Shown here in pieces: positions 1 to 64,000 of a stretch of 64,000 nt of DNA. Each line of letters opens with the position of its first letter. Within the stretch, counting starts at the first letter, position 1. Source of the stretch: Bacteroides eggerthii (lineage in GTDB: Bacteria > Bacteroidota > Bacteroidia > Bacteroidales > Bacteroidaceae); assembly GCF_025146565.1 (NCBI RefSeq), contig NZ_CP102258.1, forward strand, positions 1 to 64,000, given 5' to 3'. The translations under genes and the position numbers were made by a program. The notes below the pieces were generated by a model. It worked only from the letters and a program-made list of their open reading frames with translations. It had not been told where the DNA came from and did no database searches.

Positions 1-1395
1 ATGAGTGAACAGGATCATGTCGGATTGTGGAACCGCTGTCTTGAAATTATCAGAGACAATGTTCCTGAACAGACATATAAAACTTGGTTTCTCCCCATTA
101 TTCCTTTAAAATATGAGGACAAAACGCTTGTTGTACAAGTTCCCAGCCAGTTCTTTTATGAGTTTCTGGAGGATAAATTTGTAGACCTATTGCGTAAGAC
201 TCTTTACAAGGTAATCGGCGAGGGAACAAAGTTGATGTATAATGTCATGGTGGACAAAAGTTCGCGGCCGGAAAAGACCGTAAACTACGAATCCACCCAT
301 CGTACTATCATCCCGCAAAAACCGACGATAGACAAAGCTATCCCGCAGATTCCTGTTCCTGATTTAGACCCACATCTGAATCCGGAATACAACTTCGACA
401 CATTTATTGAAGGATATAGCAATAAGCTTTCTCGCAGTGTTGCAGAGGCAGTGGCACTCAATCCCGCCAAAACGATATTCAACCCGTTGTTCCTATACGG
501 AGCGTCAGGTGTGGGAAAAACCCACCTTGCCAATGCCATCGGTACAAAAATCAAGGAACTATACCCCGAAAAACGGGTATTGTATGTATCCGCACATCTA
601 TTTCAGGTTCAATACACCGATTCCGTACGTAACAACACGACCAACGACTTTATTAACTTCTACCAGACAATTGATATATTGATTATTGATGATATTCAGG
701 AATTCGCAGGTGTTACAAAAACACAAAACACATTCTTCCATATCTTCAATCATCTGCATCAGAACGGCAAACAGCTGATCCTGACCTCCGACCGCGCCCC
801 TGTATTGCTTCAAGGTATGGAAGAGCGCTTGATTACACGCTTCAAATGGGGAATGGTAGCCGAGTTGGAAAAGCCGACCGTAGAATTACGCAAAAACATT
901 CTGCGCAACAAAATACACCGCGACGGTTTGCAATTCCCACCGGAGGTCATTGACTACATAGCCGAGAATGTGGGCAACAGCGTTCGCGACCTGGAAGGTA
1001 TTGTCATCTCCATTATGGCCCATTCCACTATATACAACAAAGAGATCGACCTGGAACTGGCACAACGCATTGTACGCAAGGTTGTGAACTGCGAAAGTAA
1101 GTCCATAACCATTGACGATATCATCACCACTGTATGTAAGCACTTCGGATTGGAGAATGCCGCTATACATACCAAATCGCGCAAACGAGAAGTGGTGCAG
1201 GCGCGGCAGATAGCCATGTATTTAGCGAAAAACCATACCGATTTCTCTACTGCAAAGATCGGCACGCTAATCGGCAACAAAGATCATGCTACCGTATTGC
1301 ATGCCTGCAAAACAATCAAGCAGTTAAAAGAAGTGGATAAATCATTTCGCGCCGAGATCGACGAGATCCAAACAGCCTTGAAAAAAGGGAACTAA
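1..1395 (+). CDS. dnaA: Chromosomal replication initiator DnaA
   Basis: DnaA binds DnaA boxes at oriC in its ATP form, melts the origin and recruits the replicative helicase. The 464-residue protein has the standard order: N-terminal interaction domain (about 1-80), a variable linker, an AAA+ domain with Walker A GASGVGKT at 167-174 and Walker B ILIIDDIQ at 226-233, and a C-terminal helix-turn-helix with the DnaA signature [12 protein letters not shown] at 428-439. Length and motifs are normal for the family. The window begins on its ATG, so the promoter and any neighbouring origin are not visible. It converges on the nitroreductase gene, with a long palindrome between the two stops. Confidence 0.99.
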
Positions 1396-1410
1396 CTCCC
1401 GAATAACAAT

Positions 1411-1475
1411 TATAAGGTATAGAGTATAGTTACATTTGCCTTTCCATATAGCAAGTTCATACTCTATACCTTATA
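1411..1475. terminator. Long palindrome between convergent dnaA and nitroreductase genes
   Basis: Two perfect 16-base arms (TATAAGGTATAGAGTA at 1411-1426 and its reverse complement at 1460-1475) enclose a 33-base loop. It lies between two convergent stops, so it may end transcription from either side, but neither strand has a clear T-run. The overall length (65 bases) is close to the three-unit palindromic repeat at 17290-17364, so it could instead be a short intergenic repeat element. Confidence 0.5.
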
Positions 1476-1500
1476 TATAAATTATACCTAACCTTTCAAT

Positions 1501-2235
1501 CTAAAAGCCCTGTTCTTTCATCACTTTCCAAAGGTTCTCAGACATTGCCTCGCTATCTTTCTTCGTATAACGCACGTCCGTAAACACTTGAGCCAGTGTT
1601 TCCTTATTGTTTTCTATTATAAATCGTATATTTTCCGACAACGACTCTTTGTAAGCATACAAGCGATCAATATCCTCAGATGTATAATCATGATAGATTT
1701 CTTCATGGACAACGGCTTCCAAAGGCAAGCGGTCTACTTGCGCCGGAACCTCAGCAGGCCATCCCACAGTAACGGTAGTAATAGGAAAAACCAATTCGGG
1801 CAGTTCCAGTGCCTCAATAATCATTTGAGGATTATAGGTAGTGGTACCCAAATAGCAAATGCCTAAACCTTTTTCCTCAGCTGCAACACAGAATGTTTGC
1901 GCTGCCAATAAAGCATCAACAGCCCCGGTGACAAACCATTCAAAATTATTATATCCCGGTTCCGCCTTGCGCTGCACACACCATTTGCTGAAACGACGCA
2001 GATCAATGCAAAAAGTAAGAACCACCGGCGCAGTCTGCACCATAGGCTGATTGAAATGCGCCGGCGCCAATTTAGCTTTGCGGTCAGCATCACGAGTTAC
2101 AATTACGCTATAAACCTGCATGTTTCCAACCGTAGAAGCACGACAAGCGGTTTCAAGCAAATCATTTAACAAATCAGAAGAAATATCTTTCTGCTGATAC
2201 TTACGAATTGTTCTCCTTTGTTTTAAGCTTTCCAT
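1501..2235 (-). CDS. Nitroreductase family FMN-dependent oxidoreductase
   Basis: A 244-residue protein of the nitroreductase superfamily, which uses FMN and NAD(P)H to reduce nitroaromatics, quinones or flavins. The start RRTIRKY (about residues 7-13) is the usual FMN-phosphate-binding opening, followed by a nitroreductase core with an NfsA-like 'GLGICYLGTTTYN' stretch. An upstream in-frame ATG at 2280 adds 15 residues that do not look like family sequence; the start at 2235, just before ESLKQRRT, is preferred. The physiological substrate cannot be read from sequence. It is divergent from nrdJ across about 340 bases. Confidence 0.85.
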   Translation of the reverse strand: MESLKQRRTIRKYQQKDISSDLLNDLLETACRASTVGNMQVYSVIVTRDADRKAKLAPAHFNQPMVQTAPVVLTFCIDLRRFSKWCVQRKAEPGYNNFEWFVTGAVDALLAAQTFCVAAEEKGLGICYLGTTTYNPQMIIEALELPELVFPITTVTVGWPAEVPAQVDRLPLEAVVHEEIYHDYTSEDIDRLYAYKESLSENIRFIIENNKETLAQVFTDVRYTKKDSEAMSENLWKVMKEQGF

Positions 2236-2468
2236 TCTTTCTTTTTTTTGCAAATATAGTGAAAGAAACACAGAGTACATGTTTAATAGGCCTAAATATA
2301 TTCTCCCATGTTTTCCAAAAGAATAATTCCATCAAGCAATAAGTTAAGGCACAATTTTCTTTTTGGAAAACTTTTCATTCATCACAAAAAGATATTCTCA
2401 TATAAATCAATCAATTAATAAATTAAATTGGAAAACTTACATACGGTTAATAAAATTCCACCTTTTTA

Positions 2469-2500
2469 TTTTGCTATAATAAAAAACATTCATAGATTTG
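2469..2500 (+). promoter_or_regulatory. Bacteroides-type promoter for nrdJ
   Basis: TTTTG at 2469-2473 and TAGATTTG at 2493-2500 are 19 bases apart, matching the Bacteroides primary sigma consensus TTTG-N19/21-TAnnTTTG. The predicted transcript starts about 70 bases before the nrdJ GTG. The rest of the 341-base divergent region (2236-2576) is AT-rich. I saw no conserved cobalamin-riboswitch B12 box in it, although the downstream enzyme is B12-dependent. Confidence 0.6.
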
Positions 2501-2576
2501 CAATCACATTTGTTAGCGATAAGTACAACTTCTACACATTTACTTATTTACAATTAAATCTAAGAGATATTGCATC

Positions 2577-5062
2577 GTGGAAAAGAAAATTTATTCTTAT
2601 GACGAAGCCTACGAAGAATCTTTACGATACTTTCAAGGTGACGAGCTGGCTGCAAGGGTTTGGGTAAACAAATATGCAGTTAAGGATTCTTTCGGGAATA
2701 TTTACGAAAAGTCTCCGGAAGACATGCACTGGAGAATAGCCAACGAAGTGGCACGCATTGAGGCCAAGTATCCTAACGCACTGAGTTCCGAAGAACTCTT
2801 CGGGTTGTTCAACCACTTCAAATACATCGTTCCGCAAGGAAGTCCGATGACCGGGATCGGTAACAACTATCAGGTGGCTTCCCTTTCCAACTGTTTTGTT
2901 ATAGGTGTGGACGGTGAAGCCGATTCTTATGGCGCCATCTTCAAAGTGGACGAAGAGCAGGTACAACTGATGAAACGCCGCGGCGGAGTAGGACACGACT
3001 TATCACACATCCGCCCAAAAGGTTCTCCGGTAAAAAATTCCGCTTTGACTTCCACCGGACTGGTTCCTTTCATGGAACGCTACTCCAACTCTACTCGTGA
3101 AGTGGCCCAAGACGGTCGTCGGGGTGCGCTCATGTTAAGCGTGTCCATCAAGCATCCGGATTCGGAAGCGTTCATCGATGCAAAAATGACAGAAGGCAAG
3201 GTGACAGGCGCCAATGTTTCCGTCAAACTGACCGATGCATTTATGCAAGCAGCCATTGATGGCAAACCATACGTACAGCAATACCCGATTGACGCCACCG
3301 ATCCTGTATTCAAGAAAGAAATCAATGCCACCGATCTGTGGAAAAAAATTGTGCACAACGCATGGAAGTCCGCCGAACCCGGTGTGCTTTTCTGGGATAC
3401 CATTCTAAAAGAGTCTGTACCCGATTGCTATGCAGACTTGGGTTACCGCACCGTATCCACCAACCCTTGCGGTGAGATACCTTTATGCCCCTACGACTCT
3501 TGCCGCTTGCTGGCTATCAACCTATATTCCTATGTAGTCAATCCGTTCAAGCCGGACGCTTACTTCGATTTCGACCTCTTCAAGAAGCACGTTGCATTGG
3601 CCCAGCGCATCATGGACGATATCATCGATCTGGAGTTGGAAAAGATAGAACGCATCATGGCCAAGATTGATGCCGATCCGGAAAGCGAAGACGTGAAACA
3701 TACTGAAAGCGTATTGTGGCAGAAGATATATAAGAAAAGCGGTCAGGGTCGCCGTACCGGTGTGGGAATCACCGCCGAAGGCGATATGCTTGCAGCACTG
3801 GGATTGCGTTACGGCACTGAAGAAGCGACCGAATTCGCCGAACAAGTGCATAAGACAGTAGCGCTGAGTGCCTACCGCTCGTCTGTGGTAATGGCAAAAG
3901 AGCGTGGTGCTTTTGAAGTTTACGACAGCGAACGTGAGAAGAACAACCCGTTCATCAACCGTTTGCGCGAGGCCGACCCCGAACTGTATGAGGAAATGAA
4001 GAAATACGGCCGTCGTAACATTGCCTGTCTCACCATTGCGCCGACAGGTACAACAAGTTTGATGACACAGACCACTTCCGGCATCGAACCCGTATTCCTG
4101 CCCGTCTACAAACGCCGCCGCAAAGTCAACCCGAACGATTCCAACGTACATATCGACTTTGTCGACGAAACCGGAGACGCTTTTGAAGAATACATCGTAT
4201 TCCACCCCAAATTCGTGACATGGATGGAGGCAGAAGGTTACGACCCAGCCAAACGCTATACGCAAGAAGAAATAGATGCACTGGTTGAGAAGTCACCTTA
4301 TTATAAAGCGACTTCCAACGATGTAGACTGGCTGATGTAACCATTAACCTACCGAACGATGTGGACGAGGAACTGGTAAACCGCCTGTACGTCGAAGCAT
4401 GGAAATCGGGCTGTAAAGGCTGTACGGTGTATCGTGACGGTTCGCGTTCCGGCGTACTCATCTCCACCAAGAGCGACAAGAAAAACGAACTCCCGCCATG
4501 CAAGCCGCCTACGGTTGTCGAGACACGTCCGAAAGTGCTTGAAGCAGACGTTGTGCGTTTCCAGAACAATAAGGAAAAATGGGTGGCATTCGTCGGATTG
4601 CTGGACGGACATCCCTACGAGATATTCACCGGTCTTCAAGATGACGACGAAGGCATCATCCTCCCGAAGAATGTTTCAACAGGACATATCATCAAGAACG
4701 TCGATGAGAACGGGAACAAGCGTTACGACTTCCAGTTTGAGAACAAACGCGGTTACAAGGTCACTATCGAGGGACTGTCCGAGAAATTCAACAAGGAATA
4801 TTGGAATTACGCCAAGCTCATCTCCGGCGTATTGCGTTACCGCATGCCTATCGAGCAGGTAATGAAACTGGTAAGCTCACTCCAGCTGGATAGCGAAAAC
4901 ATCAATACTTGGAAGAACGGTGTGGAACGCGCTCTGAAGAAGTACGTCACAGACGGCACAGAGGCCAAAGGCAAAAAATGCCCGAACTGCGGCAACGAAA
5001 CCCTTGTCTATCAGGAAGGTTGTCTCATCTGCACCACTTGCGGTGCATCCCGCTGCGGATAA
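2577..5062 (+). pseudogene. nrdJ: Adenosylcobalamin-dependent (class II) ribonucleotide reductase, broken by an internal deletion and frameshift
   Basis: Class II ribonucleotide reductase converts ribonucleotides to deoxyribonucleotides using coenzyme B12. The first part (GTG start, 587 codons to TAA at 4338-4340) holds the redox cysteine in LSNCF (C106), the radical-cysteine motif NPCGE (C298, E300) and the phosphate-binding APTGTTSLMTQ stretch (488-498). The second part is in another frame and resumes at 4337 with VTINLPNDVDEE, ending in a cysteine-rich zinc-ribbon-like tail (CPNCG...CTTCG). Family members join these parts with roughly 17-18 residues of the type KVxMQGxxQKWxDHSIS, which are missing here. 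So a deletion of about 50 bases, not a multiple of three, lies at 4334-4340. Both halves together plus the gap give the normal length of about 845. The rest is well preserved, so the break is recent or an assembly error. Confidence 0.88.
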
Positions 5063-5187
5063 TCGGAAGAGCAAACGTTTGCATAGGATTTTAAACGAGA
5101 TAGCAGACAATAGCTGCATGATTATGAAGAATATTTTTTATACTTGCATAATCATTGCAGCTATTGCTATTTCTAAATCTAATATAT

Positions 5188-7878
5188 ATGACCTTATCAT
5201 TTAATATCGAGTACAGAACCAATTGGGGTGAAGAAGTCAGAGTTTCAGGCTCCATCCCGGAACTTGGAAACGGACATCCCTCCAAAGCATTTCCGCTACA
5301 AACCATAGACGGCATCCATTGGGCTGCGGAAGCAGACATTGCAGTGCCGGAAAGCGGATACGTCCTATACAGCTACTATATTTTCCGCGACGGGCACCCT
5401 ATACGTGTCGAGTGGAACAGCCTGCCCCGCACTCTTTACCTCTCCGGAAACTCCAAGAAAACCTACCGGATACAAGATTGCTGGAAGAACCTGCCGGAGC
5501 AGCAATATTTCTACACCTCCGCCTTTACGGAATCCCTTCTGGCACACCGCGAACGCAGTGCTGCTCCTAAGGGGCATAAAAAAGGCCTGCTGATAAAAGC
5601 GTATGCCCCCTGCATCGACAGTGACCACTGTCTGGGCATCTGCGGAAACCAGCCGATCTTCGGAAACTGGAATCCGGACAAGGCCGTACTTATGAGTGAT
5701 GCCAACTTCCCTGAATGGCAAATAGAGGCAGATGCCTCCAAAATCCATTTTCCGTTGGAATACAAATTCATTCTATACAACAAGAAAGAACGCCGCGCCG
5801 TATGCTGGGAAAACAATCCGAACCGGTATATGGCGGACCCGCAAAGCGGTGCAAACGAGACACTGGTTATCGGTGACCGTTATGTATATTTCAACCTTCC
5901 CGTCTGGAAAGGTTCGGGTGTTGCCGTACCCGTATTCTCACTCCGTTCCGAGAAAAGTTTCGGTGTAGGCGATTTCGGCGATTTAAAACGCATGATCGAC
6001 TGGGCCGTCAGCACCCGGCAGAAAGCCGTACAGATTCTGCCGATCAACGACACCACCATGACACATACGTGGACAGACTCCTATCCTTATAACAGCATCT
6101 CCATCTATGCTTTCCACCCGATGTACACAGACTTGAAACAACTGGGTGCATTGAAAGACAAGAAACTTATGGCTGCGTTCAACAAACGTCAGAAGGAACT
6201 GAATGCCCTGCCCTCCGTCGATTATGAGGCAGTCAACAAAACCAAATGGGAATACTTCCACCTCATCTTCAAGCAAGAGGGAGAGAAGGTGCTGGCCTCG
6301 GCAGCCTTCCATGAGTTTTTCGAGTCGAACAAGGAATGGTTACAACCGTATGCCGTTTTCAGCTATCTGCGTGACGCCTATAAAACGCCCAACTTCCGCG
6401 AGTGGCCGAAGTACAGCAGCTACGACATCCAAGAGATAGAGAAACTCTGCCAGCCGGAATCGGCGGATTATCCGCATATCGCCATCTATTATTACATCCA
6501 GTTCAACCTGCACCGGCAGCTACTCGCCGCCACTGAACACGCACGCGCCAACGGCGTCGTACTGAAAGGCGACATCCCCATCGGCATCAGTCGCAACAGC
6601 GTAGAAGCATGGACAGAACCCCATTATTTCAACCTGAACGGACAAGCCGGCGCACCACCCGACGATTTCTCGGTGAATGGACAAAACTGGGGCTTCCCCA
6701 CCTATAACTGGGATGTCATGGAAAAAGACGGTTATGCATGGTGGATGAAGCGCTTCCGCAAAATGGCGGAATACTTCGACGCCTATCGCATCGACCACAT
6801 CCTCGGCTTCTTCCGCATCTGGGAAATCCCGATGCACGCCGTACATGGCCTGCTGGGGCAGTTTGTACCCGCCCTACCCATGACACGTGAAGAGATAGAA
6901 AGCTACGGACTCCCCTTTCGCGATGAGTTCCTGAAACCGTATATACACGAATATTTCCTCGGACAGATGTTCGGTCCGCACACCGACTACGTGAAGCAAA
7001 CCTTCATCGAACCGACGGACACGTGGGAAATCTACCGGATGCGTCCGGAGTTTGACACCCAACGTAAGGTAGAAGCCTACTTTGCCGGCAAGACGGACGA
7101 AGACAGCATTTGGGTGCGCGACGGCTTGTATGCGCTCATCAGCGACGTACTGTTTGTACCCGACCGCCACGACCCGTACAAATATCATCCCCGTATCGGC
7201 GTGCAACACGACTATGTGTACCGCTCCCTGAATGATTGGGAGAAATCGGCCTTCAACCGCCTGTACGACCACTACTACTACCACCGCCACAACGAGTTCT
7301 GGCGCGAGCAAGCCATGAACAAGCTGCCTCAACTGACACAGTCCACCCGAATGTTGGTATGCGGTGAGGACTTGGGTATGATTCCCGATTGCGTGGCATG
7401 GGTGATGAACGATCTGCGTATCCTCTCACTGGAGATACAGCGCATGCCCAAAGACCCCACACAGGAGTTCGGGCATCCGGAGTGGTATCCATACCGCTCA
7501 GTCTGCACCATATCCACCCACGACATGTCCACACTGCGCGGCTGGTGGGAAGAAGACTTTCAGCAAACGCAACGTTACTACAACACGATGCTCGGACACT
7601 ATGGCGCTGCCCCCGCAACTGCCACTCCCGAGCTTTGCGAAGAGGTGGTGCGCAAGCATCTGCAAAGCAACTCCATACTCGCCATCCTCTCCCTGCAAGA
7701 CTGGATGTCCATGGACGGCAAATGGCGCAACCCCAACGCACAGGAAGAGCGCATTAATGTGCCAGCCAACCCACGTCACTACTGGCGCTGGCGCATGCAC
7801 CTGACGCTGGAGCAACTGATGAAAGCCGAAAGCCTGAATGAAAAGATAAAAGAACTTATCGCACAAAACGGACGATAA
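5188..7878 (+). CDS. malQ: 4-alpha-glucanotransferase (amylomaltase, GH77) with N-terminal starch-binding domains
   Basis: Transfers alpha-1,4-glucan segments between malto-oligosaccharides, releasing glucose; acts in cytoplasmic maltodextrin and glycogen metabolism. The 896-residue form is the long type with two CBM20-like beta domains (about 1-110 and 125-235) before the GH77 barrel. Expected catalytic residues are visible: nucleophile D536 in YRIDH, acid/base E727 in CGEDLG and D779 in STHDM. An ATG 33 bases upstream would add a hydrophobic 11-residue extension; the start at 5188 (MTLSFNIEYRT) opens directly on the first CBM20 and is preferred. It follows the broken nrdJ by 125 bases and ends before a hairpin terminator. 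Confidence 0.95.
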   Translation: MTLSFNIEYRTNWGEEVRVSGSIPELGNGHPSKAFPLQTIDGIHWAAEADIAVPESGYVLYSYYIFRDGHPIRVEWNSLPRTLYLSGNSKKTYRIQDCWKNLPEQQYFYTSAFTESLLAHRERSAAPKGHKKGLLIKAYAPCIDSDHCLGICGNQPIFGNWNPDKAVLMSDANFPEWQIEADASKIHFPLEYKFILYNKKERRAVCWENNPNRYMADPQSGANETLVIGDRYVYFNLPVWKGSGVAVPVFSLRSEKSFGVGDFGDLKRMIDWAVSTRQKAVQILPINDTTMTHTWTDSYPYNSISIYAFHPMYTDLKQLGALKDKKLMAAFNKRQKELNALPSVDYEAVNKTKWEYFHLIFKQEGEKVLASAAFHEFFESNKEWLQPYAVFSYLRDAYKTPNFREWPKYSSYDIQEIEKLCQPESADYPHIAIYYYIQFNLHRQLLAATEHARANGVVLKGDIPIGISRNSVEAWTEPHYFNLNGQAGAPPDDFSVNGQNWGFPTYNWDVMEKDGYAWWMKRFRKMAEYFDAYRIDHILGFFRIWEIPMHAVHGLLGQFVPALPMTREEIESYGLPFRDEFLKPYIHEYFLGQMFGPHTDYVKQTFIEPTDTWEIYRMRPEFDTQRKVEAYFAGKTDEDSIWVRDGLYALISDVLFVPDRHDPYKYHPRIGVQHDYVYRSLNDWEKSAFNRLYDHYYYHRHNEFWREQAMNKLPQLTQSTRMLVCGEDLGMIPDCVAWVMNDLRILSLEIQRMPKDPTQEFGHPEWYPYRSVCTISTHDMSTLRGWWEEDFQQTQRYYNTMLGHYGAAPATATPELCEEVVRKHLQSNSILAILSLQDWMSMDGKWRNPNAQEERINVPANPRHYWRWRMHLTLEQLMKAESLNEKIKELIAQNGR

Positions 7879-7908
7879 GACAAGTGCATTTAAACTGATA
7901 ATTAATAA

Positions 7909-7948
7909 GAAAGCGGTGGAAAACTTTTGAGAAGTCTCCACCGCTTTC
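7909..7948 (+). terminator. Terminator after malQ
   Basis: GAAAGCGGTGGA at 7909-7920 pairs perfectly with TCCACCGCTTTC at 7937-7948 across a 16-base loop, about 30 bases after the malQ stop. The T-run is weak. The 12 bases CTCCACCGCTTT of the 3' arm recur at 8011-8022. Confidence 0.6.
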
Positions 7949-7986
7949 CTGTTAATTGTATTCTCCAAGATGCAATTTTCTGTTAT

Positions 7987-8043
7987 TTTTGTATTTTATA
8001 GAATACAAAACTCCACCGCTTTTGTATTTTATAAAAAACAAGA
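7987..8043 (+). repeat. Duplicated AT-rich dyad before a gene remnant
   Basis: A perfect dyad (TTTTGTATT at 7987-7995, AATACAAAA at 8002-8010) is repeated 33 bases on at 8020-8043 with about 20 of 24 positions identical. The 12-base direct repeat CTCCACCGCTTT (7936-7947 and 8011-8022) brackets the first copy. It precedes the remnant at 8052-8150 and may be the remains of that gene's promoter or operator. Confidence 0.4.
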
Positions 8044-8051
8044 CACAGCAA

Positions 8052-8150
8052 CAATTGGCCGGTGTGGAAAAAGGCTACCTGGCATTGAATAATATCGAAG
8101 TGGGCTTCCGTAATGAAATTCCGCTATGGTTATTCGGATTGACGTACTAA
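8052..8150 (+). pseudogene. C-terminal remnant, possibly of a DUF4143-type AAA ATPase
   Basis: An open frame without a start encodes a short tail beginning QLAGVEKGYLALNN and ending IPLWLFGLTY before a stop at 8148-8150. From memory, Bacteroides AAA/DUF4143 ATPases end in a similar IPLWLFG(F/L)xY string, so this looks like the last 30-odd codons of such a gene fused to its upstream region after loss of the body. The match rests on a short motif; it could also be a tail of another family. Confidence 0.4.
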
Positions 8151-8178
8151 ATTGAGAGCTTACAAAGCCAAATCATAT

Positions 8179-8212
8179 AAAAAATTTCCCCGCGTTTCAC
8201 AACGCAGGGAAA
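8179..8212 (-). terminator. Terminator of the surface lipoprotein operon
   Basis: Read on the minus strand, TTTCCC-TGCGTT pairs with AACGC-GGGGAAA around a short loop (plus 8185-8212), followed by a run of six Ts (plus 8179-8184). It lies about 120 bases after the last gene of the minus-strand operon. The 8213-8329 gap also holds a weaker hairpin (GCATGGAAA/TTTCCATGC) and no gene. Confidence 0.75.
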
Positions 8213-8329
8213 ACAAACAAACAAATACAAACAGTATAGCATGGAAACGGAACACTTTCCAACTGTTTTCCATGCAAACTGGATGTTTCTATATATTTCC
8301 GGCAAGCGGCATCCGCCGCATTACCATAG

Positions 8330-11275
8330 TTATTTATAGTCGTCCCATCCGGTAACGTCTGCGCCAAATGTAACGCCTTCCTTGATGATAATGTTCTTGT
8401 TTATGCTGTCATAATAATCATTATTCGCACTCAAGTTACCATTGATAGTACCACCATTAATGACAAGATTACCGTTCTTCTTACCGCTATCACCGTCAAA
8501 CTCTACGCGGCCATTAATGACGCTTTGGCCATTGACAGTGACCGTTACCCCTCCCGGATAAGGCTTGTAGGAGTAAACATCGAACGCACATTGTCCTGCT
8601 GCAGCAGTAATGGTAGAGTTTGAAATCGTACAGCTTCCGTTATTATTGGAGATAACATACTTACAAGAACTTCCGCCAATCAGTTTGACTTTGTCCAGTG
8701 TCAGATGACAGTAATTCTGTATAAGCATCCTGCCTGACGCCACCTCTTTGGGCTGAACAGTACCATTCCTGAAAGTAACAAAAGCATCTTTTTCAAGATG
8801 GAAGTATTGGTTCTGGTATCCGGTAGAACCAAATAACGGATCATTGGTAAGATTCCATGCATGTTGGTTCAAGTCTATCTCAACCGTAGCCCGGCTACCG
8901 TTTTCCTCTTTATTATTTTTATCTTTACCATAGAAAATGCCCAGTCCCGGACCCTCATAGTCCTTCAGAAGTTTGACTTTCACATTGGCCCCGGCAGACA
9001 GATGGCCGAGCAGACTCGGATCGGAGAATGTACCGCCACTGACGTTGATAGCCGGTGTGTAGCCGGCATTGCCCGTAGAAACAAGCGCATTAGCCTCTGC
9101 TGTCAGTGTACCGCCTTTGATGTTCACGACACAATCGCCATATTTGGCAGCTACATTGATTGCCGCACTTTCCATATTGCCGGTACCGTCGCCCCAATCT
9201 CCGGTATCGCCTGTACCCTTACTGGTGATCAAGGCTGTGCCTTCAACATTCAGTGTACCGCGGTTGATGCATACACCACCGCCTACACCATACACCTTAC
9301 CGCCACTAATGGTGGTTGTGCCGGATTGCGGCAAGTACACTGCATAATCGGAAGTAGAAATCAGCTCACCGCCTTCAATCCTGATTACACTATTTTGCGT
9401 TTTGTACTTACCATTACCTAACACCGCAGACCAGCCTGCTTCGATCTTACCGCCGGTTATGGTGAAATCGCCACCTTCATAAACAGCCACACCATACTGC
9501 CCATTATTTGTAGCATTTTCTCTGGCGGCATAAATAGTGCCGCTCTGCATAATCATAGCCGCATTTTCACCTATAATACGGATCAAGCCTGCACCATAAG
9601 CGCCGCCTGTATAATCCTTATTTGCAATAATCCGGCCGTTTCCCTTGCTGTCTTTCAGTGTCAGATTTCCATATACCGCAATTCCGTCTACTCCCCGATT
9701 GGCTGCTGTAATGGTGTTGCCGTTCAGGTCTAAGGTAGCCGTCTTATTGGCAGGAATCTCAATGCTTCTACCTGTTATGTCAACATCTTCTTTCAACTGA
9801 TATACGCCGCCTTCAGCCATAGCCTCTTTGAGGTTCTCCGCTTCCAAAGACACCTTTTCAAAGCCTTGCGGCAAGGTGGCGGGAAGCTGTGCCTGATTTG
9901 AAGCATAAATATATGTAATGCCGGTGTTTTCGGTGCTCTTTAGAATTGTAGTAATCGTACCTTTACCAAACACCTTTACATTACCGGCATTCACTGTCAG
10001 TTTGTCAACAGTCACCCCGTCATTGATTACCAACGTATTTTCGGCAGTACCGGCTTCTATCTCATCATACTTCGTTCCATTCAGATAGACGGTTGTCTGC
10101 TTTGCGTCAATGACCAGTTTTTTGGTTTGCGGAGCTATGATAGTAAGTTCTTTCGGAGGATTTGAATTTCCTGCATCATTGGTATAATTAATCGTCACCG
10201 TCTTATTCGTTGTTTCCGGCAATGTAATGGAAACAGCCTTATCCGTTGCCGTATATTTAGGTAACTCAATGGTTGCATCTTGCGCCGGAGCAGTTGTAAC
10301 AACTACATTATCACAGGTTTTCAACGCATCGGCTACGTCTGCAATATTAGCTACTTCCACAATCTTCTTATCCAAATCACCTGTGAACGCCGGTTCTAAG
10401 GTTGCGACAAACTGGCCCGACACAGTCAGCATGCTGCCTGTCACATTCGTCTTGTAGTTACGCTGAACAGGAATATTACTCAATTCCTTATCGGTAATCT
10501 TCTCTCCAGCGGCATTATTCATTGTCAACACCATATTCGTCAGCAATTGTCCCTCTTTCGGAGCAAAAAGATAATCCATGGTCAGTGCACCATCACCATC
10601 TACAACAGCAGCATTTTCGTTGTAAGAAAGTGCGGCCAAATCACCTGTCACTGCGCCTGTATGAGCATTAAAGCCCTTATATACCCCTTTGAACGCCAAC
10701 GATGCAGTGGCAGGAATAAGCGCCGTTCTATCTGTGGGAATACTCCCAAGGTCTGTGGTCTTAATATTCAACTGACCAAAGGGGCGGGTCAATTCCACTG
10801 CCTCATTGAAGGCTCCGGTCACCAACTTACTCAGCAATACGCCCGTAAAGGCATCGCGAGAGTCATCGTTTCCGGCATAATTTCCGAGAAGAGAAATATT
10901 CTGTAAACCATTAGTAGTCTGGTAATGTCTGTCGGTCTTAATGCCTCCCTCTCCGGAAACATCCGCCCAGAACACAAAGTCATAGGTTTGTGAAGTTACC
11001 AGCCTCACGTTGAAGGTCGCAGTTTTATTACCCGCCACAGGCACCACCTGACGCTCACCATAAAGTTTGTCACCCAAATAAATCTCCATGATACAACGGT
11101 TCACCTGTGTACCGTCGCCCGCCGCGCGGGTAGAAGGAGCATTAGCACCCGGCAACTGCACACTGAAAGATACAGCAGTCTCGTTGCCACTTCCACCATT
11201 CACCAACTCGTCATTCTGACAGGCTGTGAAAGCCAACAGGATAAGACCCGCCAGCAGTAAAAAACTCTTTTTCAT
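8330..11275 (-). CDS. Large surface lipoprotein: DUF6562-like N-terminus and beta-helix repeats
   Basis: A 981-residue predicted lipoprotein: signal peptide with lipobox FTAC (Cys19), then acidic residues QNDE that fit a Bacteroidota surface-export signal. An STRAA sequence (Arg50) precedes a DUF6562/fimbrillin-like region (about 55-290) containing NRCIMEIYL and YDFVFWAD. The C-terminal two thirds have repeated short strands such as ITGGKI, IEGGEL and ISGGKV, typical of a right-handed parallel beta-helix (about 400-980). It is the last gene of a four-gene minus-strand operon, 31 bases after its larger paralogue. The role is inferred as adhesion or surface display. The beta-helix could also bind or cleave polysaccharide, but I see no catalytic motif. 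Confidence 0.75.
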   Translation of the reverse strand: MKKSFLLLAGLILLAFTACQNDELVNGGSGNETAVSFSVQLPGANAPSTRAAGDGTQVNRCIMEIYLGDKLYGERQVVPVAGNKTATFNVRLVTSQTYDFVFWADVSGEGGIKTDRHYQTTNGLQNISLLGNYAGNDDSRDAFTGVLLSKLVTGAFNEAVELTRPFGQLNIKTTDLGSIPTDRTALIPATASLAFKGVYKGFNAHTGAVTGDLAALSYNENAAVVDGDGALTMDYLFAPKEGQLLTNMVLTMNNAAGEKITDKELSNIPVQRNYKTNVTGSMLTVSGQFVATLEPAFTGDLDKKIVEVANIADVADALKTCDNVVVTTAPAQDATIELPKYTATDKAVSITLPETTNKTVTINYTNDAGNSNPPKELTIIAPQTKKLVIDAKQTTVYLNGTKYDEIEAGTAENTLVINDGVTVDKLTVNAGNVKVFGKGTITTILKSTENTGITYIYASNQAQLPATLPQGFEKVSLEAENLKEAMAEGGVYQLKEDVDITGRSIEIPANKTATLDLNGNTITAANRGVDGIAVYGNLTLKDSKGNGRIIANKDYTGGAYGAGLIRIIGENAAMIMQSGTIYAARENATNNGQYGVAVYEGGDFTITGGKIEAGWSAVLGNGKYKTQNSVIRIEGGELISTSDYAVYLPQSGTTTISGGKVYGVGGGVCINRGTLNVEGTALITSKGTGDTGDWGDGTGNMESAAINVAAKYGDCVVNIKGGTLTAEANALVSTGNAGYTPAINVSGGTFSDPSLLGHLSAGANVKVKLLKDYEGPGLGIFYGKDKNNKEENGSRATVEIDLNQHAWNLTNDPLFGSTGYQNQYFHLEKDAFVTFRNGTVQPKEVASGRMLIQNYCHLTLDKVKLIGGSSCKYVISNNNGSCTISNSTITAAAGQCAFDVYSYKPYPGGVTVTVNGQSVINGRVEFDGDSGKKNGNLVINGGTINGNLSANNDYYDSINKNIIIKEGVTFGADVTGWDDYK

Positions 11276-11306
11276 ATTAATAATGTTTTAGAATAGAAAG
11301 ACATTC

Positions 11307-14300
11307 CTAAAATCTCGTACCGTTAATAGTCAGCGAAGGCTGGGTTTCCTCGTATCGTATTCCTCCCAGCAGCCCCATATATTCTGTTTTATCGATCGTC
11401 TTACCATTAAAGGTTGAACTTTGAATATAGCTGAACGGCATATCGATAACCAAAGACTGACCTTTCACACCTTGCAATGTACCTACACAAATGCTGCTCT
11501 TACGATGCTCCTCACCGATATTCGTATTAGCCGGAGCTTCTACTTTGGTATTGATGATGAAATTTCCGCTTACTTCATTGGCAACCGCCACTGAACCGAT
11601 ATAACCTAAAATACCGCCACACTGACCATACTCCTGATTCTCGGTATCTACCTTAATCGTCGAACCTTTCACAGTACATTTTCTGATGCTGATACCATTC
11701 TCAGCCTGGAAACCGGCTATGCCACCCACTTTATTGATACCCTGCACGATACTATTTTCGAGTGTACAATTCTCTACCACGTTCGTACCATAGGCACGAC
11801 CGATAAATCCGCCGGCATAAGCATTGTTACTGCCATCATTAACTGCTGTAATATTCGCATTCTTCAGAGTAAGGTTCTTGACAGTCACACGAATGGCATT
11901 AGGTAACAAGCCTGCATATTGCTTGTTCGACAAAGTATAATTGGCAATGGTATGATTATTTCCGTTGAAAGTACAATTACTTATACTTTCAAACGAAGTG
12001 CTCAATGTGATATTATGGCTACCCATATCCAAATCGCGGACAAGCACCACTTCCACACTCTTTCCATCGGCTCCGCTTTGAATAAAGCCGGCCAACACAT
12101 CCGGATCACCTATGTAAATCTTACCGTCATCAGCAACGGTTCCTACGGAAGCATAACTGTGTCCACTCCATTTATGGCTTGGCAACACTGTTGCACCCGT
12201 TGCACATCCGTCAAGATTTATCGAGCCATCATCAACCACTTCATTGCGCCAAGCATTGGCATTGAAATCTACCACATGCGGCAAACGCGGCGTCCGGGTT
12301 TCACGGAACTTTGTATTATTCTTCAATATCAGTTTATTATAATAAGGAGAACGCATGCTTACACCATACTGATAGTTGGTTTCTGTCTGTGGAACATTAT
12401 CACTCACTACATCACAGTTATCCAACGTTATTGTATTGTTACGCACATACTTAACTGGTGCGGCATCGGTGGCATTATAGTCATTCAACACAACAGTGGC
12501 AAATACTTCCGTAGGACCAGAAAAACAGTTACGCCCTATCAGCTTAGAATTCTTCACATTAAAAACAGAGCCGGCATTTGCAGTAGACCAAATATTGAAA
12601 GCAGCACGCCCGTCAAGAATGGAGTTATCCACATTGATATTCAACGATACATTATGCAATGTATTAATAGCATAGTACACTCCTTCAAAAACACAATCGT
12701 TTACAGTCAGGTTTGTCACAGCCGTTCCATCATACGCTTTATTACTATTACGTCCTACTGTAATCGCTCTCGAATAAGAAGAGTTTTTAAAATTATCGCT
12801 CTTCTCGCTCGTATAATCATAATCCTGCGACTTATCCACATTCAACTTCGTGGCTCCAAAGCCAATATAGGAATTCTCCAGTAAAGCTGTAATCACATTA
12901 CCGGTACCGCCGTTCTGAATGTTGAAACCAGACTGATTAGACTTACCGGAAGTCAGCAATAAAGAACTGTTACGGACAGTAATTTTCTGATTGGTTCCTA
13001 ATACTTTCACCAATGGATATTCATTGGTAGAAGATACTGTCAAGTTATCAAATGTAACATTGGCAGCTCCGTCGATTATCTCGATAGGAGATACGGCAGC
13101 CTGATCTACATGTATTTTCAGGTTGGAGATGGTGGCGTTAGCAGCAATTTTCATTGGTTTCCCTACGGTTGCCGAAGAATTGGCAGATACTTTGGCCGCA
13201 TCGAATGTAGCTTCACGTTCAATCAAAATGCCGGTATACCCTGAAATAGCATCGGTTATCAAGTTATCATAACTTTGTTGATTATCAAGGCAGCGGATGA
13301 TAGTTCCGTTCCAACCCGTCTCCTTCGTCACAGCAGCAGTTATCTTTCCATAAAGCTTAACATTACCTTTCTTCAACGTCAGTGTTCCGATAGTAACACC
13401 ACTTTCCACAATCAAGGTATTCTCCGCCGTAGCAGCCTCAACTGCTGTATAAGACTGTCCATTCAATGTTACGGTAGACTTTTCCGCCTTAATAATTACC
13501 TTACTAGCAGAAGGGGTCGTTATTTTCAATTCCTTAGGAGCATTTTTGCTCTCTTCACCGCCTTCCGATGAATAATTAATAGTAATATCCTGAGCTGTTT
13601 CAGGCAATGTTATGGACACCGCTACATCTTCTTCCTCATATTTAGGTAATGAAATGGTTTCCGCCTGCGTCGGAGGTGTCGTAACGACAACGTTAGTATT
13701 GGTTTTTAAGGCTTCAGTGACTTCACTTACGAGCGCTACTTCTTTCACTGTCTCACTTAAATCAGGAGAAGAAAACGTAGGCTTTACTGTTACCTTAACC
13801 TTACCGTCAACCGTCAGCAAATTGCCCGTTACATTTGTCTTATAATTGCGCTGAACAGGTATAGTATTCAAATCTTTCGTAGTAATCAGCTTACCGGCAG
13901 CATTGTTTACGGCAAGTGTCATATTTACCAAATGTTGCTCGCCTACAGCTTTCGGTGCAAAAAGATAATCCACAGTCAGATTACCGGTAGCATCCACCAC
14001 ATCTGCCGCTTTTTCGTAAGCCAAAGTTATCGGTTCGCCAATCAAATCCCCCGTAGCAGCATTAAAGCCGGTATAAAGGTTCTTGAACGACAAGGTAGCA
14101 GTTGTCGGAGTCAATGCCTCTCTTTGATTTTCAGGAATCAAAGCCAAATCTTCCGTCTTGATATTCAACTGTCCGAACGGACGAGTCAACTCCACACTTT
14201 CAGAAAAAGCATTTGTAACCAGCTTCTCCAGACTAGCAGAGAAAGCATCACGCGTATCATCCTTGCTACTCCCATTGTAAGTGCCTATCATAGCTATGTT

Positions 14301-14684
14301 ACGAAGGTCAGCAGTGTTGTAATGCAAATCGGTTTTAATATCCTCACCTTCAGCAGACGCCACATGGTCTGCCCAGAATACGAAGTTATACGTTTGTGAC
14401 GTAACCAGACGGACATCGAATTTAGCTGTCAGCCCATCCGCCTGAACGGCACTGACTTCACGCTTATACAATTCGTCATTCAGATAGATTTCCATGATGC
14501 AACGGTTCACCTGCACACCGTCACCGGCAGCGCGGGTGACAGCAGAATGGCCGTCATCCGGCAACTGTACACTGAAAGAAGCGGCCACTTCGCCGTTTCT
14601 TCCACCATTCACCAGCTCGTCACTCTGACAGGCTGTGAAAACCAACAGGATAAGACCTGCCAGTAGTGAGAAATACTTTTTCAT
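11307..14684 (-). CDS. Very large surface lipoprotein, paralogue of the downstream gene
   Basis: A 1125-residue predicted lipoprotein starting MKKYFSLLAG with lipobox FTAC (Cys19) and QSDELVNGG, nearly identical to the signal region of the following gene. VTRAAGDG (Arg51) and a DUF6562-like domain (about 55-300) follow. The rest is beta-helix-like, with NITFDNLTV-type strands in the middle and GLUG-like repeats near the C-terminus (YAGGFIGRAYG, VGGIAGF, CGGILGYIG). An alternative start 24 bases upstream adds MSHSNKTN; the internal ATG gives a proper signal peptide. The N-terminal 300 residues match the next gene closely and the C-termini do not. No type 9 secretion sorting domain is evident. 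Confidence 0.75.
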   Translation of the reverse strand: MKKYFSLLAGLILLVFTACQSDELVNGGRNGEVAASFSVQLPDDGHSAVTRAAGDGVQVNRCIMEIYLNDELYKREVSAVQADGLTAKFDVRLVTSQTYNFVFWADHVASAEGEDIKTDLHYNTADLRNIAMIGTYNGSSKDDTRDAFSASLEKLVTNAFSESVELTRPFGQLNIKTEDLALIPENQREALTPTTATLSFKNLYTGFNAATGDLIGEPITLAYEKAADVVDATGNLTVDYLFAPKAVGEQHLVNMTLAVNNAAGKLITTKDLNTIPVQRNYKTNVTGNLLTVDGKVKVTVKPTFSSPDLSETVKEVALVSEVTEALKTNTNVVVTTPPTQAETISLPKYEEEDVAVSITLPETAQDITINYSSEGGEESKNAPKELKITTPSASKVIIKAEKSTVTLNGQSYTAVEAATAENTLIVESGVTIGTLTLKKGNVKLYGKITAAVTKETGWNGTIIRCLDNQQSYDNLITDAISGYTGILIEREATFDAAKVSANSSATVGKPMKIAANATISNLKIHVDQAAVSPIEIIDGAANVTFDNLTVSSTNEYPLVKVLGTNQKITVRNSSLLLTSGKSNQSGFNIQNGGTGNVITALLENSYIGFGATKLNVDKSQDYDYTSEKSDNFKNSSYSRAITVGRNSNKAYDGTAVTNLTVNDCVFEGVYYAINTLHNVSLNINVDNSILDGRAAFNIWSTANAGSVFNVKNSKLIGRNCFSGPTEVFATVVLNDYNATDAAPVKYVRNNTITLDNCDVVSDNVPQTETNYQYGVSMRSPYYNKLILKNNTKFRETRTPRLPHVVDFNANAWRNEVVDDGSINLDGCATGATVLPSHKWSGHSYASVGTVADDGKIYIGDPDVLAGFIQSGADGKSVEVVLVRDLDMGSHNITLSTSFESISNCTFNGNNHTIANYTLSNKQYAGLLPNAIRVTVKNLTLKNANITAVNDGSNNAYAGGFIGRAYGTNVVENCTLENSIVQGINKVGGIAGFQAENGISIRKCTVKGSTIKVDTENQEYGQCGGILGYIGSVAVANEVSGNFIINTKVEAPANTNIGEEHRKSSICVGTLQGVKGQSLVIDMPFSYIQSSTFNGKTIDKTEYMGLLGGIRYEETQPSLTINGTRF

Positions 14685-14732
14685 ATTAGTTTTGTTTGAG
14701 TGAGACATATATTATTTTTTTGAATAAGAAAA

Positions 14733-15746
14733 TTAAGGAACCACCACGTTTATCTCTCCGTCAAAACCAGGGTCAATACCGATGCCGGGAGCAAATTCAC
14801 GAGTAAGGAACTCATCGCGCACCATGGTTATCTTGTTCCGCTTGAGAGGCACTTCCACCCCGGTGACGCGATTCACCTCCTGTCCCTCCTCGTTGTAAAT
14901 GATCATTTCTAAGGTGACGGAAGATTCTTCGCCGTTCACCAGCACGTAGTCGAAAGCCAGACAGGCTTCATTGTCTGAAAGGACGAGAAGGTTGGAAGTG
15001 AACTTTATGCCCATAACCGCCTCATTGGGGCGGTTGGAGACAACATTAAAGCCTACGGGGAAATATCCGGTATAAAGCACCTGCACCGTAAAATCATCTA
15101 TGGCTGCGTCCCGGATACTTTTCGTTTGCTCCAGCTTGTTGAGGTACTTGACAATGTCGGTGGTAATCAACTCCACCTTTGCCAACGGACGCTCCAGTTG
15201 CATCTCCTCGCGGTGTCCGGCTTCCGATTGGCAGCGATAGGGTGAAAGGTCAAGGGCAGCTTGCCCGCAGAACACATCCTTATAGTCGGTTCCGCCCGTA
15301 TAGTCTCCTTTCAGTTTGACGGCAGAGAAATCAGAGGTAGTATAAAAACAGTCGTCGGCAACATTGCCGGAAACTCCGGAAGCAAGCACAAAGTCGCGCC
15401 ATGCCACCACCCGGTAGTTGCGTGCATGAAGGTCACATTCCAAAGTCACATCCTCCGTATCTCCCTCATCACAAATGAGTTGGCGGCGAAATTGCAGGCT
15501 TTGGTCGAACTTATCATCGGCATAGACTTCCACGATGTAACGCACCTTGTATTCACGAGGGTCGGCGGCGCGGGTGGAGAATTCCGGAACATCGAACGGG
15601 GTCATGTCCGCACCGGGCAACAGGACTATTTCGGTATGCACAATCGTAGGGTCTACTCCGCCGTCCTCCGGCAATTCGCGCACGCTGCATCCTCCCAGCA
15701 GGGATATGGACAACAAGCTGCAGACAGCTATCAACAGTTTTTTCAT
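14733..15746 (-). CDS. DUF6562-type lipoprotein (fimbrillin-like)
   Basis: A 337-residue lipoprotein with lipobox LLGGC (Cys20) and an STRAADPRE sequence at Arg59 in the position of the Arg-Ala sites of the two larger downstream proteins. The body (about 65-320) shares their fold pattern (YIVEVYADD..., YRVVAWRDF, LERPLAKVELIT, FDYVLVNGEE), as in DUF6562/fimbrillin-like proteins, but lacks the beta-helix extension. Its ATG overlaps the stop of the DUF3575 gene (ATGA at 15743-15746), implying translational coupling. It may act as a base or anchor subunit for the large lipoproteins; that is inference from order. Confidence 0.72.
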   Translation of the reverse strand: MKKLLIAVCSLLSISLLGGCSVRELPEDGGVDPTIVHTEIVLLPGADMTPFDVPEFSTRAADPREYKVRYIVEVYADDKFDQSLQFRRQLICDEGDTEDVTLECDLHARNYRVVAWRDFVLASGVSGNVADDCFYTTSDFSAVKLKGDYTGGTDYKDVFCGQAALDLSPYRCQSEAGHREEMQLERPLAKVELITTDIVKYLNKLEQTKSIRDAAIDDFTVQVLYTGYFPVGFNVVSNRPNEAVMGIKFTSNLLVLSDNEACLAFDYVLVNGEESSVTLEMIIYNEEGQEVNRVTGVEVPLKRNKITMVRDEFLTREFAPGIGIDPGFDGEINVVVP

Positions 15747-16408
15747 CGCCGGCCTCCTTTCCAATCAATGCGGTAGCCCAACGAGATGCCTACGTGGTCT
15801 ATGCCGAAAAAATTCCTATGGCGTGTATCCACATAAGCGCCGTTGGGAATGTTGAAGAAACGGTCATAATCCAGATAAGCATACCCCACTCCCAACGAAA
15901 ACTCCACACACCAGCGCCCGCCCTTTCCAAGCGGGAGACGGTAGCCGGCAGCAAGTCCCACATTCAGCAACGGGGCACCCGTATCACTGTTCTGATAGCG
16001 GTAGGTATTGTTCTTAAGGGCATAATTATAAGAGGCCACCCCGACATGTACACCGGTGAAGAGTCCGTCCACTTGTCTGAACCAGTAACGCACTTCGGGC
16101 TGCACGCAGAAAGTGCAGAACTTGCGGGAAGAAGTAAGATAATCGACAGAAGAGTAATAAAAAGGTAAAAGGACAGAAACAGCAGGCGAGATGTCATATT
16201 CCACCGCTGCGTTCATAATTGCCATTCCCCACGCCGCCACATTCGTTTTCAGCAGCAATGAATGGTTATTGCGCCCGGTGCGTGAGTCCGGATTGAATAT
16301 TCGCTTGGCATGGTGCGGGGTATTTTCCCCATTACCCGCTTTCGCATACACGCCATTCGGAGTCATGAAAAGTACGCACAATAGAACCAACAATATTCTT
16401 ATTTGCAT
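15743..16408 (-). CDS. DUF3575 outer-membrane beta-barrel protein
   Basis: A 221-residue secreted protein with a signal peptide (MQIRILLVLLCVLFMTPNGVYA) and a DUF3575 body: LLLKTNVAAWGMAIMNAAVEY near residue 52 followed by alternating amphipathic strands (PEVRYWFR, GVHVGVASYNYA, VGLAAGYRLPLG, GISLGYRIDW) typical of a small outer-membrane barrel. DUF3575 genes commonly head fimbrillin-type operons in Bacteroides. An upstream in-frame ATG at 16435 adds nine residues; the start at 16408 gives a cleaner signal peptide. It is first in the operon, about 100 bases after a long structured leader. Confidence 0.85.
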   Translation of the reverse strand: MQIRILLVLLCVLFMTPNGVYAKAGNGENTPHHAKRIFNPDSRTGRNNHSLLLKTNVAAWGMAIMNAAVEYDISPAVSVLLPFYYSSVDYLTSSRKFCTFCVQPEVRYWFRQVDGLFTGVHVGVASYNYALKNNTYRYQNSDTGAPLLNVGLAAGYRLPLGKGGRWCVEFSLGVGYAYLDYDRFFNIPNGAYVDTRHRNFFGIDHVGISLGYRIDWKGGRR

Positions 16409-16504
16409 AAACGTCTTATAAACTTCTATCTGCACAGGCAGACCGGAAGCATGCGTCCTCCAAACTCCGAAAAGGACCGGTTAGAAACAGAAACGTGGAG
16501 CTGC

Positions 16505-16647
16505 GTGCTGTTTCTAAATGGAGGCCCTAGGAATAGCCCTTTAACGAAAACAGACAGCAGTCCCACGCTATAAACGTGAGAATCCACTGTGCTGTCCTTC
16601 GCTAAATAATGAAAATTTCCTAGGTTTCCATTTAGAGGACAAAGCAC
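16505..16647 (-). promoter_or_regulatory. Structured leader or inverted-repeat element upstream of the DUF3575 operon
   Basis: On the minus strand three nested helices are visible. The outer arms CTAAATGGA and CCTAGGAA (plus 16617-16635) pair with TTCCTAGG and TCCATTTAG (plus 16514-16533). GACAGCA (16590-16596 read in reverse) pairs with TGCTGTC (16553-16559). An inner 7-bp helix (16561-16567 with 16575-16581) has a 7-base loop. GTGCT/AGCAC closes the outside (16505-16509, 16643-16647). It lies in a 435-base gene-free region (16409-16843) before the operon start. It may be a 5' UTR regulatory RNA; an invertible promoter bounded by imperfect repeats is the alternative. Confidence 0.55.
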
Positions 16648-16787
16648 AACGCTTCTAATTATATTTTATTAAAAAAAATCAAGCCACAGTCGCCACCGAA
16701 CTTCAATGCAAAGTTATAGAAATATAATTAGAATAAAAATTTTCACGTCCTTTTTTCCTGAAAAGTACAAAAATCGCGTTCCAAGAC

Positions 16788-16818
16788 TTGTAGAACAAAG
16801 ATATTATCCATAAGTTTG
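16788..16818 (+). promoter_or_regulatory. Bacteroides-type promoter for folB
   Basis: CTTG ending at 16790 and TAAGTTTG at 16811-16818 are 20 bases apart, a fair match to TTTG-N19/21-TAnnTTTG. The transcript would begin about 20 bases before the preferred folB ATG. Confidence 0.45.
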
Positions 16819-16843
16819 CATGAAAGACTATTATCTTTTCATT

Positions 16844-17212
16844 ATGAGCAGTTATATATTTTTGGATCGGATACGTTTCTTCGCCCATCATGGCGTGGGC
16901 CGACAAGAGACCTTAGTCGGCAATGAGTTCGTCGTCAGTTTGCGACTGAAAGTAGACATCGAGCATGCCATGCAGAGTGATGATGTAACAGACACCGTAA
17001 GCTATGCGGAAGTATATGAAACTGTGAAGAAGGAGATGGAAATTCCCTCCAAGCTGTTGGAGCACGTCGGAGGACGTATTGTGAAACGGTTGTTCGGAGA
17101 CTTTCCCCCAATAGAGGACATCGAACTGAAACTGTCAAAACGCAATCCGCCAATGGGAGCGGACATAGAAGCGGCAGGAATAGAGATTCATACTTCCAGG
17201 CAGCAGCAGTGA
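16844..17212 (+). CDS. folB: Dihydroneopterin aldolase
   Basis: Cleaves 7,8-dihydroneopterin to 6-hydroxymethyl-dihydropterin and glycolaldehyde in folate synthesis. The 122-residue size and features are typical: FFAHHGVG near the N-terminus, the glutamate in RQETLVGNEF, DTVSYAEVY in the middle and the lysine in LKLSKRNPPMG close to the C-terminus. An ATG at 16820 would add eight residues (MKDYYLFI) not usual for the family. Gene stands alone, between the divergent surface operon and the convergent mgsA. Confidence 0.93.
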   Translation: MSSYIFLDRIRFFAHHGVGRQETLVGNEFVVSLRLKVDIEHAMQSDDVTDTVSYAEVYETVKKEMEIPSKLLEHVGGRIVKRLFGDFPPIEDIELKLSKRNPPMGADIEAAGIEIHTSRQQQ

Positions 17213-17289
17213 ATGAAACGGTAGCAATATTATACGGGCATTCCGTTTCCTTTACAAAACGAGTTTTTTCAAAAGACGATCGCATACAT

Positions 17290-17364
17290 AGCCTATCTCA
17301 GTCCCATACAAAGACTGTCTCAGTATAGGACTAAGGTAGCCTCTGTATGGGACTGAGATAGGCT
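17290..17364. repeat. Palindromic element of three 22-bp units between folB and mgsA
   Basis: A perfect 21-base inverted repeat (arms 17290-17310 and 17344-17364, core CTCAGTCCCATACA) surrounds a 33-base centre. The same stretch also reads as three contiguous 22-base units starting at 17296, 17318 and 17340, each opening (T/C)CTC(A/T)GT; the second and third share 17 of 22 positions. It lies between convergent stops, so it may help end transcription, but no T-run is present. Confidence 0.6.
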
Positions 17365-17429
17365 GTTATATTACATCTTGATAATCATGAGATTGCAAAG
17401 CACCGCATTCTCATTAATAAATATCAACA

Positions 17430-17948
17430 TTATTTTCTTTTCTTCCTCTTCTTTGCCGACTCAACGGCTTCGGCAACGACCGGTTTATTCTCGAAGCGCT
17501 TGGCATAGTTGCTGTAATCGGGAACGGTACGCTCGTAAGTAGGATCAAGAAAGAGAGGGCTCGAAATGATGTGGTCGGCCGTACTGCGATTGCAGCAGAA
17601 AACAATATTCTCCACACCAGCCAGACGTGTCAAGGCTTTGACATCCGTATCGTGCGGCTGCAAGGTCATGGGATCTGTAAAGAAGAAGAGATAATCTATT
17701 TCCCCATCCACAATGCGCGAACCCATCTGCTGGTCGCCGCCCAAAGGGCCGGATTTAAGAATTGTGAAATCCCATTCGACATCGGGATGCTTCTCCTTCA
17801 GCGCTTCCAGAATAAGTGTTCCCGTAGTGCCCGTACAGTAGAATTTATGTCCCATAAGCAACTCCGAATTCCAAAGCGCCCACTCTATGAGGTCTTTCTT
17901 CATGGCATCATGCGCCACCAACCCGATCTTCCTTACCAATTTGTCCAT
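17430..17948 (-). CDS. mgsA: Methylglyoxal synthase
   Basis: Converts dihydroxyacetone phosphate to methylglyoxal and phosphate, a bypass of lower glycolysis under phosphate limitation. The 172-residue protein carries the family motifs: AHD near residue 12, CTGTTGT for phosphate binding (about 38-44), KSGPLGGDQQ with catalytic Asp72, FFTDPM and the histidine in LQPHDTD. A basic tail ends KKRKKRK, slightly longer than the Escherichia coli enzyme. It lies 50 bases after the glycosyltransferase gene and is probably last in the mtaB-acyltransferase-glycosyltransferase operon. Confidence 0.95.
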   Translation of the reverse strand: MDKLVRKIGLVAHDAMKKDLIEWALWNSELLMGHKFYCTGTTGTLILEALKEKHPDVEWDFTILKSGPLGGDQQMGSRIVDGEIDYLFFFTDPMTLQPHDTDVKALTRLAGVENIVFCCNRSTADHIISSPLFLDPTYERTVPDYSNYAKRFENKPVVAEAVESAKKRKKRK

Positions 17949-17998
17949 AAAACAATAACTTTTAATGATACAATAATTTTAGAAAAAGAGAACAGTTC

Positions 17999-19015
17999 TT
18001 ACAAGCGGGAAAAGAACTTCTTCCCATGTAAATAAAACTGCACCAAGATACTGCTTTTTGTCCGTTCGGGAATAACCGGAAGGGATGTTTTTTTCAGATT
18101 CTCTTCACGATCAGCCGCAAACAGGGGGCGGAGTGAATGAAAAGCGCGGCGTGCACGAAGCACCGCCCACATATTGGCAAACTGGCCTTTCAACAGGAAA
18201 CTCAGGGCAGCCACACAATCGAGCACCGTCCGCACACGCATCACATAGCCCAGTTCTTCTTCCGGCAGATTCTTATACAACATTACAAGATTGTTGCGGA
18301 AATTGAGAAAAGTCTTATGGGGATTCTCTTTCTTCAGGGTGGCGCCCCCCACATGGTAGACGGTGCTTTGGGGTACACAAACCAGCATCCGCCCGCGGGC
18401 ACGAAGCCGCCAACACAGGTCGATCTCTTCCATGTGGGCAAAAAAACGTCCGTCCAGTCCGCCGGCATCCTGATAGTCCTTCAGGCGTATGAACAAGGCA
18501 GCTCCCGTAGCCCAGAACACCGGAACAACGGTGTCATACTGCCCGTTGTCCTCCTCCACCACTCCCATTATCCGCCCGCGGCAGAAAGGATAGCCGTAAC
18601 GGTCTATGAACCCGCCGGCGGCGCCTGCATATTCAAACCGTTCCTTGTACCGCCAACTCCGGATTTTGGGCTGGCACGCCGCAACCTCCGGATGGGCATC
18701 CATATAGTCCACCAGCGGCGCAAGCCAATGCCCGGTAACCTCCACATCGGAGTTCAGCAGCACCACATATTCGGCAGACACCTGCTGCAAAGCAAGGTTA
18801 TAGCCTTCGGCAAAGCCCCGGTTTTTGTCTAATATAATAAGGTGTACGGAAGGAAACTCTTGGCGGAGCATCTCAACGGAAGCATCCGTCGAACCGTTGT
18901 CCGCCACATAAATCTCCGTGCCCTCCGTATCCGAACAGCGCACTACGGACGGCAGAAACGAACGTAGCATCTCACAGCCGTTCCAGTTCAATATGACAAC
19001 AGCCACCTTATCCAT
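17999..19015 (-). CDS. Family 2 glycosyltransferase
   Basis: A 338-residue GT-A fold glycosyltransferase. It opens VAVVILNWNG, has the nucleotide-binding ADNGSTDAS and a metal-binding LNSDVEV (DxD-like), then EEIDLCWRLRARG further on, as in rhamnosyl- or other deoxysugar-transferases that build cell-surface glycans. A short hydrophobic stretch near residue 275 may contact the membrane. Its start overlaps the end of the acyltransferase gene by eight bases, so the two are co-translated; that points to envelope glycolipid synthesis. Donor and acceptor cannot be read from sequence. An alternative start four codons upstream adds MWCG. Confidence 0.88.
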   Translation of the reverse strand: MDKVAVVILNWNGCEMLRSFLPSVVRCSDTEGTEIYVADNGSTDASVEMLRQEFPSVHLIILDKNRGFAEGYNLALQQVSAEYVVLLNSDVEVTGHWLAPLVDYMDAHPEVAACQPKIRSWRYKERFEYAGAAGGFIDRYGYPFCRGRIMGVVEEDNGQYDTVVPVFWATGAALFIRLKDYQDAGGLDGRFFAHMEEIDLCWRLRARGRMLVCVPQSTVYHVGGATLKKENPHKTFLNFRNNLVMLYKNLPEEELGYVMRVRTVLDCVAALSFLLKGQFANMWAVLRARRAFHSLRPLFAADREENLKKTSLPVIPERTKSSILVQFYLHGKKFFSRL

Positions 19016-19907
19016 GCCGCACCACATCTTCGCGTTTCAGTTTCCAGCGCTTATGCGACCAGAACCAATAAGCCGGTTCCCTGCGAATGGTCTGTTCCAG
19101 CCTTCGGGCAAACAGTTCGGTTATCTCTCCGTCGGCCGTTTCTTTGGGAGTTTCGGTTATCAAGTCGAACTCCACCCTGCAATATCCCCTGCGCTGCTTC
19201 TTCAATTCACAATAGAATACGGGGAAATCCATCAGCTTGGCTATGCGTTCGGCGCCGTCCATAAAGCCGGTGTCCTGATTCAGGAAAGTAGTCCAATGAT
19301 GAGCCTCGTTGATATTGGGGGATTGGTCGGTTATCATTCCCACTGCCACACGCTTATTGTCGCGACACAACCTGATGATTTCGCGCGCCGTAGAATGTTT
19401 CGGCACATTGTAACCGCCAAAACGGGCGCGTATACGCTTGAACATCGCATCCATATATCGGTTGTGCAGCGGTTTGTAGATTTGCACCGGTATGTCGCCC
19501 TCCTGCATGATAGCCCCCATGCCTATGATCCATTCGAAGTTTGCATAATGGGGAATGAGGAGCACTATCCCGCCATGCCTTTCAATCATGGCAAGAAATT
19601 CTTCCTTATTGTCATATTCCATGCGACAGCAAAGCTCCTTGAAAGACATGCGCAGCATCTTCACCTCCTCCAGCATATAGTCGCAGATGTAACGGTAGAA
19701 CTTGCGCTCTATCTCCCTCAGCTCCGCTTCGGACTTCTCGGGGAATGCGTTGCGCAGGTTATTGCGTACCACCCTGCGCCGGTAGTGCACAATGTGATGC
19801 ATCAGAAAGCAAAATCCGTCGGACAGCACATAAAGCGCCCTGAAAGGCAATAACGCCAACAGCCACATACCGGCATAAGTCAGCCAATAGATTAATCTTG
19901 ATTTCAC
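19008..19907 (-). CDS. Lipid A biosynthesis (late) acyltransferase, LpxL/HtrB family
   Basis: Transfers a secondary acyl chain to lipid A precursors at the inner face of the inner membrane. The 299-residue protein has an N-terminal membrane anchor (LIYWLTYAGMWLLALLPF) and the family's H-x4-E catalytic motif in PHYANFEW (about residues 118-125), then a conserved TDQSPN segment and a C-terminal EPAYWFWSHKRWK. The last motif is diagnostic of the LpxL/HtrB/MsbB family. Bacteroides lipid A is penta-acylated and usually has a single such enzyme. Operonic with the glycosyltransferase behind it and mtaB in front. Confidence 0.9.
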   Translation of the reverse strand: MKSRLIYWLTYAGMWLLALLPFRALYVLSDGFCFLMHHIVHYRRRVVRNNLRNAFPEKSEAELREIERKFYRYICDYMLEEVKMLRMSFKELCCRMEYDNKEEFLAMIERHGGIVLLIPHYANFEWIIGMGAIMQEGDIPVQIYKPLHNRYMDAMFKRIRARFGGYNVPKHSTAREIIRLCRDNKRVAVGMITDQSPNINEAHHWTTFLNQDTGFMDGAERIAKLMDFPVFYCELKKQRRGYCRVEFDLITETPKETADGEITELFARRLEQTIRREPAYWFWSHKRWKLKREDVVRHG

Positions 19908-19955
19908 TCTGTCAATTTCAAATTACTAATTCCGATCATTAATTACGGCTATCAG

Positions 19956-21287
19956 TTACCGGCCGCCGGCATCGCCCAACAGACCCAGAAGAGCCGTACC
20001 GTCTTCATTGAACTCTCCCATACGCGCCGGAACCACGCGGTTGTCCAGCGCATCATCGTGCGGAACCTCCACCCGGATGTAGTTCGGAGTGAAGCCATGC
20101 ATCGGCGTCCCCGGCTTGGAGCGTTCCAAGAGAACGGGCATCGTCTGTCCGATATGGCGGGCATAGAACGAACGCGTTTTTTCCTCCGACAATTCCAGCA
20201 GAAGTTGGCTGCGTCTGTGTTTTTCCTCGGAGGATACCACATGCTCTATTTTCAAGGCCTGCGTACCCGGACGTTCGGAATAGCTGAACACATGAAGTTG
20301 CGTCACATCCAGCCCCTGAATGAAGCGGTATGCCTGTTCAAAATACTCTTCCGTCTCCCCACGCGTGCCTACAATCACGTCCACTCCGATAAACGCGTCG
20401 GGCATCACTTCCTTTATCTTCTTCACCTTAGAAGCAAACAGTGCTGTGTCATACCGCCTGCGCATCAGCTTCAGCACTTCATCGCTGCCCGACTGCAACG
20501 GGATGTGGAAGTGAGGCATGAACCGCTTGGAACGGGACACGAACTCTATGATTTCGTCCGTCAGCAGATTAGGCTCAATGGAAGATATGCGGTAACGCTC
20601 AATGCCCTCCACCTCATCCAATGCCTTGACCAAATCAAAGAAAGTCTCTCCCGTCGTCTTGCCGAAATCACCGATATTGACCCCCGTCAGCACAATCTCC
20701 TTTCCACCTTCGGCTGCCGCCTGACGGGCCTGTTCCACCAAAGAAGCAACGCTTCCGTTGCGGCTGCGTCCTCTGGCAAAGGGAATGGTGCAATAGGAAC
20801 AATAATAGTCGCAACCGTCCTGTACTTTCAGGAAAAAACGGGTGCGGTCGCCACGCGAACACGACGGAGCAAACGAACGGATATCCTTCAAAGCGGAAGT
20901 ATAGGCTTCACCCGTTTCATGCTTCTGCAAATCGCCCAGATACCGGAGCAGGTCTTTCTTCTGTTCCGCCCCAAGCACAACATCCACACCTTCTATCTTT
21001 GCCACCACATCCGGCTTCAACTGGGCATAACATCCCGTCACCACCACAAAAGCGCCCGGATGCTGCTTCACCAGCCGATGAATGGCCTGGCGGCATTTCT
21101 TATCGGCCACCTCGGTGACCGAACAGGTGTTTACCACACATATATCCGCTTTCTCTCCTTTGCGTGCCGTACGCACTCCTGCCTCCCGCAGGATCTTACC
21201 GATAGTCGAGGTCTCCGAGAAATTCAGCTTGCACCCCAACGTATAGTAAACCGCCGTCTTATCTTGAAATATATTGGTATCTATCAT
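19956..21287 (-). CDS. mtaB: tRNA N6-threonylcarbamoyladenosine(37) methylthiotransferase
   Basis: A radical SAM enzyme that adds a methylthio group to t6A37 of ANN-decoding tRNAs. The 443-residue protein has the N-terminal cluster cysteines C19, C55 and C86, the radical SAM triad in CDYYCSYC (C159, C163, C166) and a C-terminal TRAM-like domain. The GCKLN opening and TCSVTEVAD separate MtaB from MiaB and RimO. It starts 84 bases from the divergent acyl-CoA ligase; a TACCTTTG -7 box faces it in that gap. First gene of the minus-strand group running to mgsA. Confidence 0.93.
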   Translation of the reverse strand: MIDTNIFQDKTAVYYTLGCKLNFSETSTIGKILREAGVRTARKGEKADICVVNTCSVTEVADKKCRQAIHRLVKQHPGAFVVVTGCYAQLKPDVVAKIEGVDVVLGAEQKKDLLRYLGDLQKHETGEAYTSALKDIRSFAPSCSRGDRTRFFLKVQDGCDYYCSYCTIPFARGRSRNGSVASLVEQARQAAAEGGKEIVLTGVNIGDFGKTTGETFFDLVKALDEVEGIERYRISSIEPNLLTDEIIEFVSRSKRFMPHFHIPLQSGSDEVLKLMRRRYDTALFASKVKKIKEVMPDAFIGVDVIVGTRGETEEYFEQAYRFIQGLDVTQLHVFSYSERPGTQALKIEHVVSSEEKHRRSQLLLELSEEKTRSFYARHIGQTMPVLLERSKPGTPMHGFTPNYIRVEVPHDDALDNRVVPARMGEFNEDGTALLGLLGDAGGR

Positions 21288-21371
21288 GAGCCTAAATCAG
21301 ATTTTCGGGGCAAAGGTACACATTATTATTATATTTTTCCTACTTTTGCACAATTCATCAAAAAACGTGCA

Positions 21372-23045
21372 ATGATACAAGAAAACTTTATCAAGCTATA
21401 CGAACATAGTTTCCGCGAGAATTGGGACCTCCCCTGCTACACCGATTACGGAGAAAACGAAAGCTATACTTATGGAGAAGTAGCGCAAGAAATAGCCAAG
21501 TTGCATCTGCTATTCAAGCATTGCAGCCTGCGCCGCGGCGACAAAATAACGGTTATCGGCAAAAACAACGCCCGCTGGTGCATTGCATATATGGCCACCA
21601 TCACCTACGGCGGCATCGTAGTGCCCATCTTGCAGGATTTCAATCCCAATGATGTGCACCACATCGTCAACCATTCGGAATCCGTCTTCCTTTTCACCAG
21701 CGACAGCATTTGGGAACATCTGGAAGAAGAACGGCTCACCGGGCTGCGCGGCGTTTTCTCACTCAACGACTTCCGCTGCTTGTACCAGCGCGACGGAGAA
21801 ACCATCCAACGTTTTCTCAAACACTTGGACAACGAGATGCACAAGACCTATCCGAAAGGGTTCCGGCAGGAAGATGTAGTTTATACGGATCTTTCCAACG
21901 ACAAAGTAATGTTGCTGAACTATACCTCCGGCACAACGGGATTCAGCAAAGGCGTTATGCTGACAGGCAACAACCTTGCAGGTAACGTCACTTTCGGCAT
22001 TCGCACCGGATTACTGAAAAAAGGAGACAAGGTGCTGTCTTTCCTGCCCCTGGCGCATGCCTATGGTTGCGCCTTCGACTTCCTGACCGCTACGGCTGTG
22101 GGTACGCACGTCACATTGTTGGGCAAAGTGCCCTCGCCAAAAATTCTGATGAAAGCGTTCGAAGAAGTAAAACCAAACCTGATAATCACCGTCCCCCTCG
22201 TTATCGAAAAGATATACAAGAATGTCATTCAACCCATCATCAACAAAAAGTCCATGAAATGGGCCCTCAGCATCCCGTTGCTGGACGGACAGATATACGG
22301 ACAAATCCGTAAGAAACTGGTGGACGCACTGGGCGGCCGGTTCAAAGAAGTGATTATCGGAGGAGCCGCAATGAACCCGGAAGTGGAAGAGTTCTTCCAC
22401 CGCATCAAATTCCCGTTCAACATAGGTTACGGCATGACGGAATGCGGACCGCTGATCAGCTACGCTCCCTGGAACGAATTCGTGCCCACCTCTTCCGGAC
22501 GGGTACTCGACATCATGGAAGCACGTATCTACAAGGAAAATCCGGACGACCGGCTCGGCGAAATACAGGTACGCGGCGAAAACGTAATGGTGGGTTATTA
22601 TAAAAACCCGGAAGCCACCAAGGAAGTATTCACCGAAGACGGCTGGCTGCGCACCGGCGACTTAGGCACGCTGGATGAAAATAACAACCTCTACATACGC
22701 GGACGAAGCAAGACCATGATCCTTAGCTCCAGCGGACAAAACATTTTTCCGGAAGAAATAGAGGCACGTCTCAACAACATGCCGTTTGTTCTGGAAAGTC
22801 TTGTGATTGAACGCAATAAGAAACTGGTAGCCTTAGTCTACGCTGATTATGAGGCATTGGATTCCTTAGGGCTGAACAATCCGGAGAATATAAAGACCAT
22901 TATGGACGAAAATCTCAAGAACCTGAACAATAGCGTTGCTGCTTACGAAAAGATCAGTCAAATACAGCTTTACCCGACAGAATTTGAGAAAACACCCAAA
23001 AGAAGCATCAAAAGGTATTTATATAACAGCATTGCAGAAGATTAA
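21372..23045 (+). CDS. AMP-dependent long-chain fatty acid-CoA ligase
   Basis: Activates a carboxylic acid, probably a long-chain fatty acid, with ATP and CoA. The 557-residue protein has the adenylation P-loop YTSGTTGFSKG (about 184-194), GYGMTECGP (substrate and AMP binding), the W-L-R-T-GDLG hinge segment and the C-terminal IRGRSKTMI, all standard for the ANL superfamily. The open frame extends far upstream through the antisense of mtaB; the start at 21372 (MIQENFIKLYEHS) is where family similarity begins and follows a TACTTTTG -7 element. Fatty-acid specificity is inferred from similarity to FadD/FAA1 forms. Confidence 0.92.
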   Translation: MIQENFIKLYEHSFRENWDLPCYTDYGENESYTYGEVAQEIAKLHLLFKHCSLRRGDKITVIGKNNARWCIAYMATITYGGIVVPILQDFNPNDVHHIVNHSESVFLFTSDSIWEHLEEERLTGLRGVFSLNDFRCLYQRDGETIQRFLKHLDNEMHKTYPKGFRQEDVVYTDLSNDKVMLLNYTSGTTGFSKGVMLTGNNLAGNVTFGIRTGLLKKGDKVLSFLPLAHAYGCAFDFLTATAVGTHVTLLGKVPSPKILMKAFEEVKPNLIITVPLVIEKIYKNVIQPIINKKSMKWALSIPLLDGQIYGQIRKKLVDALGGRFKEVIIGGAAMNPEVEEFFHRIKFPFNIGYGMTECGPLISYAPWNEFVPTSSGRVLDIMEARIYKENPDDRLGEIQVRGENVMVGYYKNPEATKEVFTEDGWLRTGDLGTLDENNNLYIRGRSKTMILSSSGQNIFPEEIEARLNNMPFVLESLVIERNKKLVALVYADYEALDSLGLNNPENIKTIMDENLKNLNNSVAAYEKISQIQLYPTEFEKTPKRSIKRYLYNSIAED

Positions 23046-23202
23046 CATGTTGTAGAACATATCAAAAGCGAGAAAAACGGGCTTTCCTCCAAAAAAAATA
23101 TAAAAAAAGTTGGGTTTTGGAGAACAACGTATCTAAAAAGTGCATACCTTTGCATCGTTTTAATAAAGCAATTGATTGTATTACGTTTTAAAAGTAAAGA
23201 AA

Positions 23203-23409
23203 ATGAAAAAATTAGTTTTGATGGCCGTAGCTATCGTAGCAGTATCTTTCGCATCTTGTGGTAACAAAGCAGCTAACGCAGAACAAGCAACAGCTGACTC
23301 AATCCGTATCGCTGACTCAATCGCAGCTGTAGAAGCAGCAGCAGCTGAAGCAGCAGCATCAGTAGCTGACACTACTGCAGTAGATAGCGCAGCAGTTGTA
23401 GCTGAATAA
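23203..23409 (+). CDS. Small alanine-rich lipoprotein
   Basis: A 68-residue predicted lipoprotein: signal peptide with lipobox FASC (Cys19), then a low-complexity acidic tail rich in Ala, Asp, Ser and Thr (ADSIRIADSIAAVEAAAAEA...). Codon use is strongly biased and a TACCTTTG box at 23145-23152 precedes it, suggesting high expression; it ends at a strong terminator. The heptad-like alanine pattern suggests a helical rod, as in small Bacteroidota surface or periplasmic lipoproteins. No function can be assigned. Confidence 0.75.
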   Translation: MKKLVLMAVAIVAVSFASCGNKAANAEQATADSIRIADSIAAVEAAAAEAAASVADTTAVDSAAVVAE

Positions 23410-23435
23410 TTTCAGAACAACATTAGAGAGAATTG

Positions 23436-23473
23436 AAAGTCTGACGTACGGAAAGTACGGACAGACTTTTTTT
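23436..23473 (+). terminator. Rho-independent terminator after the small lipoprotein
   Basis: AAGTCTG-ACGTAC pairs with GTACG-GACAGACTT around GGAAA, followed by seven Ts. It is 26 bases after the stop. The following 23474-23597 holds no gene. Confidence 0.9.
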
Positions 23474-23597
23474 ATGTCCTTACTTCTCCATCGCATAAAG
23501 AGTTTACATCGTGACTCTAAGAAGTTAACACACTCCGGACAGGAAGTTAACATCAAGCCTGCATTTTATTAACTTCATTGCAATGGCAGGTTGATAT

Positions 23598-23635
23598 AAA
23601 AAAAGCCCGACTCTATCCAAATAGAATCGGGCTTC
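23598..23635 (-). terminator. Terminator of the rpsF-rpsR-rplI operon
   Basis: On the minus strand AAGCCCGATTCTAT pairs with ATAGAGTCGGGCTT, followed by a T-run (A-run on plus at 23598-23604). It lies about 20 bases past the rplI stop. Confidence 0.9.
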
Positions 23636-23656
23636 CCAATATATACGAAGGATTAA

Positions 23657-24106
23657 TTATGCTTCTTCAGCAACTACTTCGAAAGGAATTTCTACAGAAA
23701 CTTCCTTGTGCAGTTTAACAATAGCTTTGTAGCTACCAACTTCTTTCACTGCGTCTTTAACAACGATAATCTTACGATCGATGTTATGACCCAATTTAGC
23801 CAGCTCCTCAGCAATCTGAATGTTACCAACCGAACCGAAGATAGTACCTGTTGCACTAACCTTAGTAGCGATCTTCAAAGATACGCCTTCCAGCTTAGCA
23901 GCCAGTTCTTCAGCATCTTTTCTGATCTTCTCCAGCTTGTGGGCACGCTGTTTCAGCTCTTCGGCCAACATTTTCTTTGCAGAAGGAGAAGCAATGACAG
24001 CTTTTCCTGTCGGGATGAGGTAGTTACGACCATAACCGGACTTAACGGTTACGATATCGTTCTTATAACCCAAGTTTACTATGTCTTCTTTCAATATAAT
24101 TTCCAT
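23657..24106 (-). CDS. rplI: 50S ribosomal protein L9
   Basis: Structural protein of the large ribosomal subunit, binding 23S rRNA near the L1 stalk. The 149-residue protein shows the L9 opening MEIILKEDIVNLGYKNDIV, the glycine-rich GYGRNYLIPTGKA signature (about 24-36), a long connecting helix and the C-terminal domain. Last gene of the usual S6-S18-L9 operon, 15 bases after rpsR. Confidence 0.98.
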   Translation of the reverse strand: MEIILKEDIVNLGYKNDIVTVKSGYGRNYLIPTGKAVIASPSAKKMLAEELKQRAHKLEKIRKDAEELAAKLEGVSLKIATKVSATGTIFGSVGNIQIAEELAKLGHNIDRKIIVVKDAVKEVGSYKAIVKLHKEVSVEIPFEVVAEEA

Positions 24107-24121
24107 ACTTTCCTCCTCCTA

Positions 24122-24394
24122 TTATTTCATCATGTCAGTTACATAAGGCAGCAACGCCAAGTGACGCGCTCTCTTCACAGCTTGAGCTACACGACGTTGG
24201 AACTTCAAAGAAGTACCGGTAATACGACGCGGAAGGATCTTACCTTGCTCATTCAAGAATTTCTTCAAGAATTCAGGATCTTTGTAGTCGATGTACTTAA
24301 TACCGCTCTTTTTGAAACGGCAGTATTTTTTCTTCTTAACGTCTACTGAGGGCGGAGTTAAATATCTGATTTCTGATTGAACTTGTTGTGCCAT
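24122..24394 (-). CDS. rpsR: 30S ribosomal protein S18
   Basis: Small-subunit protein that forms a heterodimer with S6 on the platform. The 90-residue protein contains the [15 protein letters not shown] and [20 protein letters not shown] stretches of S18. It lies two bases after rpsF and 15 before rplI. As in other Bacteroidota, no ssb gene is present between rpsF and rpsR. Confidence 0.98.
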
Positions 24395-24396
24395 GA

Positions 24397-24741
24397 TTAA
24401 TCCTCCTTTTTAGTTGATTTAACACTTCTTCTCTTCGCAGCGTATTCAGCAGCGTACTTGTCTTGCTTGAAAGTCAAGAAGCGGATAACGCGCTCGTCAC
24501 GACGGAAGTTTAATTCCAATTTCTCAATTACAGTAGGTTCTGCATTGAACTCAATCAGCTGATAGAAACCGGTTGACTTCTTCTGGATTGGATAAGCCAG
24601 CTTTTTCAGTCCCCAGTTTTCTTCATTTACAATCTCAGCACCTTCAGCAGTAAGGATGCCTTTGAATTTTTCTACCGCTTCCTTCATCTGAACATCAGAC
24701 AAAACGGGAGTCAAAATGAAAACGGTTTCGTATTGATTCAT
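24397..24741 (-). CDS. rpsF: 30S ribosomal protein S6
   Basis: Small-subunit protein paired with S18. The 114-residue protein opens [16 protein letters not shown] and contains [19 protein letters not shown], both typical of S6. First gene of the operon, transcribed from a consensus promoter 48-78 bases upstream and divergent from the MarR gene. Confidence 0.98.
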
Positions 24742-24788
24742 ACTCGTTTAATTAAATAAATAAATTATTTGTTTATTAAATGCGGGTG

Positions 24789-24819
24789 CAAAGGTAGACA
24801 TTTTATTTTGAACTGCAAA
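24789..24819 (-). promoter_or_regulatory. Promoter of the rpsF operon
   Basis: On the minus strand TTTG (plus 24816-24819) and TACCTTTG (plus 24789-24796) are 19 bases apart, an exact Bacteroides-type promoter. Confidence 0.75.
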
Positions 24820-24833
24820 AATAAGCGGACTTA

Positions 24834-24865
24834 TTTTGTATTGTATCCAACTTATGCTATATTTG
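24834..24865 (+). promoter_or_regulatory. Promoter of the MarR-family gene
   Basis: TTTTG at 24834-24838 and TATATTTG at 24858-24865 are separated by 19 bases. Transcription would start about 15-20 bases before the preferred ATG at 24890, which supports that start over the upstream one at 24836. Confidence 0.75.
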
Positions 24866-24889
24866 CAAAGTTGTTTAAACAATAATTTC

Positions 24890-25336
24890 ATGATAGAGCA
24901 ATTCAACTTTGATATCCGGCTGATATTTGCCATACTCAATGGCAAAGTATCTGCTGCCATCAACCGCAAATTATCGCGCAACTTCAGGCAGAACGGTTTG
25001 GAAATCACCCCCGAACAATGGACAGTCCTCATCTTCTTATGGGAAAAAGACGGGGTGACACAGCAAGAATTGTGCAATGCAACTTTTAAGGACAAGCCCA
25101 GCATGACCCGCCTCATAGACAATATGGAACGGCAACATCTTGTTGTACGCATCTCCGACAAAAAAGACCGCCGCACCAACTTGATACACCTCACCAAAGA
25201 TGGCAAGGAGCTGGAAGAACGCGCCCGCATCATTGCCAATCAAACGCTAAAAGAAGCATTGCAAGGCATCACCCTTGAAGAGTTAAGCGTTAGTCAGGAA
25301 GTCTTGAGAAAAATATTTTTCAACACGAAAGATTAG
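24890..25336 (+). CDS. MarR-family transcriptional regulator
   Basis: A 148-residue winged-helix regulator. LEITPEQWTVLIFLWEKDGVTQQELC followed by SMTRLIDNMERQHLVVR forms the HTH, and DKKDRRTNLIHLTKDGKEL is the wing typical of MarR proteins, which bind palindromes near their own promoter and respond to small ligands. The upstream ATG at 24836 overlaps the promoter and is rejected. Next on the strand is a 58-codon membrane protein gene that might be co-transcribed. The ligand is unknown. Confidence 0.92.
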   Translation: MIEQFNFDIRLIFAILNGKVSAAINRKLSRNFRQNGLEITPEQWTVLIFLWEKDGVTQQELCNATFKDKPSMTRLIDNMERQHLVVRISDKKDRRTNLIHLTKDGKELEERARIIANQTLKEALQGITLEELSVSQEVLRKIFFNTKD

Positions 25337-25466
25337 GATATTCCTCATTCTTCATTAAATTAGGTTGAATAATAGTTTTTTTGCAAAAATAATTTCGCTT
25401 GTTAAAGAATTATGCTTTTCTTTGTAACAAGAATATGAAAATAATAATCTATTAAAATACACACAC

Positions 25467-25643
25467 ATGAAAGGCTTATTAAAAAATCTGGGATTGATAT
25501 TAATCTTGGTAGGAGCTGTAATCTTGGTTGCATGTTCTTTTACCGGCAATGTAAATAACAACGCGATTTTGGGAACCAGCGCTGTATTAGTTGTAATAGG
25601 ATTGATTTCTTACATCCTTATCAACAAAAGAATTGCGGATTAA
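25467..25643 (+). CDS. Small two-helix membrane protein
   Basis: A 58-residue open frame too short for routine calling: MKGLLKNLGLILILVGAVIL opens a first membrane helix, a short polar loop (SFTGNVNNN) follows, and ILGTSAVLVVIGLISYILI is a second helix before a basic tail INKRIAD. It has its own upstream AT-rich region and is followed 20 bases on by a strong bidirectional terminator. Both hydrophobic segments and the terminator support a real gene. Function is unknown. Confidence 0.75.
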   Translation: MKGLLKNLGLILILVGAVILVACSFTGNVNNNAILGTSAVLVVIGLISYILINKRIAD

Positions 25644-25660
25644 TACCGAGAAAAAGAAAT

Positions 25661-25697
25661 AAAAAAAGACGGTTGCAATGCAACCGTCTTTTTTTAT
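25661..25697. terminator. Bidirectional terminator between the small membrane protein and rprY
   Basis: GACGGTTGCA pairs perfectly with TGCAACCGTC (25668-25688) with an A-run on the left and T-run on the right, so it works on both strands for the two convergent genes. Confidence 0.9.
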
Positions 25698-25725
25698 TGT
25701 CCGTTCCACCCGGGAAGCAAGCCGT

Positions 25726-26427
25726 TTAGGCATCAGCTTCCGGAGTGATCAGTTTATATCCTTTTCCATGAATATTGATGATCTCGATAGATTCATCTTC
25801 TTTCAGGTGCTTACGCAACTTGGTGATATACACATCCATGCTACGTGCGTTAAAGTAGTTATCATCAATCCAAATCGTCTTCAATGCAAAATCGCGTTGA
25901 AGGATTTCATTGGCATGTGCACAAAGCAGACCCAGCAATTCCGACTCTTTTGTAGTCAACTTCGTTTGCTTATCGGGTGTTGACAAAATCTGTTTCTGGG
26001 TATCAAACGTAAACTTGCCAATCTTGTAAATGCTGCTTTCTTTGTTCTTCTTGCCACGTACACGTCTCAAGATAGCTTCAATTCTGAAAGTCAGCTCTTC
26101 CATACTGAACGGTTTCGTGATATAATCGTCCGCACCAATTTTAAAGCCCTCCAGAATATCTTCCTTCAGTGTTTTAGCCGTCAAGAAGATAACGGGGATT
26201 TCCGCATTGGCGGCACGAACTTCTTGCGCCAGTGTAAAACCGTCTTTCTTCGGCATCATTACGTCAAACACGCACAAGTCATATTTATTCTTCAGGAAAG
26301 CCTTGTATCCTGCTTCTCCATCGGGATATAACTCGGCAGCATAACCCTTAGCCTGTAAATATTCTCTTAAAAGCATGCCAAGATTCTCATCATCTTCGCA
26401 CAATAAAATACGCAGTTTCTCATCCAT
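25726..26427 (-). CDS. rprY: Response regulator RprY (OmpR family)
   Basis: A 233-residue DNA-binding response regulator: receiver domain (about 1-120) with the acidic pocket ED at 11-12 and phospho-acceptor Asp55 in CVFDVMMPKK, then an OmpR-type winged helix (about 135-228) ending INIHGKGYKLI. Together with the kinase upstream it matches the RprX/RprY pair described in Bacteroides fragilis and Bacteroides thetaiotaomicron. An in-frame TTG at 26436 is possible, but the ATG at 26427, five bases after the kinase stop, is preferred. Confidence 0.93.
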   Translation of the reverse strand: MDEKLRILLCEDDENLGMLLREYLQAKGYAAELYPDGEAGYKAFLKNKYDLCVFDVMMPKKDGFTLAQEVRAANAEIPVIFLTAKTLKEDILEGFKIGADDYITKPFSMEELTFRIEAILRRVRGKKNKESSIYKIGKFTFDTQKQILSTPDKQTKLTTKESELLGLLCAHANEILQRDFALKTIWIDDNYFNARSMDVYITKLRKHLKEDESIEIINIHGKGYKLITPEADA

Positions 26428-26432
26428 ATCAA

Positions 26433-27974
26433 TCAATTTTTTAATAAAGGTAATGCAATAATAAATTTAGTTCCAACATTCAGCTCACTCTCTGCCCGGA
26501 TAGTTCCCTTATGATCCTGAATAATCTTTCTTACATAAGCCAAACCAAGCCCGAAGCCTTTTACATCGTGCAGATTACCTGTATGCACGCGATAGAACTT
26601 ATCAAATATCTTTTTCAAGTTTTCTTTCTTAATACCTATACCGTTGTCCTGTACAGAGATCATCAGCTTGCCCGGTTCATTCCAGGTCTTCACCATTAAC
26701 TGCAAGTCCACATCCGGTCTTTTATACTTCACCGCATTATCCATGAGATTGAAAATCACATTCGTTATATGCATTTCATCTGCAAAAATAATCGGGTCAG
26801 TCGCTTTCAATTCCGACTCTATCTTTCCGTTGTAGCGCTCCACTTTCAAAGCAAACGTATTCACTACCCCGGTTATCAGTTCATTGGCATCCAGTTCTTT
26901 CATTTTCAACGTTGCCTTCTGCCGGTCGAACATTGACATCTGGAGAACTTTCTCCACCTGGAACCTGAGTCGTTTCGTCTCATCATTAATAACGCCCGAT
27001 ATGTGCTGGAACATTGCCGGCGACTTGCCTACTGCCGGGTCCTTCAACATCTGCGCCGCCAACGAAATTGTTGAAATCGGCGTTTTGAACTCGTGCGTCA
27101 TATTATTTATAAAATCATTCTTCATCTCCGTCAACTTCTTCTGGCGGAACACGATATAAATCGTGAAAATGAATGTTATCAACAGAACAAAGGTAAAGAT
27201 CATCGACGGAATCATAAAGCTGACCGAGTCGAAAATATAATCCTGCTTACCCGGAAAATGTATCTTGACGATACTCATACGTGCCGGCGGATCATTTAGG
27301 AACAAGGGTTGGGAATAAGAACTCTCACTGCCTTCATCGCTGTAGTCCGAACAACGATAGACTTCCCTGCCGTCCCGGTCTATCACTTTAAAGTGATAGT
27401 TCAGCTCAATACCGTTATCAATCAATCCCGATTTCAGATACTGGTCCAAATTCTTAAAATTGACCCGTTCTTCTATCGCCTTGTCACTGGCACGATAAAT
27501 CATCTGCCAAGCCACCTCATCCAGCAAAGCCCTCTGATACAGATAACGGTTCTTTATGGCATCTGCCAGCGAACGTGATGTCTGAGGTATCGTCTTCGTT
27601 CCATGCTTACGTGAAATCATAGCCCTCGGCAATTCCGATGCTTCATTGCTAAACGTTTTCAGTTCGATAGCCGAATATTTTGTTCCATCCGGTGCTGTCA
27701 CCGTAAAACGCTGTGTCTGCACCACTCCTTTGCCTTGCGAGCTCTGCTCCCACGCTCTCTTTTCCGCTTCGGATATATCTTCCCGCAACCAACGGTCAAC
27801 CTCTGCGGACTCCACATCCTTTGAAGCAGCCATTAAAGCACGCTTCACCGATTCATCAAATTGCTCGTTACGCATCTTCACCATTTCCTCAATATAACTG
27901 ATCTGCAGATACAGTAAACTGATGAAAGAAAGGCCCATAACGACGCCTAATATCCATATTGTCGACTTTTTCAT
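26433..27974 (-). CDS. rprX: Sensor histidine kinase RprX
   Basis: A 513-residue membrane kinase. TM1 (about 6-27), a periplasmic sensing domain of roughly 220 residues, TM2 (about 250-275), then the H-box HEFKTPIST with phospho-acceptor His294, N-box NLMDNAVKYK, DNGIGIKK and GFGLGLAYV. The partner is the adjacent RprY. An ATG seven codons upstream is less likely because the internal start gives a clean first membrane helix. The signal it senses is not evident. Confidence 0.93.
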   Translation of the reverse strand: MKKSTIWILGVVMGLSFISLLYLQISYIEEMVKMRNEQFDESVKRALMAASKDVESAEVDRWLREDISEAEKRAWEQSSQGKGVVQTQRFTVTAPDGTKYSAIELKTFSNEASELPRAMISRKHGTKTIPQTSRSLADAIKNRYLYQRALLDEVAWQMIYRASDKAIEERVNFKNLDQYLKSGLIDNGIELNYHFKVIDRDGREVYRCSDYSDEGSESSYSQPLFLNDPPARMSIVKIHFPGKQDYIFDSVSFMIPSMIFTFVLLITFIFTIYIVFRQKKLTEMKNDFINNMTHEFKTPISTISLAAQMLKDPAVGKSPAMFQHISGVINDETKRLRFQVEKVLQMSMFDRQKATLKMKELDANELITGVVNTFALKVERYNGKIESELKATDPIIFADEMHITNVIFNLMDNAVKYKRPDVDLQLMVKTWNEPGKLMISVQDNGIGIKKENLKKIFDKFYRVHTGNLHDVKGFGLGLAYVRKIIQDHKGTIRAESELNVGTKFIIALPLLKN

Positions 27975-28174
27975 AGTCACAAAATTAACACTCACTAATT
28001 AACACTCCTAACAAATTAACCTGATTTAACCGGGTGTTCTCGTTAATTAACCGTAGAATGTTTTTTAAGTTGCATTACGCACATTACAACAAAATGAAAC
28101 ACCTTTGGTTTGCAAATTTAATAAAAAATTAAATATTAACATTCACATTTCCCCATATTCTTAATCAGTGTTAA

Positions 28175-28217
28175 TAAAAAAGCCGTCATTCCTCACGATG
28201 AGCGAACAACGGCTTTT
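28175..28217 (-). terminator. Terminator after the EF-G paralogue
   Basis: On the minus strand AAAAGCCGT...CTCA pairs with TGAG...ACGGCTTTTTT. It lies about 20 bases after the stop. The 28000-28174 stretch before rprX is AT-rich and presumably carries the rprX promoter. Confidence 0.8.
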
Positions 28218-28234
28218 ACTATTTATTAAAAAGT

Positions 28235-30391
28235 CTATTCTTCAGCTTGTTTTGTTTCAAATTCCTTGATAAGTTTATCCTGTACATCACTCGGAACAAG
28301 TTCATAGCTGGCAAACTTCATAATGAACGAAGCACGCCCACCGGTTAAAGAACTCAGAGCCGTAGAATAGGAAGACATCTCCTTCAAAGGAACCTTAGCA
28401 CTCAGCTTTTCATAGCCGGCTTCACTACTCATACCCATAATCATGGCGCGACGTCCTTGCAGATCGCCCATTACATCACCCATCTTATCGGAAGGAACAA
28501 ATACCTCCACATCATAAATAGGTTCCAAAATCTTCGGGCCGGCATTTTTAAATGCCTCGCTGAACGCATTGCGGCCTGCCAGCATAAAGGAGATTTCATT
28601 GGAATCTACCGGATGCATCTTTCCGTCGTATACGATGACACGTACATCACGAGCATACGAACCGGTCAGCGGTCCTTGCTCCATGCGTGACATAATACCC
28701 TTCAAAATGGCCGGCATAAAGCGGGCATCAATAGAACCGCCCACAATACTGTTCACAAACACCAGTTTACCGCCCCATTCCAATGGAACTTCCTCCACGC
28801 CTTTCACATTCATCTTGAACTCTTGTCCATTGAACTTATAAGTATCCGGCATCGGCATTCCTTCATAATAAGGTTCCACAATCAGGTGAACTTCACCGAA
28901 CTGACCCGCACCACCGGACTGTTTCTTATGACGATAGTCGGCACGGGCAGCTTTCGTTATAGTCTCACGATAGGGTATTCTCGGTTCTTCAAACTTAACC
29001 TGCAATTTCTCATTGTTCTCCAAACGCCACTTCAACGTACGCAAATGGAATTCGCCCTGTCCATGCACAATTGTCTGGCGCAATTCCTTAGACTGATCAA
29101 TGACCCATGTCGGATCTTCCTCACGCATACGGTTCAAAATAGCCATCATCTTTTCCGTATCGGCTTCGTTCAATGGTTTGATAGCACGAGAATATTTGGA
29201 ATTCGGATATTTAATGAAATTAAAGCGGTTCTCCGATCCCTTGCCATTCAGCGTATTGCCGGTATGCACATCTTTCAATTTCACAGTACAGCCGATGTCA
29301 CCGGCTACCATTTCTTCCACCTTGATACGATTGGCACCCGCACACGTATAGATCTGGGCGATACGCTCCTTGGAACCACGATCGGCATTGGTGAAATCGT
29401 CTCCCTCGTGCACTTTACCGCTCATCACCTTGAAATATTGAACATCACCGATATGCGGTTCAACAGCCGTTTTAAAGAAATACAAGGAAGTAGGCCCGTT
29501 TGCATCGGGTTTCACAACCTCACCACGCGTATTATGCACCGGCGGCATTTCGTCTACGAACGGAACAACATTACCCAAGAACTCCATCAAACGGCGCACA
29601 CCCATATCCTTGCCTGCACAAACGCAGAACACAGGGAACATGCCGCGAGAAGCCAATCCCTTACGGATACCCTCACGCATTTCGTCCTCGGTCAAAGAAT
29701 CCTGCTCGAAGAACTTCTCCATTAAAGTCTCATCATGTTCGGCAGCAGCTTCCACCAATGCCTTATGCAGGGCAGTCGCCTTCTCCATTTCCTCTGCGGG
29801 AACATCTTCAATCGTAGGCGCTCCGCCTTCCGGCCCCCACGAGTATTTCTTCATCAGAAGCACGTCTATCAACGAATTGAAATTCGGTCCGGTAGCCAAC
29901 GGATATTGAACGGGAACCACCTTAGAACCGTAGATTGACTTCAACTGTTCCAGCACCATATCATAATCGCACTTTTCATGATCGAGCTGGTTCACAAGGA
30001 AAATAACCGGCTTGCCCAGCTTCTCGGTGTAACGAAAATGGTTTTGAGTACCTACTTCGGGACCATATTGTCCGTTCAGCAGCAAAATGGCCGTATCAGT
30101 TACATTAAGCGCCGTCATTGCCGCCCCCACAAAGTCGTCACTACCCGGACAGTCTATTATGTTCAGTTTCTTACCGTTCCATTCCACATGATAAACGGTG
30201 GAAAACACAGAATATCCATATTCCTGCTCCACCGGGAAGTAATCGCTGACTGTATTCTTGGCAGTAATTCTGCCGCGACGTTTTATAATACCACTCTCAA
30301 AGAGCAGCGCTTCTGTGAGAGTGGTTTTACCCGAGCCGTCATTGCCAAGGAGGGCAATGTTCTTAATTTCATTCGTCTGATATACTTTCAT
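28235..30391 (-). CDS. fusA2: Elongation factor G-like protein (EF-G2 type, GTPase motif altered)
   Basis: A 718-residue translational GTPase homologue with all five EF-G domains; the G domain has a P-loop GNDGSGKTT (16-24) and NQLDHEK (G4). Two positions needed for GTP hydrolysis in EF-G are changed: DTPGHVDF reads DCPGSDDF here, so the catalytic histidine is Ser84, and the switch I RGITI element reads YGYSV. This fits the EF-G2 paralogue known from Bacteroides thetaiotaomicron, reported to support translocation without GTPase activity during carbon limitation. TetM/TetQ ribosome-protection proteins are the alternative, but domain length and C-terminus favour EF-G. Single-gene transcript with its own terminator. 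Confidence 0.85.
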   Translation of the reverse strand: MKVYQTNEIKNIALLGNDGSGKTTLTEALLFESGIIKRRGRITAKNTVSDYFPVEQEYGYSVFSTVYHVEWNGKKLNIIDCPGSDDFVGAAMTALNVTDTAILLLNGQYGPEVGTQNHFRYTEKLGKPVIFLVNQLDHEKCDYDMVLEQLKSIYGSKVVPVQYPLATGPNFNSLIDVLLMKKYSWGPEGGAPTIEDVPAEEMEKATALHKALVEAAAEHDETLMEKFFEQDSLTEDEMREGIRKGLASRGMFPVFCVCAGKDMGVRRLMEFLGNVVPFVDEMPPVHNTRGEVVKPDANGPTSLYFFKTAVEPHIGDVQYFKVMSGKVHEGDDFTNADRGSKERIAQIYTCAGANRIKVEEMVAGDIGCTVKLKDVHTGNTLNGKGSENRFNFIKYPNSKYSRAIKPLNEADTEKMMAILNRMREEDPTWVIDQSKELRQTIVHGQGEFHLRTLKWRLENNEKLQVKFEEPRIPYRETITKAARADYRHKKQSGGAGQFGEVHLIVEPYYEGMPMPDTYKFNGQEFKMNVKGVEEVPLEWGGKLVFVNSIVGGSIDARFMPAILKGIMSRMEQGPLTGSYARDVRVIVYDGKMHPVDSNEISFMLAGRNAFSEAFKNAGPKILEPIYDVEVFVPSDKMGDVMGDLQGRRAMIMGMSSEAGYEKLSAKVPLKEMSSYSTALSSLTGGRASFIMKFASYELVPSDVQDKLIKEFETKQAEE

Positions 30392-30485
30392 GATATATAA
30401 GATTTAAAGTGAATACTCAGCATGCTTCCGTATGCCATTATTTTAGTGAGCCGCAAATTAGAAATTAATCGAAAGAAAAGCAATA

Positions 30486-30528
30486 AAACGCCTGTGTTAC
30501 TAAACAATGTTATATAACACAGACGTTT
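30486..30528 (-). terminator. Terminator after the GH97 gene
   Basis: AAACGCCTGTGTTA (30486-30499) pairs with TAACACAGACGTTT (30515-30528), one mismatch. On the minus strand it follows the GH97 stop by about 90 bases and ends in TTTTATTG. Confidence 0.6.
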
Positions 30529-30620
30529 ATTCACCTTATTATATTATAGGAGCAATTACAGTTGCCCACCAAGCCATATCCTATTATCGGGACTTCAGGC
30601 AAACTTCAAGCCACCCGGTC

Positions 30621-32567
30621 CTATTTCACAATCACCGCTCCCCCCATAGGCTGCACAGTGAGCTGTAACGTTCCGTCCGTTTTGATTTTCTGTTCTTTCT
30701 GTTGCGGTTGAAGTTTCTTATCGTCCAGATAAACAGAAACAACATCTCCTGCCGGCAGCATCGGAAGCGAAAGTTTCAGTTTCAATGGTTCTGCCGTAGC
30801 ATTGACGGCAGCTACATACCACACATCACCATGACGACGTGCCAAAACCACATAGCGGCCGGGATAACCGTCGATGAAACGGGTCTCATCCCATGTAGTA
30901 GGCACTTGTTTCATGAAGTCGACGCACACGCCCGGAGCATCCGCCAGATTATTGGGAGCCAATGCAAAGTTTTGTATAGGGTTCTGGAAAAGTACCGCCG
31001 TTGCCAGCTGGAATATATCCGTTGTACGACGGGTAGTACCGCCATCGTTGCCACGATTCAGGCGTTTGTTCAGGAATACGCCTCCAAACTCCATACATCC
31101 CACAGCATTGCGGATGAAAGGATGCAACGTGGCATTAAACGCTTCATTATCGCAGGCATGCTGACTGAATATGAGATTCTCGGATGCCAGCACCGCTTCA
31201 CTGCCTGCATAATTGGGATACATCCGTTCCCACCCGCGGGGCAGCGTACAGCCATGAAAGATCACCATCAGCCCATGATCATCGGCATCGCTCAGGATTT
31301 CCTCATACAAGCGCATCGTCTCCTGCTTGTCACCTCCAAAGAAGTCCACCTTTATTCCCTTTACGCCCATACTCTGCATCCAGCGCATTTCCTGCTTGCG
31401 GGCAATGGAGTTGTCCATTTTGTTGACCGGGCCTTGCTCTATGTCATTCCAGTAGCCGCTGGAACTGTACCACAAGAACACTTCCACCCCTTTACTGCGG
31501 GCGTACTTGATGAGCTGCTCCATACGTTCACGACCAATATACTTATCCCACCAGTTGTCAACCAAAACATATTCATACCCCATAGCAGCCGCCAAATCGA
31601 CATACCGCACCTGGTCATCGTAATTGATGCTGCCATCTTGCCAAAGAATCCAACTCCAAGTGCCGCGTCCCGGTTTGTAGTCATGCTCTGTTGCGTAGCG
31701 CGGTTCAACCACATCCCAAGGAACGGTTGTTTCCACAATCGGTTTCAACGTTTCACCCACCGTAACGGTACGCCAGGGTGTGTTGCCGGGCAAGGCAAAA
31801 GCAGGCTCTATCGTACCATTGCCATTATTCTCTTCCGGCATAGGAAATTCAACGTTGTACACTCCGTTATCCGCATCGCTAAGGCGGGAAGCACAGTAAC
31901 GGCTGTCCACACCGGTCTCACTGACCAGTACCCAGCCATCTTCGCCTACTTTGAACAGACAGGGGAAGGTATAGCCATGACCGTAGTGCGAACGTTCATT
32001 CATCGGCGCATCCACTTTATATCCTTCTTCATAACTGGGCTTCGTGCGTTTCCAGCCTATCATGGCATTGCTCTGCGGGCAAAGGAACGTAGTGGTCTTT
32101 TCCGGAAAAGCAAAACCTGTATTCTCATTCATCACACGCACACTGCCCGTATCGCCCTGGCGGAACAAAGTATAGCGGAATGCCACATCATTGTTACTCA
32201 CCCGGAAAGTAATCTGCATCTTCTGTCCTTTGGCATTATCGAAAAAACAGTTCAATTCGTTAGCCCGGTAGTGCACTTGCGAGGTCTTGATACGGTTCAG
32301 TGAATACCGGCTGTCAATCTTGTTCACTTCATGTCCGGTCAGCTTCAGGCCTTTTGCAAAGTCGCCCACGTTGGTTTCCATGCCCAACGGAGAATTTTCC
32401 AACATTTGTTTGTCTTTATAAGAGACGGAATAGACAACCTTTCCGCCCCCTATGCACGTAACCGCCACTTGCAGATTTCCGTCCGGTCCTTTCACTATCA
32501 CATCTTGCGCCTTCAATGGCAAAGTAGCTGCCAGCAACAGCAGCAACAGTTTCAATCTTTTTTTCAT
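30621..32567 (-). CDS. GH97 glycoside hydrolase, probably the retaining alpha-galactosidase-like type
   Basis: A 648-residue secreted enzyme: signal peptide (MKKRLKLLLLLLAATLPLKAQ), N-terminal beta-sandwich, central barrel and C-terminal sandwich as in GH97. SusB-type inverting alpha-glucosidases use two glutamates as base; this protein instead has an aspartate in GIKVDFF (Asp408), with Glu463 55 residues on in LASENLIF, the arrangement of retaining GH97 alpha-galactosidases such as BtGal97b. Substrate is therefore more likely an alpha-galactoside than starch, but this needs assay. It stands alone, with no Sus genes next to it, and ends at a terminator. The start 42 bases upstream would lengthen the signal peptide awkwardly. 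Confidence 0.85.
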   Translation of the reverse strand: MKKRLKLLLLLLAATLPLKAQDVIVKGPDGNLQVAVTCIGGGKVVYSVSYKDKQMLENSPLGMETNVGDFAKGLKLTGHEVNKIDSRYSLNRIKTSQVHYRANELNCFFDNAKGQKMQITFRVSNNDVAFRYTLFRQGDTGSVRVMNENTGFAFPEKTTTFLCPQSNAMIGWKRTKPSYEEGYKVDAPMNERSHYGHGYTFPCLFKVGEDGWVLVSETGVDSRYCASRLSDADNGVYNVEFPMPEENNGNGTIEPAFALPGNTPWRTVTVGETLKPIVETTVPWDVVEPRYATEHDYKPGRGTWSWILWQDGSINYDDQVRYVDLAAAMGYEYVLVDNWWDKYIGRERMEQLIKYARSKGVEVFLWYSSSGYWNDIEQGPVNKMDNSIARKQEMRWMQSMGVKGIKVDFFGGDKQETMRLYEEILSDADDHGLMVIFHGCTLPRGWERMYPNYAGSEAVLASENLIFSQHACDNEAFNATLHPFIRNAVGCMEFGGVFLNKRLNRGNDGGTTRRTTDIFQLATAVLFQNPIQNFALAPNNLADAPGVCVDFMKQVPTTWDETRFIDGYPGRYVVLARRHGDVWYVAAVNATAEPLKLKLSLPMLPAGDVVSVYLDDKKLQPQQKEQKIKTDGTLQLTVQPMGGAVIVK

Positions 32568-32672
32568 GGTGTGTATCAGTATTAAATAAAGTTCTTTCAT
32601 CTTCTCCATAATTATTTTATATCAAGGAGGTTAGAGAGTGTAAAAATAACACCTTTTTCCGAAGATACAACA

Positions 32673-32708
32673 AACAAGTGTACATGTTGTGTAACATATA
32701 CACTTGTT
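32673..32708. promoter_or_regulatory. 16-bp inverted repeat between the divergent GH97 and hemW genes
   Basis: AACAAGTGTACATGTT and its reverse complement (one mismatch) flank a GTGT loop. The dyad sits in the 254-base gap between two divergent start codons, so it is better placed for an operator or 5' UTR hairpin than for a terminator. Confidence 0.45.
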
Positions 32709-32821
32709 CTTTTTATAAATCCAACATCTGTCAAAAAAGACATCAAATCCTTTCTATTGCCCGAAAAAGGAAGATAACAGAAAAAAAGCGTACCTTTGCG
32801 TCCCAACTAAATTACAGGACC

Positions 32822-33955
32822 ATGGCAGGTATTTATATCCATATTCCTTTTTGCAAGACACGCTGCATCTATTGCGACTTCTACTCCACTACGCGCAGTG
32901 AGCTGAAGAGCCGTTATATCCATGCTTTATGCAAAGAGCTGCAAATGCGTAAAGAATACCTGCGGGGAGAGCCTGTCGAAACGGTCTACTTTGGCGGCGG
33001 CACCCCCTCACAGCTTGCAGAAGAAGATTTCCGGGAAGTCTTTGAAACCATCCGGAAATATTACGGTATGGAACACTGCCGGGAAATCACCCTTGAAGCC
33101 AATCCTGACGATTTGACGGAGGAATATACTGCCATGCTGCAACAGTTGCCTTTCAACCGTATCAGCATGGGGATACAGACTTTTGACGATGCCACCCTGA
33201 AGCTGCTGAACCGCCGCCACGATGCAGAACAGGCCGTCAAGGCCGTACATCACTGCCGGCGTGCCGGTTTCAACAACATAAGCATCGACCTCATCTACGG
33301 ACTGCCCGGCGAAACAGACGAGCGGTGGAAACGTGATTTGCAACAAGCTGTCAGTCTCGGCGTGGAACATATCTCCGCCTATCACCTGACCTACGAAGAG
33401 GGTACCCGCATCTACGAGCTGCTGCAGGCACACCGCATCCATGAGGTAGACGAAGAAAGCAGTGTCCGTTTCTTCTCCACCCTGATGGACACGCTTGACA
33501 ATGCCGGCTACGAGCACTACGAAATATCCAACTTCTGCCGTCCCGGAATGTACTCCCGGCACAACACGTCCTACTGGAAAGGGATTCCTTACTTGGGATG
33601 CGGACCTTCCGCCCATTCATTCAACGGGGACAGCAGAGAATGGAACATCTCTTCATTGGAGGACTACATACATTCCATCGAAAACAACTGCCGCCGGTTT
33701 GAGAATGAACATTTGAACCGGACTACCCGCTACAATGAATGTATAATGACTTCCATACGAACCCGGTGGGGAGTGCCGATGGACATTGTGGAACAGAGAT
33801 TCGGCAGGGAGTTATGGCAATATTGCATGGATATGGCGCTTCCGCACCTGAACGACGGGAAACTGGAGATACGCGACAACCACCTTTGCCTCACCCGCAA
33901 GGGGATCTTTGTATCGGACGGCATTATGAGTGATTTAATGTTTATAGAAGAATAA
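32822..33955 (+). CDS. hemW: HemW-like radical SAM protein (heme chaperone)
   Basis: A 377-residue radical SAM protein of the HemN/HemW family. MAGIYIHIPF is followed by CKTRCIYC (C11, C15, C18) binding the 4Fe-4S cluster, YFGGGTPSQL for SAM binding, and GLPGET. HemW proteins hand heme to respiratory enzymes and do not make coproporphyrinogen; shortness and lack of the HemN N-terminal arm point to HemW. The open frame runs 48 codons further upstream, but the ATG at 32822 opens on the conserved start. A TACCTTTG box lies at 32789-32796. The ECF sigma gene follows six bases later. Confidence 0.93.
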   Translation: MAGIYIHIPFCKTRCIYCDFYSTTRSELKSRYIHALCKELQMRKEYLRGEPVETVYFGGGTPSQLAEEDFREVFETIRKYYGMEHCREITLEANPDDLTEEYTAMLQQLPFNRISMGIQTFDDATLKLLNRRHDAEQAVKAVHHCRRAGFNNISIDLIYGLPGETDERWKRDLQQAVSLGVEHISAYHLTYEEGTRIYELLQAHRIHEVDEESSVRFFSTLMDTLDNAGYEHYEISNFCRPGMYSRHNTSYWKGIPYLGCGPSAHSFNGDSREWNISSLEDYIHSIENNCRRFENEHLNRTTRYNECIMTSIRTRWGVPMDIVEQRFGRELWQYCMDMALPHLNDGKLEIRDNHLCLTRKGIFVSDGIMSDLMFIEE

Positions 33956-33961
33956 AATGAC

Positions 33962-34504
33962 ATGACCGAACAGGAAGTCAGGCGATATTTACGCCAAATG
34001 AAAGACGAAAGTTCAGAACAAGCTTTCCGGGGATTCTATGATTTGACCTACGACCGCCTTTTCCGTATCGCATATTATTATGTCAAGCGTGAAGAGTGGG
34101 CACAGGAAATTGTACTGGATGTCTTTATGCGTCTTTGGGACCAGCGTAAAAAGTTACCGGAAATAAACAATATCGAAGATTACTGTTTCATCCTCACCAA
34201 GAACGCTTCCCTCAACTATCTGGAAAAAGAAGCAAAGCACATGCCCCAATCTTCCGGACAGTTGTCCGAGTCCACCTCCCATACCGATTCTCCCGAAGAA
34301 ACACTTATCAGCGATGAACTTTTTGCCCGCTATGTCAAAGCCCTCGACCGTTTACCGGAACGTTGCCGGGAAGTATTTATCCGAATACGCGAAGAGAAAC
34401 AAAGTTATGCCCAGGTAGCCGATGAATTGGGCATCAGCGTAAAAACCGTAGATGCACAGTTACAAAAGGCACTTACCCGCTTAAGAGAGATGCTATTCCC
34501 ATAA
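33962..34504 (+). CDS. ECF-type RNA polymerase sigma-70 factor
   Basis: A 180-residue extracytoplasmic-function sigma factor of the Bacteroidales type. Region 2 (about 20-90) contains YDRLFRIAYYYVKREEWAQE and VFMRLWDQR; region 4 (about 125-178) ends QVADELGISVKTVDAQLQKAL, the -35-binding HTH. Followed by a lipoprotein, a membrane anti-sigma and a TonB receptor with an STN signalling domain, it fits a FecIRA-like surface signalling cascade in which ligand binding outside frees the sigma factor to drive the transporter genes. Confidence 0.92.
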   Translation: MTEQEVRRYLRQMKDESSEQAFRGFYDLTYDRLFRIAYYYVKREEWAQEIVLDVFMRLWDQRKKLPEINNIEDYCFILTKNASLNYLEKEAKHMPQSSGQLSESTSHTDSPEETLISDELFARYVKALDRLPERCREVFIRIREEKQSYAQVADELGISVKTVDAQLQKALTRLREMLFP

Positions 34505-34599
34505 TTTTCTTCATGGATAAAAAAAAATACGTATGTGCATAGGGAGTTTTCAAAGAAAAACTGTCTTTACTTATGAAAACCCAAAAATAAGAAAGACTT

Positions 34600-35019
34600 A
34601 TGAAGAATTTATGCACAATCGGAACAAGTATATTATTCATCTTACTCATCCTGAGCGCATGCGATGACAACAAGAGTAATTATCCGAAAAACTATGTCGG
34701 CTTCGGCAAAGGTATCGAAAGTTACACCGTCAACCGGCAATCAGCAGAGCAGGATATCAACATCAAGATAATTACGGCTGAGAAAAGCTCTAAAGACAGA
34801 GAAGTGACATTAAGTAGTCACTGGAAACCCGGTACACAGCCGGCATTCAAGCTGCTGGATACCCAAATCATTATTCCTGCCAAAAAGAAATCAGCCACTG
34901 CCCGCATTCGCATTTATCCCAAACAAATAAAGCGCACCCAAGAGATACGTATTATCTGCACTCCCAAGGATAAGGAAATAAAACGGTCGCAACTGACAAT
35001 AAAGTTATTCCTCAAATAG
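34600..35019 (+). CDS. Lipoprotein of unknown function between sigma and anti-sigma
   Basis: A 139-residue lipoprotein with lipobox LSAC (Cys21) and a compact beta-rich domain (about 33-139) with strand pairs such as QDINIKIITAE, AFKLLDTQIIIPA and TARIRIYP. The alternation resembles an Ig-like or Calx-beta-like fold of Bacteroidota surface lipoproteins, but I do not recognise a family. It sits 95 bases after the sigma factor and 8 bases before the anti-sigma gene, an unusual place for an extra subunit. It may sense or bind the substrate at the surface or periplasm. Confidence 0.7.
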   Translation: MKNLCTIGTSILFILLILSACDDNKSNYPKNYVGFGKGIESYTVNRQSAEQDINIKIITAEKSSKDREVTLSSHWKPGTQPAFKLLDTQIIIPAKKKSATARIRIYPKQIKRTQEIRIICTPKDKEIKRSQLTIKLFLK

Positions 35020-35027
35020 GCATAAGG

Positions 35028-35540
35028 ATGAAAGACAATAACGAGAATCTTGAAAGGACATTGGATAAGCTAATCGCCTCCACCCGTTCGCCCAAAGGGA
35101 AATACCTGGCTGAAAACAGTTGGCAACTACTGGAAAACAGACTATTTATCCGACGGATAAAAAGAAGATTCCGATTGCGTGCTGTAAGTGCCGCTGCAGT
35201 AGTATTCCTATGCGTGGCAAGCTGGGCTACTTATCATGCTTTATCTTTCGAATCGGCATCATCCGTCCCGGTTTCTGCGGAAATGGAAACCATAGCTCCG
35301 TCCGAACAGAGAGAAATAATGACATTCCGACAACAACCACTGGAAGAAATCGCCCTTCAGCTTTCAAAAACATTCCATAAGGTAATCCAAATCAACAATG
35401 ACACCTTAAAGAATTACCGGATAACAGCAACTTTCGGACCGGAGGAAAGTCTGAGAGAAATTCTTGACTTACTAAAAGGAACGGGACACTTTGAGTATAA
35501 AGAATCCAACGATACAATAATCATTACTAAACTTAACTAA
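35028..35540 (+). CDS. Short FecR-like anti-sigma factor with DUF4974/STN-like periplasmic domain
   Basis: A 170-residue single-pass membrane protein: cytoplasmic N-terminus (1-48), one membrane helix (AAAVVFLCVASWATYHAL, about 52-70) and a periplasmic domain (about 100-168) with PLEEIALQLSKTF...VIQINNDTLKNYRITATF, the secretin/TonB N-terminus fold seen as DUF4974 at the end of FecR proteins. The central FecR domain is absent, so it is about half the usual length. It should hold the upstream sigma factor and be released by the STN domain of the receptor five bases downstream. Confidence 0.8.
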   Translation: MKDNNENLERTLDKLIASTRSPKGKYLAENSWQLLENRLFIRRIKRRFRLRAVSAAAVVFLCVASWATYHALSFESASSVPVSAEMETIAPSEQREIMTFRQQPLEEIALQLSKTFHKVIQINNDTLKNYRITATFGPEESLREILDLLKGTGHFEYKESNDTIIITKLN

Positions 35541-35544
35541 CGCA

Positions 35545-38256
35545 ATGAAAGATTCCACTATCTGTTCACACCATCACATCAGAGCAGTGCTTCTGGTGTG
35601 CGTGGTGCTTCTAAGCAACTCGCTCCACGCACAAATGAAAGAAAAGCTCCTCAGCCTTAGCATCCGTAATGCTACACTGGACAGTTTTGTCAAACAAACG
35701 GAGAGTGCTACCGACTTTACTTTCATTTATGGGGAAGATGTAAAAATACTCCGGCCTATCACCCTGGAAGCCAAGCAACAAACAATCAGTGAAATATTGC
35801 AACGCGTTTTCGGGGATGAACCTGTAAAATTCGAAATATCCGGAAAGCACATAGTATTGCACAAGCGGCCTGTGCCGCAAAAAACCGTAAGCCGTAAGTT
35901 CACTATCAGCGGATATGTGACTGACGGAGCGTCTTTCGAGACGCTGATTGGAGCAAATATCCTTGAGAGTCGTCGTTCCATAGGTACTGCTACCAATCCT
36001 TACGGTTTTTACACATTGACACTGCCCGAAGGAAATCTCGAATTGACTTTCTCATACTTAGGCTACGAAACCCTGCATAAGCGTTTTACACTGACAAAAG
36101 ATACTTTGCTGAACGTACAACTGACCAGCAGCAATCAGTTGGCCGAAGTGGTAATCCTCTCGGACAAACAAGAAGCCGGCATACAAAGCACTTCTATGGG
36201 AGCGCACGAGATACCGATGGCACAAATCCGGAATACGCCTACCGTACTGGGAGAGGCGGACTTATTGAAAACGATCCAGCTAATGCCTGGAGTGCAAGCC
36301 GGTGTGGAAGGTTTCTCCGGACTTTATGTACGTGGAGGAGGGCCGGACCAAAATCTTATATTACTGGACGGAATCCCCGTCTACAACGCAGATCACCTGC
36401 TGGGAGTATTCTCTATCTTTGCCCCCGAAGCTGTCAAGAAAGTTACTTTGTTCAAGAGCTCTTTCCCCGCCCGTTATGGCGGACGACTCTCGTCCATAGT
36501 CGATGTACGTACCAATGATGGAAACATGAAACATTACCATGGAACCATCAGCATAGGTACACTAACCAGCAAACTCCACTTTGAAGGCCCCATTATAAAG
36601 AATCGCACCGCTTTCTCAATCAGTGCACGCAGCACCCATACAGCCTTTCTTTCCGGCATCTTCAAAACTGACAACGAAAGCTACAACTACTACTTTTATG
36701 ACCTTAACGCCAAGGTAAACCATAAATTCAATGACCGCAGTCGTGTTTTCCTCAGCTTCTATCATGGAAAGGATCACTATCATTTCAATATTGATGAAAA
36801 CTACCAATATACCGCTGAAAACGAGAACGCTTATAATCGCGTCTATAAAGATAAAAACAGTTTGAACTGGGGAAATACGATTGTAGCCGGACGCTGGAAT
36901 TATGTGTTTAGTAACAAACTGTTCAGCAACACAACAATTGCTTTCAACAGTTACCGGATGATTCTGAACAGCAATAATCATGAAACCCGAAGCAGCAGTG
37001 TACCTTATGTATACCAGTACGACTCGCAATACCGTTCTGGCATTCGCGACTGGAGCTATCGAACGGATTTCGATTATACTCCTGTACCTTCCCACCATAT
37101 CAAATTCGGCATGGAATATCTTTACCATACTTTCCGGCCGGAGACAACCGTTTCAAAAATAAAGGAGACTGAAGGAGATAAAATAGAGCAGGACACATTG
37201 TACCATAACCTTTCAAACAGTCACTTGAAAGGGCATGAAGTCTCTCTTTATGCAGAAGACAATTTTGACATCGGCAGCCGCCTCAGCATAAATGCGGGCA
37301 TACATTTCTCCCTATTTCATACGCAGGGGAAAAACTATTTTTCGGCACAACCCCGGCTATCGGCGCGTTATCAACTCAACCAAGGATTTTCCGTCAAGGC
37401 ATCATTCTCGCAAATGGCTCAATATGTACATTTGTTATCTTCTACTCCACTTGCCATGCCAACAGACCTTTGGGTGCCTATCACAAAGAATATACGCCCG
37501 ATGTATTCCAACCAATATTCGGTCGGAGGATATTACAACGGGCTCACGAATTGGGAATTTTCATTGGAAGGCTATTACAAGCAAATGCGCAATGTATTGG
37601 AATATCAGGATGGTGTCAGCTTCCTCGGCACTTCCACCAATTGGGAGGAAAAGGTCGAAATGGGGAAAGGCCGTTCAATGGGCATAGAGTTCATGGCACA
37701 GAAAATTACAGGAAAGACCACCGGCTGGATATCTTATACTTTATCCAGATCCGACCGCCAATTCAAGGACGGCACTATCAATAATGGAGAACGGTTTCCG
37801 TATAAGTACGACCGCAGGCACAGCATCAATTTCTGCATTAATCATAAGTTCAGCAATCGCATTGACATTGGCGCCTCATGGATATTCAGCAGTGGCGGGG
37901 CCGCCACCATACCCGAACAGCAAACCGTTATCCTGAAACCCGACGGAAGCATCGAACATACCGGTTATATTTCTCACCGGAATAACTACCGGCTGCCTGC
38001 CAGTCACAGGCTGAATCTCGGCATCAATTTCCACAAGCAAACCAAACATGGGACGCGCACATGGAATATCAGCCTTTACAATGCCTATAACGCTATGAAC
38101 CCGACATTGGTATACGCCACACAAAGGCCGGAAGAGAACCGGTATTATTATAACGACGGCACCTATATGGCAACCCCGGATAAAAAAAAGATTATCATCA
38201 AAAAGCTGACACTGCTGCCCTGTATTCCTTCCGTAACGTACACTTATAAATTCTAA
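35545..38256 (+). CDS. TonB-dependent outer-membrane receptor with STN signalling domain
   Basis: A 903-residue receptor: signal peptide to about residue 30, an STN domain (about 32-108: LSLSIRNATLDSFVKQTES), a CarboxypepD_reg-like domain (about 118-205), a plug (about 220-330: VRGGGPDQNLILLDGIPVY) and a 22-strand barrel. The STN domain marks a transducer that touches the anti-sigma factor, as in FecA. It forms a typical pair with the DUF4249 lipoprotein that follows. Transported ligand is unknown; the lack of glycosidases nearby argues against a standard polysaccharide locus. Confidence 0.92.
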   Translation: MKDSTICSHHHIRAVLLVCVVLLSNSLHAQMKEKLLSLSIRNATLDSFVKQTESATDFTFIYGEDVKILRPITLEAKQQTISEILQRVFGDEPVKFEISGKHIVLHKRPVPQKTVSRKFTISGYVTDGASFETLIGANILESRRSIGTATNPYGFYTLTLPEGNLELTFSYLGYETLHKRFTLTKDTLLNVQLTSSNQLAEVVILSDKQEAGIQSTSMGAHEIPMAQIRNTPTVLGEADLLKTIQLMPGVQAGVEGFSGLYVRGGGPDQNLILLDGIPVYNADHLLGVFSIFAPEAVKKVTLFKSSFPARYGGRLSSIVDVRTNDGNMKHYHGTISIGTLTSKLHFEGPIIKNRTAFSISARSTHTAFLSGIFKTDNESYNYYFYDLNAKVNHKFNDRSRVFLSFYHGKDHYHFNIDENYQYTAENENAYNRVYKDKNSLNWGNTIVAGRWNYVFSNKLFSNTTIAFNSYRMILNSNNHETRSSSVPYVYQYDSQYRSGIRDWSYRTDFDYTPVPSHHIKFGMEYLYHTFRPETTVSKIKETEGDKIEQDTLYHNLSNSHLKGHEVSLYAEDNFDIGSRLSINAGIHFSLFHTQGKNYFSAQPRLSARYQLNQGFSVKASFSQMAQYVHLLSSTPLAMPTDLWVPITKNIRPMYSNQYSVGGYYNGLTNWEFSLEGYYKQMRNVLEYQDGVSFLGTSTNWEEKVEMGKGRSMGIEFMAQKITGKTTGWISYTLSRSDRQFKDGTINNGERFPYKYDRRHSINFCINHKFSNRIDIGASWIFSSGGAATIPEQQTVILKPDGSIEHTGYISHRNNYRLPASHRLNLGINFHKQTKHGTRTWNISLYNAYNAMNPTLVYATQRPEENRYYYNDGTYMATPDKKKIIIKKLTLLPCIPSVTYTYKF

Positions 38257-38273
38257 ACCAAATGAGACTTTGT

Positions 38274-39353
38274 ATGAAACAAACAATCTTCCACTTCATT
38301 ATATATGCCTGCATCACCGGCAGCTTGTCCTCTTGCGAGAATGAAATCCCCTATAATCCGGAGCAGAAAGCCCCCCTACTAATCATGAACGCCCTGCTCG
38401 ACGCTGGTGAAACAGAAAATTTTGTCTATCTGAACCTAAGCGGAACGGGAGGTATCGGCCATGTGGACGATGCGACCGTCACCCTTACCGTTAACGGGAA
38501 GGTCACTGAGACTTTGGAAGAGCTTCCCCCACTCAAACCGGTTGGCAATCCGGACTCCGATAATCCTCTTAACTTTATTCCCGAAATAAACAAACGTAAA
38601 AAGTTTCGTATACATACGGCACTTCAGCCGGGTGATGTCGTCCGTCTGGAAGCTGTGGCTGAAAAAAGTAAATACCACGTGTCAGCGGAAGTGAACGTTC
38701 CCCAGCCCATAAGTACCATCCATGTGGACACCACACGTATACTTCTCAAGAGTTATGGCAGTTGGAACGCTTACCTCCAATTTAAAATCAACATGCAAGA
38801 CCGCAAGGGAGAAAAGAATTACTACCGCTTGGATATCCGGCAGGACATCACCGTTTACGGACAAGACATTGCCGGCAAAGATACGATTATATATATGCGC
38901 AACACAGAATTTATCAACCGGGAAGACATCATATTGACCGACGGCAACCCGATAAGTAGCGACAATGACAATAACGATTTTTTCGGCACAGACATTAAAA
39001 ATAAGTATAATGTATTCAATGACAGCCGGTTTACCGACACTGGTTGTACACTGAAAGTATATACATCCCTGTATAACAACAACGAACCGCCTCATATCCA
39101 TAATGTATCCCGCCGTAGCAAGACGTTTACCGTTCGCCTACTGAGCATTACCGAAGCTGAATACCGTTATTTAAAAGCACTGAATTTCATAGAGTCGGAT
39201 GACTACGAAAGCGCATTAGTGGAGCCTGTCATCATCCCCAGCAATGTCAAAAACGGCCTCGGATTCGTCGGCGCCAGTTCCGAAACGAGAGTGATCTTGA
39301 AGTTGCCCGACGAGATAACCGACAATAATAACCCGGCAACAACCGACCGTTAA
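38274..39353 (+). CDS. DUF4249 lipoprotein partner of the TonB receptor
   Basis: A 359-residue lipoprotein (lipobox LSSC, Cys21) with the DUF4249 pattern: LIMNALLDAGETENFVYL near the N-terminus, VTLTVNGKVTETL and KFRIHTALQPGDVVRLEA, then a second beta-rich half. DUF4249 proteins are regularly encoded next to TonB receptors in Bacteroidota and are thought to sit over the receptor as a surface lid or ligand-binding partner. An ATG four codons upstream is equally near the previous gene. No clear terminator follows. Confidence 0.85.
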   Translation: MKQTIFHFIIYACITGSLSSCENEIPYNPEQKAPLLIMNALLDAGETENFVYLNLSGTGGIGHVDDATVTLTVNGKVTETLEELPPLKPVGNPDSDNPLNFIPEINKRKKFRIHTALQPGDVVRLEAVAEKSKYHVSAEVNVPQPISTIHVDTTRILLKSYGSWNAYLQFKINMQDRKGEKNYYRLDIRQDITVYGQDIAGKDTIIYMRNTEFINREDIILTDGNPISSDNDNNDFFGTDIKNKYNVFNDSRFTDTGCTLKVYTSLYNNNEPPHIHNVSRRSKTFTVRLLSITEAEYRYLKALNFIESDDYESALVEPVIIPSNVKNGLGFVGASSETRVILKLPDEITDNNNPATTDR

Positions 39354-39602
39354 ATATGAGGCAATTGCAGAAGACATCAGCCAAGAGTTACATTATAATT
39401 ATGTTAATGCAATAAAAAACACATTTTTAAGAACTATTTCCAACTATAAAAAGCAGAACGACAGCCAAACATTAAGAAACGCCAACACTGCATGATATTA
39501 CATTCGTATTACAAAAAAAGGTTAGGATAAGCATTTTTACATCATAAAATTGATTTAAGTCAAAAAGTGTTAGTTTAAAAGATACTTTTCCTCTAATTCA
39601 TT

Positions 39603-39632
39603 TTTGTGTTATAAAACATATTCCTATATTTG
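39603..39632 (+). promoter_or_regulatory. Promoter of the small secreted protein gene
   Basis: TTTG at 39603-39606 and TATATTTG at 39625-39632 are 18 bases apart. The predicted 5' UTR is about 90 bases. The rest of the 377-base gap (39354-39730) is AT-rich and shows no gene or clear terminator. Confidence 0.6.
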
Positions 39633-39730
39633 CACAGGTAAAAAGAAAAGCTAAACCAAAATTAGTTTTCAGTAGGTATTAGCTTTATATTAGATTAGTT
39701 TTTAGGTATAACGATTAAAAAGTAGGTATT

Positions 39731-40084
39731 ATGAAACGTTTAGGATTAACATTAGTGGCAGCAGTATGCCTGACTGCCGGTGCATTTGCAGCAGGAAACC
39801 AGCCTACAACTGCAAAATGGGAAGGTAACATCAACGTAAACAAACTGGGTAAATATCTGAATTTGTCTGCCAATCAGCAGGAAGAAGTTACAAACATTTG
39901 CGACTACTTCAACGAACAGATGTCACGTGCCGCAAGTTCAAAGAAAAGTCAGGAAAAGTTAGTACGCAATGCAGTGTACGGCAACTTGAAATTGATGAAA
40001 AAGACTTTGAGCGAGAAGCAATATGCTGATTATGCAAAAGTGCTGAATGTTACGTTGCAAAACAAAGGAATTGAAGTGAAATAA
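39731..40084 (+). CDS. Small secreted helical protein, Spy/CpxP-like in pattern
   Basis: A 117-residue protein with a clear signal peptide (MKRLGLTLVAAVCLTAGAFA) and an all-helical body: LNLSANQQEEVTNICDYFNEQM, then MKKTLSEKQYADYAKVLNVTL. The repeated 'L-(S/T)-x-x-Q' helix starts resemble periplasmic Spy/CpxP chaperone-like proteins, though sequence identity cannot be checked. It has its own promoter, a 90-base UTR and a strong terminator, which suggests high, independent expression. Confidence 0.75.
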   Translation: MKRLGLTLVAAVCLTAGAFAAGNQPTTAKWEGNINVNKLGKYLNLSANQQEEVTNICDYFNEQMSRAASSKKSQEKLVRNAVYGNLKLMKKTLSEKQYADYAKVLNVTLQNKGIEVK

Positions 40085-40132
40085 CACTCACTTCTTCCTC
40101 TAAATGCAGGAAATGTATAAAAAAAGATAAGT

Positions 40133-40174
40133 GAGGGGGTGCTGAATATGATATTCAGCGCCCCTCTTTTTTTT
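40133..40174. terminator. Strong terminator between the secreted protein and Smr genes
   Basis: GAGGGGGTGCTGAATAT pairs with ATATTCAGCGCCCCTC (40133-40166), then eight Ts. It overlaps the 3' end of the minus-strand gene, whose stop is at 40173. Confidence 0.9.
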
Positions 40175-41297
40175 ATTTTATAGTAACCATCGTTGCTCCG
40201 AAACCATACTCCTGAAAAGAAGCATCTTGCGTTTTGCAAGCCGAATATTTCCGTTTCATCTCATCCAACAATGCCTTGCGGAGTACGCCGTCTCCCTTTC
40301 CATGAATAAAGACGATGCGCTGCTCACGTTTATTCTTGTACTGTTCCATTACTTCACGAAACTTGTCCAACTGGTAGTTCAGCATCTCCCTATTGCTCAT
40401 GCCATGCGTATCATCCAGCAACTCACCGATGTGCAAATCCACTTCGATAATCTCATTTTTCCCTCCCCGCTTAACGATAGTCCGGGGGGCGGAAGGATGT
40501 TCCACTGTTTTCTTTTTCATCAGGGCATCCTGCAAATCCTCGGCCGAGACATAGACCTGCTTGGCGGGAAGATCATTCTTCACCACATCGTACATCAGCG
40601 CCGGAGTCTCAAAGAAATCAGTCTGCCGGAAAGTATGCAGTTTATAGAACTTCACCGTATCAATACGAATCTCCACATTGACAGCCGGCTTCATGGCAAA
40701 AGCACGATTATCCTTGAAAGCGACCAACTGCACAGCCACGTGCTCCCTGTCATTCAGTTCCGACTTCTCGAATTCCTCCAACAGGAACTTCGTATTCGGT
40801 TCCAACAGTCCATGAGAACGGGTAGTCCACGATTTACCCTCAGCACTCAAATACGTATAATACATATAATAATTGCTATCGTTCACCAGATAAGCCTCGA
40901 ACGGGGTAGTGCTCACCGCTTTGATATCTTCCGGAACAAATGCAAGATATACATTCAGCACATCGCCGCCTTTCACTTCCGGTTGCCGATAAACGGACAC
41001 CTGCGGCTTCACCGGATGCTCTGCTTTCCACCCGGAACCAAGAGCGGAAGAGGATGCTTCCGTTGTTGCGGCATCCGTACGCGCCGCCGATTGATTCTCC
41101 AATCTTTTCTTGGCAGCCCTGGCAGCCGGAGTGGGAACATTATAGTCGTCCGTTTCAATCACCACACACTCACGCACCGGCATCGGAATGTCAAAGCCGT
41201 CGGCATCTTCCACCAATACAATGTCTTTTTCCTGAAATCCCGTCACAACACCGCCGCCTACTTCGCTGAGGAAGCGCACTTTATCTCCGATTTTCAT
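40173..41297 (-). CDS. DUF2027 and Smr domain protein
   Basis: A 374-residue protein: N-terminal SH3-like [20 protein letters not shown] (about 1-55), a DUF2027 beta domain (about 110-265) and a C-terminal Smr domain (about 290-374) with VDLHIGEL and [13 protein letters not shown]. Smr domains are endonucleases or nucleic-acid-binding modules related to MutS2. This architecture is confined to Bacteroidetes and its role is unproven. Divergent from queA. Confidence 0.88.
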
Positions 41298-41466
41298 AAT
41301 CTCCTATATCTGTTTTTCATTATACATTATCCGGAGGATGCCTCAAAACCATGACAGGCACACTGTCGCGGCGTCCTCTGTTATCTCTCGCAAAGTTAGG
41401 AATTATTTAATGATTACACGCAAACATACTTTTTTTGTATTGCAAAGTTTTCATTCTTGCTACGCA

Positions 41467-41558
41467 GTCTAAGAATCAAAGCTTTATTCGTAGGAATTAA
41501 AGTTCTGTTTCTAAGAATTAAACTTTAATTCCTACGAATAAAGCTTTGATTTTAAGAC
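41467..41558. repeat. Palindromic array of four 21-bp units between divergent genes
   Basis: Two 38-base arms (41467-41504 and 41521-41558, two mismatches) form a near-perfect palindrome with a 16-base loop. The same DNA is four contiguous 21-base units beginning at 41470, 41491, 41512 and 41533, each starting TA(A/G/C)GAAT. It is in the 378-base region between the Smr gene and queA, so it is not a terminator for either. The remainder (41298-41466, 41559-41675) holds only promoter-like sequence, with TACCTTTG at 41646-41653 for queA. Confidence 0.65.
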
Positions 41559-41675
41559 TTCATAGTAACCCGGCAAACTATCCGGGCGCTTCGGCTGAAC
41601 AATCATTAATTGTCCGCTCATTATCCGAATCTTGCCAAATATCCGTACCTTTGCAGTCTCTAATTCAAGAAAGAT

Positions 41676-42905
41676 ATGAAAGAAGATCCCAGACATATTA
41701 GAATCAGCGAATTCAATTACCCGCTGCCGGATGAACGCATCGCCAAATTCCCGCTGCCGGTGCGCGACCAGTCCAAGCTGCTGTTATACCGGCATGGCGA
41801 GGTTTCCGAAGATGTGTTCACATCCCTGCCCGACTACCTGCCGGCAGACAGCCTGATGATTTTCAATAACACCAAAGTCATCCAGGCACGCCTGCATTTC
41901 CACAAAGAGACGGGAGCACTCATCGAGGTGTTCTGTCTCGAACCTATCCGTCCCAATGACTATGCCCTCAATTTCCAGCAAACGGAACATGCCGCCTGGC
42001 TTTGCATGATAGGAAATCTGAAGAAATGGAAAGAAGGAGTGCTGAAACGTGAGATGGTCGTAAAAGGCAAGCCGCTTACGCTGACCGCCGAGCGCGGGGC
42101 CTGCCATGGAACCAGCCATTGGGTGGATTTCCGCTGGAACAATCCGGAAATAACATTTGCCGATATTCTCGAAGTGTTCGGAGAACTGCCCATCCCCCCC
42201 TACCTGAACCGGGAGACGCAGGAGAGTGACAAGGAGACCTACCAGACCGTTTACTCCAAAATTAAAGGCTCGGTGGCCGCCCCGACAGCCGGACTGCACT
42301 TCACGCCACGCGTTCTGGACGCCTTGCGCAAGAAAGGTGTGGAACTGGAAGAACTGACCCTGCACGTAGGGGCCGGAACCTTCAAGCCGGTCAAAAGTGA
42401 AGAGATAGAAGGGCACGAGATGCACACAGAATACATATCCGTCAGCCGCAACACGCTGGAAAAGCTGATAGCCCATGAGGGAAAAGCCGTTGCAGTGGGA
42501 ACGACCTCCGTACGTACTCTGGAGAGCCTCTACCACATAGGCGTCACTCTTTTAAACAGTCCCGACGCCACAGAAGAGGAATTGCACGTAAAGCAATGGC
42601 AACCCTATGAGCTGACTCCCGAAATGGCGTCCGTTTCGCCCGTCGATGCCCTGCAAGCGATTGTGGCCTACCTCAACCGGCACAATATGGAAACCCTGCA
42701 CACCAGCACGCAAATCATCATTGCCCCGGGGTACGAATATAAAATCGTAAAAGCCATAGTGACCAACTTCCACCAGCCGCAAAGCACATTGCTGCTGCTT
42801 GTCTCGGCATTCCTGCGCGGAGACTGGCGAAAGATTTACGACTATGCGCTCGCTCATGACTTCCGGTTCTTGAGCTACGGCGACTCATCCTTATTAATAC
42901 CCTAA
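41676..42905 (+). CDS. queA: S-adenosylmethionine:tRNA ribosyltransferase-isomerase
   Basis: Transfers and rearranges the ribosyl group of SAM onto preQ1-modified tRNA to give epoxyqueuosine at wobble position 34. The 409-residue protein carries the QueA hallmarks PAERIAKFPL-like start (PLPDERIAKFPLPVRDQSKLL), YQTVYSKIKGSVAAPTAGLHFT and HVGAGTFKPVK, with the C-terminal TNFHQPQSTLLLLVSAF. Slightly longer than Escherichia coli QueA, with an extended middle, as is usual in Bacteroidetes. Followed four bases later by the NUDIX gene. Confidence 0.95.
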   Translation: MKEDPRHIRISEFNYPLPDERIAKFPLPVRDQSKLLLYRHGEVSEDVFTSLPDYLPADSLMIFNNTKVIQARLHFHKETGALIEVFCLEPIRPNDYALNFQQTEHAAWLCMIGNLKKWKEGVLKREMVVKGKPLTLTAERGACHGTSHWVDFRWNNPEITFADILEVFGELPIPPYLNRETQESDKETYQTVYSKIKGSVAAPTAGLHFTPRVLDALRKKGVELEELTLHVGAGTFKPVKSEEIEGHEMHTEYISVSRNTLEKLIAHEGKAVAVGTTSVRTLESLYHIGVTLLNSPDATEEELHVKQWQPYELTPEMASVSPVDALQAIVAYLNRHNMETLHTSTQIIIAPGYEYKIVKAIVTNFHQPQSTLLLLVSAFLRGDWRKIYDYALAHDFRFLSYGDSSLLIP

Positions 42906-42909
42906 CAAA

Positions 42910-43413
42910 ATGAACAGTGACAATAATCAGGAAATGTTTCCCCTTGTCGATGAACAAGGAAACATCATAGGCGCAGCCACCCGCGGCGAGTGCCACAGCG
43001 GAAGCAAACTTTTGCATCCCGTAGTACACCTGCATGTATTCAACTCACAAGGAGAATTATACCTGCAAAAACGTCCTGAATGGAAAGACATACAACCCGG
43101 CAAATGGGATACGTCAGTGGGCGGACACGTGGACTTAGGCGAAAGCGTGGAAATGGCATTGAAACGGGAAGTGCGTGAAGAGCTGGGAATCACCGGCTTC
43201 ACCCCGGAAGCGGTCACCCGTTATGTATTTGAATCCGCACGCGAGAAAGAGCTTGTCTTTGTGCACAAAACCGTATATGACGGAGAGGTACGCCCCAGTG
43301 ACGAACTGGACGGCGGACGCTTCTGGAGCATGGAGGAGATTAAAGAAAATATAGGCAAAGGGGTATTCACTCCCAACTTCGAGGGAGAGATAGAGAAAGT
43401 CGTCAAACTGTAA
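42910..43413 (+). CDS. NUDIX hydrolase
   Basis: A 167-residue NUDIX protein with a full box from Gly72: G-x5-E78-x7-R86-E-V-x-E90-E91-x-G-I. The N-terminus (MFPLVDEQGNIIGAATRGECH) and LLHPVVHLHVF are like YfcD/IPP-isomerase-related NUDIX enzymes. These hydrolyse nucleoside or isoprenoid diphosphates; substrate not predictable. Operonic with queA and convergent with glmM. Confidence 0.9.
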   Translation: MNSDNNQEMFPLVDEQGNIIGAATRGECHSGSKLLHPVVHLHVFNSQGELYLQKRPEWKDIQPGKWDTSVGGHVDLGESVEMALKREVREELGITGFTPEAVTRYVFESAREKELVFVHKTVYDGEVRPSDELDGGRFWSMEEIKENIGKGVFTPNFEGEIEKVVKL

Positions 43414-43483
43414 GAGCAAGGGAATATCTATGCCGGTTGCAAACCGCCTCGGCAAGCAGCCGCTGAAGGAGACACATGAAATA

Positions 43484-43525
43484 AAAAAAGAGGGGGCTGC
43501 GTCAAAATGAGACACAGCCCCCCTC
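43484..43525 (-). terminator. Terminator of the DUF4827-glmM operon
   Basis: On the minus strand AGGGGGGCTGTGTC pairs with GACGCAGCCCCCTC, followed by seven Ts (A-run on plus at 43484-43490). It may also act on the convergent NUDIX transcript. Confidence 0.9.
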
Positions 43526-43553
43526 CGTTATAATATATCTTTAAGCAACCGGC

Positions 43554-44942
43554 CTATTTCGCCAAGTCCTCAATTACTTTCATAATCTGCCGGCCGATCT
43601 CTTCGGCAGCCTCCGGTGTGGCAGCTTCACTATAAACACGAATAATCGGTTCGGTATTGCTCTTGCGCAAATGCACCCACTTGTCGGGGAAGTCAATCTT
43701 CACGCCGTCAATATCATTGATTTCTTCATTCTTATAGATTTCCTTTACTTTTGCGAGAATAGCATCAACGTCCGTCTCCGGTGTCAGATCTACGCGGTTC
43801 TTCGCCATGAAATAAGCCGGATAAGTGGCACGCAGCTCGCTTACCTTCTTGCCCTCATGCGCCAAATGGCTCAGGAAAAGCGCGATACCCACCAAAGCAT
43901 CACGTCCGTAGTGGCTGGCAGGATAGATCACTCCGCCATTGCCTTCGCCACCGATGACGGCGCCCACTTCTTTCATCTTGGTGGTTACATTCACTTCGCC
44001 TACGGCAGAAGCATAATATTCCCGGCCGTATTTGCGGGTCACATCACGCAGTGCACGAGTGGAACTCAAATTGGAAACCGTATTGCCCGGAGTGTGCTTC
44101 AGCACATAGTCGGCTACGGTGACCAACGTATATTCTTCGCCATACATCTTGCCGTCTTCGCAAATCATGGCCAGACGGTCCACATCCGGATCAACGACAA
44201 AAGCTACATCGGCTTTACCGCCTTTCATCAGCTCCATAATGTCGCCCAAGTTCTTCTCCAAAGGTTCGGGATTATGCTGGAAGTTACCGGTGGGCTCGCA
44301 GTAGAGTTTTTCCACATGCTGCACTCCAAGTTGCTCCAACAGTTGCGGAAGAATGATTCCTCCGACAGAATTGACACAGTCAATGGCTACGCGGAAACCG
44401 GCTTTCCTGATGGCTTCCACATCCACCAAGTCGAGTGCCAGCACACTGTCGATATGTTTCTGATTATACGTCAGGTCTTTGCGATAGGAGCCGAGTTTAT
44501 CCACTTCGGCAAAGTCAAAGGCTTCGGCCTCAGCGATACGGAGCACCTCATTCCCTTCCTCCTTATTCAGGAATTCCCCCTTTTCATTCAGGAGTTTCAA
44601 GGCATTCCATTGCTTGGGGTTGTGGGAAGCGGTCAGTATGATACCCCCGCTGGCTCCTTCCATGGTCACTGCCAATTCAGTGGTAGGAGTAGATGCCAGG
44701 TCGATGTCCACAACATCCCAGCCCATACCCATAAGAGTACCCACTACTACGTTCTTCACCATTTCGCCTGAGATGCGGGCATCGCGGCCCACTACGATTT
44801 TGTTGCTTTTTACGGTACACGTTTTACGGATAAGAGTGGCGTATGCCGAAGTGAATTTCACGATGTCGAGCGGATTCAATCCCTCGCCTGCACTGCCGCC
44901 AATGGTTCCGCGGATTCCAGAGATAGATTTGATTAGAGTCAT
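43554..44942 (-). CDS. glmM: Phosphoglucosamine mutase
   Basis: Interconverts glucosamine-6-phosphate and glucosamine-1-phosphate for peptidoglycan and lipopolysaccharide. The 462-residue protein has the phosphoserine active site TASHNPKQWN (Ser106), metal-binding DPDVDR (about 248-253), GEGNGG sugar-binding loop and the C-terminal RKSNTEP phosphate loop. Sequence style matches the archaeal/Bacteroidetes group of phosphohexomutases, so phosphomannomutase activity cannot be excluded. It follows the DUF4827 gene by 26 bases. Confidence 0.9.
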   Translation of the reverse strand: MTLIKSISGIRGTIGGSAGEGLNPLDIVKFTSAYATLIRKTCTVKSNKIVVGRDARISGEMVKNVVVGTLMGMGWDVVDIDLASTPTTELAVTMEGASGGIILTASHNPKQWNALKLLNEKGEFLNKEEGNEVLRIAEAEAFDFAEVDKLGSYRKDLTYNQKHIDSVLALDLVDVEAIRKAGFRVAIDCVNSVGGIILPQLLEQLGVQHVEKLYCEPTGNFQHNPEPLEKNLGDIMELMKGGKADVAFVVDPDVDRLAMICEDGKMYGEEYTLVTVADYVLKHTPGNTVSNLSSTRALRDVTRKYGREYYASAVGEVNVTTKMKEVGAVIGGEGNGGVIYPASHYGRDALVGIALFLSHLAHEGKKVSELRATYPAYFMAKNRVDLTPETDVDAILAKVKEIYKNEEINDIDGVKIDFPDKWVHLRKSNTEPIIRVYSEAATPEAAEEIGRQIMKVIEDLAK

Positions 44943-44968
44943 AGGTTAATAATTTAAATTTTGGTTAG

Positions 44969-45589
44969 TTATTTCCAGATCTGATATTTCCGGATATCGT
45001 AATAATAAGGATAGACATACTGCATGGCCGTCTGGTGTCCCATTTTGGAAGGAACAATCAGTCGCACATGAGCCATATCACGAACATAGCTCAACGGCAC
45101 GAGCCACCCTGCCGGAACGGCCGGCGAAGAGTAATAGGTCATCATATATCCTTGCAGGAAAGTCCCCGCAATGGATGATGAGGTCACCGTATAGCGGAAC
45201 TCGTCTACCGTCTCTGCGGCAGCCAGATTGGACAATGTGGTGTCTTTGTCAAGAATGCTATATTCCATGAAGCGCACCAGCACCTGGTCGTTGCTCTTCA
45301 CCGTATCAGCCTTGTTTTCCGATCCCTTATCAACAATCTGCATGTACACCCCGCTGGTGAGCTGCACATACTCATCCACAGCATCTCCCCTGTCCTTGCA
45401 CTTTGTCGTGGAATCTTGCCCGTAGAACTCCGACTGCGAGATCACCTTTATGTTCCGGTCTTTGATAAAATCATTTATACCGTCTTTTTCCTCTTCCAGC
45501 ATCTCTGCATAGGTTTTGCTGTTGTCACAGGCCTGAAAGCCCAAACTGAGTGCCAATAAGGACAAAAAGAATAAAGTAAGTTTCTTCAT
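44969..45589 (-). CDS. DUF4827 lipoprotein, FKBP-like
   Basis: A 206-residue lipoprotein (lipobox FQAC, Cys21). The mature part begins with a helical linker (MLEEEKDGINDFIKDRNI), followed by a domain with SNDQVLVRFMEYSILDKDTTLSN and GWLVPLSYVRDMAHVRLIVPS, the FKBP-type peptidyl-prolyl isomerase topology seen in DUF4827. It probably assists folding of envelope proteins. Located just before glmM on the same transcript. Confidence 0.85.
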   Translation of the reverse strand: MKKLTLFFLSLLALSLGFQACDNSKTYAEMLEEEKDGINDFIKDRNIKVISQSEFYGQDSTTKCKDRGDAVDEYVQLTSGVYMQIVDKGSENKADTVKSNDQVLVRFMEYSILDKDTTLSNLAAAETVDEFRYTVTSSSIAGTFLQGYMMTYYSSPAVPAGWLVPLSYVRDMAHVRLIVPSKMGHQTAMQYVYPYYYDIRKYQIWK

Positions 45590-45877
45590 TTCTATTATTT
45601 AGTAATTTCGTAAAAATGTACGGCCCGGTTCACGTACAGATTATCTGCACACTCATAACGTTTATTTCAAACCGCACTTATGTAATCTGAGTTAAAACGT
45701 GGCAAAGATAATATTTCTTTTTTATCCGACGGTATTTCCTTACAAATTCTTCCCACAGTTTACAAAAGCTTAAATTTAGATTACAATTGATTGGCAAAAG
45801 TTACTTTTATTCACTATTCAACCCTCCACCGCCAACGCCGGACACTTCATCACAGAGAGAAGCGATGCAGATTATTA

Positions 45878-45987
45878 CAGTCGTAATGGGAGCCTGTTTC
45901 AGTCGTATTGGGAATGCGGTTCGGTCGTATTGGGAACCCCTTTCACTTGTATTGGGAACATGGTTCCCTCGCATACTAAAGACAGCG
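45878..45987. repeat. Tandem 22-bp repeat in a gene-free region
   Basis: Four contiguous 22-base units start at 45878, 45900, 45922 and 45944. The core is C(A/G)GTCGTATTGGGAA and the last seven or so bases vary. A fifth, degenerate unit (CCCTCGCATA) follows at 45966. There are no spacers and no cas genes. It lies in the 661-base region between the divergent DUF4827 and aldo/keto reductase genes (45590-46250). That region otherwise shows only short open frames without support; a GGGAGTTATAGTCCC hairpin lies just after the array. Confidence 0.65.
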
Positions 45988-46250
45988 GGAGTTATAGTCC
46001 CAGCATATGAAAAGTAGATGGGACTACCTTGCTACTGTCACACAAGCACTTAGCTTAGGATTAAAAACACAAGGAACGCTGTGCATCGCCTTCAGCTGGC
46101 AAGCCTACCGTTATCATGTCCCGAAAAAGGGCAGGCAGAGCAAGCGAACAACTATTTACGTAAACCATTACGTGCTTTTTCAGGAGTGTCCAAGGGCGAC
46201 CCGGTTCATTTACTGCATACATTTGTCGCATAATCTTAAAACACAAAGTT

Positions 46251-47183
46251 ATGCAATACCATGAAATTGGAAAAACAGGGATGAAAGTTTCTTCCCTCAG
46301 TTTCGGAGCTTCTTCTTTGGGAGGGGTTTTCCACGATATCAAAGAAAAAGAAGGCATCACAGCCGTATTCACAGCAATCGAATCAGGCATCAACTTCATC
46401 GATGTATCCCCTTACTACGGACACTACAAAGCCGAGACTGTTTTGGGAAAAGCCTTGAAAGACATTCCACGCGACCGCTACTATCTTTCAACCAAAGTGG
46501 GACGATACGGGAAAGACGGAGTCAATACCTGGGACTATTCCGCCAAACGCGCAACGGAAAGCGTCTACGAAAGCATGGAACGGCTGAACATCGACTTCAT
46601 CGACCTGATTAACGTGCACGACATTGAGTTTGCCGACCTGAATCAGGTGGTCAGCGAAACCCTGCCGGCATTGGTGGAACTGCGTGAGAAAGGAGTCGTA
46701 GGGCATGTCGGCATCACAGATTTACAACTGGAGAATCTGAAATGGGTGATAGACCATTCCCCCGCCGGAACGGTGGAGTCCGTACTCAACTTCTGCCACT
46801 ACTGCCTGTGCGATGACAAGTTGGTGGACTTTCTGGATTATTTCGAGGAAAAAGGAATCGGCATAATAAACGCTTCCCCACTCTCCATGGGACTACTGAC
46901 CGAACGCGGCGCTCCTGCCTGGCATCCGGCTCCCAAGTCGTTGGCCGCCGCCTGCCGGAAAGCGGTGCAGCATTGCAAGGCAAAGAACTATCCGATAGAA
47001 AAGCTCGCCATGCAATTCTCCGTCAGCAACCCGCGTATAGCAACCACCCTGTTCAGCACCGCCAATCCTCAAAATGTGAAGAACAACATCGCATTCATCG
47101 AAGCTCCGATGGACGAGGAACTGGTGCGCGAAGTCAGAGAGATTATCGGAGACCAGCAACGGGTAAGTTGGGCAAACTCTTAA
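46251..47183 (+). CDS. Aldo/keto reductase, probable L-galactose (or L-fucose) dehydrogenase
   Basis: A 310-residue aldo/keto reductase with catalytic tetrad Asp51, Tyr56, Lys82 and His123 (NVHDIE). Family members of this type oxidise the C1 of L-galactose or L-fucose to the 1,5-lactone with NAD(P)+. The next three genes are a lactonase, a FucP-type permease and a zinc alcohol dehydrogenase. This is the same order as Bvu0219-Bvu0222 of Bacteroides vulgatus, where the first gene is L-galactose dehydrogenase. L-Fucose is the main alternative substrate, since both sugars share the relevant stereochemistry. First gene of the operon. Confidence 0.85.
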   Translation: MQYHEIGKTGMKVSSLSFGASSLGGVFHDIKEKEGITAVFTAIESGINFIDVSPYYGHYKAETVLGKALKDIPRDRYYLSTKVGRYGKDGVNTWDYSAKRATESVYESMERLNIDFIDLINVHDIEFADLNQVVSETLPALVELREKGVVGHVGITDLQLENLKWVIDHSPAGTVESVLNFCHYCLCDDKLVDFLDYFEEKGIGIINASPLSMGLLTERGAPAWHPAPKSLAAACRKAVQHCKAKNYPIEKLAMQFSVSNPRIATTLFSTANPQNVKNNIAFIEAPMDEELVREVREIIGDQQRVSWANS

Positions 47184-47195
47184 TACAGGCTCATC

Positions 47196-48119
47196 ATGAA
47201 CTACACAATCATCGACGCACATGCCCACTTGTGGCTGCGACAGGACACAACAGTGGATGGCCTCCCCATTCGGACGCTGGAGAACGGCCGTTCCCTGTTC
47301 ATGGGCGAAATACGCCAAATGCTTCCCCCTTTCATGGTGGACGGGGTGAACAGCGCAGAGGTTTTCCTCTCAAACATGGACTATGCGCAAGTATCCGCCG
47401 CAGTAATCACGCAAGAATTCATCGACGGCATACAAAATGACTATCTCAAGGAGGTTGCCACCCGCTATCCCGACCGCTTTTTCGTCTGCGGCATGTGCGA
47501 GTTCCGCAAGCCCGGCTATTTTAAACAAGCCGAACAGCTGATAGACAACAACTTCAAGGCCATCAAGATTCCTGCACACCGCCTGTTGCTCAAAGAGGGA
47601 CGGGTGATGCTGAACTGCGAAGAAATGATGCAGATGTTCGGATTGATGGAAGAACGGAACATCATCCTGTCCATAGACCTCGCGGAAGGAAGCACCCAGA
47701 TTGCCGAAATGGAGGAGATCATCGCACAATATCCCCGCCTGAAGATTGCAATCGGACACTTCGGCATGGTCACCCTGCCCGAATGGAAACAGCAGATCCT
47801 GCTGGCACGCCATCCCAACATAATGATCGAATCGGGCGGCATCACATGGCTTTTCAACGAAGAGTTCTATCCCTTCAAAGGAGCAGTGAAGGCCATCCGC
47901 GAAGCAGCCGACCTGGTAGGAATGGAGAAACTGATGTGGGGGTCGGACTATCCGCGCACGATTACCGCCATCACCTACAAAATGTCTTACGATTTCATCA
48001 CGAAATCTCCCGAACTGACAGAGTCGGAGAAAGCCCTCTTCTTAGGAGAGAACGCCCGTAACTTTTACGGCTTCAGCAACTTGCGCACTCTGCCTTATAT
48101 CAAGAACATGTCCGAGTAA
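47196..48119 (+). CDS. Amidohydrolase, probable L-galactono/L-fucono-1,5-lactonase (COG3618 type)
   Basis: A 307-residue member of the amidohydrolase superfamily with HAH at residues 9-11, then KIPAHR, GHFG and the metal-binding aspartate in WGSDYPRT. COG3618-type enzymes hydrolyse sugar lactones. Twelve bases after the dehydrogenase gene, it fits the second step: opening the lactone to L-galactonate (or L-fuconate). A decarboxylase of the ACMSD group shares the fold, but context favours a lactonase. Confidence 0.82.
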   Translation: MNYTIIDAHAHLWLRQDTTVDGLPIRTLENGRSLFMGEIRQMLPPFMVDGVNSAEVFLSNMDYAQVSAAVITQEFIDGIQNDYLKEVATRYPDRFFVCGMCEFRKPGYFKQAEQLIDNNFKAIKIPAHRLLLKEGRVMLNCEEMMQMFGLMEERNIILSIDLAEGSTQIAEMEEIIAQYPRLKIAIGHFGMVTLPEWKQQILLARHPNIMIESGGITWLFNEEFYPFKGAVKAIREAADLVGMEKLMWGSDYPRTITAITYKMSYDFITKSPELTESEKALFLGENARNFYGFSNLRTLPYIKNMSE

Positions 48120-48133
48120 ATAAAAGTAATACC

Positions 48134-49387
48134 ATGAAAAAAAATAAATACATCGTTCCACTCATACTGGTTTTCAGCCTCTTCTTCCTGTGGGCCATCA
48201 GCAGCAACCTGCTGCCTACCATGATCCGGCAATTGATGAAAACCTGCGAACTGAACACGTTCGAAGCATCGTTCACCGAAACCGCCTATTGGCTGGCCTA
48301 TTTCATATTCCCCATACCGATTGCCATGTTTATGAAGAAATACAGCTACAAAGCCGGTATCATATTCGGACTGCTCCTGGCAGCAGGCGGCGGACTGCTC
48401 TTTTTCCCGGCAGCCATGCTGAAAGAATACTGGGCCTATCTCTGTATTTTCTTTATCATCGCCACCGGAATGTGCTTCCTCGAAACGGCTGCCAACCCAT
48501 ATGTAACCGCGTTGGGAGACCCGAAAACAGCCCCCCGCCGCCTGAACCTGGCACAGTCGTTCAACGGACTCGGAGCATTCATCTCCGCCATGTTCCTGAG
48601 CAAACTCATTCTCAGCGGAACGCATTACACGCGTGAGACGCTTCCAATGGATTATCCGGGCGGCTGGCAAGCCTATATACAGGTGGAAACAGACGCCATG
48701 AAATTCCCCTATCTGGTACTGGCCCTGTTACTGATTGCCATAGCCGTAATATTCGTGTTCTCCAAACTGCCGAAAATAGGCGACGAAGAGAACAAGGCAA
48801 ACGCATCCGGGGAGAAACTGATTGACTTCGGAGTGTTGAAACATTCGCATCTGCGCTGGGGTGTCATCGCACAATTCTTCTATAACGGAGGACAGACGGC
48901 TATCAACAGTCTCTTTCTGGTGTACTGCTGCTCCTATGCCGGACTGGAGGAAGATACCGCCACCACATTCTTCGGGCTTTATATGCTCGCCTTCCTGCTG
49001 GGACGGTGGATCGGTACAGGACTCATGGTGAAATTCCGCCCTCAGGACATGTTGGCGGTCTATGCCGTAATCAACATCATATTATGCGGGGTGGTGGCTA
49101 TCTTCGGCGGTATGGTAGGACTATATGCCATGTTGCTCATCTCCTTCTTCATGTCCATTATGTATCCCACACAGTTCTCGCTGGCACTTACCGGACTCGG
49201 CAACCAGACCAAAAGCGGTTCCGCCTTTCTGGTAATGTCCATCGTAGGCAACGCATGCCTGCCTCAGCTGACCGCCTACTTCATGCACGTAAATGAAGAG
49301 GTCTATCACCTGGCATATGTCATCCCTATGCTGTGCTTCGTATTCTGCGCATACTACGGATGGAAGAAATACAAGGTTGTTGACTGA
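48134..49387 (+). CDS. fucP: FucP-type sugar:H+ symporter (MFS)
   Basis: A 417-residue major facilitator with about 12 membrane helices (e.g. IVPLILVFSLFFLWAISSNL at the start) and the FucP signatures NPYVTALGDP (about 124-133) and FFIFATGMCFLETAAN-like FIIATGMCFLETAAN. FucP proteins import L-fucose and sometimes L-galactose with protons. It is 14 bases behind the lactonase, so uptake and oxidation are made together. The L-galactose operon of Bacteroides vulgatus has a transporter in the same slot. Confidence 0.88.
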   Translation: MKKNKYIVPLILVFSLFFLWAISSNLLPTMIRQLMKTCELNTFEASFTETAYWLAYFIFPIPIAMFMKKYSYKAGIIFGLLLAAGGGLLFFPAAMLKEYWAYLCIFFIIATGMCFLETAANPYVTALGDPKTAPRRLNLAQSFNGLGAFISAMFLSKLILSGTHYTRETLPMDYPGGWQAYIQVETDAMKFPYLVLALLLIAIAVIFVFSKLPKIGDEENKANASGEKLIDFGVLKHSHLRWGVIAQFFYNGGQTAINSLFLVYCCSYAGLEEDTATTFFGLYMLAFLLGRWIGTGLMVKFRPQDMLAVYAVINIILCGVVAIFGGMVGLYAMLLISFFMSIMYPTQFSLALTGLGNQTKSGSAFLVMSIVGNACLPQLTAYFMHVNEEVYHLAYVIPMLCFVFCAYYGWKKYKVVD

Positions 49388-49397
49388 AAAGTTAAGC

Positions 49398-49438
49398 AGT
49401 GTCTGATTATTACTTAATTACAGTGTCTAATTATTACT
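49398..49438 (+). repeat. 17-base direct repeat before the alcohol dehydrogenase gene
   Basis: AGTGTCT(G/A)ATTATTACT occurs at 49398-49414 and 49422-49438, spaced 24 bases apart, in the 61-base gap between fucP and the dehydrogenase. It may bind a regulator or be a simple slippage duplication. Confidence 0.5.
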
Positions 49439-49448
49439 ATATAATAAA

Positions 49449-50465
49449 ATGAAAGCAGTTCAAATTACAGCCCCTTCTGAGATGAGGGTGGTTGAGGTAG
49501 AAAAACCGGCGGTAAGTGCCGGAGAAGTATTAGTAAAAATAAAATATGTGGGCTTTTGCGGCTCGGACCTGAATACATTTGCCGGACGCAACCCTATGGT
49601 AAAGCTCCCCGTCATTCCGGGACACGAAGTAGGCGCTATCATCGAAGAGGTGGGACCGGGCGTTCCCGCGGAATTAAAGAAAGGCATGAATGTGACCCTG
49701 AATCCCTACACCAACTGCGGAAAATGTGCTTCCTGCCGTTCGGGACGCGTCAATGCCTGCGAGCATAACGAAACACTGGGAGTACAGCGCAACGGAGTAA
49801 TGTGCGAATACGCAGTATTGCCTTGGAGCAAAATTATCCCGGCAGGTGATATCACTCCTCGCGATTGTGCATTGATAGAGCCGATGAGCGTAGGCTTCCA
49901 TGCCGTATCCAGAGGACAAATCACAGACAATGAGTATGTCATGGTTATCGGCTGCGGCATGATCGGCATCGGCGCCATTGTTCGCGCAGCTCTGAGGGGA
50001 GCAAAAGTCATCGCAGTGGACTTGGACAATGAAAAACTCGAACTCGCCAAAAGGGTGGGCGCTTCTTATGTCATCAACTCCAAAACAGAGAATGTGCACG
50101 AACGCATGCTGGACATAACAGAAGGTTTTGGCGCTGACGTAGTCATAGAAGCTGTCGGAAGCCCTGTGACATACGTAATGGCAGTGGATGAAGTCGCTTT
50201 CACAGGAAGGGTAGTCTGCATCGGTTATGCCAAAAGCGAAGTTGCTTTCCAGACTAAGTACTTCGTCCAAAAGGAGATTGATATTCGCGGTTCACGCAAT
50301 GCATTGCCGGCAGACTTCCGCGCAGTAATCAACTATATGAAATCGGGCAACTGTCCGATAGAGGAACTGATTTCCAAAATTGTATCTCCCGAAAACGCAT
50401 TGAATGCAATGGAAGAATGGGCAGCAGCCCCCGGAAAGGTGTTCCGGATATTGGTTCAATTATAA
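49449..50465 (+). CDS. Zinc alcohol dehydrogenase, probable L-galactonate dehydrogenase
   Basis: A 338-residue medium-chain dehydrogenase: catalytic zinc ligands Cys37 and His59/Glu60, structural zinc cysteines C90, C93, C96 and C104, and a Rossmann fold GCGMIGIGA with acidic AVDLDNEK at about 185 (NAD+ preference). In Bacteroides vulgatus the enzyme in this slot (Bvu0222) oxidises L-galactonate to D-tagaturonate, which joins the ordinary uronate pathway. Galactitol/sorbitol-type dehydrogenases are alternatives on sequence alone. Last gene before a terminator shared with the convergent AraC gene. Confidence 0.85.
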   Translation: MKAVQITAPSEMRVVEVEKPAVSAGEVLVKIKYVGFCGSDLNTFAGRNPMVKLPVIPGHEVGAIIEEVGPGVPAELKKGMNVTLNPYTNCGKCASCRSGRVNACEHNETLGVQRNGVMCEYAVLPWSKIIPAGDITPRDCALIEPMSVGFHAVSRGQITDNEYVMVIGCGMIGIGAIVRAALRGAKVIAVDLDNEKLELAKRVGASYVINSKTENVHERMLDITEGFGADVVIEAVGSPVTYVMAVDEVAFTGRVVCIGYAKSEVAFQTKYFVQKEIDIRGSRNALPADFRAVINYMKSGNCPIEELISKIVSPENALNAMEEWAAAPGKVFRILVQL

Positions 50466-50478
50466 TCTGTTCAAATGA

Positions 50479-50530
50479 AATCCCTTGATTTACTTTTCCG
50501 TATGCAAACAGAAAGTTAAATCAAGGGATT
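50479..50530. terminator. Bidirectional terminator between the dehydrogenase and AraC genes
   Basis: AATCCCTTGATTTA (50479-50492) pairs with TAAATCAAGGGATT (50517-50530), and the stem continues with two mismatches to GAAA/TTTC. It sits between two convergent stops. Confidence 0.75.
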
Positions 50531-50553
50531 GAAATATTTTTTGAAGGAGCCGG

Positions 50554-51411
50554 CTATTGATATGAATACCGGTACTGCTGTGGAGTTACTCCTGTAATTT
50601 TCTTGAACAGGCGATTAAAATATGAATAGTCCTCAAAGGCCAGACTATATGCAATTTCCTTAACCGTCAGAGTTTCTGTTACTAAAATCAATTGAGCCTT
50701 CTCTATCTTTCTCTGATTGATATATTGCAAAGGTGGAATTCCTGTTTCTTTTTTAAACAAACGAATAAAATGGTCTTTTGACAAACAGGACTTCGCAACC
50801 AATGCGTCCAAATCAATATTCTCATGAATATGTTGGCGTATATAAAAAACTGCTTTCCTAATTCTTTGATCTTTAATTTCCACTTTACTCTGTGCTTGTC
50901 TAAAGAAATGAGACAGTAACTGGAATACGATACCACGCGACTCTATTTTATCATAGAACGTACGCTGCTTATTTACCAACAGATTTTTCATCAGAGTGGG
51001 ATTATTATCATAAGTAACCGGATCGGACTGTTTCAAGCTCATGTGCGAGTTAATCTCACATAACCGTTCAAACAAAAAATAGTCCAACTTACTTGCCTGA
51101 ATTTCAAATGGAATATCTAACTGATCTAACCAATTTTCATCCAAATGGTATTCTTCATAAATATGCAGATAGTAATGAACAAAATGAGAATCACAGATAT
51201 TACTGTGTTTCGTAAAAGCCGGAATAAAATACATATATCCGGGAGACAAAACGTGTACACCGTCTGGAAGTTCTATCCTCGCCGTTCCAGCCTCAACATA
51301 ATACAGCCGGGTAAACGGACTACTGACATTCTTCCAATTCCAGTCTGCGTCATGAACAGCCTTTCCCACATTCAGGACCAATGGATGTAATTGTTCTACT
51401 TGCAAATTCAT
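50554..51411 (-). CDS. AraC-family transcriptional regulator
   Basis: A 285-residue regulator: N-terminal cupin (about 15-140: YVEAGTARIELPDGVHVLSPG and YFIPAFTKHSN) that binds a small sugar, and a C-terminal AraC double HTH (about 185-285) with LSKDHFIRLFKKETGIPPLQY and LAFEDYSYFNRLFKKITGV. It is divergent from the mutarotase/GH29 operon and convergent with the L-galactose-type operon, so it probably controls one or both. An in-frame GTG start seven codons upstream is possible. No hybrid sensor or ECF sigma factor is present for the SusC/D locus, so this is the only local regulator candidate. Confidence 0.9.
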   Translation of the reverse strand: MNLQVEQLHPLVLNVGKAVHDADWNWKNVSSPFTRLYYVEAGTARIELPDGVHVLSPGYMYFIPAFTKHSNICDSHFVHYYLHIYEEYHLDENWLDQLDIPFEIQASKLDYFLFERLCEINSHMSLKQSDPVTYDNNPTLMKNLLVNKQRTFYDKIESRGIVFQLLSHFFRQAQSKVEIKDQRIRKAVFYIRQHIHENIDLDALVAKSCLSKDHFIRLFKKETGIPPLQYINQRKIEKAQLILVTETLTVKEIAYSLAFEDYSYFNRLFKKITGVTPQQYRYSYQ

Positions 51412-51632
51412 ATTCTTCAACGTATTAGCCACCTCAAAAATAGGATTTTATAAACGTTCCTGCAAATTATATTATTTACACATCTTTGAAATACTATAAT
51501 AATCGGTTTCGTCCTATAATAAAAATACTAGATATACAAAGTTATCGTTTTTGTCGCATAATACAATCTTTAGTCCTATCTTTATTATTATAACATCGTT
51601 AATTTTGCTTCAAATTAAATCAATGAAAAAAG

Positions 51633-52043
51633 ATGGCAGAGAAGAAGACCAAAGAAGCTATTCAAACCAATTACGGTTATTGCATGCATCCTTATGACAT
51701 TCCTACAAAACGTTATTGTCAGACTTTGGACCTAAAAGATAATCCGGAACTAATAGCAGAATACCGAAAACGTCACAGCAAAGAGGAACACTGGCCGGAA
51801 ATCCGCAAGGAAATTCGAGAAACAGGAATTCTGGAGATGGAAATTTACATATTCAAGAATCATCTGTTCATGATCGTAGAAACACCTTTGGATTTTGATT
51901 GGGATACAGCAATGAAACGCCTGTCTACACTCCCCCATCAGGCTAAATGGGAAGAGTATATGTCGTGTTTCCAAATCTGTGAGCCTGATGCCAATGCTAG
52001 TGAAAAATGGAAACGGATGGAACGGATGTTCTATTTATACTGA
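51633..52043 (+). CDS. rhaM: RhaM-family sugar mutarotase
   Basis: A 136-residue protein of the L-rhamnose mutarotase family (DUF718): RYCQTLDLKDNPELIAEYRKRHS, GILEMEIYIFKNHLFMIVET and a WEEYMSCFQ stretch correspond to the alpha/beta sandwich. These enzymes interconvert alpha and beta anomers of 6-deoxy sugars. In this locus, beside two GH29 enzymes, L-fucose or L-galactose is more likely than L-rhamnose. It opens the plus-strand locus, about 220 bases from the divergent AraC start; that gap holds a TTTTTG...TATCTTTA promoter-like pair near 51549-51582. Confidence 0.82.
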   Translation: MAEKKTKEAIQTNYGYCMHPYDIPTKRYCQTLDLKDNPELIAEYRKRHSKEEHWPEIRKEIRETGILEMEIYIFKNHLFMIVETPLDFDWDTAMKRLSTLPHQAKWEEYMSCFQICEPDANASEKWKRMERMFYLY

Positions 52044-52081
52044 TATCTTTATTGAATAAACCATACTTAAAATCAAATATT

Positions 52082-53593
52082 ATGAAATTATTTATTACTA
52101 TCCTACTCTCATTGATGTCGTGTATCGCATCAGCGCAAGAAAATAAAACGAATTGGGAAACTTTATCCGACTACAAAGTTCCCGAATGGTTTCAAGATGC
52201 AAAATTCGGTATTTATTTCCATTGGGGGGTGTATTCCGTTCCCGAATTTCAAACGGAATGGTATCCCCGCTATCTTTACTTTCCGTGGTCTGATGTACAT
52301 AAGCATCACGAAAAGACCTATGGTCCTGTCTCTAAATTCGGTTATCATGATTTGATTCCACTCTTTAAGGCTGAAAAATTTAATGCCAAAGAATGGGTAT
52401 CATTATTCAAAAAGGCCGGTGCCCGTTTCGTAGGACCAGTAGCTGAACATCATGATGGATTTTCCATGTGGGATAGCAAATGTACACCTTGGAATGCAGT
52501 AAATATGGGACCTAAAAAGGATATTGTAGGTGAAATAGCAAGAGAAGTACGAAACCAAGATTTAAAATTTATCACCACTTTCCACCATGCACGTAATTTC
52601 CAACGTTATTCCGATCCCGATATACTAAAAGCAGAATTGGCAAAGAAACTTCCTGCCGAACGCAGACGCTTTTATCGTAGTCACTTCCCTTATTATCCGG
52701 GAACACATCCTGCTTCCAATGATCCAAAGTTACAATATTTATATGGTAATATGCCGGCCGAAAAATGGAATCGGGAAATATGGTTTGGAAAACTGAAAGA
52801 AGTGATAGATAAGTACGAGCCTGATATTATTTGGTTTGACTCTTGGTTGGATGAAATTCCGGAACAATATCGTTATGAGTTCTGTGACTATTATTTACGT
52901 AAGTCCAAAGAACGTAATAAAGAGGTGGTTATTGTACGCAAACAAAACGATCTCCCCCTTTCCGTCAGTGTAGAGAATTTGGAAAACTCACGCAAAAGTA
53001 ATTTACATCCGGTAGTTTGGGAAACGGATGAAACGGTGAGCTATGGCAGTTGGTCCTACACCACAGATTTAAAAATAAAACCATCGAAACATCTCATTCA
53101 TGAACTGATTGATATTGTGAGTAAAAATGGTGTGTTATTACTTAATGTTTCGCCACGAGCTTCCGGCGAGATACCTGCCGACCAACAGAAGGTATTGCTT
53201 GAAATAGGAGAATGGTTAAAGCAGAATGGAGAGGCCATTTATAATACCCGTCCCTGGTATACCTATGGCGAAGGACCAACAAAGGAACCTGAAGGGAGCC
53301 TCAAAAACCGCAAACTATTTGATTCTCTTGAATATACTTCCCTGGATTATCGTTTCACTCGAAAGGGGAATACTGTGTATGTATTGACTATGGGAGAACT
53401 TAACGTTGGTTCTAATATCTTATTGAAATCTTTAGTTTCTAAACAAATGGCAGAAGTACCAAAAATCCAACGTGTAACAATTTTAGGTAGTACTAAGACT
53501 GTAAATTGGAAAATGGATAGGAATGGATTGATACTGAATGTACCAGAAATTCCTAATAAAGTATCGATAGTATATAAAGTAGAATTTCAATAA
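52082..53593 (+). CDS. GH29 alpha-L-fucosidase-like glycosidase
   Basis: A 503-residue secreted GH29 enzyme: signal peptide MKLFITILLSLMSCIASAQ, N-terminal barrel with KFGIYFHWGVYSVP, AEHHDGFSMW and TTFHHARN, and the retaining nucleophile Asp253 in IIWFDSWLDE; a C-terminal beta-sandwich follows. The long WYPRYLYFPWSD insertion is not in classical human-type enzymes. It should release alpha-L-fucose or, as seen in some GH29/GH95 members, alpha-L-galactose. An in-frame ATG at 52007 would overlap the mutarotase gene; the start at 52082 gives the signal peptide. It has AT-rich codon use unlike the genes before 51.4 kb. Confidence 0.9.
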   Translation: MKLFITILLSLMSCIASAQENKTNWETLSDYKVPEWFQDAKFGIYFHWGVYSVPEFQTEWYPRYLYFPWSDVHKHHEKTYGPVSKFGYHDLIPLFKAEKFNAKEWVSLFKKAGARFVGPVAEHHDGFSMWDSKCTPWNAVNMGPKKDIVGEIAREVRNQDLKFITTFHHARNFQRYSDPDILKAELAKKLPAERRRFYRSHFPYYPGTHPASNDPKLQYLYGNMPAEKWNREIWFGKLKEVIDKYEPDIIWFDSWLDEIPEQYRYEFCDYYLRKSKERNKEVVIVRKQNDLPLSVSVENLENSRKSNLHPVVWETDETVSYGSWSYTTDLKIKPSKHLIHELIDIVSKNGVLLLNVSPRASGEIPADQQKVLLEIGEWLKQNGEAIYNTRPWYTYGEGPTKEPEGSLKNRKLFDSLEYTSLDYRFTRKGNTVYVLTMGELNVGSNILLKSLVSKQMAEVPKIQRVTILGSTKTVNWKMDRNGLILNVPEIPNKVSIVYKVEFQ

Positions 53594-53688
53594 AATAGAC
53601 TATGAAGTTCTAACAACTATTGAATTTTAATATTTTCTAAAAACAAATAGCAAACTTTTACATAAAAAGAACCTTAAATATATTTATT

Positions 53689-56600
53689 ATGGGAATTAGA
53701 AACTACATTTTGGTGTTTATCCTCGCCTTTGCGAGCATATCTGCATATGCGCAAAGTTTGACCGTCACTGGTAAAGTCATTGATAGCGATGGATATGAGG
53801 TTATCGGTGGCAGTATTACCGTTAAAGGTATCCCCGGTACAGGAACTGTTACAGATGTAAATGGTAACTATTCTTTGAAAGTAAATGATGCATTCAAGGA
53901 TGTATTGGTCTTTTCGTACGTAGGTATGACTTCTCAAGAAATAAAAGTCAATGGTAAAAGTATAATTAATGTAACATTGAAGGCTGACGCAGTAATGCTG
54001 GATGAGGTAGTTGCAATTGGTTATGCTACCGTCAAACGCAAAGATTTAACTGGTTCTGTTGCTTCTGTCGGCAGTCAGGAACTGTCCAAAATACCTGTTA
54101 GTGATGTCACGCAGGCCTTGTCTGGACGTATGGCGGGTGTAATGGTGCAACAAAGTGAGGGAGCCCCCGGGTCTTCTGTCTCTATTCGCGTGCGTGGCGG
54201 TATCTCCATTACCCAAAGTAATGAACCTCTTTATGTGATCGACGGTTTTCCAAGTGAAGATGGAATGTCTACACTTGATCCTGCCGAAATTGAGACCATT
54301 GATGTATTGAAAGATGCATCTGCCACGGCTATTTATGGTGCTCGTGGTGCTAATGGCGTTGTGGTCATAACTACCAAAAACGGGAGTAAGGCCGGCGGTA
54401 AGGCTACCGTGACATTCGACAGCTATGTCGGAATTAAGAAGATAGCGAACGAACTGGATGTGCTTTCTCCTTATGAGTTTGTGAAACTGGACTATGAGCG
54501 TACTTTATGGAGAATGAGTACAGGTGACGCTGATGTCAATGGCATGGATATTTGGGAAAGCAGATATGGGAAATATAACGATATAGCATCCAATTATCTC
54601 AGTCGTAAAGGGATCAATTGGCAGGACGAAACATTGGGACGTACTGCATTAACCCAAAATTATCGTGTAGCAGTTTCCGGAAAGACAGAGAAGATAAATT
54701 ATAGCTTGGCTTATTCATATTTTAATGAAGAGGGAGCCATGGTCTACAGTGGCAATCAAAAGCACAACATCTCTTTCAATATGAATCATGAAGTAAACAA
54801 ATGGCTAACAATAAACTCTCGTATCAGTTATGACCAAATGCGTATAGAAGGCATGGGAACTTCTGAGGGTGGAGATCGTTTCAATAAAATGCAGCATATA
54901 TTGCAGTATCGTCCGACAATCGGTATTCAAGGAGTAGATGCCGATTTACTTGCCTCTGAAGATCCGTTGTTTATAGATGATTCAGGAAATGTAATGCAGA
55001 ACCCGTTGATTTCGGCTGCGGAAGAAACCAATGATCGTGAATGGCGTACTTTTCAAGCAAATGCCGGTGCGACAATAAAATTGTTAAAAGGGCTGTCTTT
55101 CCGTTCGACAGTAGGTATGCGTTATCAAACCCGTCGTAATGATGTGTTTTATGGAGATGAATCCATAACTGCTAAGCGCAGTAGTATCTATGGTTCTATC
55201 ACCAATATTGAAAGCAACAGTTTCCAGACTTCCAATGTCCTAACTTATGCGTGGAAAAACAAAATTCATGATATAACCGCAATGATGGGACATGAATATG
55301 TAACTAAATGGATACGTAATTTCTCTGCCAGTGCAAATCAGTTTCCAAATGATGAGATTGGGCTAGGTGACCTTTCTTTAGGAACTCCGAGTACTCCTAC
55401 TTCTAACGAGAATTACGATGATAAATTGCTGTCTTTCTTTGCGCGCGTGAATTACAGTTTGATGGACAAATATCTATTTACAGCTTCCTTACGTACCGAT
55501 GGTTCTTCTAAATTCGGAAAAAATAACAAATGGGGATACTTTCCCGCTTTTTCTGCGGCTTGGCGTTTAAGTGAAGAAGAGTTCATTAAGGATTTAAATA
55601 TATTCTCTGATTTAAAACTCCGTATAGGTTATGGTTTATCCGGTAATAACCGGATAAACAGCTATCAAAGTTTGGCTATTATGAGCTCGGTTACCGCCGC
55701 TAATGCCAATGGAGCACAGGCTGGTTACGCATCAAGCCAAGTTCCCAACCCCGATTTGAAATGGGAAGCAAATAAGACATTTAACTTAGGATTGGATTTT
55801 GGTTTCTTGAATCAACGTATCACTTTTTCTCCTGAATTTTATATCAATCGTAGCAGTAATTTATTACTGGATGCCAAATTGCCCTACTCTTCCGGTTACA
55901 AGAGCATGGTGATTAATGCAGGTGAAACTGAAAATATAGGTATTGATTTGACCGTTAATACAATCAATATAACCAATAAAAACTTTACATGGGGAACTTC
56001 TGTAACTTTCTCGCATAATAAGAATAAAGTTAACAAACTCACAGGTGAAGATGTTCAACTATATTTAGCCAATTTTGGATATGATGGTGCCGGTGCCTCA
56101 CATCAGATTGGTGTTGGCCAACCTGTCGGACAGTTTTATGGTTATGTAACAGACGGATTGTATCAAATCAGTGACTTTAATTATGATGCAACCTCTAATA
56201 AATATACATTAAAGGATGGCATACCTTATCGTGGTGATAAGTCCAACGTTCAACCTGGATATTGGAAATTTAAAAATGTAGATGGAAGTGAAGACAACTT
56301 AATTACGGAAAATGACAAAACAGTAATTGGCAATGCTTCCCCTTCTTTCTATGGCGGTATTAATAATACTTTCACATGGAAAAACCTCGATTTAAGTATT
56401 TTCCTAACTTATAGTTATGGTGCAGAAGTACTGAATGCAACCAAAATGACCAATACAAAAACCGCTAATACCAACAAAAATGTTTTAGCTATAGCTAATG
56501 AGGCTAACCGTTGGGTGACAATTAACAACAATGGAGAAAGGATCACCAATCCTGATGAATTGGATGCCGTAAACCGAGGAAAGACGATTGCTCATTTTGG

Positions 56601-56886
56601 TGATATGAATAATACCTATATACATTCTTGGGGGGTAGAGGACGCTTCGTTCCTAAAGTTGAGTAATATCACATTAGGTTACACATTCCCAAAACAGGTT
56701 ATCAGTAAAATTGGTTTAAGTAAATTACGCTTGTATGCTACAGGCAATAACCTTTTGACTTGGACACCTTATACCGGATTCGACCCGGAAGTTTCCACTA
56801 TGGGCAGTGCCTTGACACCGGGTGTTGACTTTGGAGCTTATCCTAAAAGTCGTTCTTTTGTATTTGGTATTAACGTAGCATTTTAA
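53689..56886 (+). CDS. SusC-like TonB-dependent outer-membrane transporter
   Basis: A 1065-residue SusC-family protein: signal peptide to about residue 22, CarboxypepD_reg-like domain (about 24-105) with GKVIDSDGYEV, plug domain (about 115-225: LSGRMAGVMVQQSEGAPGSS...VRGGISITQSNEPLYVIDG), and a barrel ending FVFGINVAF. No STN domain, so it is a carrier and not a sigma-signalling receptor. It pairs with the SusD homologue 23 bases downstream and imports the oligosaccharide made by the surface enzymes. Confidence 0.96.
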   Translation: MGIRNYILVFILAFASISAYAQSLTVTGKVIDSDGYEVIGGSITVKGIPGTGTVTDVNGNYSLKVNDAFKDVLVFSYVGMTSQEIKVNGKSIINVTLKADAVMLDEVVAIGYATVKRKDLTGSVASVGSQELSKIPVSDVTQALSGRMAGVMVQQSEGAPGSSVSIRVRGGISITQSNEPLYVIDGFPSEDGMSTLDPAEIETIDVLKDASATAIYGARGANGVVVITTKNGSKAGGKATVTFDSYVGIKKIANELDVLSPYEFVKLDYERTLWRMSTGDADVNGMDIWESRYGKYNDIASNYLSRKGINWQDETLGRTALTQNYRVAVSGKTEKINYSLAYSYFNEEGAMVYSGNQKHNISFNMNHEVNKWLTINSRISYDQMRIEGMGTSEGGDRFNKMQHILQYRPTIGIQGVDADLLASEDPLFIDDSGNVMQNPLISAAEETNDREWRTFQANAGATIKLLKGLSFRSTVGMRYQTRRNDVFYGDESITAKRSSIYGSITNIESNSFQTSNVLTYAWKNKIHDITAMMGHEYVTKWIRNFSASANQFPNDEIGLGDLSLGTPSTPTSNENYDDKLLSFFARVNYSLMDKYLFTASLRTDGSSKFGKNNKWGYFPAFSAAWRLSEEEFIKDLNIFSDLKLRIGYGLSGNNRINSYQSLAIMSSVTAANANGAQAGYASSQVPNPDLKWEANKTFNLGLDFGFLNQRITFSPEFYINRSSNLLLDAKLPYSSGYKSMVINAGETENIGIDLTVNTINITNKNFTWGTSVTFSHNKNKVNKLTGEDVQLYLANFGYDGAGASHQIGVGQPVGQFYGYVTDGLYQISDFNYDATSNKYTLKDGIPYRGDKSNVQPGYWKFKNVDGSEDNLITENDKTVIGNASPSFYGGINNTFTWKNLDLSIFLTYSYGAEVLNATKMTNTKTANTNKNVLAIANEANRWVTINNNGERITNPDELDAVNRGKTIAHFGDMNNTYIHSWGVEDASFLKLSNITLGYTFPKQVISKIGLSKLRLYATGNNLLTWTPYTGFDPEVSTMGSALTPGVDFGAYPKSRSFVFGINVAF

Positions 56887-56909
56887 TCAGACTTAAAAAA
56901 GAGAATACA

Positions 56910-58676
56910 ATGAAAAATAAACTGATATATGCGCTTTGCGCACTGATAACAGTAGGATTCGCTTCTTGTGAACTTACGGAAAATCCTGATTCAAAATATG
57001 AAAAGGATACTTATTTTACCACAGAGGAGAAAGCCCGAATGGCAGTAGTGAGTATATACGACTGTTTGGAAACAGGCAAGTATTATGGACAATATGCAAT
57101 GGCCTGCTTTGGTTCTGATGATATTTTTATGATAAAGGGAGTGGGATCCGATGGTACCCGGCGAGATATTTCCCATTATAAGTGTTCCGCATCCAATACC
57201 TGGCTTACTACGATTTGGCAATATGCCTATCAGGGAATTGATCGTGCCAATTTGGCTATAACCAACATTGAAAAAATGGTAGGGTACGAGGAGAACGAGA
57301 TTTTGAAAGAACTGGTGGCACAAGCCAAATTTCTTCGTGCTTTCATTACTTTTGATTTGATCAAATTTTGGGGAGACGTACCTTTTACTACGGAACCTAC
57401 CAGTGGTTATGACATGACCTCAAAACCCCGTACCGATCGTGAACTAATTTATGATCAGATCATTAATGATTTAGATTTTGCCAAAACACATCTGAAGCCA
57501 GGAAACGATATGGCTTCCTCTGAAATCCCCTGTCAGGGTGCAGCCCGTGCATTATTAATGCGTATCTATCTTCAGCGGGCAGGATATAGTTTAGATCGTA
57601 AGACTCGTACATTAACTCGTCCGTCAGATACCGAACGCAAAACTTATTTTGAGGCAGTAATAAAAGAATGGAAAACTTTTAAAACAGAGAATTATCACAA
57701 TTTCTATAATGGTGGATATGAGCAGCTCTTTAAAAACTATTCTCAATTGGTATTAAACAATCAGGAAAGTTTGTGGGAGATTGCATTTGAACCAAACCAA
57801 GGGGAAGCCGATAACTCAGGTGCATGGGCAACGTGGATGGGACCCGAAGTAGATGCGCCCGGAAAGTATTCCGGAACAAGCAACTATATGGGGCGTGCCA
57901 ACGGTTATATTATAGTATTGCCGTATTGGAAATCCTTTTATGAGTCTAATGCAAACAATACTTCCAAAGATATACGTCGTGATGTAAATTTTGTGGATTA
58001 TTTCTATAAATGGGATAAAAATTCTGAAATGCACTATAAATCATATACATGCGATGAAATAGCAAAAAGTTTGAGAAGATATCCTGGTAAATGGCGCAGA
58101 GAATGGATGGCGCTTGGATTTGTCAACCCTAACAACACTGGTGTCAATTACTGTCCGCTACGTTATGCTGATGTGGTGTTAATGGCAGCCGAGGCCTATA
58201 ACGAAACCGGAAACACACCGGAAGCCTGGAATTTATTGAATGATGTACGTAGACGTGCTAAAGCGACACCCATCAACAATTCAAACTATGCAAGTTTGCT
58301 TAAAGCCCCCAAAGTATATGATTTACCATTCATAGCGGATGGGGATGACGCCGGAAAATTCCGTACTGCTCTCTATTGGGAACGCGCTTTTGAACTCTGT
58401 TATGAAGGTCAACGTAAATATGACTTACTACGTTGGGGCATTCTGGGTGATGCACTAAGGGCTACCCAGTCATATCTTGAAACTTGGCAACCAGGGCCGG
58501 AAGAACATATTGATCAAGGTACATTAGACACTTGGAATCCAGTTACTTGGGCCTCAAGCAACTATGTAGCTGGACATACTTTTGTGGATGGCAAACATGA
58601 ACTGTATCCTATTCCTTTGGCAGAAATACAGTCCAATGCTGCATTAGAAAATCAGAACAACCCTGGCTATGACTAA
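56910..58676 (+). CDS. SusD-like glycan-binding lipoprotein
   Basis: A 588-residue surface lipoprotein (Cys20 in FASC), with the SusD/RagB fold: N-terminal YFTTEEKARMAVVSIYD, the TPR-helix segment AQAKFLRAFITFDLIKFWGDVPFTTEP, and the C-terminal LYWERAFELCYEGQRKYDLLRWG and LYPIPLAEI. It caps the SusC channel and binds glycan. Its terminator is directly behind. Confidence 0.96.
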   Translation: MKNKLIYALCALITVGFASCELTENPDSKYEKDTYFTTEEKARMAVVSIYDCLETGKYYGQYAMACFGSDDIFMIKGVGSDGTRRDISHYKCSASNTWLTTIWQYAYQGIDRANLAITNIEKMVGYEENEILKELVAQAKFLRAFITFDLIKFWGDVPFTTEPTSGYDMTSKPRTDRELIYDQIINDLDFAKTHLKPGNDMASSEIPCQGAARALLMRIYLQRAGYSLDRKTRTLTRPSDTERKTYFEAVIKEWKTFKTENYHNFYNGGYEQLFKNYSQLVLNNQESLWEIAFEPNQGEADNSGAWATWMGPEVDAPGKYSGTSNYMGRANGYIIVLPYWKSFYESNANNTSKDIRRDVNFVDYFYKWDKNSEMHYKSYTCDEIAKSLRRYPGKWRREWMALGFVNPNNTGVNYCPLRYADVVLMAAEAYNETGNTPEAWNLLNDVRRRAKATPINNSNYASLLKAPKVYDLPFIADGDDAGKFRTALYWERAFELCYEGQRKYDLLRWGILGDALRATQSYLETWQPGPEEHIDQGTLDTWNPVTWASSNYVAGHTFVDGKHELYPIPLAEIQSNAALENQNNPGYD

Positions 58677-58717
58677 AATTCGGTCTTTTTAATGAAGAGT
58701 GAAAACTTTTAAAACAC

Positions 58718-58813
58718 AAAGGGCTGTTCAAAAGCCAAAATCAGCTAACACTCTGTCTTGTCATTTTGAGAAAAGCTGATGCCATATCTATTAGACTTTT
58801 GGACAGCCTTTTT
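58718..58813 (+). terminator. Terminator after the susC/susD-like pair
   Basis: AAAGGGCTGTTCAAAAG (58718-58734) pairs with CTTTTGGACAGCCTTT (58796-58811); an inner AGCTGAT/ATCAGCT helix lies within. A T-run follows. It separates the SusC/D transcript from the sulfatase and lyase genes, although read-through is likely in such loci. Confidence 0.65.
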
Positions 58814-58871
58814 ATTAATTTATCTTTTTACCTTTATGAAAAATGTCTTACATTCTTATTTTACCCAAAAG

Positions 58872-60383
58872 ATGGGTATAAAGATTGGCATAAGTATTCT
58901 AGGATATACAATCGGAGGAACTATCGATCTTATTGCCCAAAACGCGAAACAGGAAAACTGCCGTCCCAACATAGTATTAATAATTTCGGATGAACATAAT
59001 GGAAATATAATGGGATGTATGGGGGATCCGTATATACATACTCCTAATTTAGATGCGTTGGCTGAAAACGGTATACTGTTTAAATCTCATTATTGTGCTT
59101 CACCGATTTCCGGTCCGTCACGCCAATCTCTTACTACTGGAAAATATGTATCACATCATAATGTGTGGGGGAATACGGTCGGATGTCCTAATGATATTAC
59201 GTCATTACCTCGCATCATGCAACAGCAAGGTTATGAAACCGTATTAACTGGAGGTATGAAATATAACGGATTGAATTATGGATGGAACTCATATAAAGCA
59301 AACGACGGATATAAAATAGCATATGATAAGAAAAAAAAGGCGGGCACTGACATAGCCCAAAAACGTGAACGTATAAAGGCCGGAGTATTTGTGAATAACA
59401 AGGAAGATATAGGCAAAGAGTTTACTCCAATGGGAGCTACTGACATGAATTTATTTACAGACATACAAAGAAGCCAGGATGCAATAGCATACATAAAGAA
59501 TAGAGCTCATGTAAAACAACCTTTTTTCTTACTTGTCGGATTGATGGCTCCGCATTATCCGTTGCAAGCTACGCAGGAACTGGTTGATAAATATAAAGAT
59601 AAAATTCCTATGCCCAAAATTCCCAAAGGATATATAGAAAACTTACCACTAAACTATAAGCACTTAAGAAACACGCGTAAGCTTGAGAATGTACCAAAAG
59701 AGATTGTCAAAAAAGCAAGAGAATGCTACTATGCACGCGTAGAATGGGCAGATAGCCAAATCGGTAAGATTATCAAAACAATAAACGAATCTCCAATGGC
59801 AGATAACACAATCATAATATATACAAGTGACCATGGGGAAAATCTGGGAGAACATGGTCTTTGGTGGAAAAACTGTCTATATGATTGTTCTGCCAAAGTT
59901 CCATTAATCATTAGTAACCCTAAACGTTGGAAAGGAAAACAAACAAGAAGCAAAAACACAGAATCAGTAGATTTGGTTCAGACAATAGCCGATTTAGGGG
60001 GTACAAAAGTGCCAAACGATTGGGACGGCGAGTCCATGTTACCTCTTTTAGAGGACTCAACCTATAACTGGAAAGACTTTGCAATCTGTGAATATTACGC
60101 AGGTTATATAGCTTCCGGAATAACGATGTATCGCCAAGGTAAATGGAAGTATGTCTATCATGCAAGAATGGATGAAAACCATGGTCCGGAAATCGAATTA
60201 TACGATATGGATAATGACCCAGAAGAGTTAACCAATTTGGCTCGGGATAATCAATACAAGATGCTAATCCAGGATTTACATCAAGAACTAATATGTAAAT
60301 TAGGAGAAGACCCTGAGCTGATTGAAAAACGATATCGGGCAGGTGCTATCCCTGAAGCTCCTCTAGGAATAAAATCAGAATAA
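58872..60383 (+). CDS. Arylsulfatase-family sulfatase, serine type
   Basis: A 503-residue S1-family sulfatase: NIVLIISDEHN near residue 33 (metal ligand), the active-site sequence SGPSRQSLTTG with Ser80 as the residue matured to formylglycine, and TSDHGENLGEHGLWWKN. Serine-type sulfatases are matured by the anaerobic radical enzyme anSME, not present here. The upstream part (ATG at 58779) falls in the terminator hairpin; starts at 58836 or 58872 both give a signal-like N-terminus, and I prefer 58872 (MGIKIGISILGYTI). The glycan position desulfated is unknown. Located with a lyase and two fucosidases. Confidence 0.88.
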   Translation: MGIKIGISILGYTIGGTIDLIAQNAKQENCRPNIVLIISDEHNGNIMGCMGDPYIHTPNLDALAENGILFKSHYCASPISGPSRQSLTTGKYVSHHNVWGNTVGCPNDITSLPRIMQQQGYETVLTGGMKYNGLNYGWNSYKANDGYKIAYDKKKKAGTDIAQKRERIKAGVFVNNKEDIGKEFTPMGATDMNLFTDIQRSQDAIAYIKNRAHVKQPFFLLVGLMAPHYPLQATQELVDKYKDKIPMPKIPKGYIENLPLNYKHLRNTRKLENVPKEIVKKARECYYARVEWADSQIGKIIKTINESPMADNTIIIYTSDHGENLGEHGLWWKNCLYDCSAKVPLIISNPKRWKGKQTRSKNTESVDLVQTIADLGGTKVPNDWDGESMLPLLEDSTYNWKDFAICEYYAGYIASGITMYRQGKWKYVYHARMDENHGPEIELYDMDNDPEELTNLARDNQYKMLIQDLHQELICKLGEDPELIEKRYRAGAIPEAPLGIKSE

Positions 60384-60399
60384 TATAAAATACAAAGTT

Positions 60400-62874
60400 A
60401 TGAATAATGTAATAAGGTGTGTACTTTTATCGTACTTGTCTATTTGTTGTATCAGTCATATCCAATCTCAACATGTAATATATCCCCAAAGATTATATGA
60501 GGATTTTAGAAAAGTATCTTCTCCTATAAATAACAAAGAAATTAAAATAAACCCGACAGAGCTACTATGGCCATCAGTAAAATATTGGGAAGGAAGAGAT
60601 GTTGTGTACAATGTCTATTTAAGTCGCGATTCCCTATTTCCCGAAACTACAACTTTTGTTAGCAAAAATCAAAGAACATGTTTTTATAATCCTCACAAAA
60701 TATTGGATGCCGGCATTTGGTATTGGAAATATGATATTGTAGATAAAGATAAAATTGAAACTAAGGGGATATATTCCTTTGTTGTCCCACCAAAAACCAT
60801 TACTTTCGAATCCCCTTGTTTTACTGATTTTGCAAATAATATCAGTAAAAATCATCCTCGTATAATGAACCAAGGTAATGATATTAACTCTGTTCGGAAA
60901 CAGATGAAAAATTACCCGGCATATAATACGATTGTGAATAACGCCATGAATGCGTTAGAATTCGAAGTATATCAAGGGCCATACTATGACGAGAACCCTG
61001 CCGTTGAAAAAAGATTACAAAAGATACATTCCATTGAATTTAAACGTTATCATGACATATTACAATGTTATGTACTCACTGGAGAAGAAAAACTTTTAGA
61101 TAATCTATTATCAAGAATTAATATCTTATTAACTTGGCCTACTCATGATTTGCTGGGTTCTCAGGTATTAACAGCTTTATCTTTAGGTTATGACGCCTTA
61201 TACAATGAATTACCTGCAAACTTGAAAAAACAGATATTACAAAAAATTGAGCAGCAAATGTGTAGTGGCTTGGAAAAATGGCCAGGAGTAATAGAAACAA
61301 AACAAGTAGAAAATCACTTTTGGCAAATGGAAATCTCTGGCAATTTTTGTGCGGCTCTCGCTACTATTCATGATTCAGAAATAGCAAAAGAGATGTTAAA
61401 ATACACATATGAGTTATTTATAGCACGTTTCCCAAATCTATCAACCAAATATGATGGTGGATGGGCTGAAGGAATGGGATACTTTGCAGTAAATAACAGT
61501 TGTATAATTAATATGGCATTATGGATGAAAAAAATTGCAGGTGTAGATGTTTTTCATATGCCTTGGTATAAAAAATTGTCCGATTATTACATATACTTTG
61601 CTCCTGTAAATGGGCAGATAGAAGGTTTTGGAGATTCACATGAACGCAAGGAAAATGGAAATAAAGAGGGAACTTCGATTTCATTTATATTATCGTGTGA
61701 ATCCCATTATCCATCTGCTAATTATCGATTACTGTCTCAATTTAAGGCAGCAGAAAATAAATCCACTTTCTTTAATAGTATTGAACCTTGGTATCAGATG
61801 GTAAATTCCATACAGTTTAATTCTGAAAAGCTGGTACTTCCTGACTCAATGCCCAATGAAAAAGTGTTTTACAGTACCGGTTTAGCAGCAATGCATACGG
61901 ACATAAAAAATGTAGATAAAGGAACATCTGTCTATTTCCGTTCTTCTCCCTTTGGAGCCAAAGGGCACATGCATGCCAACCAAAATAGTTTTAACATAGC
62001 AAGGAAAGGAGAACGAATTTTTTATTCCAGTGGATATTATACATCTTTTGCAGATCCACATTCGATGACTTCTTATCGAAACACTCGGGCATCTAATACC
62101 ATTTTAGTAAATGATTGCGGACAAGCTTTTGGGCATGAAGGATACGGATTTATCAAACGTTTTCTTGCCGGTAAAGAAATAACTTATGTTTGCGGTGATG
62201 CCACTGCGGCTTATAAACCTACTACGGACAAACAGTTTCTAACGATGAATGCCGAAAACGGTATAAAAGAGACCCAAGCATATGGAGTAGGTGATTCAAA
62301 ATTAAAACTTTTTGAACGGCATTTAGCCTTCATTCGCCCAAATCTAATAGTCATCTATGATGTATTAGAGTCAGAACAAGATTGTAATTGGACCTTTCTG
62401 TTACATACCATGAAAGATCAGCAACCCACAATTGAGAAATCAGGCACTTTGCGTGTAGTTACTCCTCTAAATACCGCTTGTGTCAATGTTTTTGGTTCCT
62501 CATTCATACAACCTTTTTGCACAAACCAGTTCTTTTCTCCAGCCATTGATTTTAAGAAAAAGTATAAAGAAGTTCCCAATCAATATCACATAAGTTATAA
62601 AACAGCTAAAAAGTCTAAAAGAATGCGTTACCTTGCTATTTTGCAACTAGGAGAGAATGGGGATAAATTAACACCTATCCACCCTAATCATAAAGGAGAA
62701 ATAAGATTAGGAGATATTACAATTTCTGCAGAAATGAGTCCAACTAAACCTGCAAAAATGAATATCAAAACGACAAAAACGTCCCTCGATGTTCAACCTA
62801 CAAAAACAATACTGAAAGATACTACAAAAAAACAAATTTGTTACAATCAATATCCAGAACAGATGCATAGGTAA
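60400..62874 (+). CDS. Heparinase II/III-like polysaccharide lyase with N-terminal DUF4962-like region
   Basis: An 824-residue secreted protein: signal peptide to about residue 24, a fibronectin-like N-terminal region (about 25-130), an alpha/alpha toroid (about 150-480) with NHFWQMEISGN (Asn305-His306) and EGMGYF (357-362), and a beta-sheet C-terminal domain with GHMHANQNSFNI (521-532). This is the DUF4962-heparinase II/III architecture of lyases that cleave uronic-acid polysaccharides. The Asn-His pair and Tyr of the toroid fit the known catalytic layout. It lies 16 bases after the sulfatase, so the target is probably a sulfated uronate-containing glycan. The exact PL family is not certain. 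Confidence 0.85.
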   Translation: MNNVIRCVLLSYLSICCISHIQSQHVIYPQRLYEDFRKVSSPINNKEIKINPTELLWPSVKYWEGRDVVYNVYLSRDSLFPETTTFVSKNQRTCFYNPHKILDAGIWYWKYDIVDKDKIETKGIYSFVVPPKTITFESPCFTDFANNISKNHPRIMNQGNDINSVRKQMKNYPAYNTIVNNAMNALEFEVYQGPYYDENPAVEKRLQKIHSIEFKRYHDILQCYVLTGEEKLLDNLLSRINILLTWPTHDLLGSQVLTALSLGYDALYNELPANLKKQILQKIEQQMCSGLEKWPGVIETKQVENHFWQMEISGNFCAALATIHDSEIAKEMLKYTYELFIARFPNLSTKYDGGWAEGMGYFAVNNSCIINMALWMKKIAGVDVFHMPWYKKLSDYYIYFAPVNGQIEGFGDSHERKENGNKEGTSISFILSCESHYPSANYRLLSQFKAAENKSTFFNSIEPWYQMVNSIQFNSEKLVLPDSMPNEKVFYSTGLAAMHTDIKNVDKGTSVYFRSSPFGAKGHMHANQNSFNIARKGERIFYSSGYYTSFADPHSMTSYRNTRASNTILVNDCGQAFGHEGYGFIKRFLAGKEITYVCGDATAAYKPTTDKQFLTMNAENGIKETQAYGVGDSKLKLFERHLAFIRPNLIVIYDVLESEQDCNWTFLLHTMKDQQPTIEKSGTLRVVTPLNTACVNVFGSSFIQPFCTNQFFSPAIDFKKKYKEVPNQYHISYKTAKKSKRMRYLAILQLGENGDKLTPIHPNHKGEIRLGDITISAEMSPTKPAKMNIKTTKTSLDVQPTKTILKDTTKKQICYNQYPEQMHR

Positions 62875-62938
62875 ACTATTACGATATCTTTCCTGTAAAT
62901 GTACAGTATTGTATAACCAATAAAACATAATAATCAAC

Positions 62939-64000
62939 ATGAAGAAAAAAATACTATTATTATTGACACTTACATTATTTCTGCAAAATGGTTTCACACA
63001 AACCGAAGAACATGACAGAAAAATGAAGTGGTGGCGCGAAGCACGTTTCGGAATGTTTATCCATTGGGGACCATATTCTATTTTAGGAGGAGTTTATAAT
63101 GACTATCTACAACGAGTAGGAGGTACAGAATGGATAATGAATCGATGCAAAATTCCTGTAAAAGAATATCAGGAAATAACCAAAACATTCAATCCAGTGA
63201 AATATGATGCTGAAGCGTGGGTAAAAATGGCGAAAGATGCCGGCATGAAATATTTAGTAATCACTGCCAAGCATCACGATGGTTTTGCCTTGTTTAAAAC
63301 TAAAGCCAGCAAATATAATATTGTAGATTTTACTCCATATGGTAAAGATGTGCTAGATGCTTTAGCAAAGGCGTGCCGTAAACACGATATGAAATTAGGT
63401 TTCTACTATTCACAAATACAGGATTGGAATAATCCGGGAGGAACTACCGGTCGAAGAACCATGGACCAAGGATGGCCCAATCCGAAAGCAAACGAAATAG
63501 ATGAGTATACCCAAGCACACAATGGTAGTTGGGATCCTTTACAACAAACGGCTACTCGCAAAGAATACTTCAACAATATAGCTATTCCCCAAATCAAAGA
63601 ATTGCTCACCAATTATGGAGACATTGCTATATTCTTTTGGGACACCCCTACAGGAATGACAGAAGAGTATGCAAAAAAAATAAATGATCTCTTTAAAGAT
63701 TATCCGCACATCATTACCAATGACCGCCTAATCAGAGGTAGCAAAAAATATACTGGTGATTATAAGACTCCTGAACAAATAATTCCCACCGTCAAGCAAC
63801 TTGACGGTACCGACTGGGAAACCAACATGACTTTAAATGACAGTTGGGGATACAAGAAACGAGGTTGTGTATGGAAAACATCGGAGACCCTGATTCTTAA
63901 CCTAGTAGATATAGTGTCTAAAGGGGGAAACTACCTACTAAATATTGCTCCGGACGGTGAGGGAGGAATTCCTGAAATAAATTACCACCGACTGAAAGAG
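62939..64000 (+). CDS. GH29 alpha-L-fucosidase-like glycosidase (partial, runs off the window)
   Basis: The reading frame is open from ATG at 62939 to the last base (354 codons), so the C-terminus is missing. It has a signal peptide (MKKKILLLLTLTLFLQNGFTQ), a barrel opening ARFGMFIHWGPYS, ITAKHHDGFALF, and the nucleophile Asp235 in IFFWDTPTG, then NDSWGYKK. It is clearly GH29 but only distantly like the other GH29 gene at 52082, so the two probably cut different linkages. It starts 64 bases after the lyase gene. Confidence 0.92.
   Translation, partial: MKKKILLLLTLTLFLQNGFTQTEEHDRKMKWWREARFGMFIHWGPYSILGGVYNDYLQRVGGTEWIMNRCKIPVKEYQEITKTFNPVKYDAEAWVKMAKDAGMKYLVITAKHHDGFALFKTKASKYNIVDFTPYGKDVLDALAKACRKHDMKLGFYYSQIQDWNNPGGTTGRRTMDQGWPNPKANEIDEYTQAHNGSWDPLQQTATRKEYFNNIAIPQIKELLTNYGDIAIFFWDTPTGMTEEYAKKINDLFKDYPHIITNDRLIRGSKKYTGDYKTPEQIIPTVKQLDGTDWETNMTLNDSWGYKKRGCVWKTSETLILNLVDIVSKGGNYLLNIAPDGEGGIPEINYHRLKE

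Follow-up and report, generated by a model that had tools for sequence, protein, structure and literature searches.

Gene content and extent of the locus

Why should an operon for L-galactose stand beside two GH29 enzymes, a sulfatase and heparinase-type lyases, and which glycan could such a set serve? We analysed a window of 64,000 nucleotides of Bacteroides eggerthii (contig NZ_CP102258.1, from position 1) and the genome sequence that follows it (Table 1). The first-pass annotation, made from the letters alone, had named a RhaM-type mutarotase, two GH29s, SusC, SusD, a sulfatase and a DUF4962-heparinase II/III lyase, all of which were recovered with Pfam. From the mutarotase at 51633 to the second GH29, which starts at 62939 (all on the + strand), every family match exceeded its curated cut-off and all genes were collinear, so this gene set is not due to chance. 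The sulfatase had been called serine-type, and its translation carries the motif of that type, S-G-P-S-R; the two GH29s, described as dissimilar, fall in different parts of the GH29 tree. It had also been proposed to look past 64 kb for further enzymes, and there the end of GH29b is followed by the gene of a PL12 lyase (genome 64403-66400), which closes the polysaccharide utilisation locus (PUL); the next gene, on the opposite strand, belongs to the DHH family. With the divergent AraC gene counted as part of the locus, an adjacent SusC/SusD pair, degradative enzymes and a regulator are all present, as expected of a PUL.

Judged by its genes, the region is a PUL beside an L-galactose operon, in which the parts are known and the combination seems new. 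The new element is the pairing of the L-galactose operon with a heparan-type PUL (PL12 lyase, PL15-like lyase, sulfatase, SusC/D and two GH29s). No described system with the same gene set was found among the open-literature matches listed, most subscription papers lying outside the search.

Table 1 Features of the locus (positions of the window; those beyond 64,000 are genome positions).
Feature	Position	Strand	Basis
Inserted block, ~20.9 kb: L-galactose operon, AraC and PUL	45620 to genome 66530	.	Homology breaks
LacI-type operator TTACGTAAACCATTACGT	46156..46173	.	Pattern match, kept with moved operon
L-galactose operon	46251-50465	+	Pfam
L-galactose dehydrogenase (aldo/keto reductase)	46251..47183	+	Pfam; solved L-galactose dehydrogenase 7lh6
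Probable L-galactonolactonase (amidohydrolase)	47196..48119	+	PF04909
FucP-like sugar symporter (MFS)	48134..49387	+	TIGR00885, 343.3 bits, cut-off 280.4
Probable L-galactonate dehydrogenase, zinc-dependent	49449..50465	+	Pfam; role inferred from operon
82-bp hairpin repeat, two copies	left 50459..50540, right genome 66417-66498	.	78/82 identical
AraC-family regulator, divergent from PUL	50554..51432	-	Pfam; recurs beside GH29s and RhaM
RhaM-family mutarotase	51633..52043	+	PF05336, 102.1 bits
GH29a, alpha-L-fucosidase or alpha-L-galactosidase	52082..53593	+	PF01120; 7ljj and 4ni3 nearest solved; tree
SusC-like TonB-dependent transporter	53689..56886	+	Pfam
SusD-like glycan-binding lipoprotein	56910..58676	+	Pfam
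S1-type sulfatase, BT1918 (3S-GlcNAc sulfatase) nearest among solved structures	58779..60383	+	
PL15-like lyase, DUF4962 and heparinase II/III	60400..62874	+	6lja, 325.6 bits
GH29b, probable alpha-L-fucosidase	62939..64000, on to genome 64393	+	Pfam and solved relatives

Heparan-type lyases and sulfatase

A decorated, sulfated, uronate-bearing glycan had been suggested as the target; our results support this, and the additional PL12 gene points specifically to a heparan-like backbone. The PL12 lyase groups with heparinase III both by its score against the HepC equivalog model (748.4 vs a cut-off of 700) and by its closeness to solved heparinase III 5jmd, with 391 of 643 residues (60.8%) identical. 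Among solved structures, the exo-heparinase 6lja comes closest to the PL15-like lyase, and the residues aligned to H337, Y390 and H555 are kept; the accessible part of PMC7904915 names His337, Tyr390 and His555 as catalytic residues of the PL15_2 exo-heparinase. The PL15-like lyase thus has the DUF4962 and heparinase II/III domains and the residues of that enzyme, and may act exolytically on heparin. The sulfatase is closest among solved structures to 7oz8 (BT1918, 3S-GlcNAc, S1_46) at 195.2 bits, though only 27.6 above the next, 7pth, so that it is no more than a candidate member of S1_46.

Alternatively, the coupling to L-galactose could be real and the backbone some other uronate glycan of plant, algal or microbial origin, the lyases having drifted from heparan specificity. 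This would fit the PL15-like protein resembling 6lja roughly no more than other DUF4962 proteins do, and also the genome G042, in which the same kind of AraC and two GH29a homologues occur amid GH78, GH31 and isomerase-like genes, and a BpGH29 relative and a RhaM amid GH106, GH95 and GH28 genes. However, the match of the PL12 lyase to heparinase III and the amino-sugar genes close to PL15 relatives (GlcN6P-isomerase or ROK kinase genes among some of the neighbours) argue against it, and we regard it as improbable.

In a phylum sample, close relatives of the PL15-like lyase (E ≤ 1e-150) were found in 2 of 395 genomes, one being the genome studied here. Nine loci with close PL15 relatives were compared; 7 have a GH88-like gene, 3 have PL12 and 2 have GH29a homologues. 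In its sulfatase and lyases (PL12 57-59% and PL15 47-48% identical) our locus resembles three heparan-type PULs, two from Phocaeicola (L014, L016) and one from Bacteroidales bacterium SW299 (L022). Each of these includes a GH88-like gene, with neither GH29 nor an L-galactose operon within the stretch compared, whereas GH88 is confined here to a different gene cluster elsewhere in the genome. They would be expected if ours were an ordinary heparan sulfate PUL which had acquired its GH29s without a dedicated branched substrate and adjoins the L-galactose operon by chance, as would the commonness of GH29 in the genome (6 genes, 7 matches). We consider this improbable, as GH29a homologues recur with PL15 relatives in L015 and L020, and in G018 they accompany GH88, a sulfatase and lyases of the PL8 and DUF4962 kinds, with a GH29b homologue at 87.5% as well.

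The Bacteroides plebeius porphyran PUL, which in the accessible part of PMC12316285 has BpGH29 and the S1 sulfatase BpS1_11 with release of L-galactose, is similar in that a GH29 and an S1 sulfatase adjoin SusC/D. Our locus differs from it in its heparinase-type lyases, in having no GH16, GH86 or GH2 gene, and in a GH29a lying outside the BpGH29 pair (see below). A porphyran locus was rejected, there being no GH16 or GH86 Pfam match among the scanned proteins of 46251-66400.

The L-galactose operon and the inserted block

The first-pass annotation had proposed a distinct route for L-galactose, and this idea of a new pathway had to be abandoned: the route is known from Phocaeicola (Bacteroides) vulgatus, for which the accessible part of PMC12632266 gives BVU_0219 and BVU_0222 and a route to D-tagaturonate. 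As there, one operon holds an L-galactose dehydrogenase together with what is probably an L-galactonate dehydrogenase, so the L-galactose half is not new; unlike in P. vulgatus, the operon has parted from its LacI gene and now lies at a PUL. The aldo/keto-reductase dehydrogenase of this type of pathway was identified by its match to 7lh6 (549.8 bits across residues 1-310). The families of the probable lactonase and probable L-galactonate dehydrogenase fit by Pfam, with no NCBIfam model above its cut-off; the lactonase scored 27.5 against the L-fucono-1,5-lactonase model, far under the cut-off of 400. The gene order and lactonase of B. vulgatus were reportedly described by Hobbs et al. 2014.

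The operator pattern TTACGTAAACCATTACGT matched once in the window (0.01 expected), and exact matches were found in 7 of 71 loci, every time upstream of the L-galactose dehydrogenase gene. A divergent LacI gene is present in 10 of 12 L-galactose loci of relatives and a relative of our AraC in the other two; these were chosen from the 35 relatives with the gene for a nearby GH29, AraC or mutarotase, or for good assembly. Here LacI is encoded elsewhere in the genome, at 2.06 Mb: the operon is separated from its usual LacI gene, which stayed behind.

Homology to G018 and G062 breaks off at 45616-45620 and restarts at 66530-66536, and the site of operon and PUL was empty in all 8 relatives compared (8 of the 10 searched for the DHH gene, G003 and G026 being left out). 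The two hairpin copies, with folding z-scores of -3.9 and -9.0, flank the part of the block from AraC to PL12, and a 34-base piece of the repeat occurs in the genome at these two places only. GC content is 34-45% in the PUL genes vs 50-52% in the operon genes. The block offers a clear natural example of how a catabolic operon can come to lie next to a PUL of differing base composition with its LacI gene left behind.

GH29 enzymes and the L-sugar

The start of GH29a is probably the ATG at 52082, within an open reading frame of 52007-53593, because P0084, a database protein with 100% identity to it, is 503 aa long. In the GH29 tree GH29a stands beside the fucosidase FgFCO1 (99/98; FgFCO1 forms a long branch), while BpGH29 pairs with G042_L058 (100/99) and GH29a lies outside that pair. 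Orthology of GH29a to BpGH29, which came first by score, was rejected on this tree. Since it stands apart from the characterised exo-alpha-L-galactosidase, GH29a may act on either L-galactose or L-fucose.

The glycan could instead be a fucosylated heparan-like one, both GH29s being alpha-L-fucosidases, with freed L-fucose passing through the fucose isomerase encoded in the genome; the L-galactose operon would then be a neighbour through rearrangement only. Besides the grouping with FgFCO1, this would account for the best solved relatives of GH29b being named alpha-L-fucosidase, for a fucose isomerase domain in the genome at 551603 and for the operon retaining its own LacI operator; a fucosylated heparan sulfate from scallop is cited in the accessible part of PMC13107218. 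Against this, the solved relative nearest to GH29a by score is the alpha-L-galactosidase 7ljj, a single insertion site holds both operon and PUL, and AraC and RhaM are again linked with L-galactose genes in G011, G036, G045 and G090. We hold this alternative to be possible, if on balance unlikely.

Possible coupling of the two halves, judged from relatives

In G011 and G036 L-galactose genes are joined to AraC, GH29, SusC/D and RhaM, and in G090 a RhaM relative sits within the L-galactose operon. L-galactose dehydrogenase was found in 18 of 21 same-genus genomes (G000-G070 being taken as the genus) with this kind of AraC vs 15 of 50 without it, in a test which ignores relatedness and gaps in drafts. 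On the other side, the GH29s next to AraC in relatives are mostly only 29-33% identical to GH29a, and AraC lies far from the dehydrogenase gene in G003, G026, G039, G050 and G057. In relatives this kind of AraC turns up repeatedly beside GH29s and a RhaM-type mutarotase, and in some cases beside the L-galactose operon too, which supports the coupling of PUL and operon put forward earlier. That coupling stands in part: the AraC-GH29-RhaM tie recurs in some relatives, but the operon keeps its LacI-type operator, GH29a lies apart from the characterised alpha-L-galactosidase, and 7 of the 9 PL15 loci have no GH29 within the stretch compared. Independent regulation, which had been said to speak against coupling, is therefore partly in evidence, with LacI still encoded in the genome.

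The RhaM-family protein is over the Pfam family cut-off, though its score of 30.3 against L-rhamnose mutarotase TIGR02625 is under the equivalog cut-off of 99.6. From its family and setting, it is perhaps a mutarotase for L-galactose, of which there was no mention among the open-literature matches listed; this would offer a candidate function for RhaM-family proteins under the L-rhamnose mutarotase cut-off.

Proposed working of the locus

The reading that we favour, tentatively and at slightly under an even chance, is a PUL for a heparan-sulfate-like glycan with terminal alpha-L-galactose, and perhaps alpha-L-fucose in addition, coupled to the adjoining oxidative L-galactose pathway. The backbone would be a partly sulfated hexosamine-uronate chain, imported by SusC/D, cut internally by the PL12 lyase and trimmed by the PL15-like lyase, with sulfate (perhaps 3-O on GlcNAc) removed by the sulfatase and the L-sugar branches by the GH29 enzymes. 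The RhaM-family protein would equilibrate the anomers of freed L-galactose, which would be taken up via the FucP-like symporter and converted through the lactone, L-galactonate and D-tagaturonate into the uronate route. The PUL would be under AraC control and the operon, with its kept operator, probably under LacI in trans. If this is right, the locus points to a hardly described branched heparan-like glycan and to enzymes for stripping L-galactose or L-fucose off heparan-like chains.

In a bolder form, which we think unlikely as it stands, the locus would be dedicated to a so far undescribed glycosaminoglycan of invertebrate or microbial origin, heparan-sulfate-like and branched with alpha-L-galactose, and the bacterium would have set its own L-galactose operon beside it. 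If true, some or all of the alpha-galactose branches that invertebrate heparan-like chains bear would be L, and the RhaM-family protein of the locus would be an L-galactose mutarotase. The accessible part of PMC13107218 describes a snail galactosylated glycosaminoglycan, CCG, with a heparin-like sulfated backbone in which O-3 of GlcNAc bears a single alpha-galactose. This sugar is described as D, though no test of its absolute configuration is mentioned in section 2.1. By likeness of backbone and branch, a CCG-type glycan is a possible kind of substrate.

Candidate regulatory sequences

The 13-mer TTTGTCGCATAAT, common to the operon and mutarotase promoters, was rejected as an AraC site, as very similar stretches (compared without statistics) lie upstream of the dehydrogenase gene in G021 and G012, which had no AraC hit. 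Nothing firm emerged as a common AraC motif in the spacers, inspected by eye and with MAFFT (11 of 12 extracted, that of G011 being left out). When the Bacteroides -33/-7 promoter consensus was searched for by script, it matched once, on the AraC strand of the spacer between AraC and the mutarotase.

Gene content and extent of the locus

The window covers the opening 64 kb of a genome assembled as one contig (4,206,509 bases), and the genes which the first-pass annotation had named were present by Pfam. That annotation had also advised looking past 64 kb for further enzymes; in the sequence beyond the window (L008) the second GH29 gene (GH29b) comes to its end and is followed by a PL12 lyase gene, the last of the locus, while the gene after it, of the DHH family, lies on the opposite strand. 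The first-pass reading of the locus stood in part: the locus is real and coherent, its parts are known but newly combined, its L-sugar may be L-galactose or L-fucose, and its substrate is testable.

Coordinates of features of the locus and of related sites in the B. eggerthii genome
Feature	Position	Basis
Left homology end	45616-45620	
44-base imperfect repeat, two copies	45880-45966	
Promoter region, L-galactose dehydrogenase	45951-46250	
LacI-type operator	46156-46173	predicted
Operon homology to G018	46156-50466	
L-galactose operon	46251-50465	Pfam
Hairpin repeat, copy 1	50459-50540	
AraC gene, divergent	50554-51432	Pfam
Promoter region, mutarotase	51433-51632	
GH29b end	64393	L008
PL12 lyase gene	64403-66400	
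Hairpin repeat, copy 2	66417-66498	
Right homology restart	66530-66536	
LacI gene	2,058,431	L069:8431-9441
Second cluster	4,071,015-4,118,102	L035, L036, L010, L037

Probable origin of the inserted block

The site lacks the block in all 8 relatives compared, with DUF4827 directly adjoining the DHH gene in 7 and PGM doing so in G039, while approximately 20.9 kb separates the flanks in B. eggerthii. Operon homology to the site in the relative G018 starts at the operator's first base, and the LacI gene which neighbours the operon in G018 stands alone elsewhere in B. eggerthii (93% identical), its other-side neighbours still collinear with G018. GC content was 49.5–52.1% in the operon genes vs 34.1–45.3% from AraC to PL12, the PL12 value (45.3%) being ordinary next to the DHH gene's 44.8%. 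This GC contrast and the position of the LacI gene suggest that most of the polysaccharide utilization locus (PUL) was imported and that the operon is native but relocated. The two copies of an 82-bp hairpin repeat are identical at 78/82 positions, and a 34-base piece of it had no third site in the genome at ≤ 3 mismatches. A separate imperfect repeat, containing TCGTATTGGGAA, sits in 0.5 kb of the block matching neither G018 nor another relative, G062.

Probable heparan-type enzymes and their relatives

Judged by its enzymes, the PUL half appears to target a heparan-type glycan. The PL12 protein scored over the HepC equivalog cut-off (748.4 vs 700) and shares 391 of 643 aligned residues with heparinase III (5jmd). 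The best alignment of the DUF4962 protein was to exo-heparinase 6lja (325.6 bits), with alginate lyase 3a0o behind (94.5), and it retains the residues corresponding to His337, Tyr390 and His555, whose mutation is reported to nearly abolish activity in the exo-heparinase BIexoHep (PMC7904915). The sulfatase's top solved structure was 7oz8 (195.2 bits), then 7pth (167.6); a review table lists 7oz8 as BT1918, an S1_46 enzyme acting on 3S-GlcNAc (PMC10154620).

Within the stretches examined in 9 loci from named genomes carrying close relatives of this PL15-like lyase, we found a GH88-like gene in 7 (L014, L015, L016, L018, L019, L020 and L022), PL12 in 3 (L014, L016 and L022) and GH29a homologues in 2 (L015 and L020). 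No GH29 was found in 7 of the 9 stretches, which counts against a fixed PL15-GH29 pair. A sulfatase 51% identical to the window's adjoins the PL15-like lyase in L021. In a scan of 10 neighbours, L020 had both a GlcN6P-isomerase domain and a ROK kinase, L015 an isomerase domain and L014 a kinase, as expected with an amino-sugar polymer. In the database protein P0010 (1324 aa, 61% identical to the window's lyase) DUF4962/heparinase and sulfatase domains are fused; it probably shares a contig with P0089, a protein 71% identical to GH29a, as the longest contigs of both are 76,566 bases.

L-galactose operon and GH29 specificity

The L-galactose half of the locus is already known. The lactonase step and gene order of the Phocaeicola vulgatus pathway were reportedly described by Hobbs et al. 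in 2014. The aldo/keto reductase aligned with 7lh6, an L-galactose dehydrogenase of solved structure, at 549.8 bits and the transporter scored over the fucP cut-off; neither the amidohydrolase nor the zinc dehydrogenase reached any NCBIfam cut-off, so their roles rest on operon membership. In P. vulgatus, BVU_0219 is given as the L-galactose dehydrogenase and BVU_0222 as the L-galactonate dehydrogenase (PMC12632266). Altronate dehydratase and fucose isomerase domains elsewhere in the genome suggest that the bacterium may use both L-galactose and L-fucose. In G085, from another family, a GH29a homologue (52%) lies in a row (L056:1552-6344) with an MFS gene, a zinc dehydrogenase (54% identity to its counterpart in the window) and an aldo/keto reductase-family gene (24%).

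GH29a may be an alpha-L-galactosidase or an alpha-L-fucosidase. By score it is nearest to BpGH29 (7ljj, 352.9 bits), described as an exo-alpha-L-galactosidase (PMC12316285), and next to the fucosidase FgFCO1 (4ni3, 307.8). In a 32-row tree GH29a joins FgFCO1, a long branch (99/98), BpGH29 pairs with a protein of the relative G042 (100/99), and the two groups are sisters (89/79). A published network places xyloglucan fucosidases in the BpGH29 cluster too (PMC11189522). GH29b was closest to chains named alpha-L-fucosidase. G042 encodes a protein with 62% identity to BpGH29 in a row (L058:4200-12846) with GH95-like, RhaM-family and GH106 genes and, further on, a GH28 gene, an arrangement that may represent a pectin-type context for L-galactose.

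We infer that a galactosylated or a fucosylated heparan-like glycan would fit the gene set. A scallop fucosylated heparan sulfate is cited in PMC13107218, which describes a snail glycosaminoglycan with a heparin-like backbone and alpha-galactose on GlcNAc O-3; this galactose is given as D. Section 2.1 of that source covers PMP analysis, methylation and NMR and gives no absolute-configuration test.

Recurrence in relatives and regulation

Across 119 genomes, own genome included, and at the thresholds set, the L-galactose dehydrogenase was found in 36, the AraC in 23 and the mutarotase in 55. The 27 AraC matches (window's included) had a GH29 match ≤ 3.3 kb away in 11 cases, a mutarotase match ≤ 12 kb away in 11 and the dehydrogenase ≤ 13 kb away in 5; the AraC neighbour in G003, G026 and G050 is also a GH29, though under the search threshold. 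Most GH29s beside AraC in relatives are just 29–33% identical to GH29a and form a separate clade in the tree. Gene order in G011 is AraC, GH29, SusC, SusD, GH29, RhaM, L-galactose dehydrogenase, amidohydrolase; G036 has a unit of AraC, GH29, SusC, SusD and RhaM facing the operon, and in G090 the operon encloses the RhaM gene. In the genus the dehydrogenase occurred in 18 of 21 genomes with the AraC vs 15 of 50 without (Fisher P = 1.9e−5, kinship ignored). Against an L-galactose role are G042, where AraC and two GH29a homologues lie amid GH78, GH31 and isomerase-like genes, and G003, G026, G039, G050 and G057, where AraC and dehydrogenase are 90 kb to 2 Mb apart.

A divergent LacI gene was present at 10 of 12 relatives' L-galactose loci; the other two (G011 and G045) carry a relative of AraC on the same stretch. 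The operator TTACGTAAACCATTACGT (0.01 matches expected) had an exact match in 7 of 71 loci, every one upstream of an L-galactose dehydrogenase gene. As it is kept upstream of the operon, LacI control in trans probably persists there, with the PUL probably under AraC; such separate regulation would partly count against the coupling of the two halves proposed earlier, and the two regulators possibly share one inducer. The 13-mer TTTGTCGCATAAT occurs in both the dehydrogenase and mutarotase promoter regions.

A second related cluster

A second cluster in the same genome encodes five DUF4962 lyase-like proteins, a SusC and a SusD with 56% and 49% identity to their counterparts in the window, one GH29 matching GH29b at 67% identity, another GH29, a GH95 and a GH88-like protein. 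The latter is 66–69% identical to the GH88-like proteins beside PL12 in L014, L016 and L022, and therefore may serve the window's locus too. In G018, homologues of GH29a (64%) and GH29b (87.5%) share a similar cluster with a sulfatase, a GH88-like gene and two PL8 lyases. The B. eggerthii cluster also contains SusC/D pairs, two hybrid two-component regulators and DUF6562 proteins.
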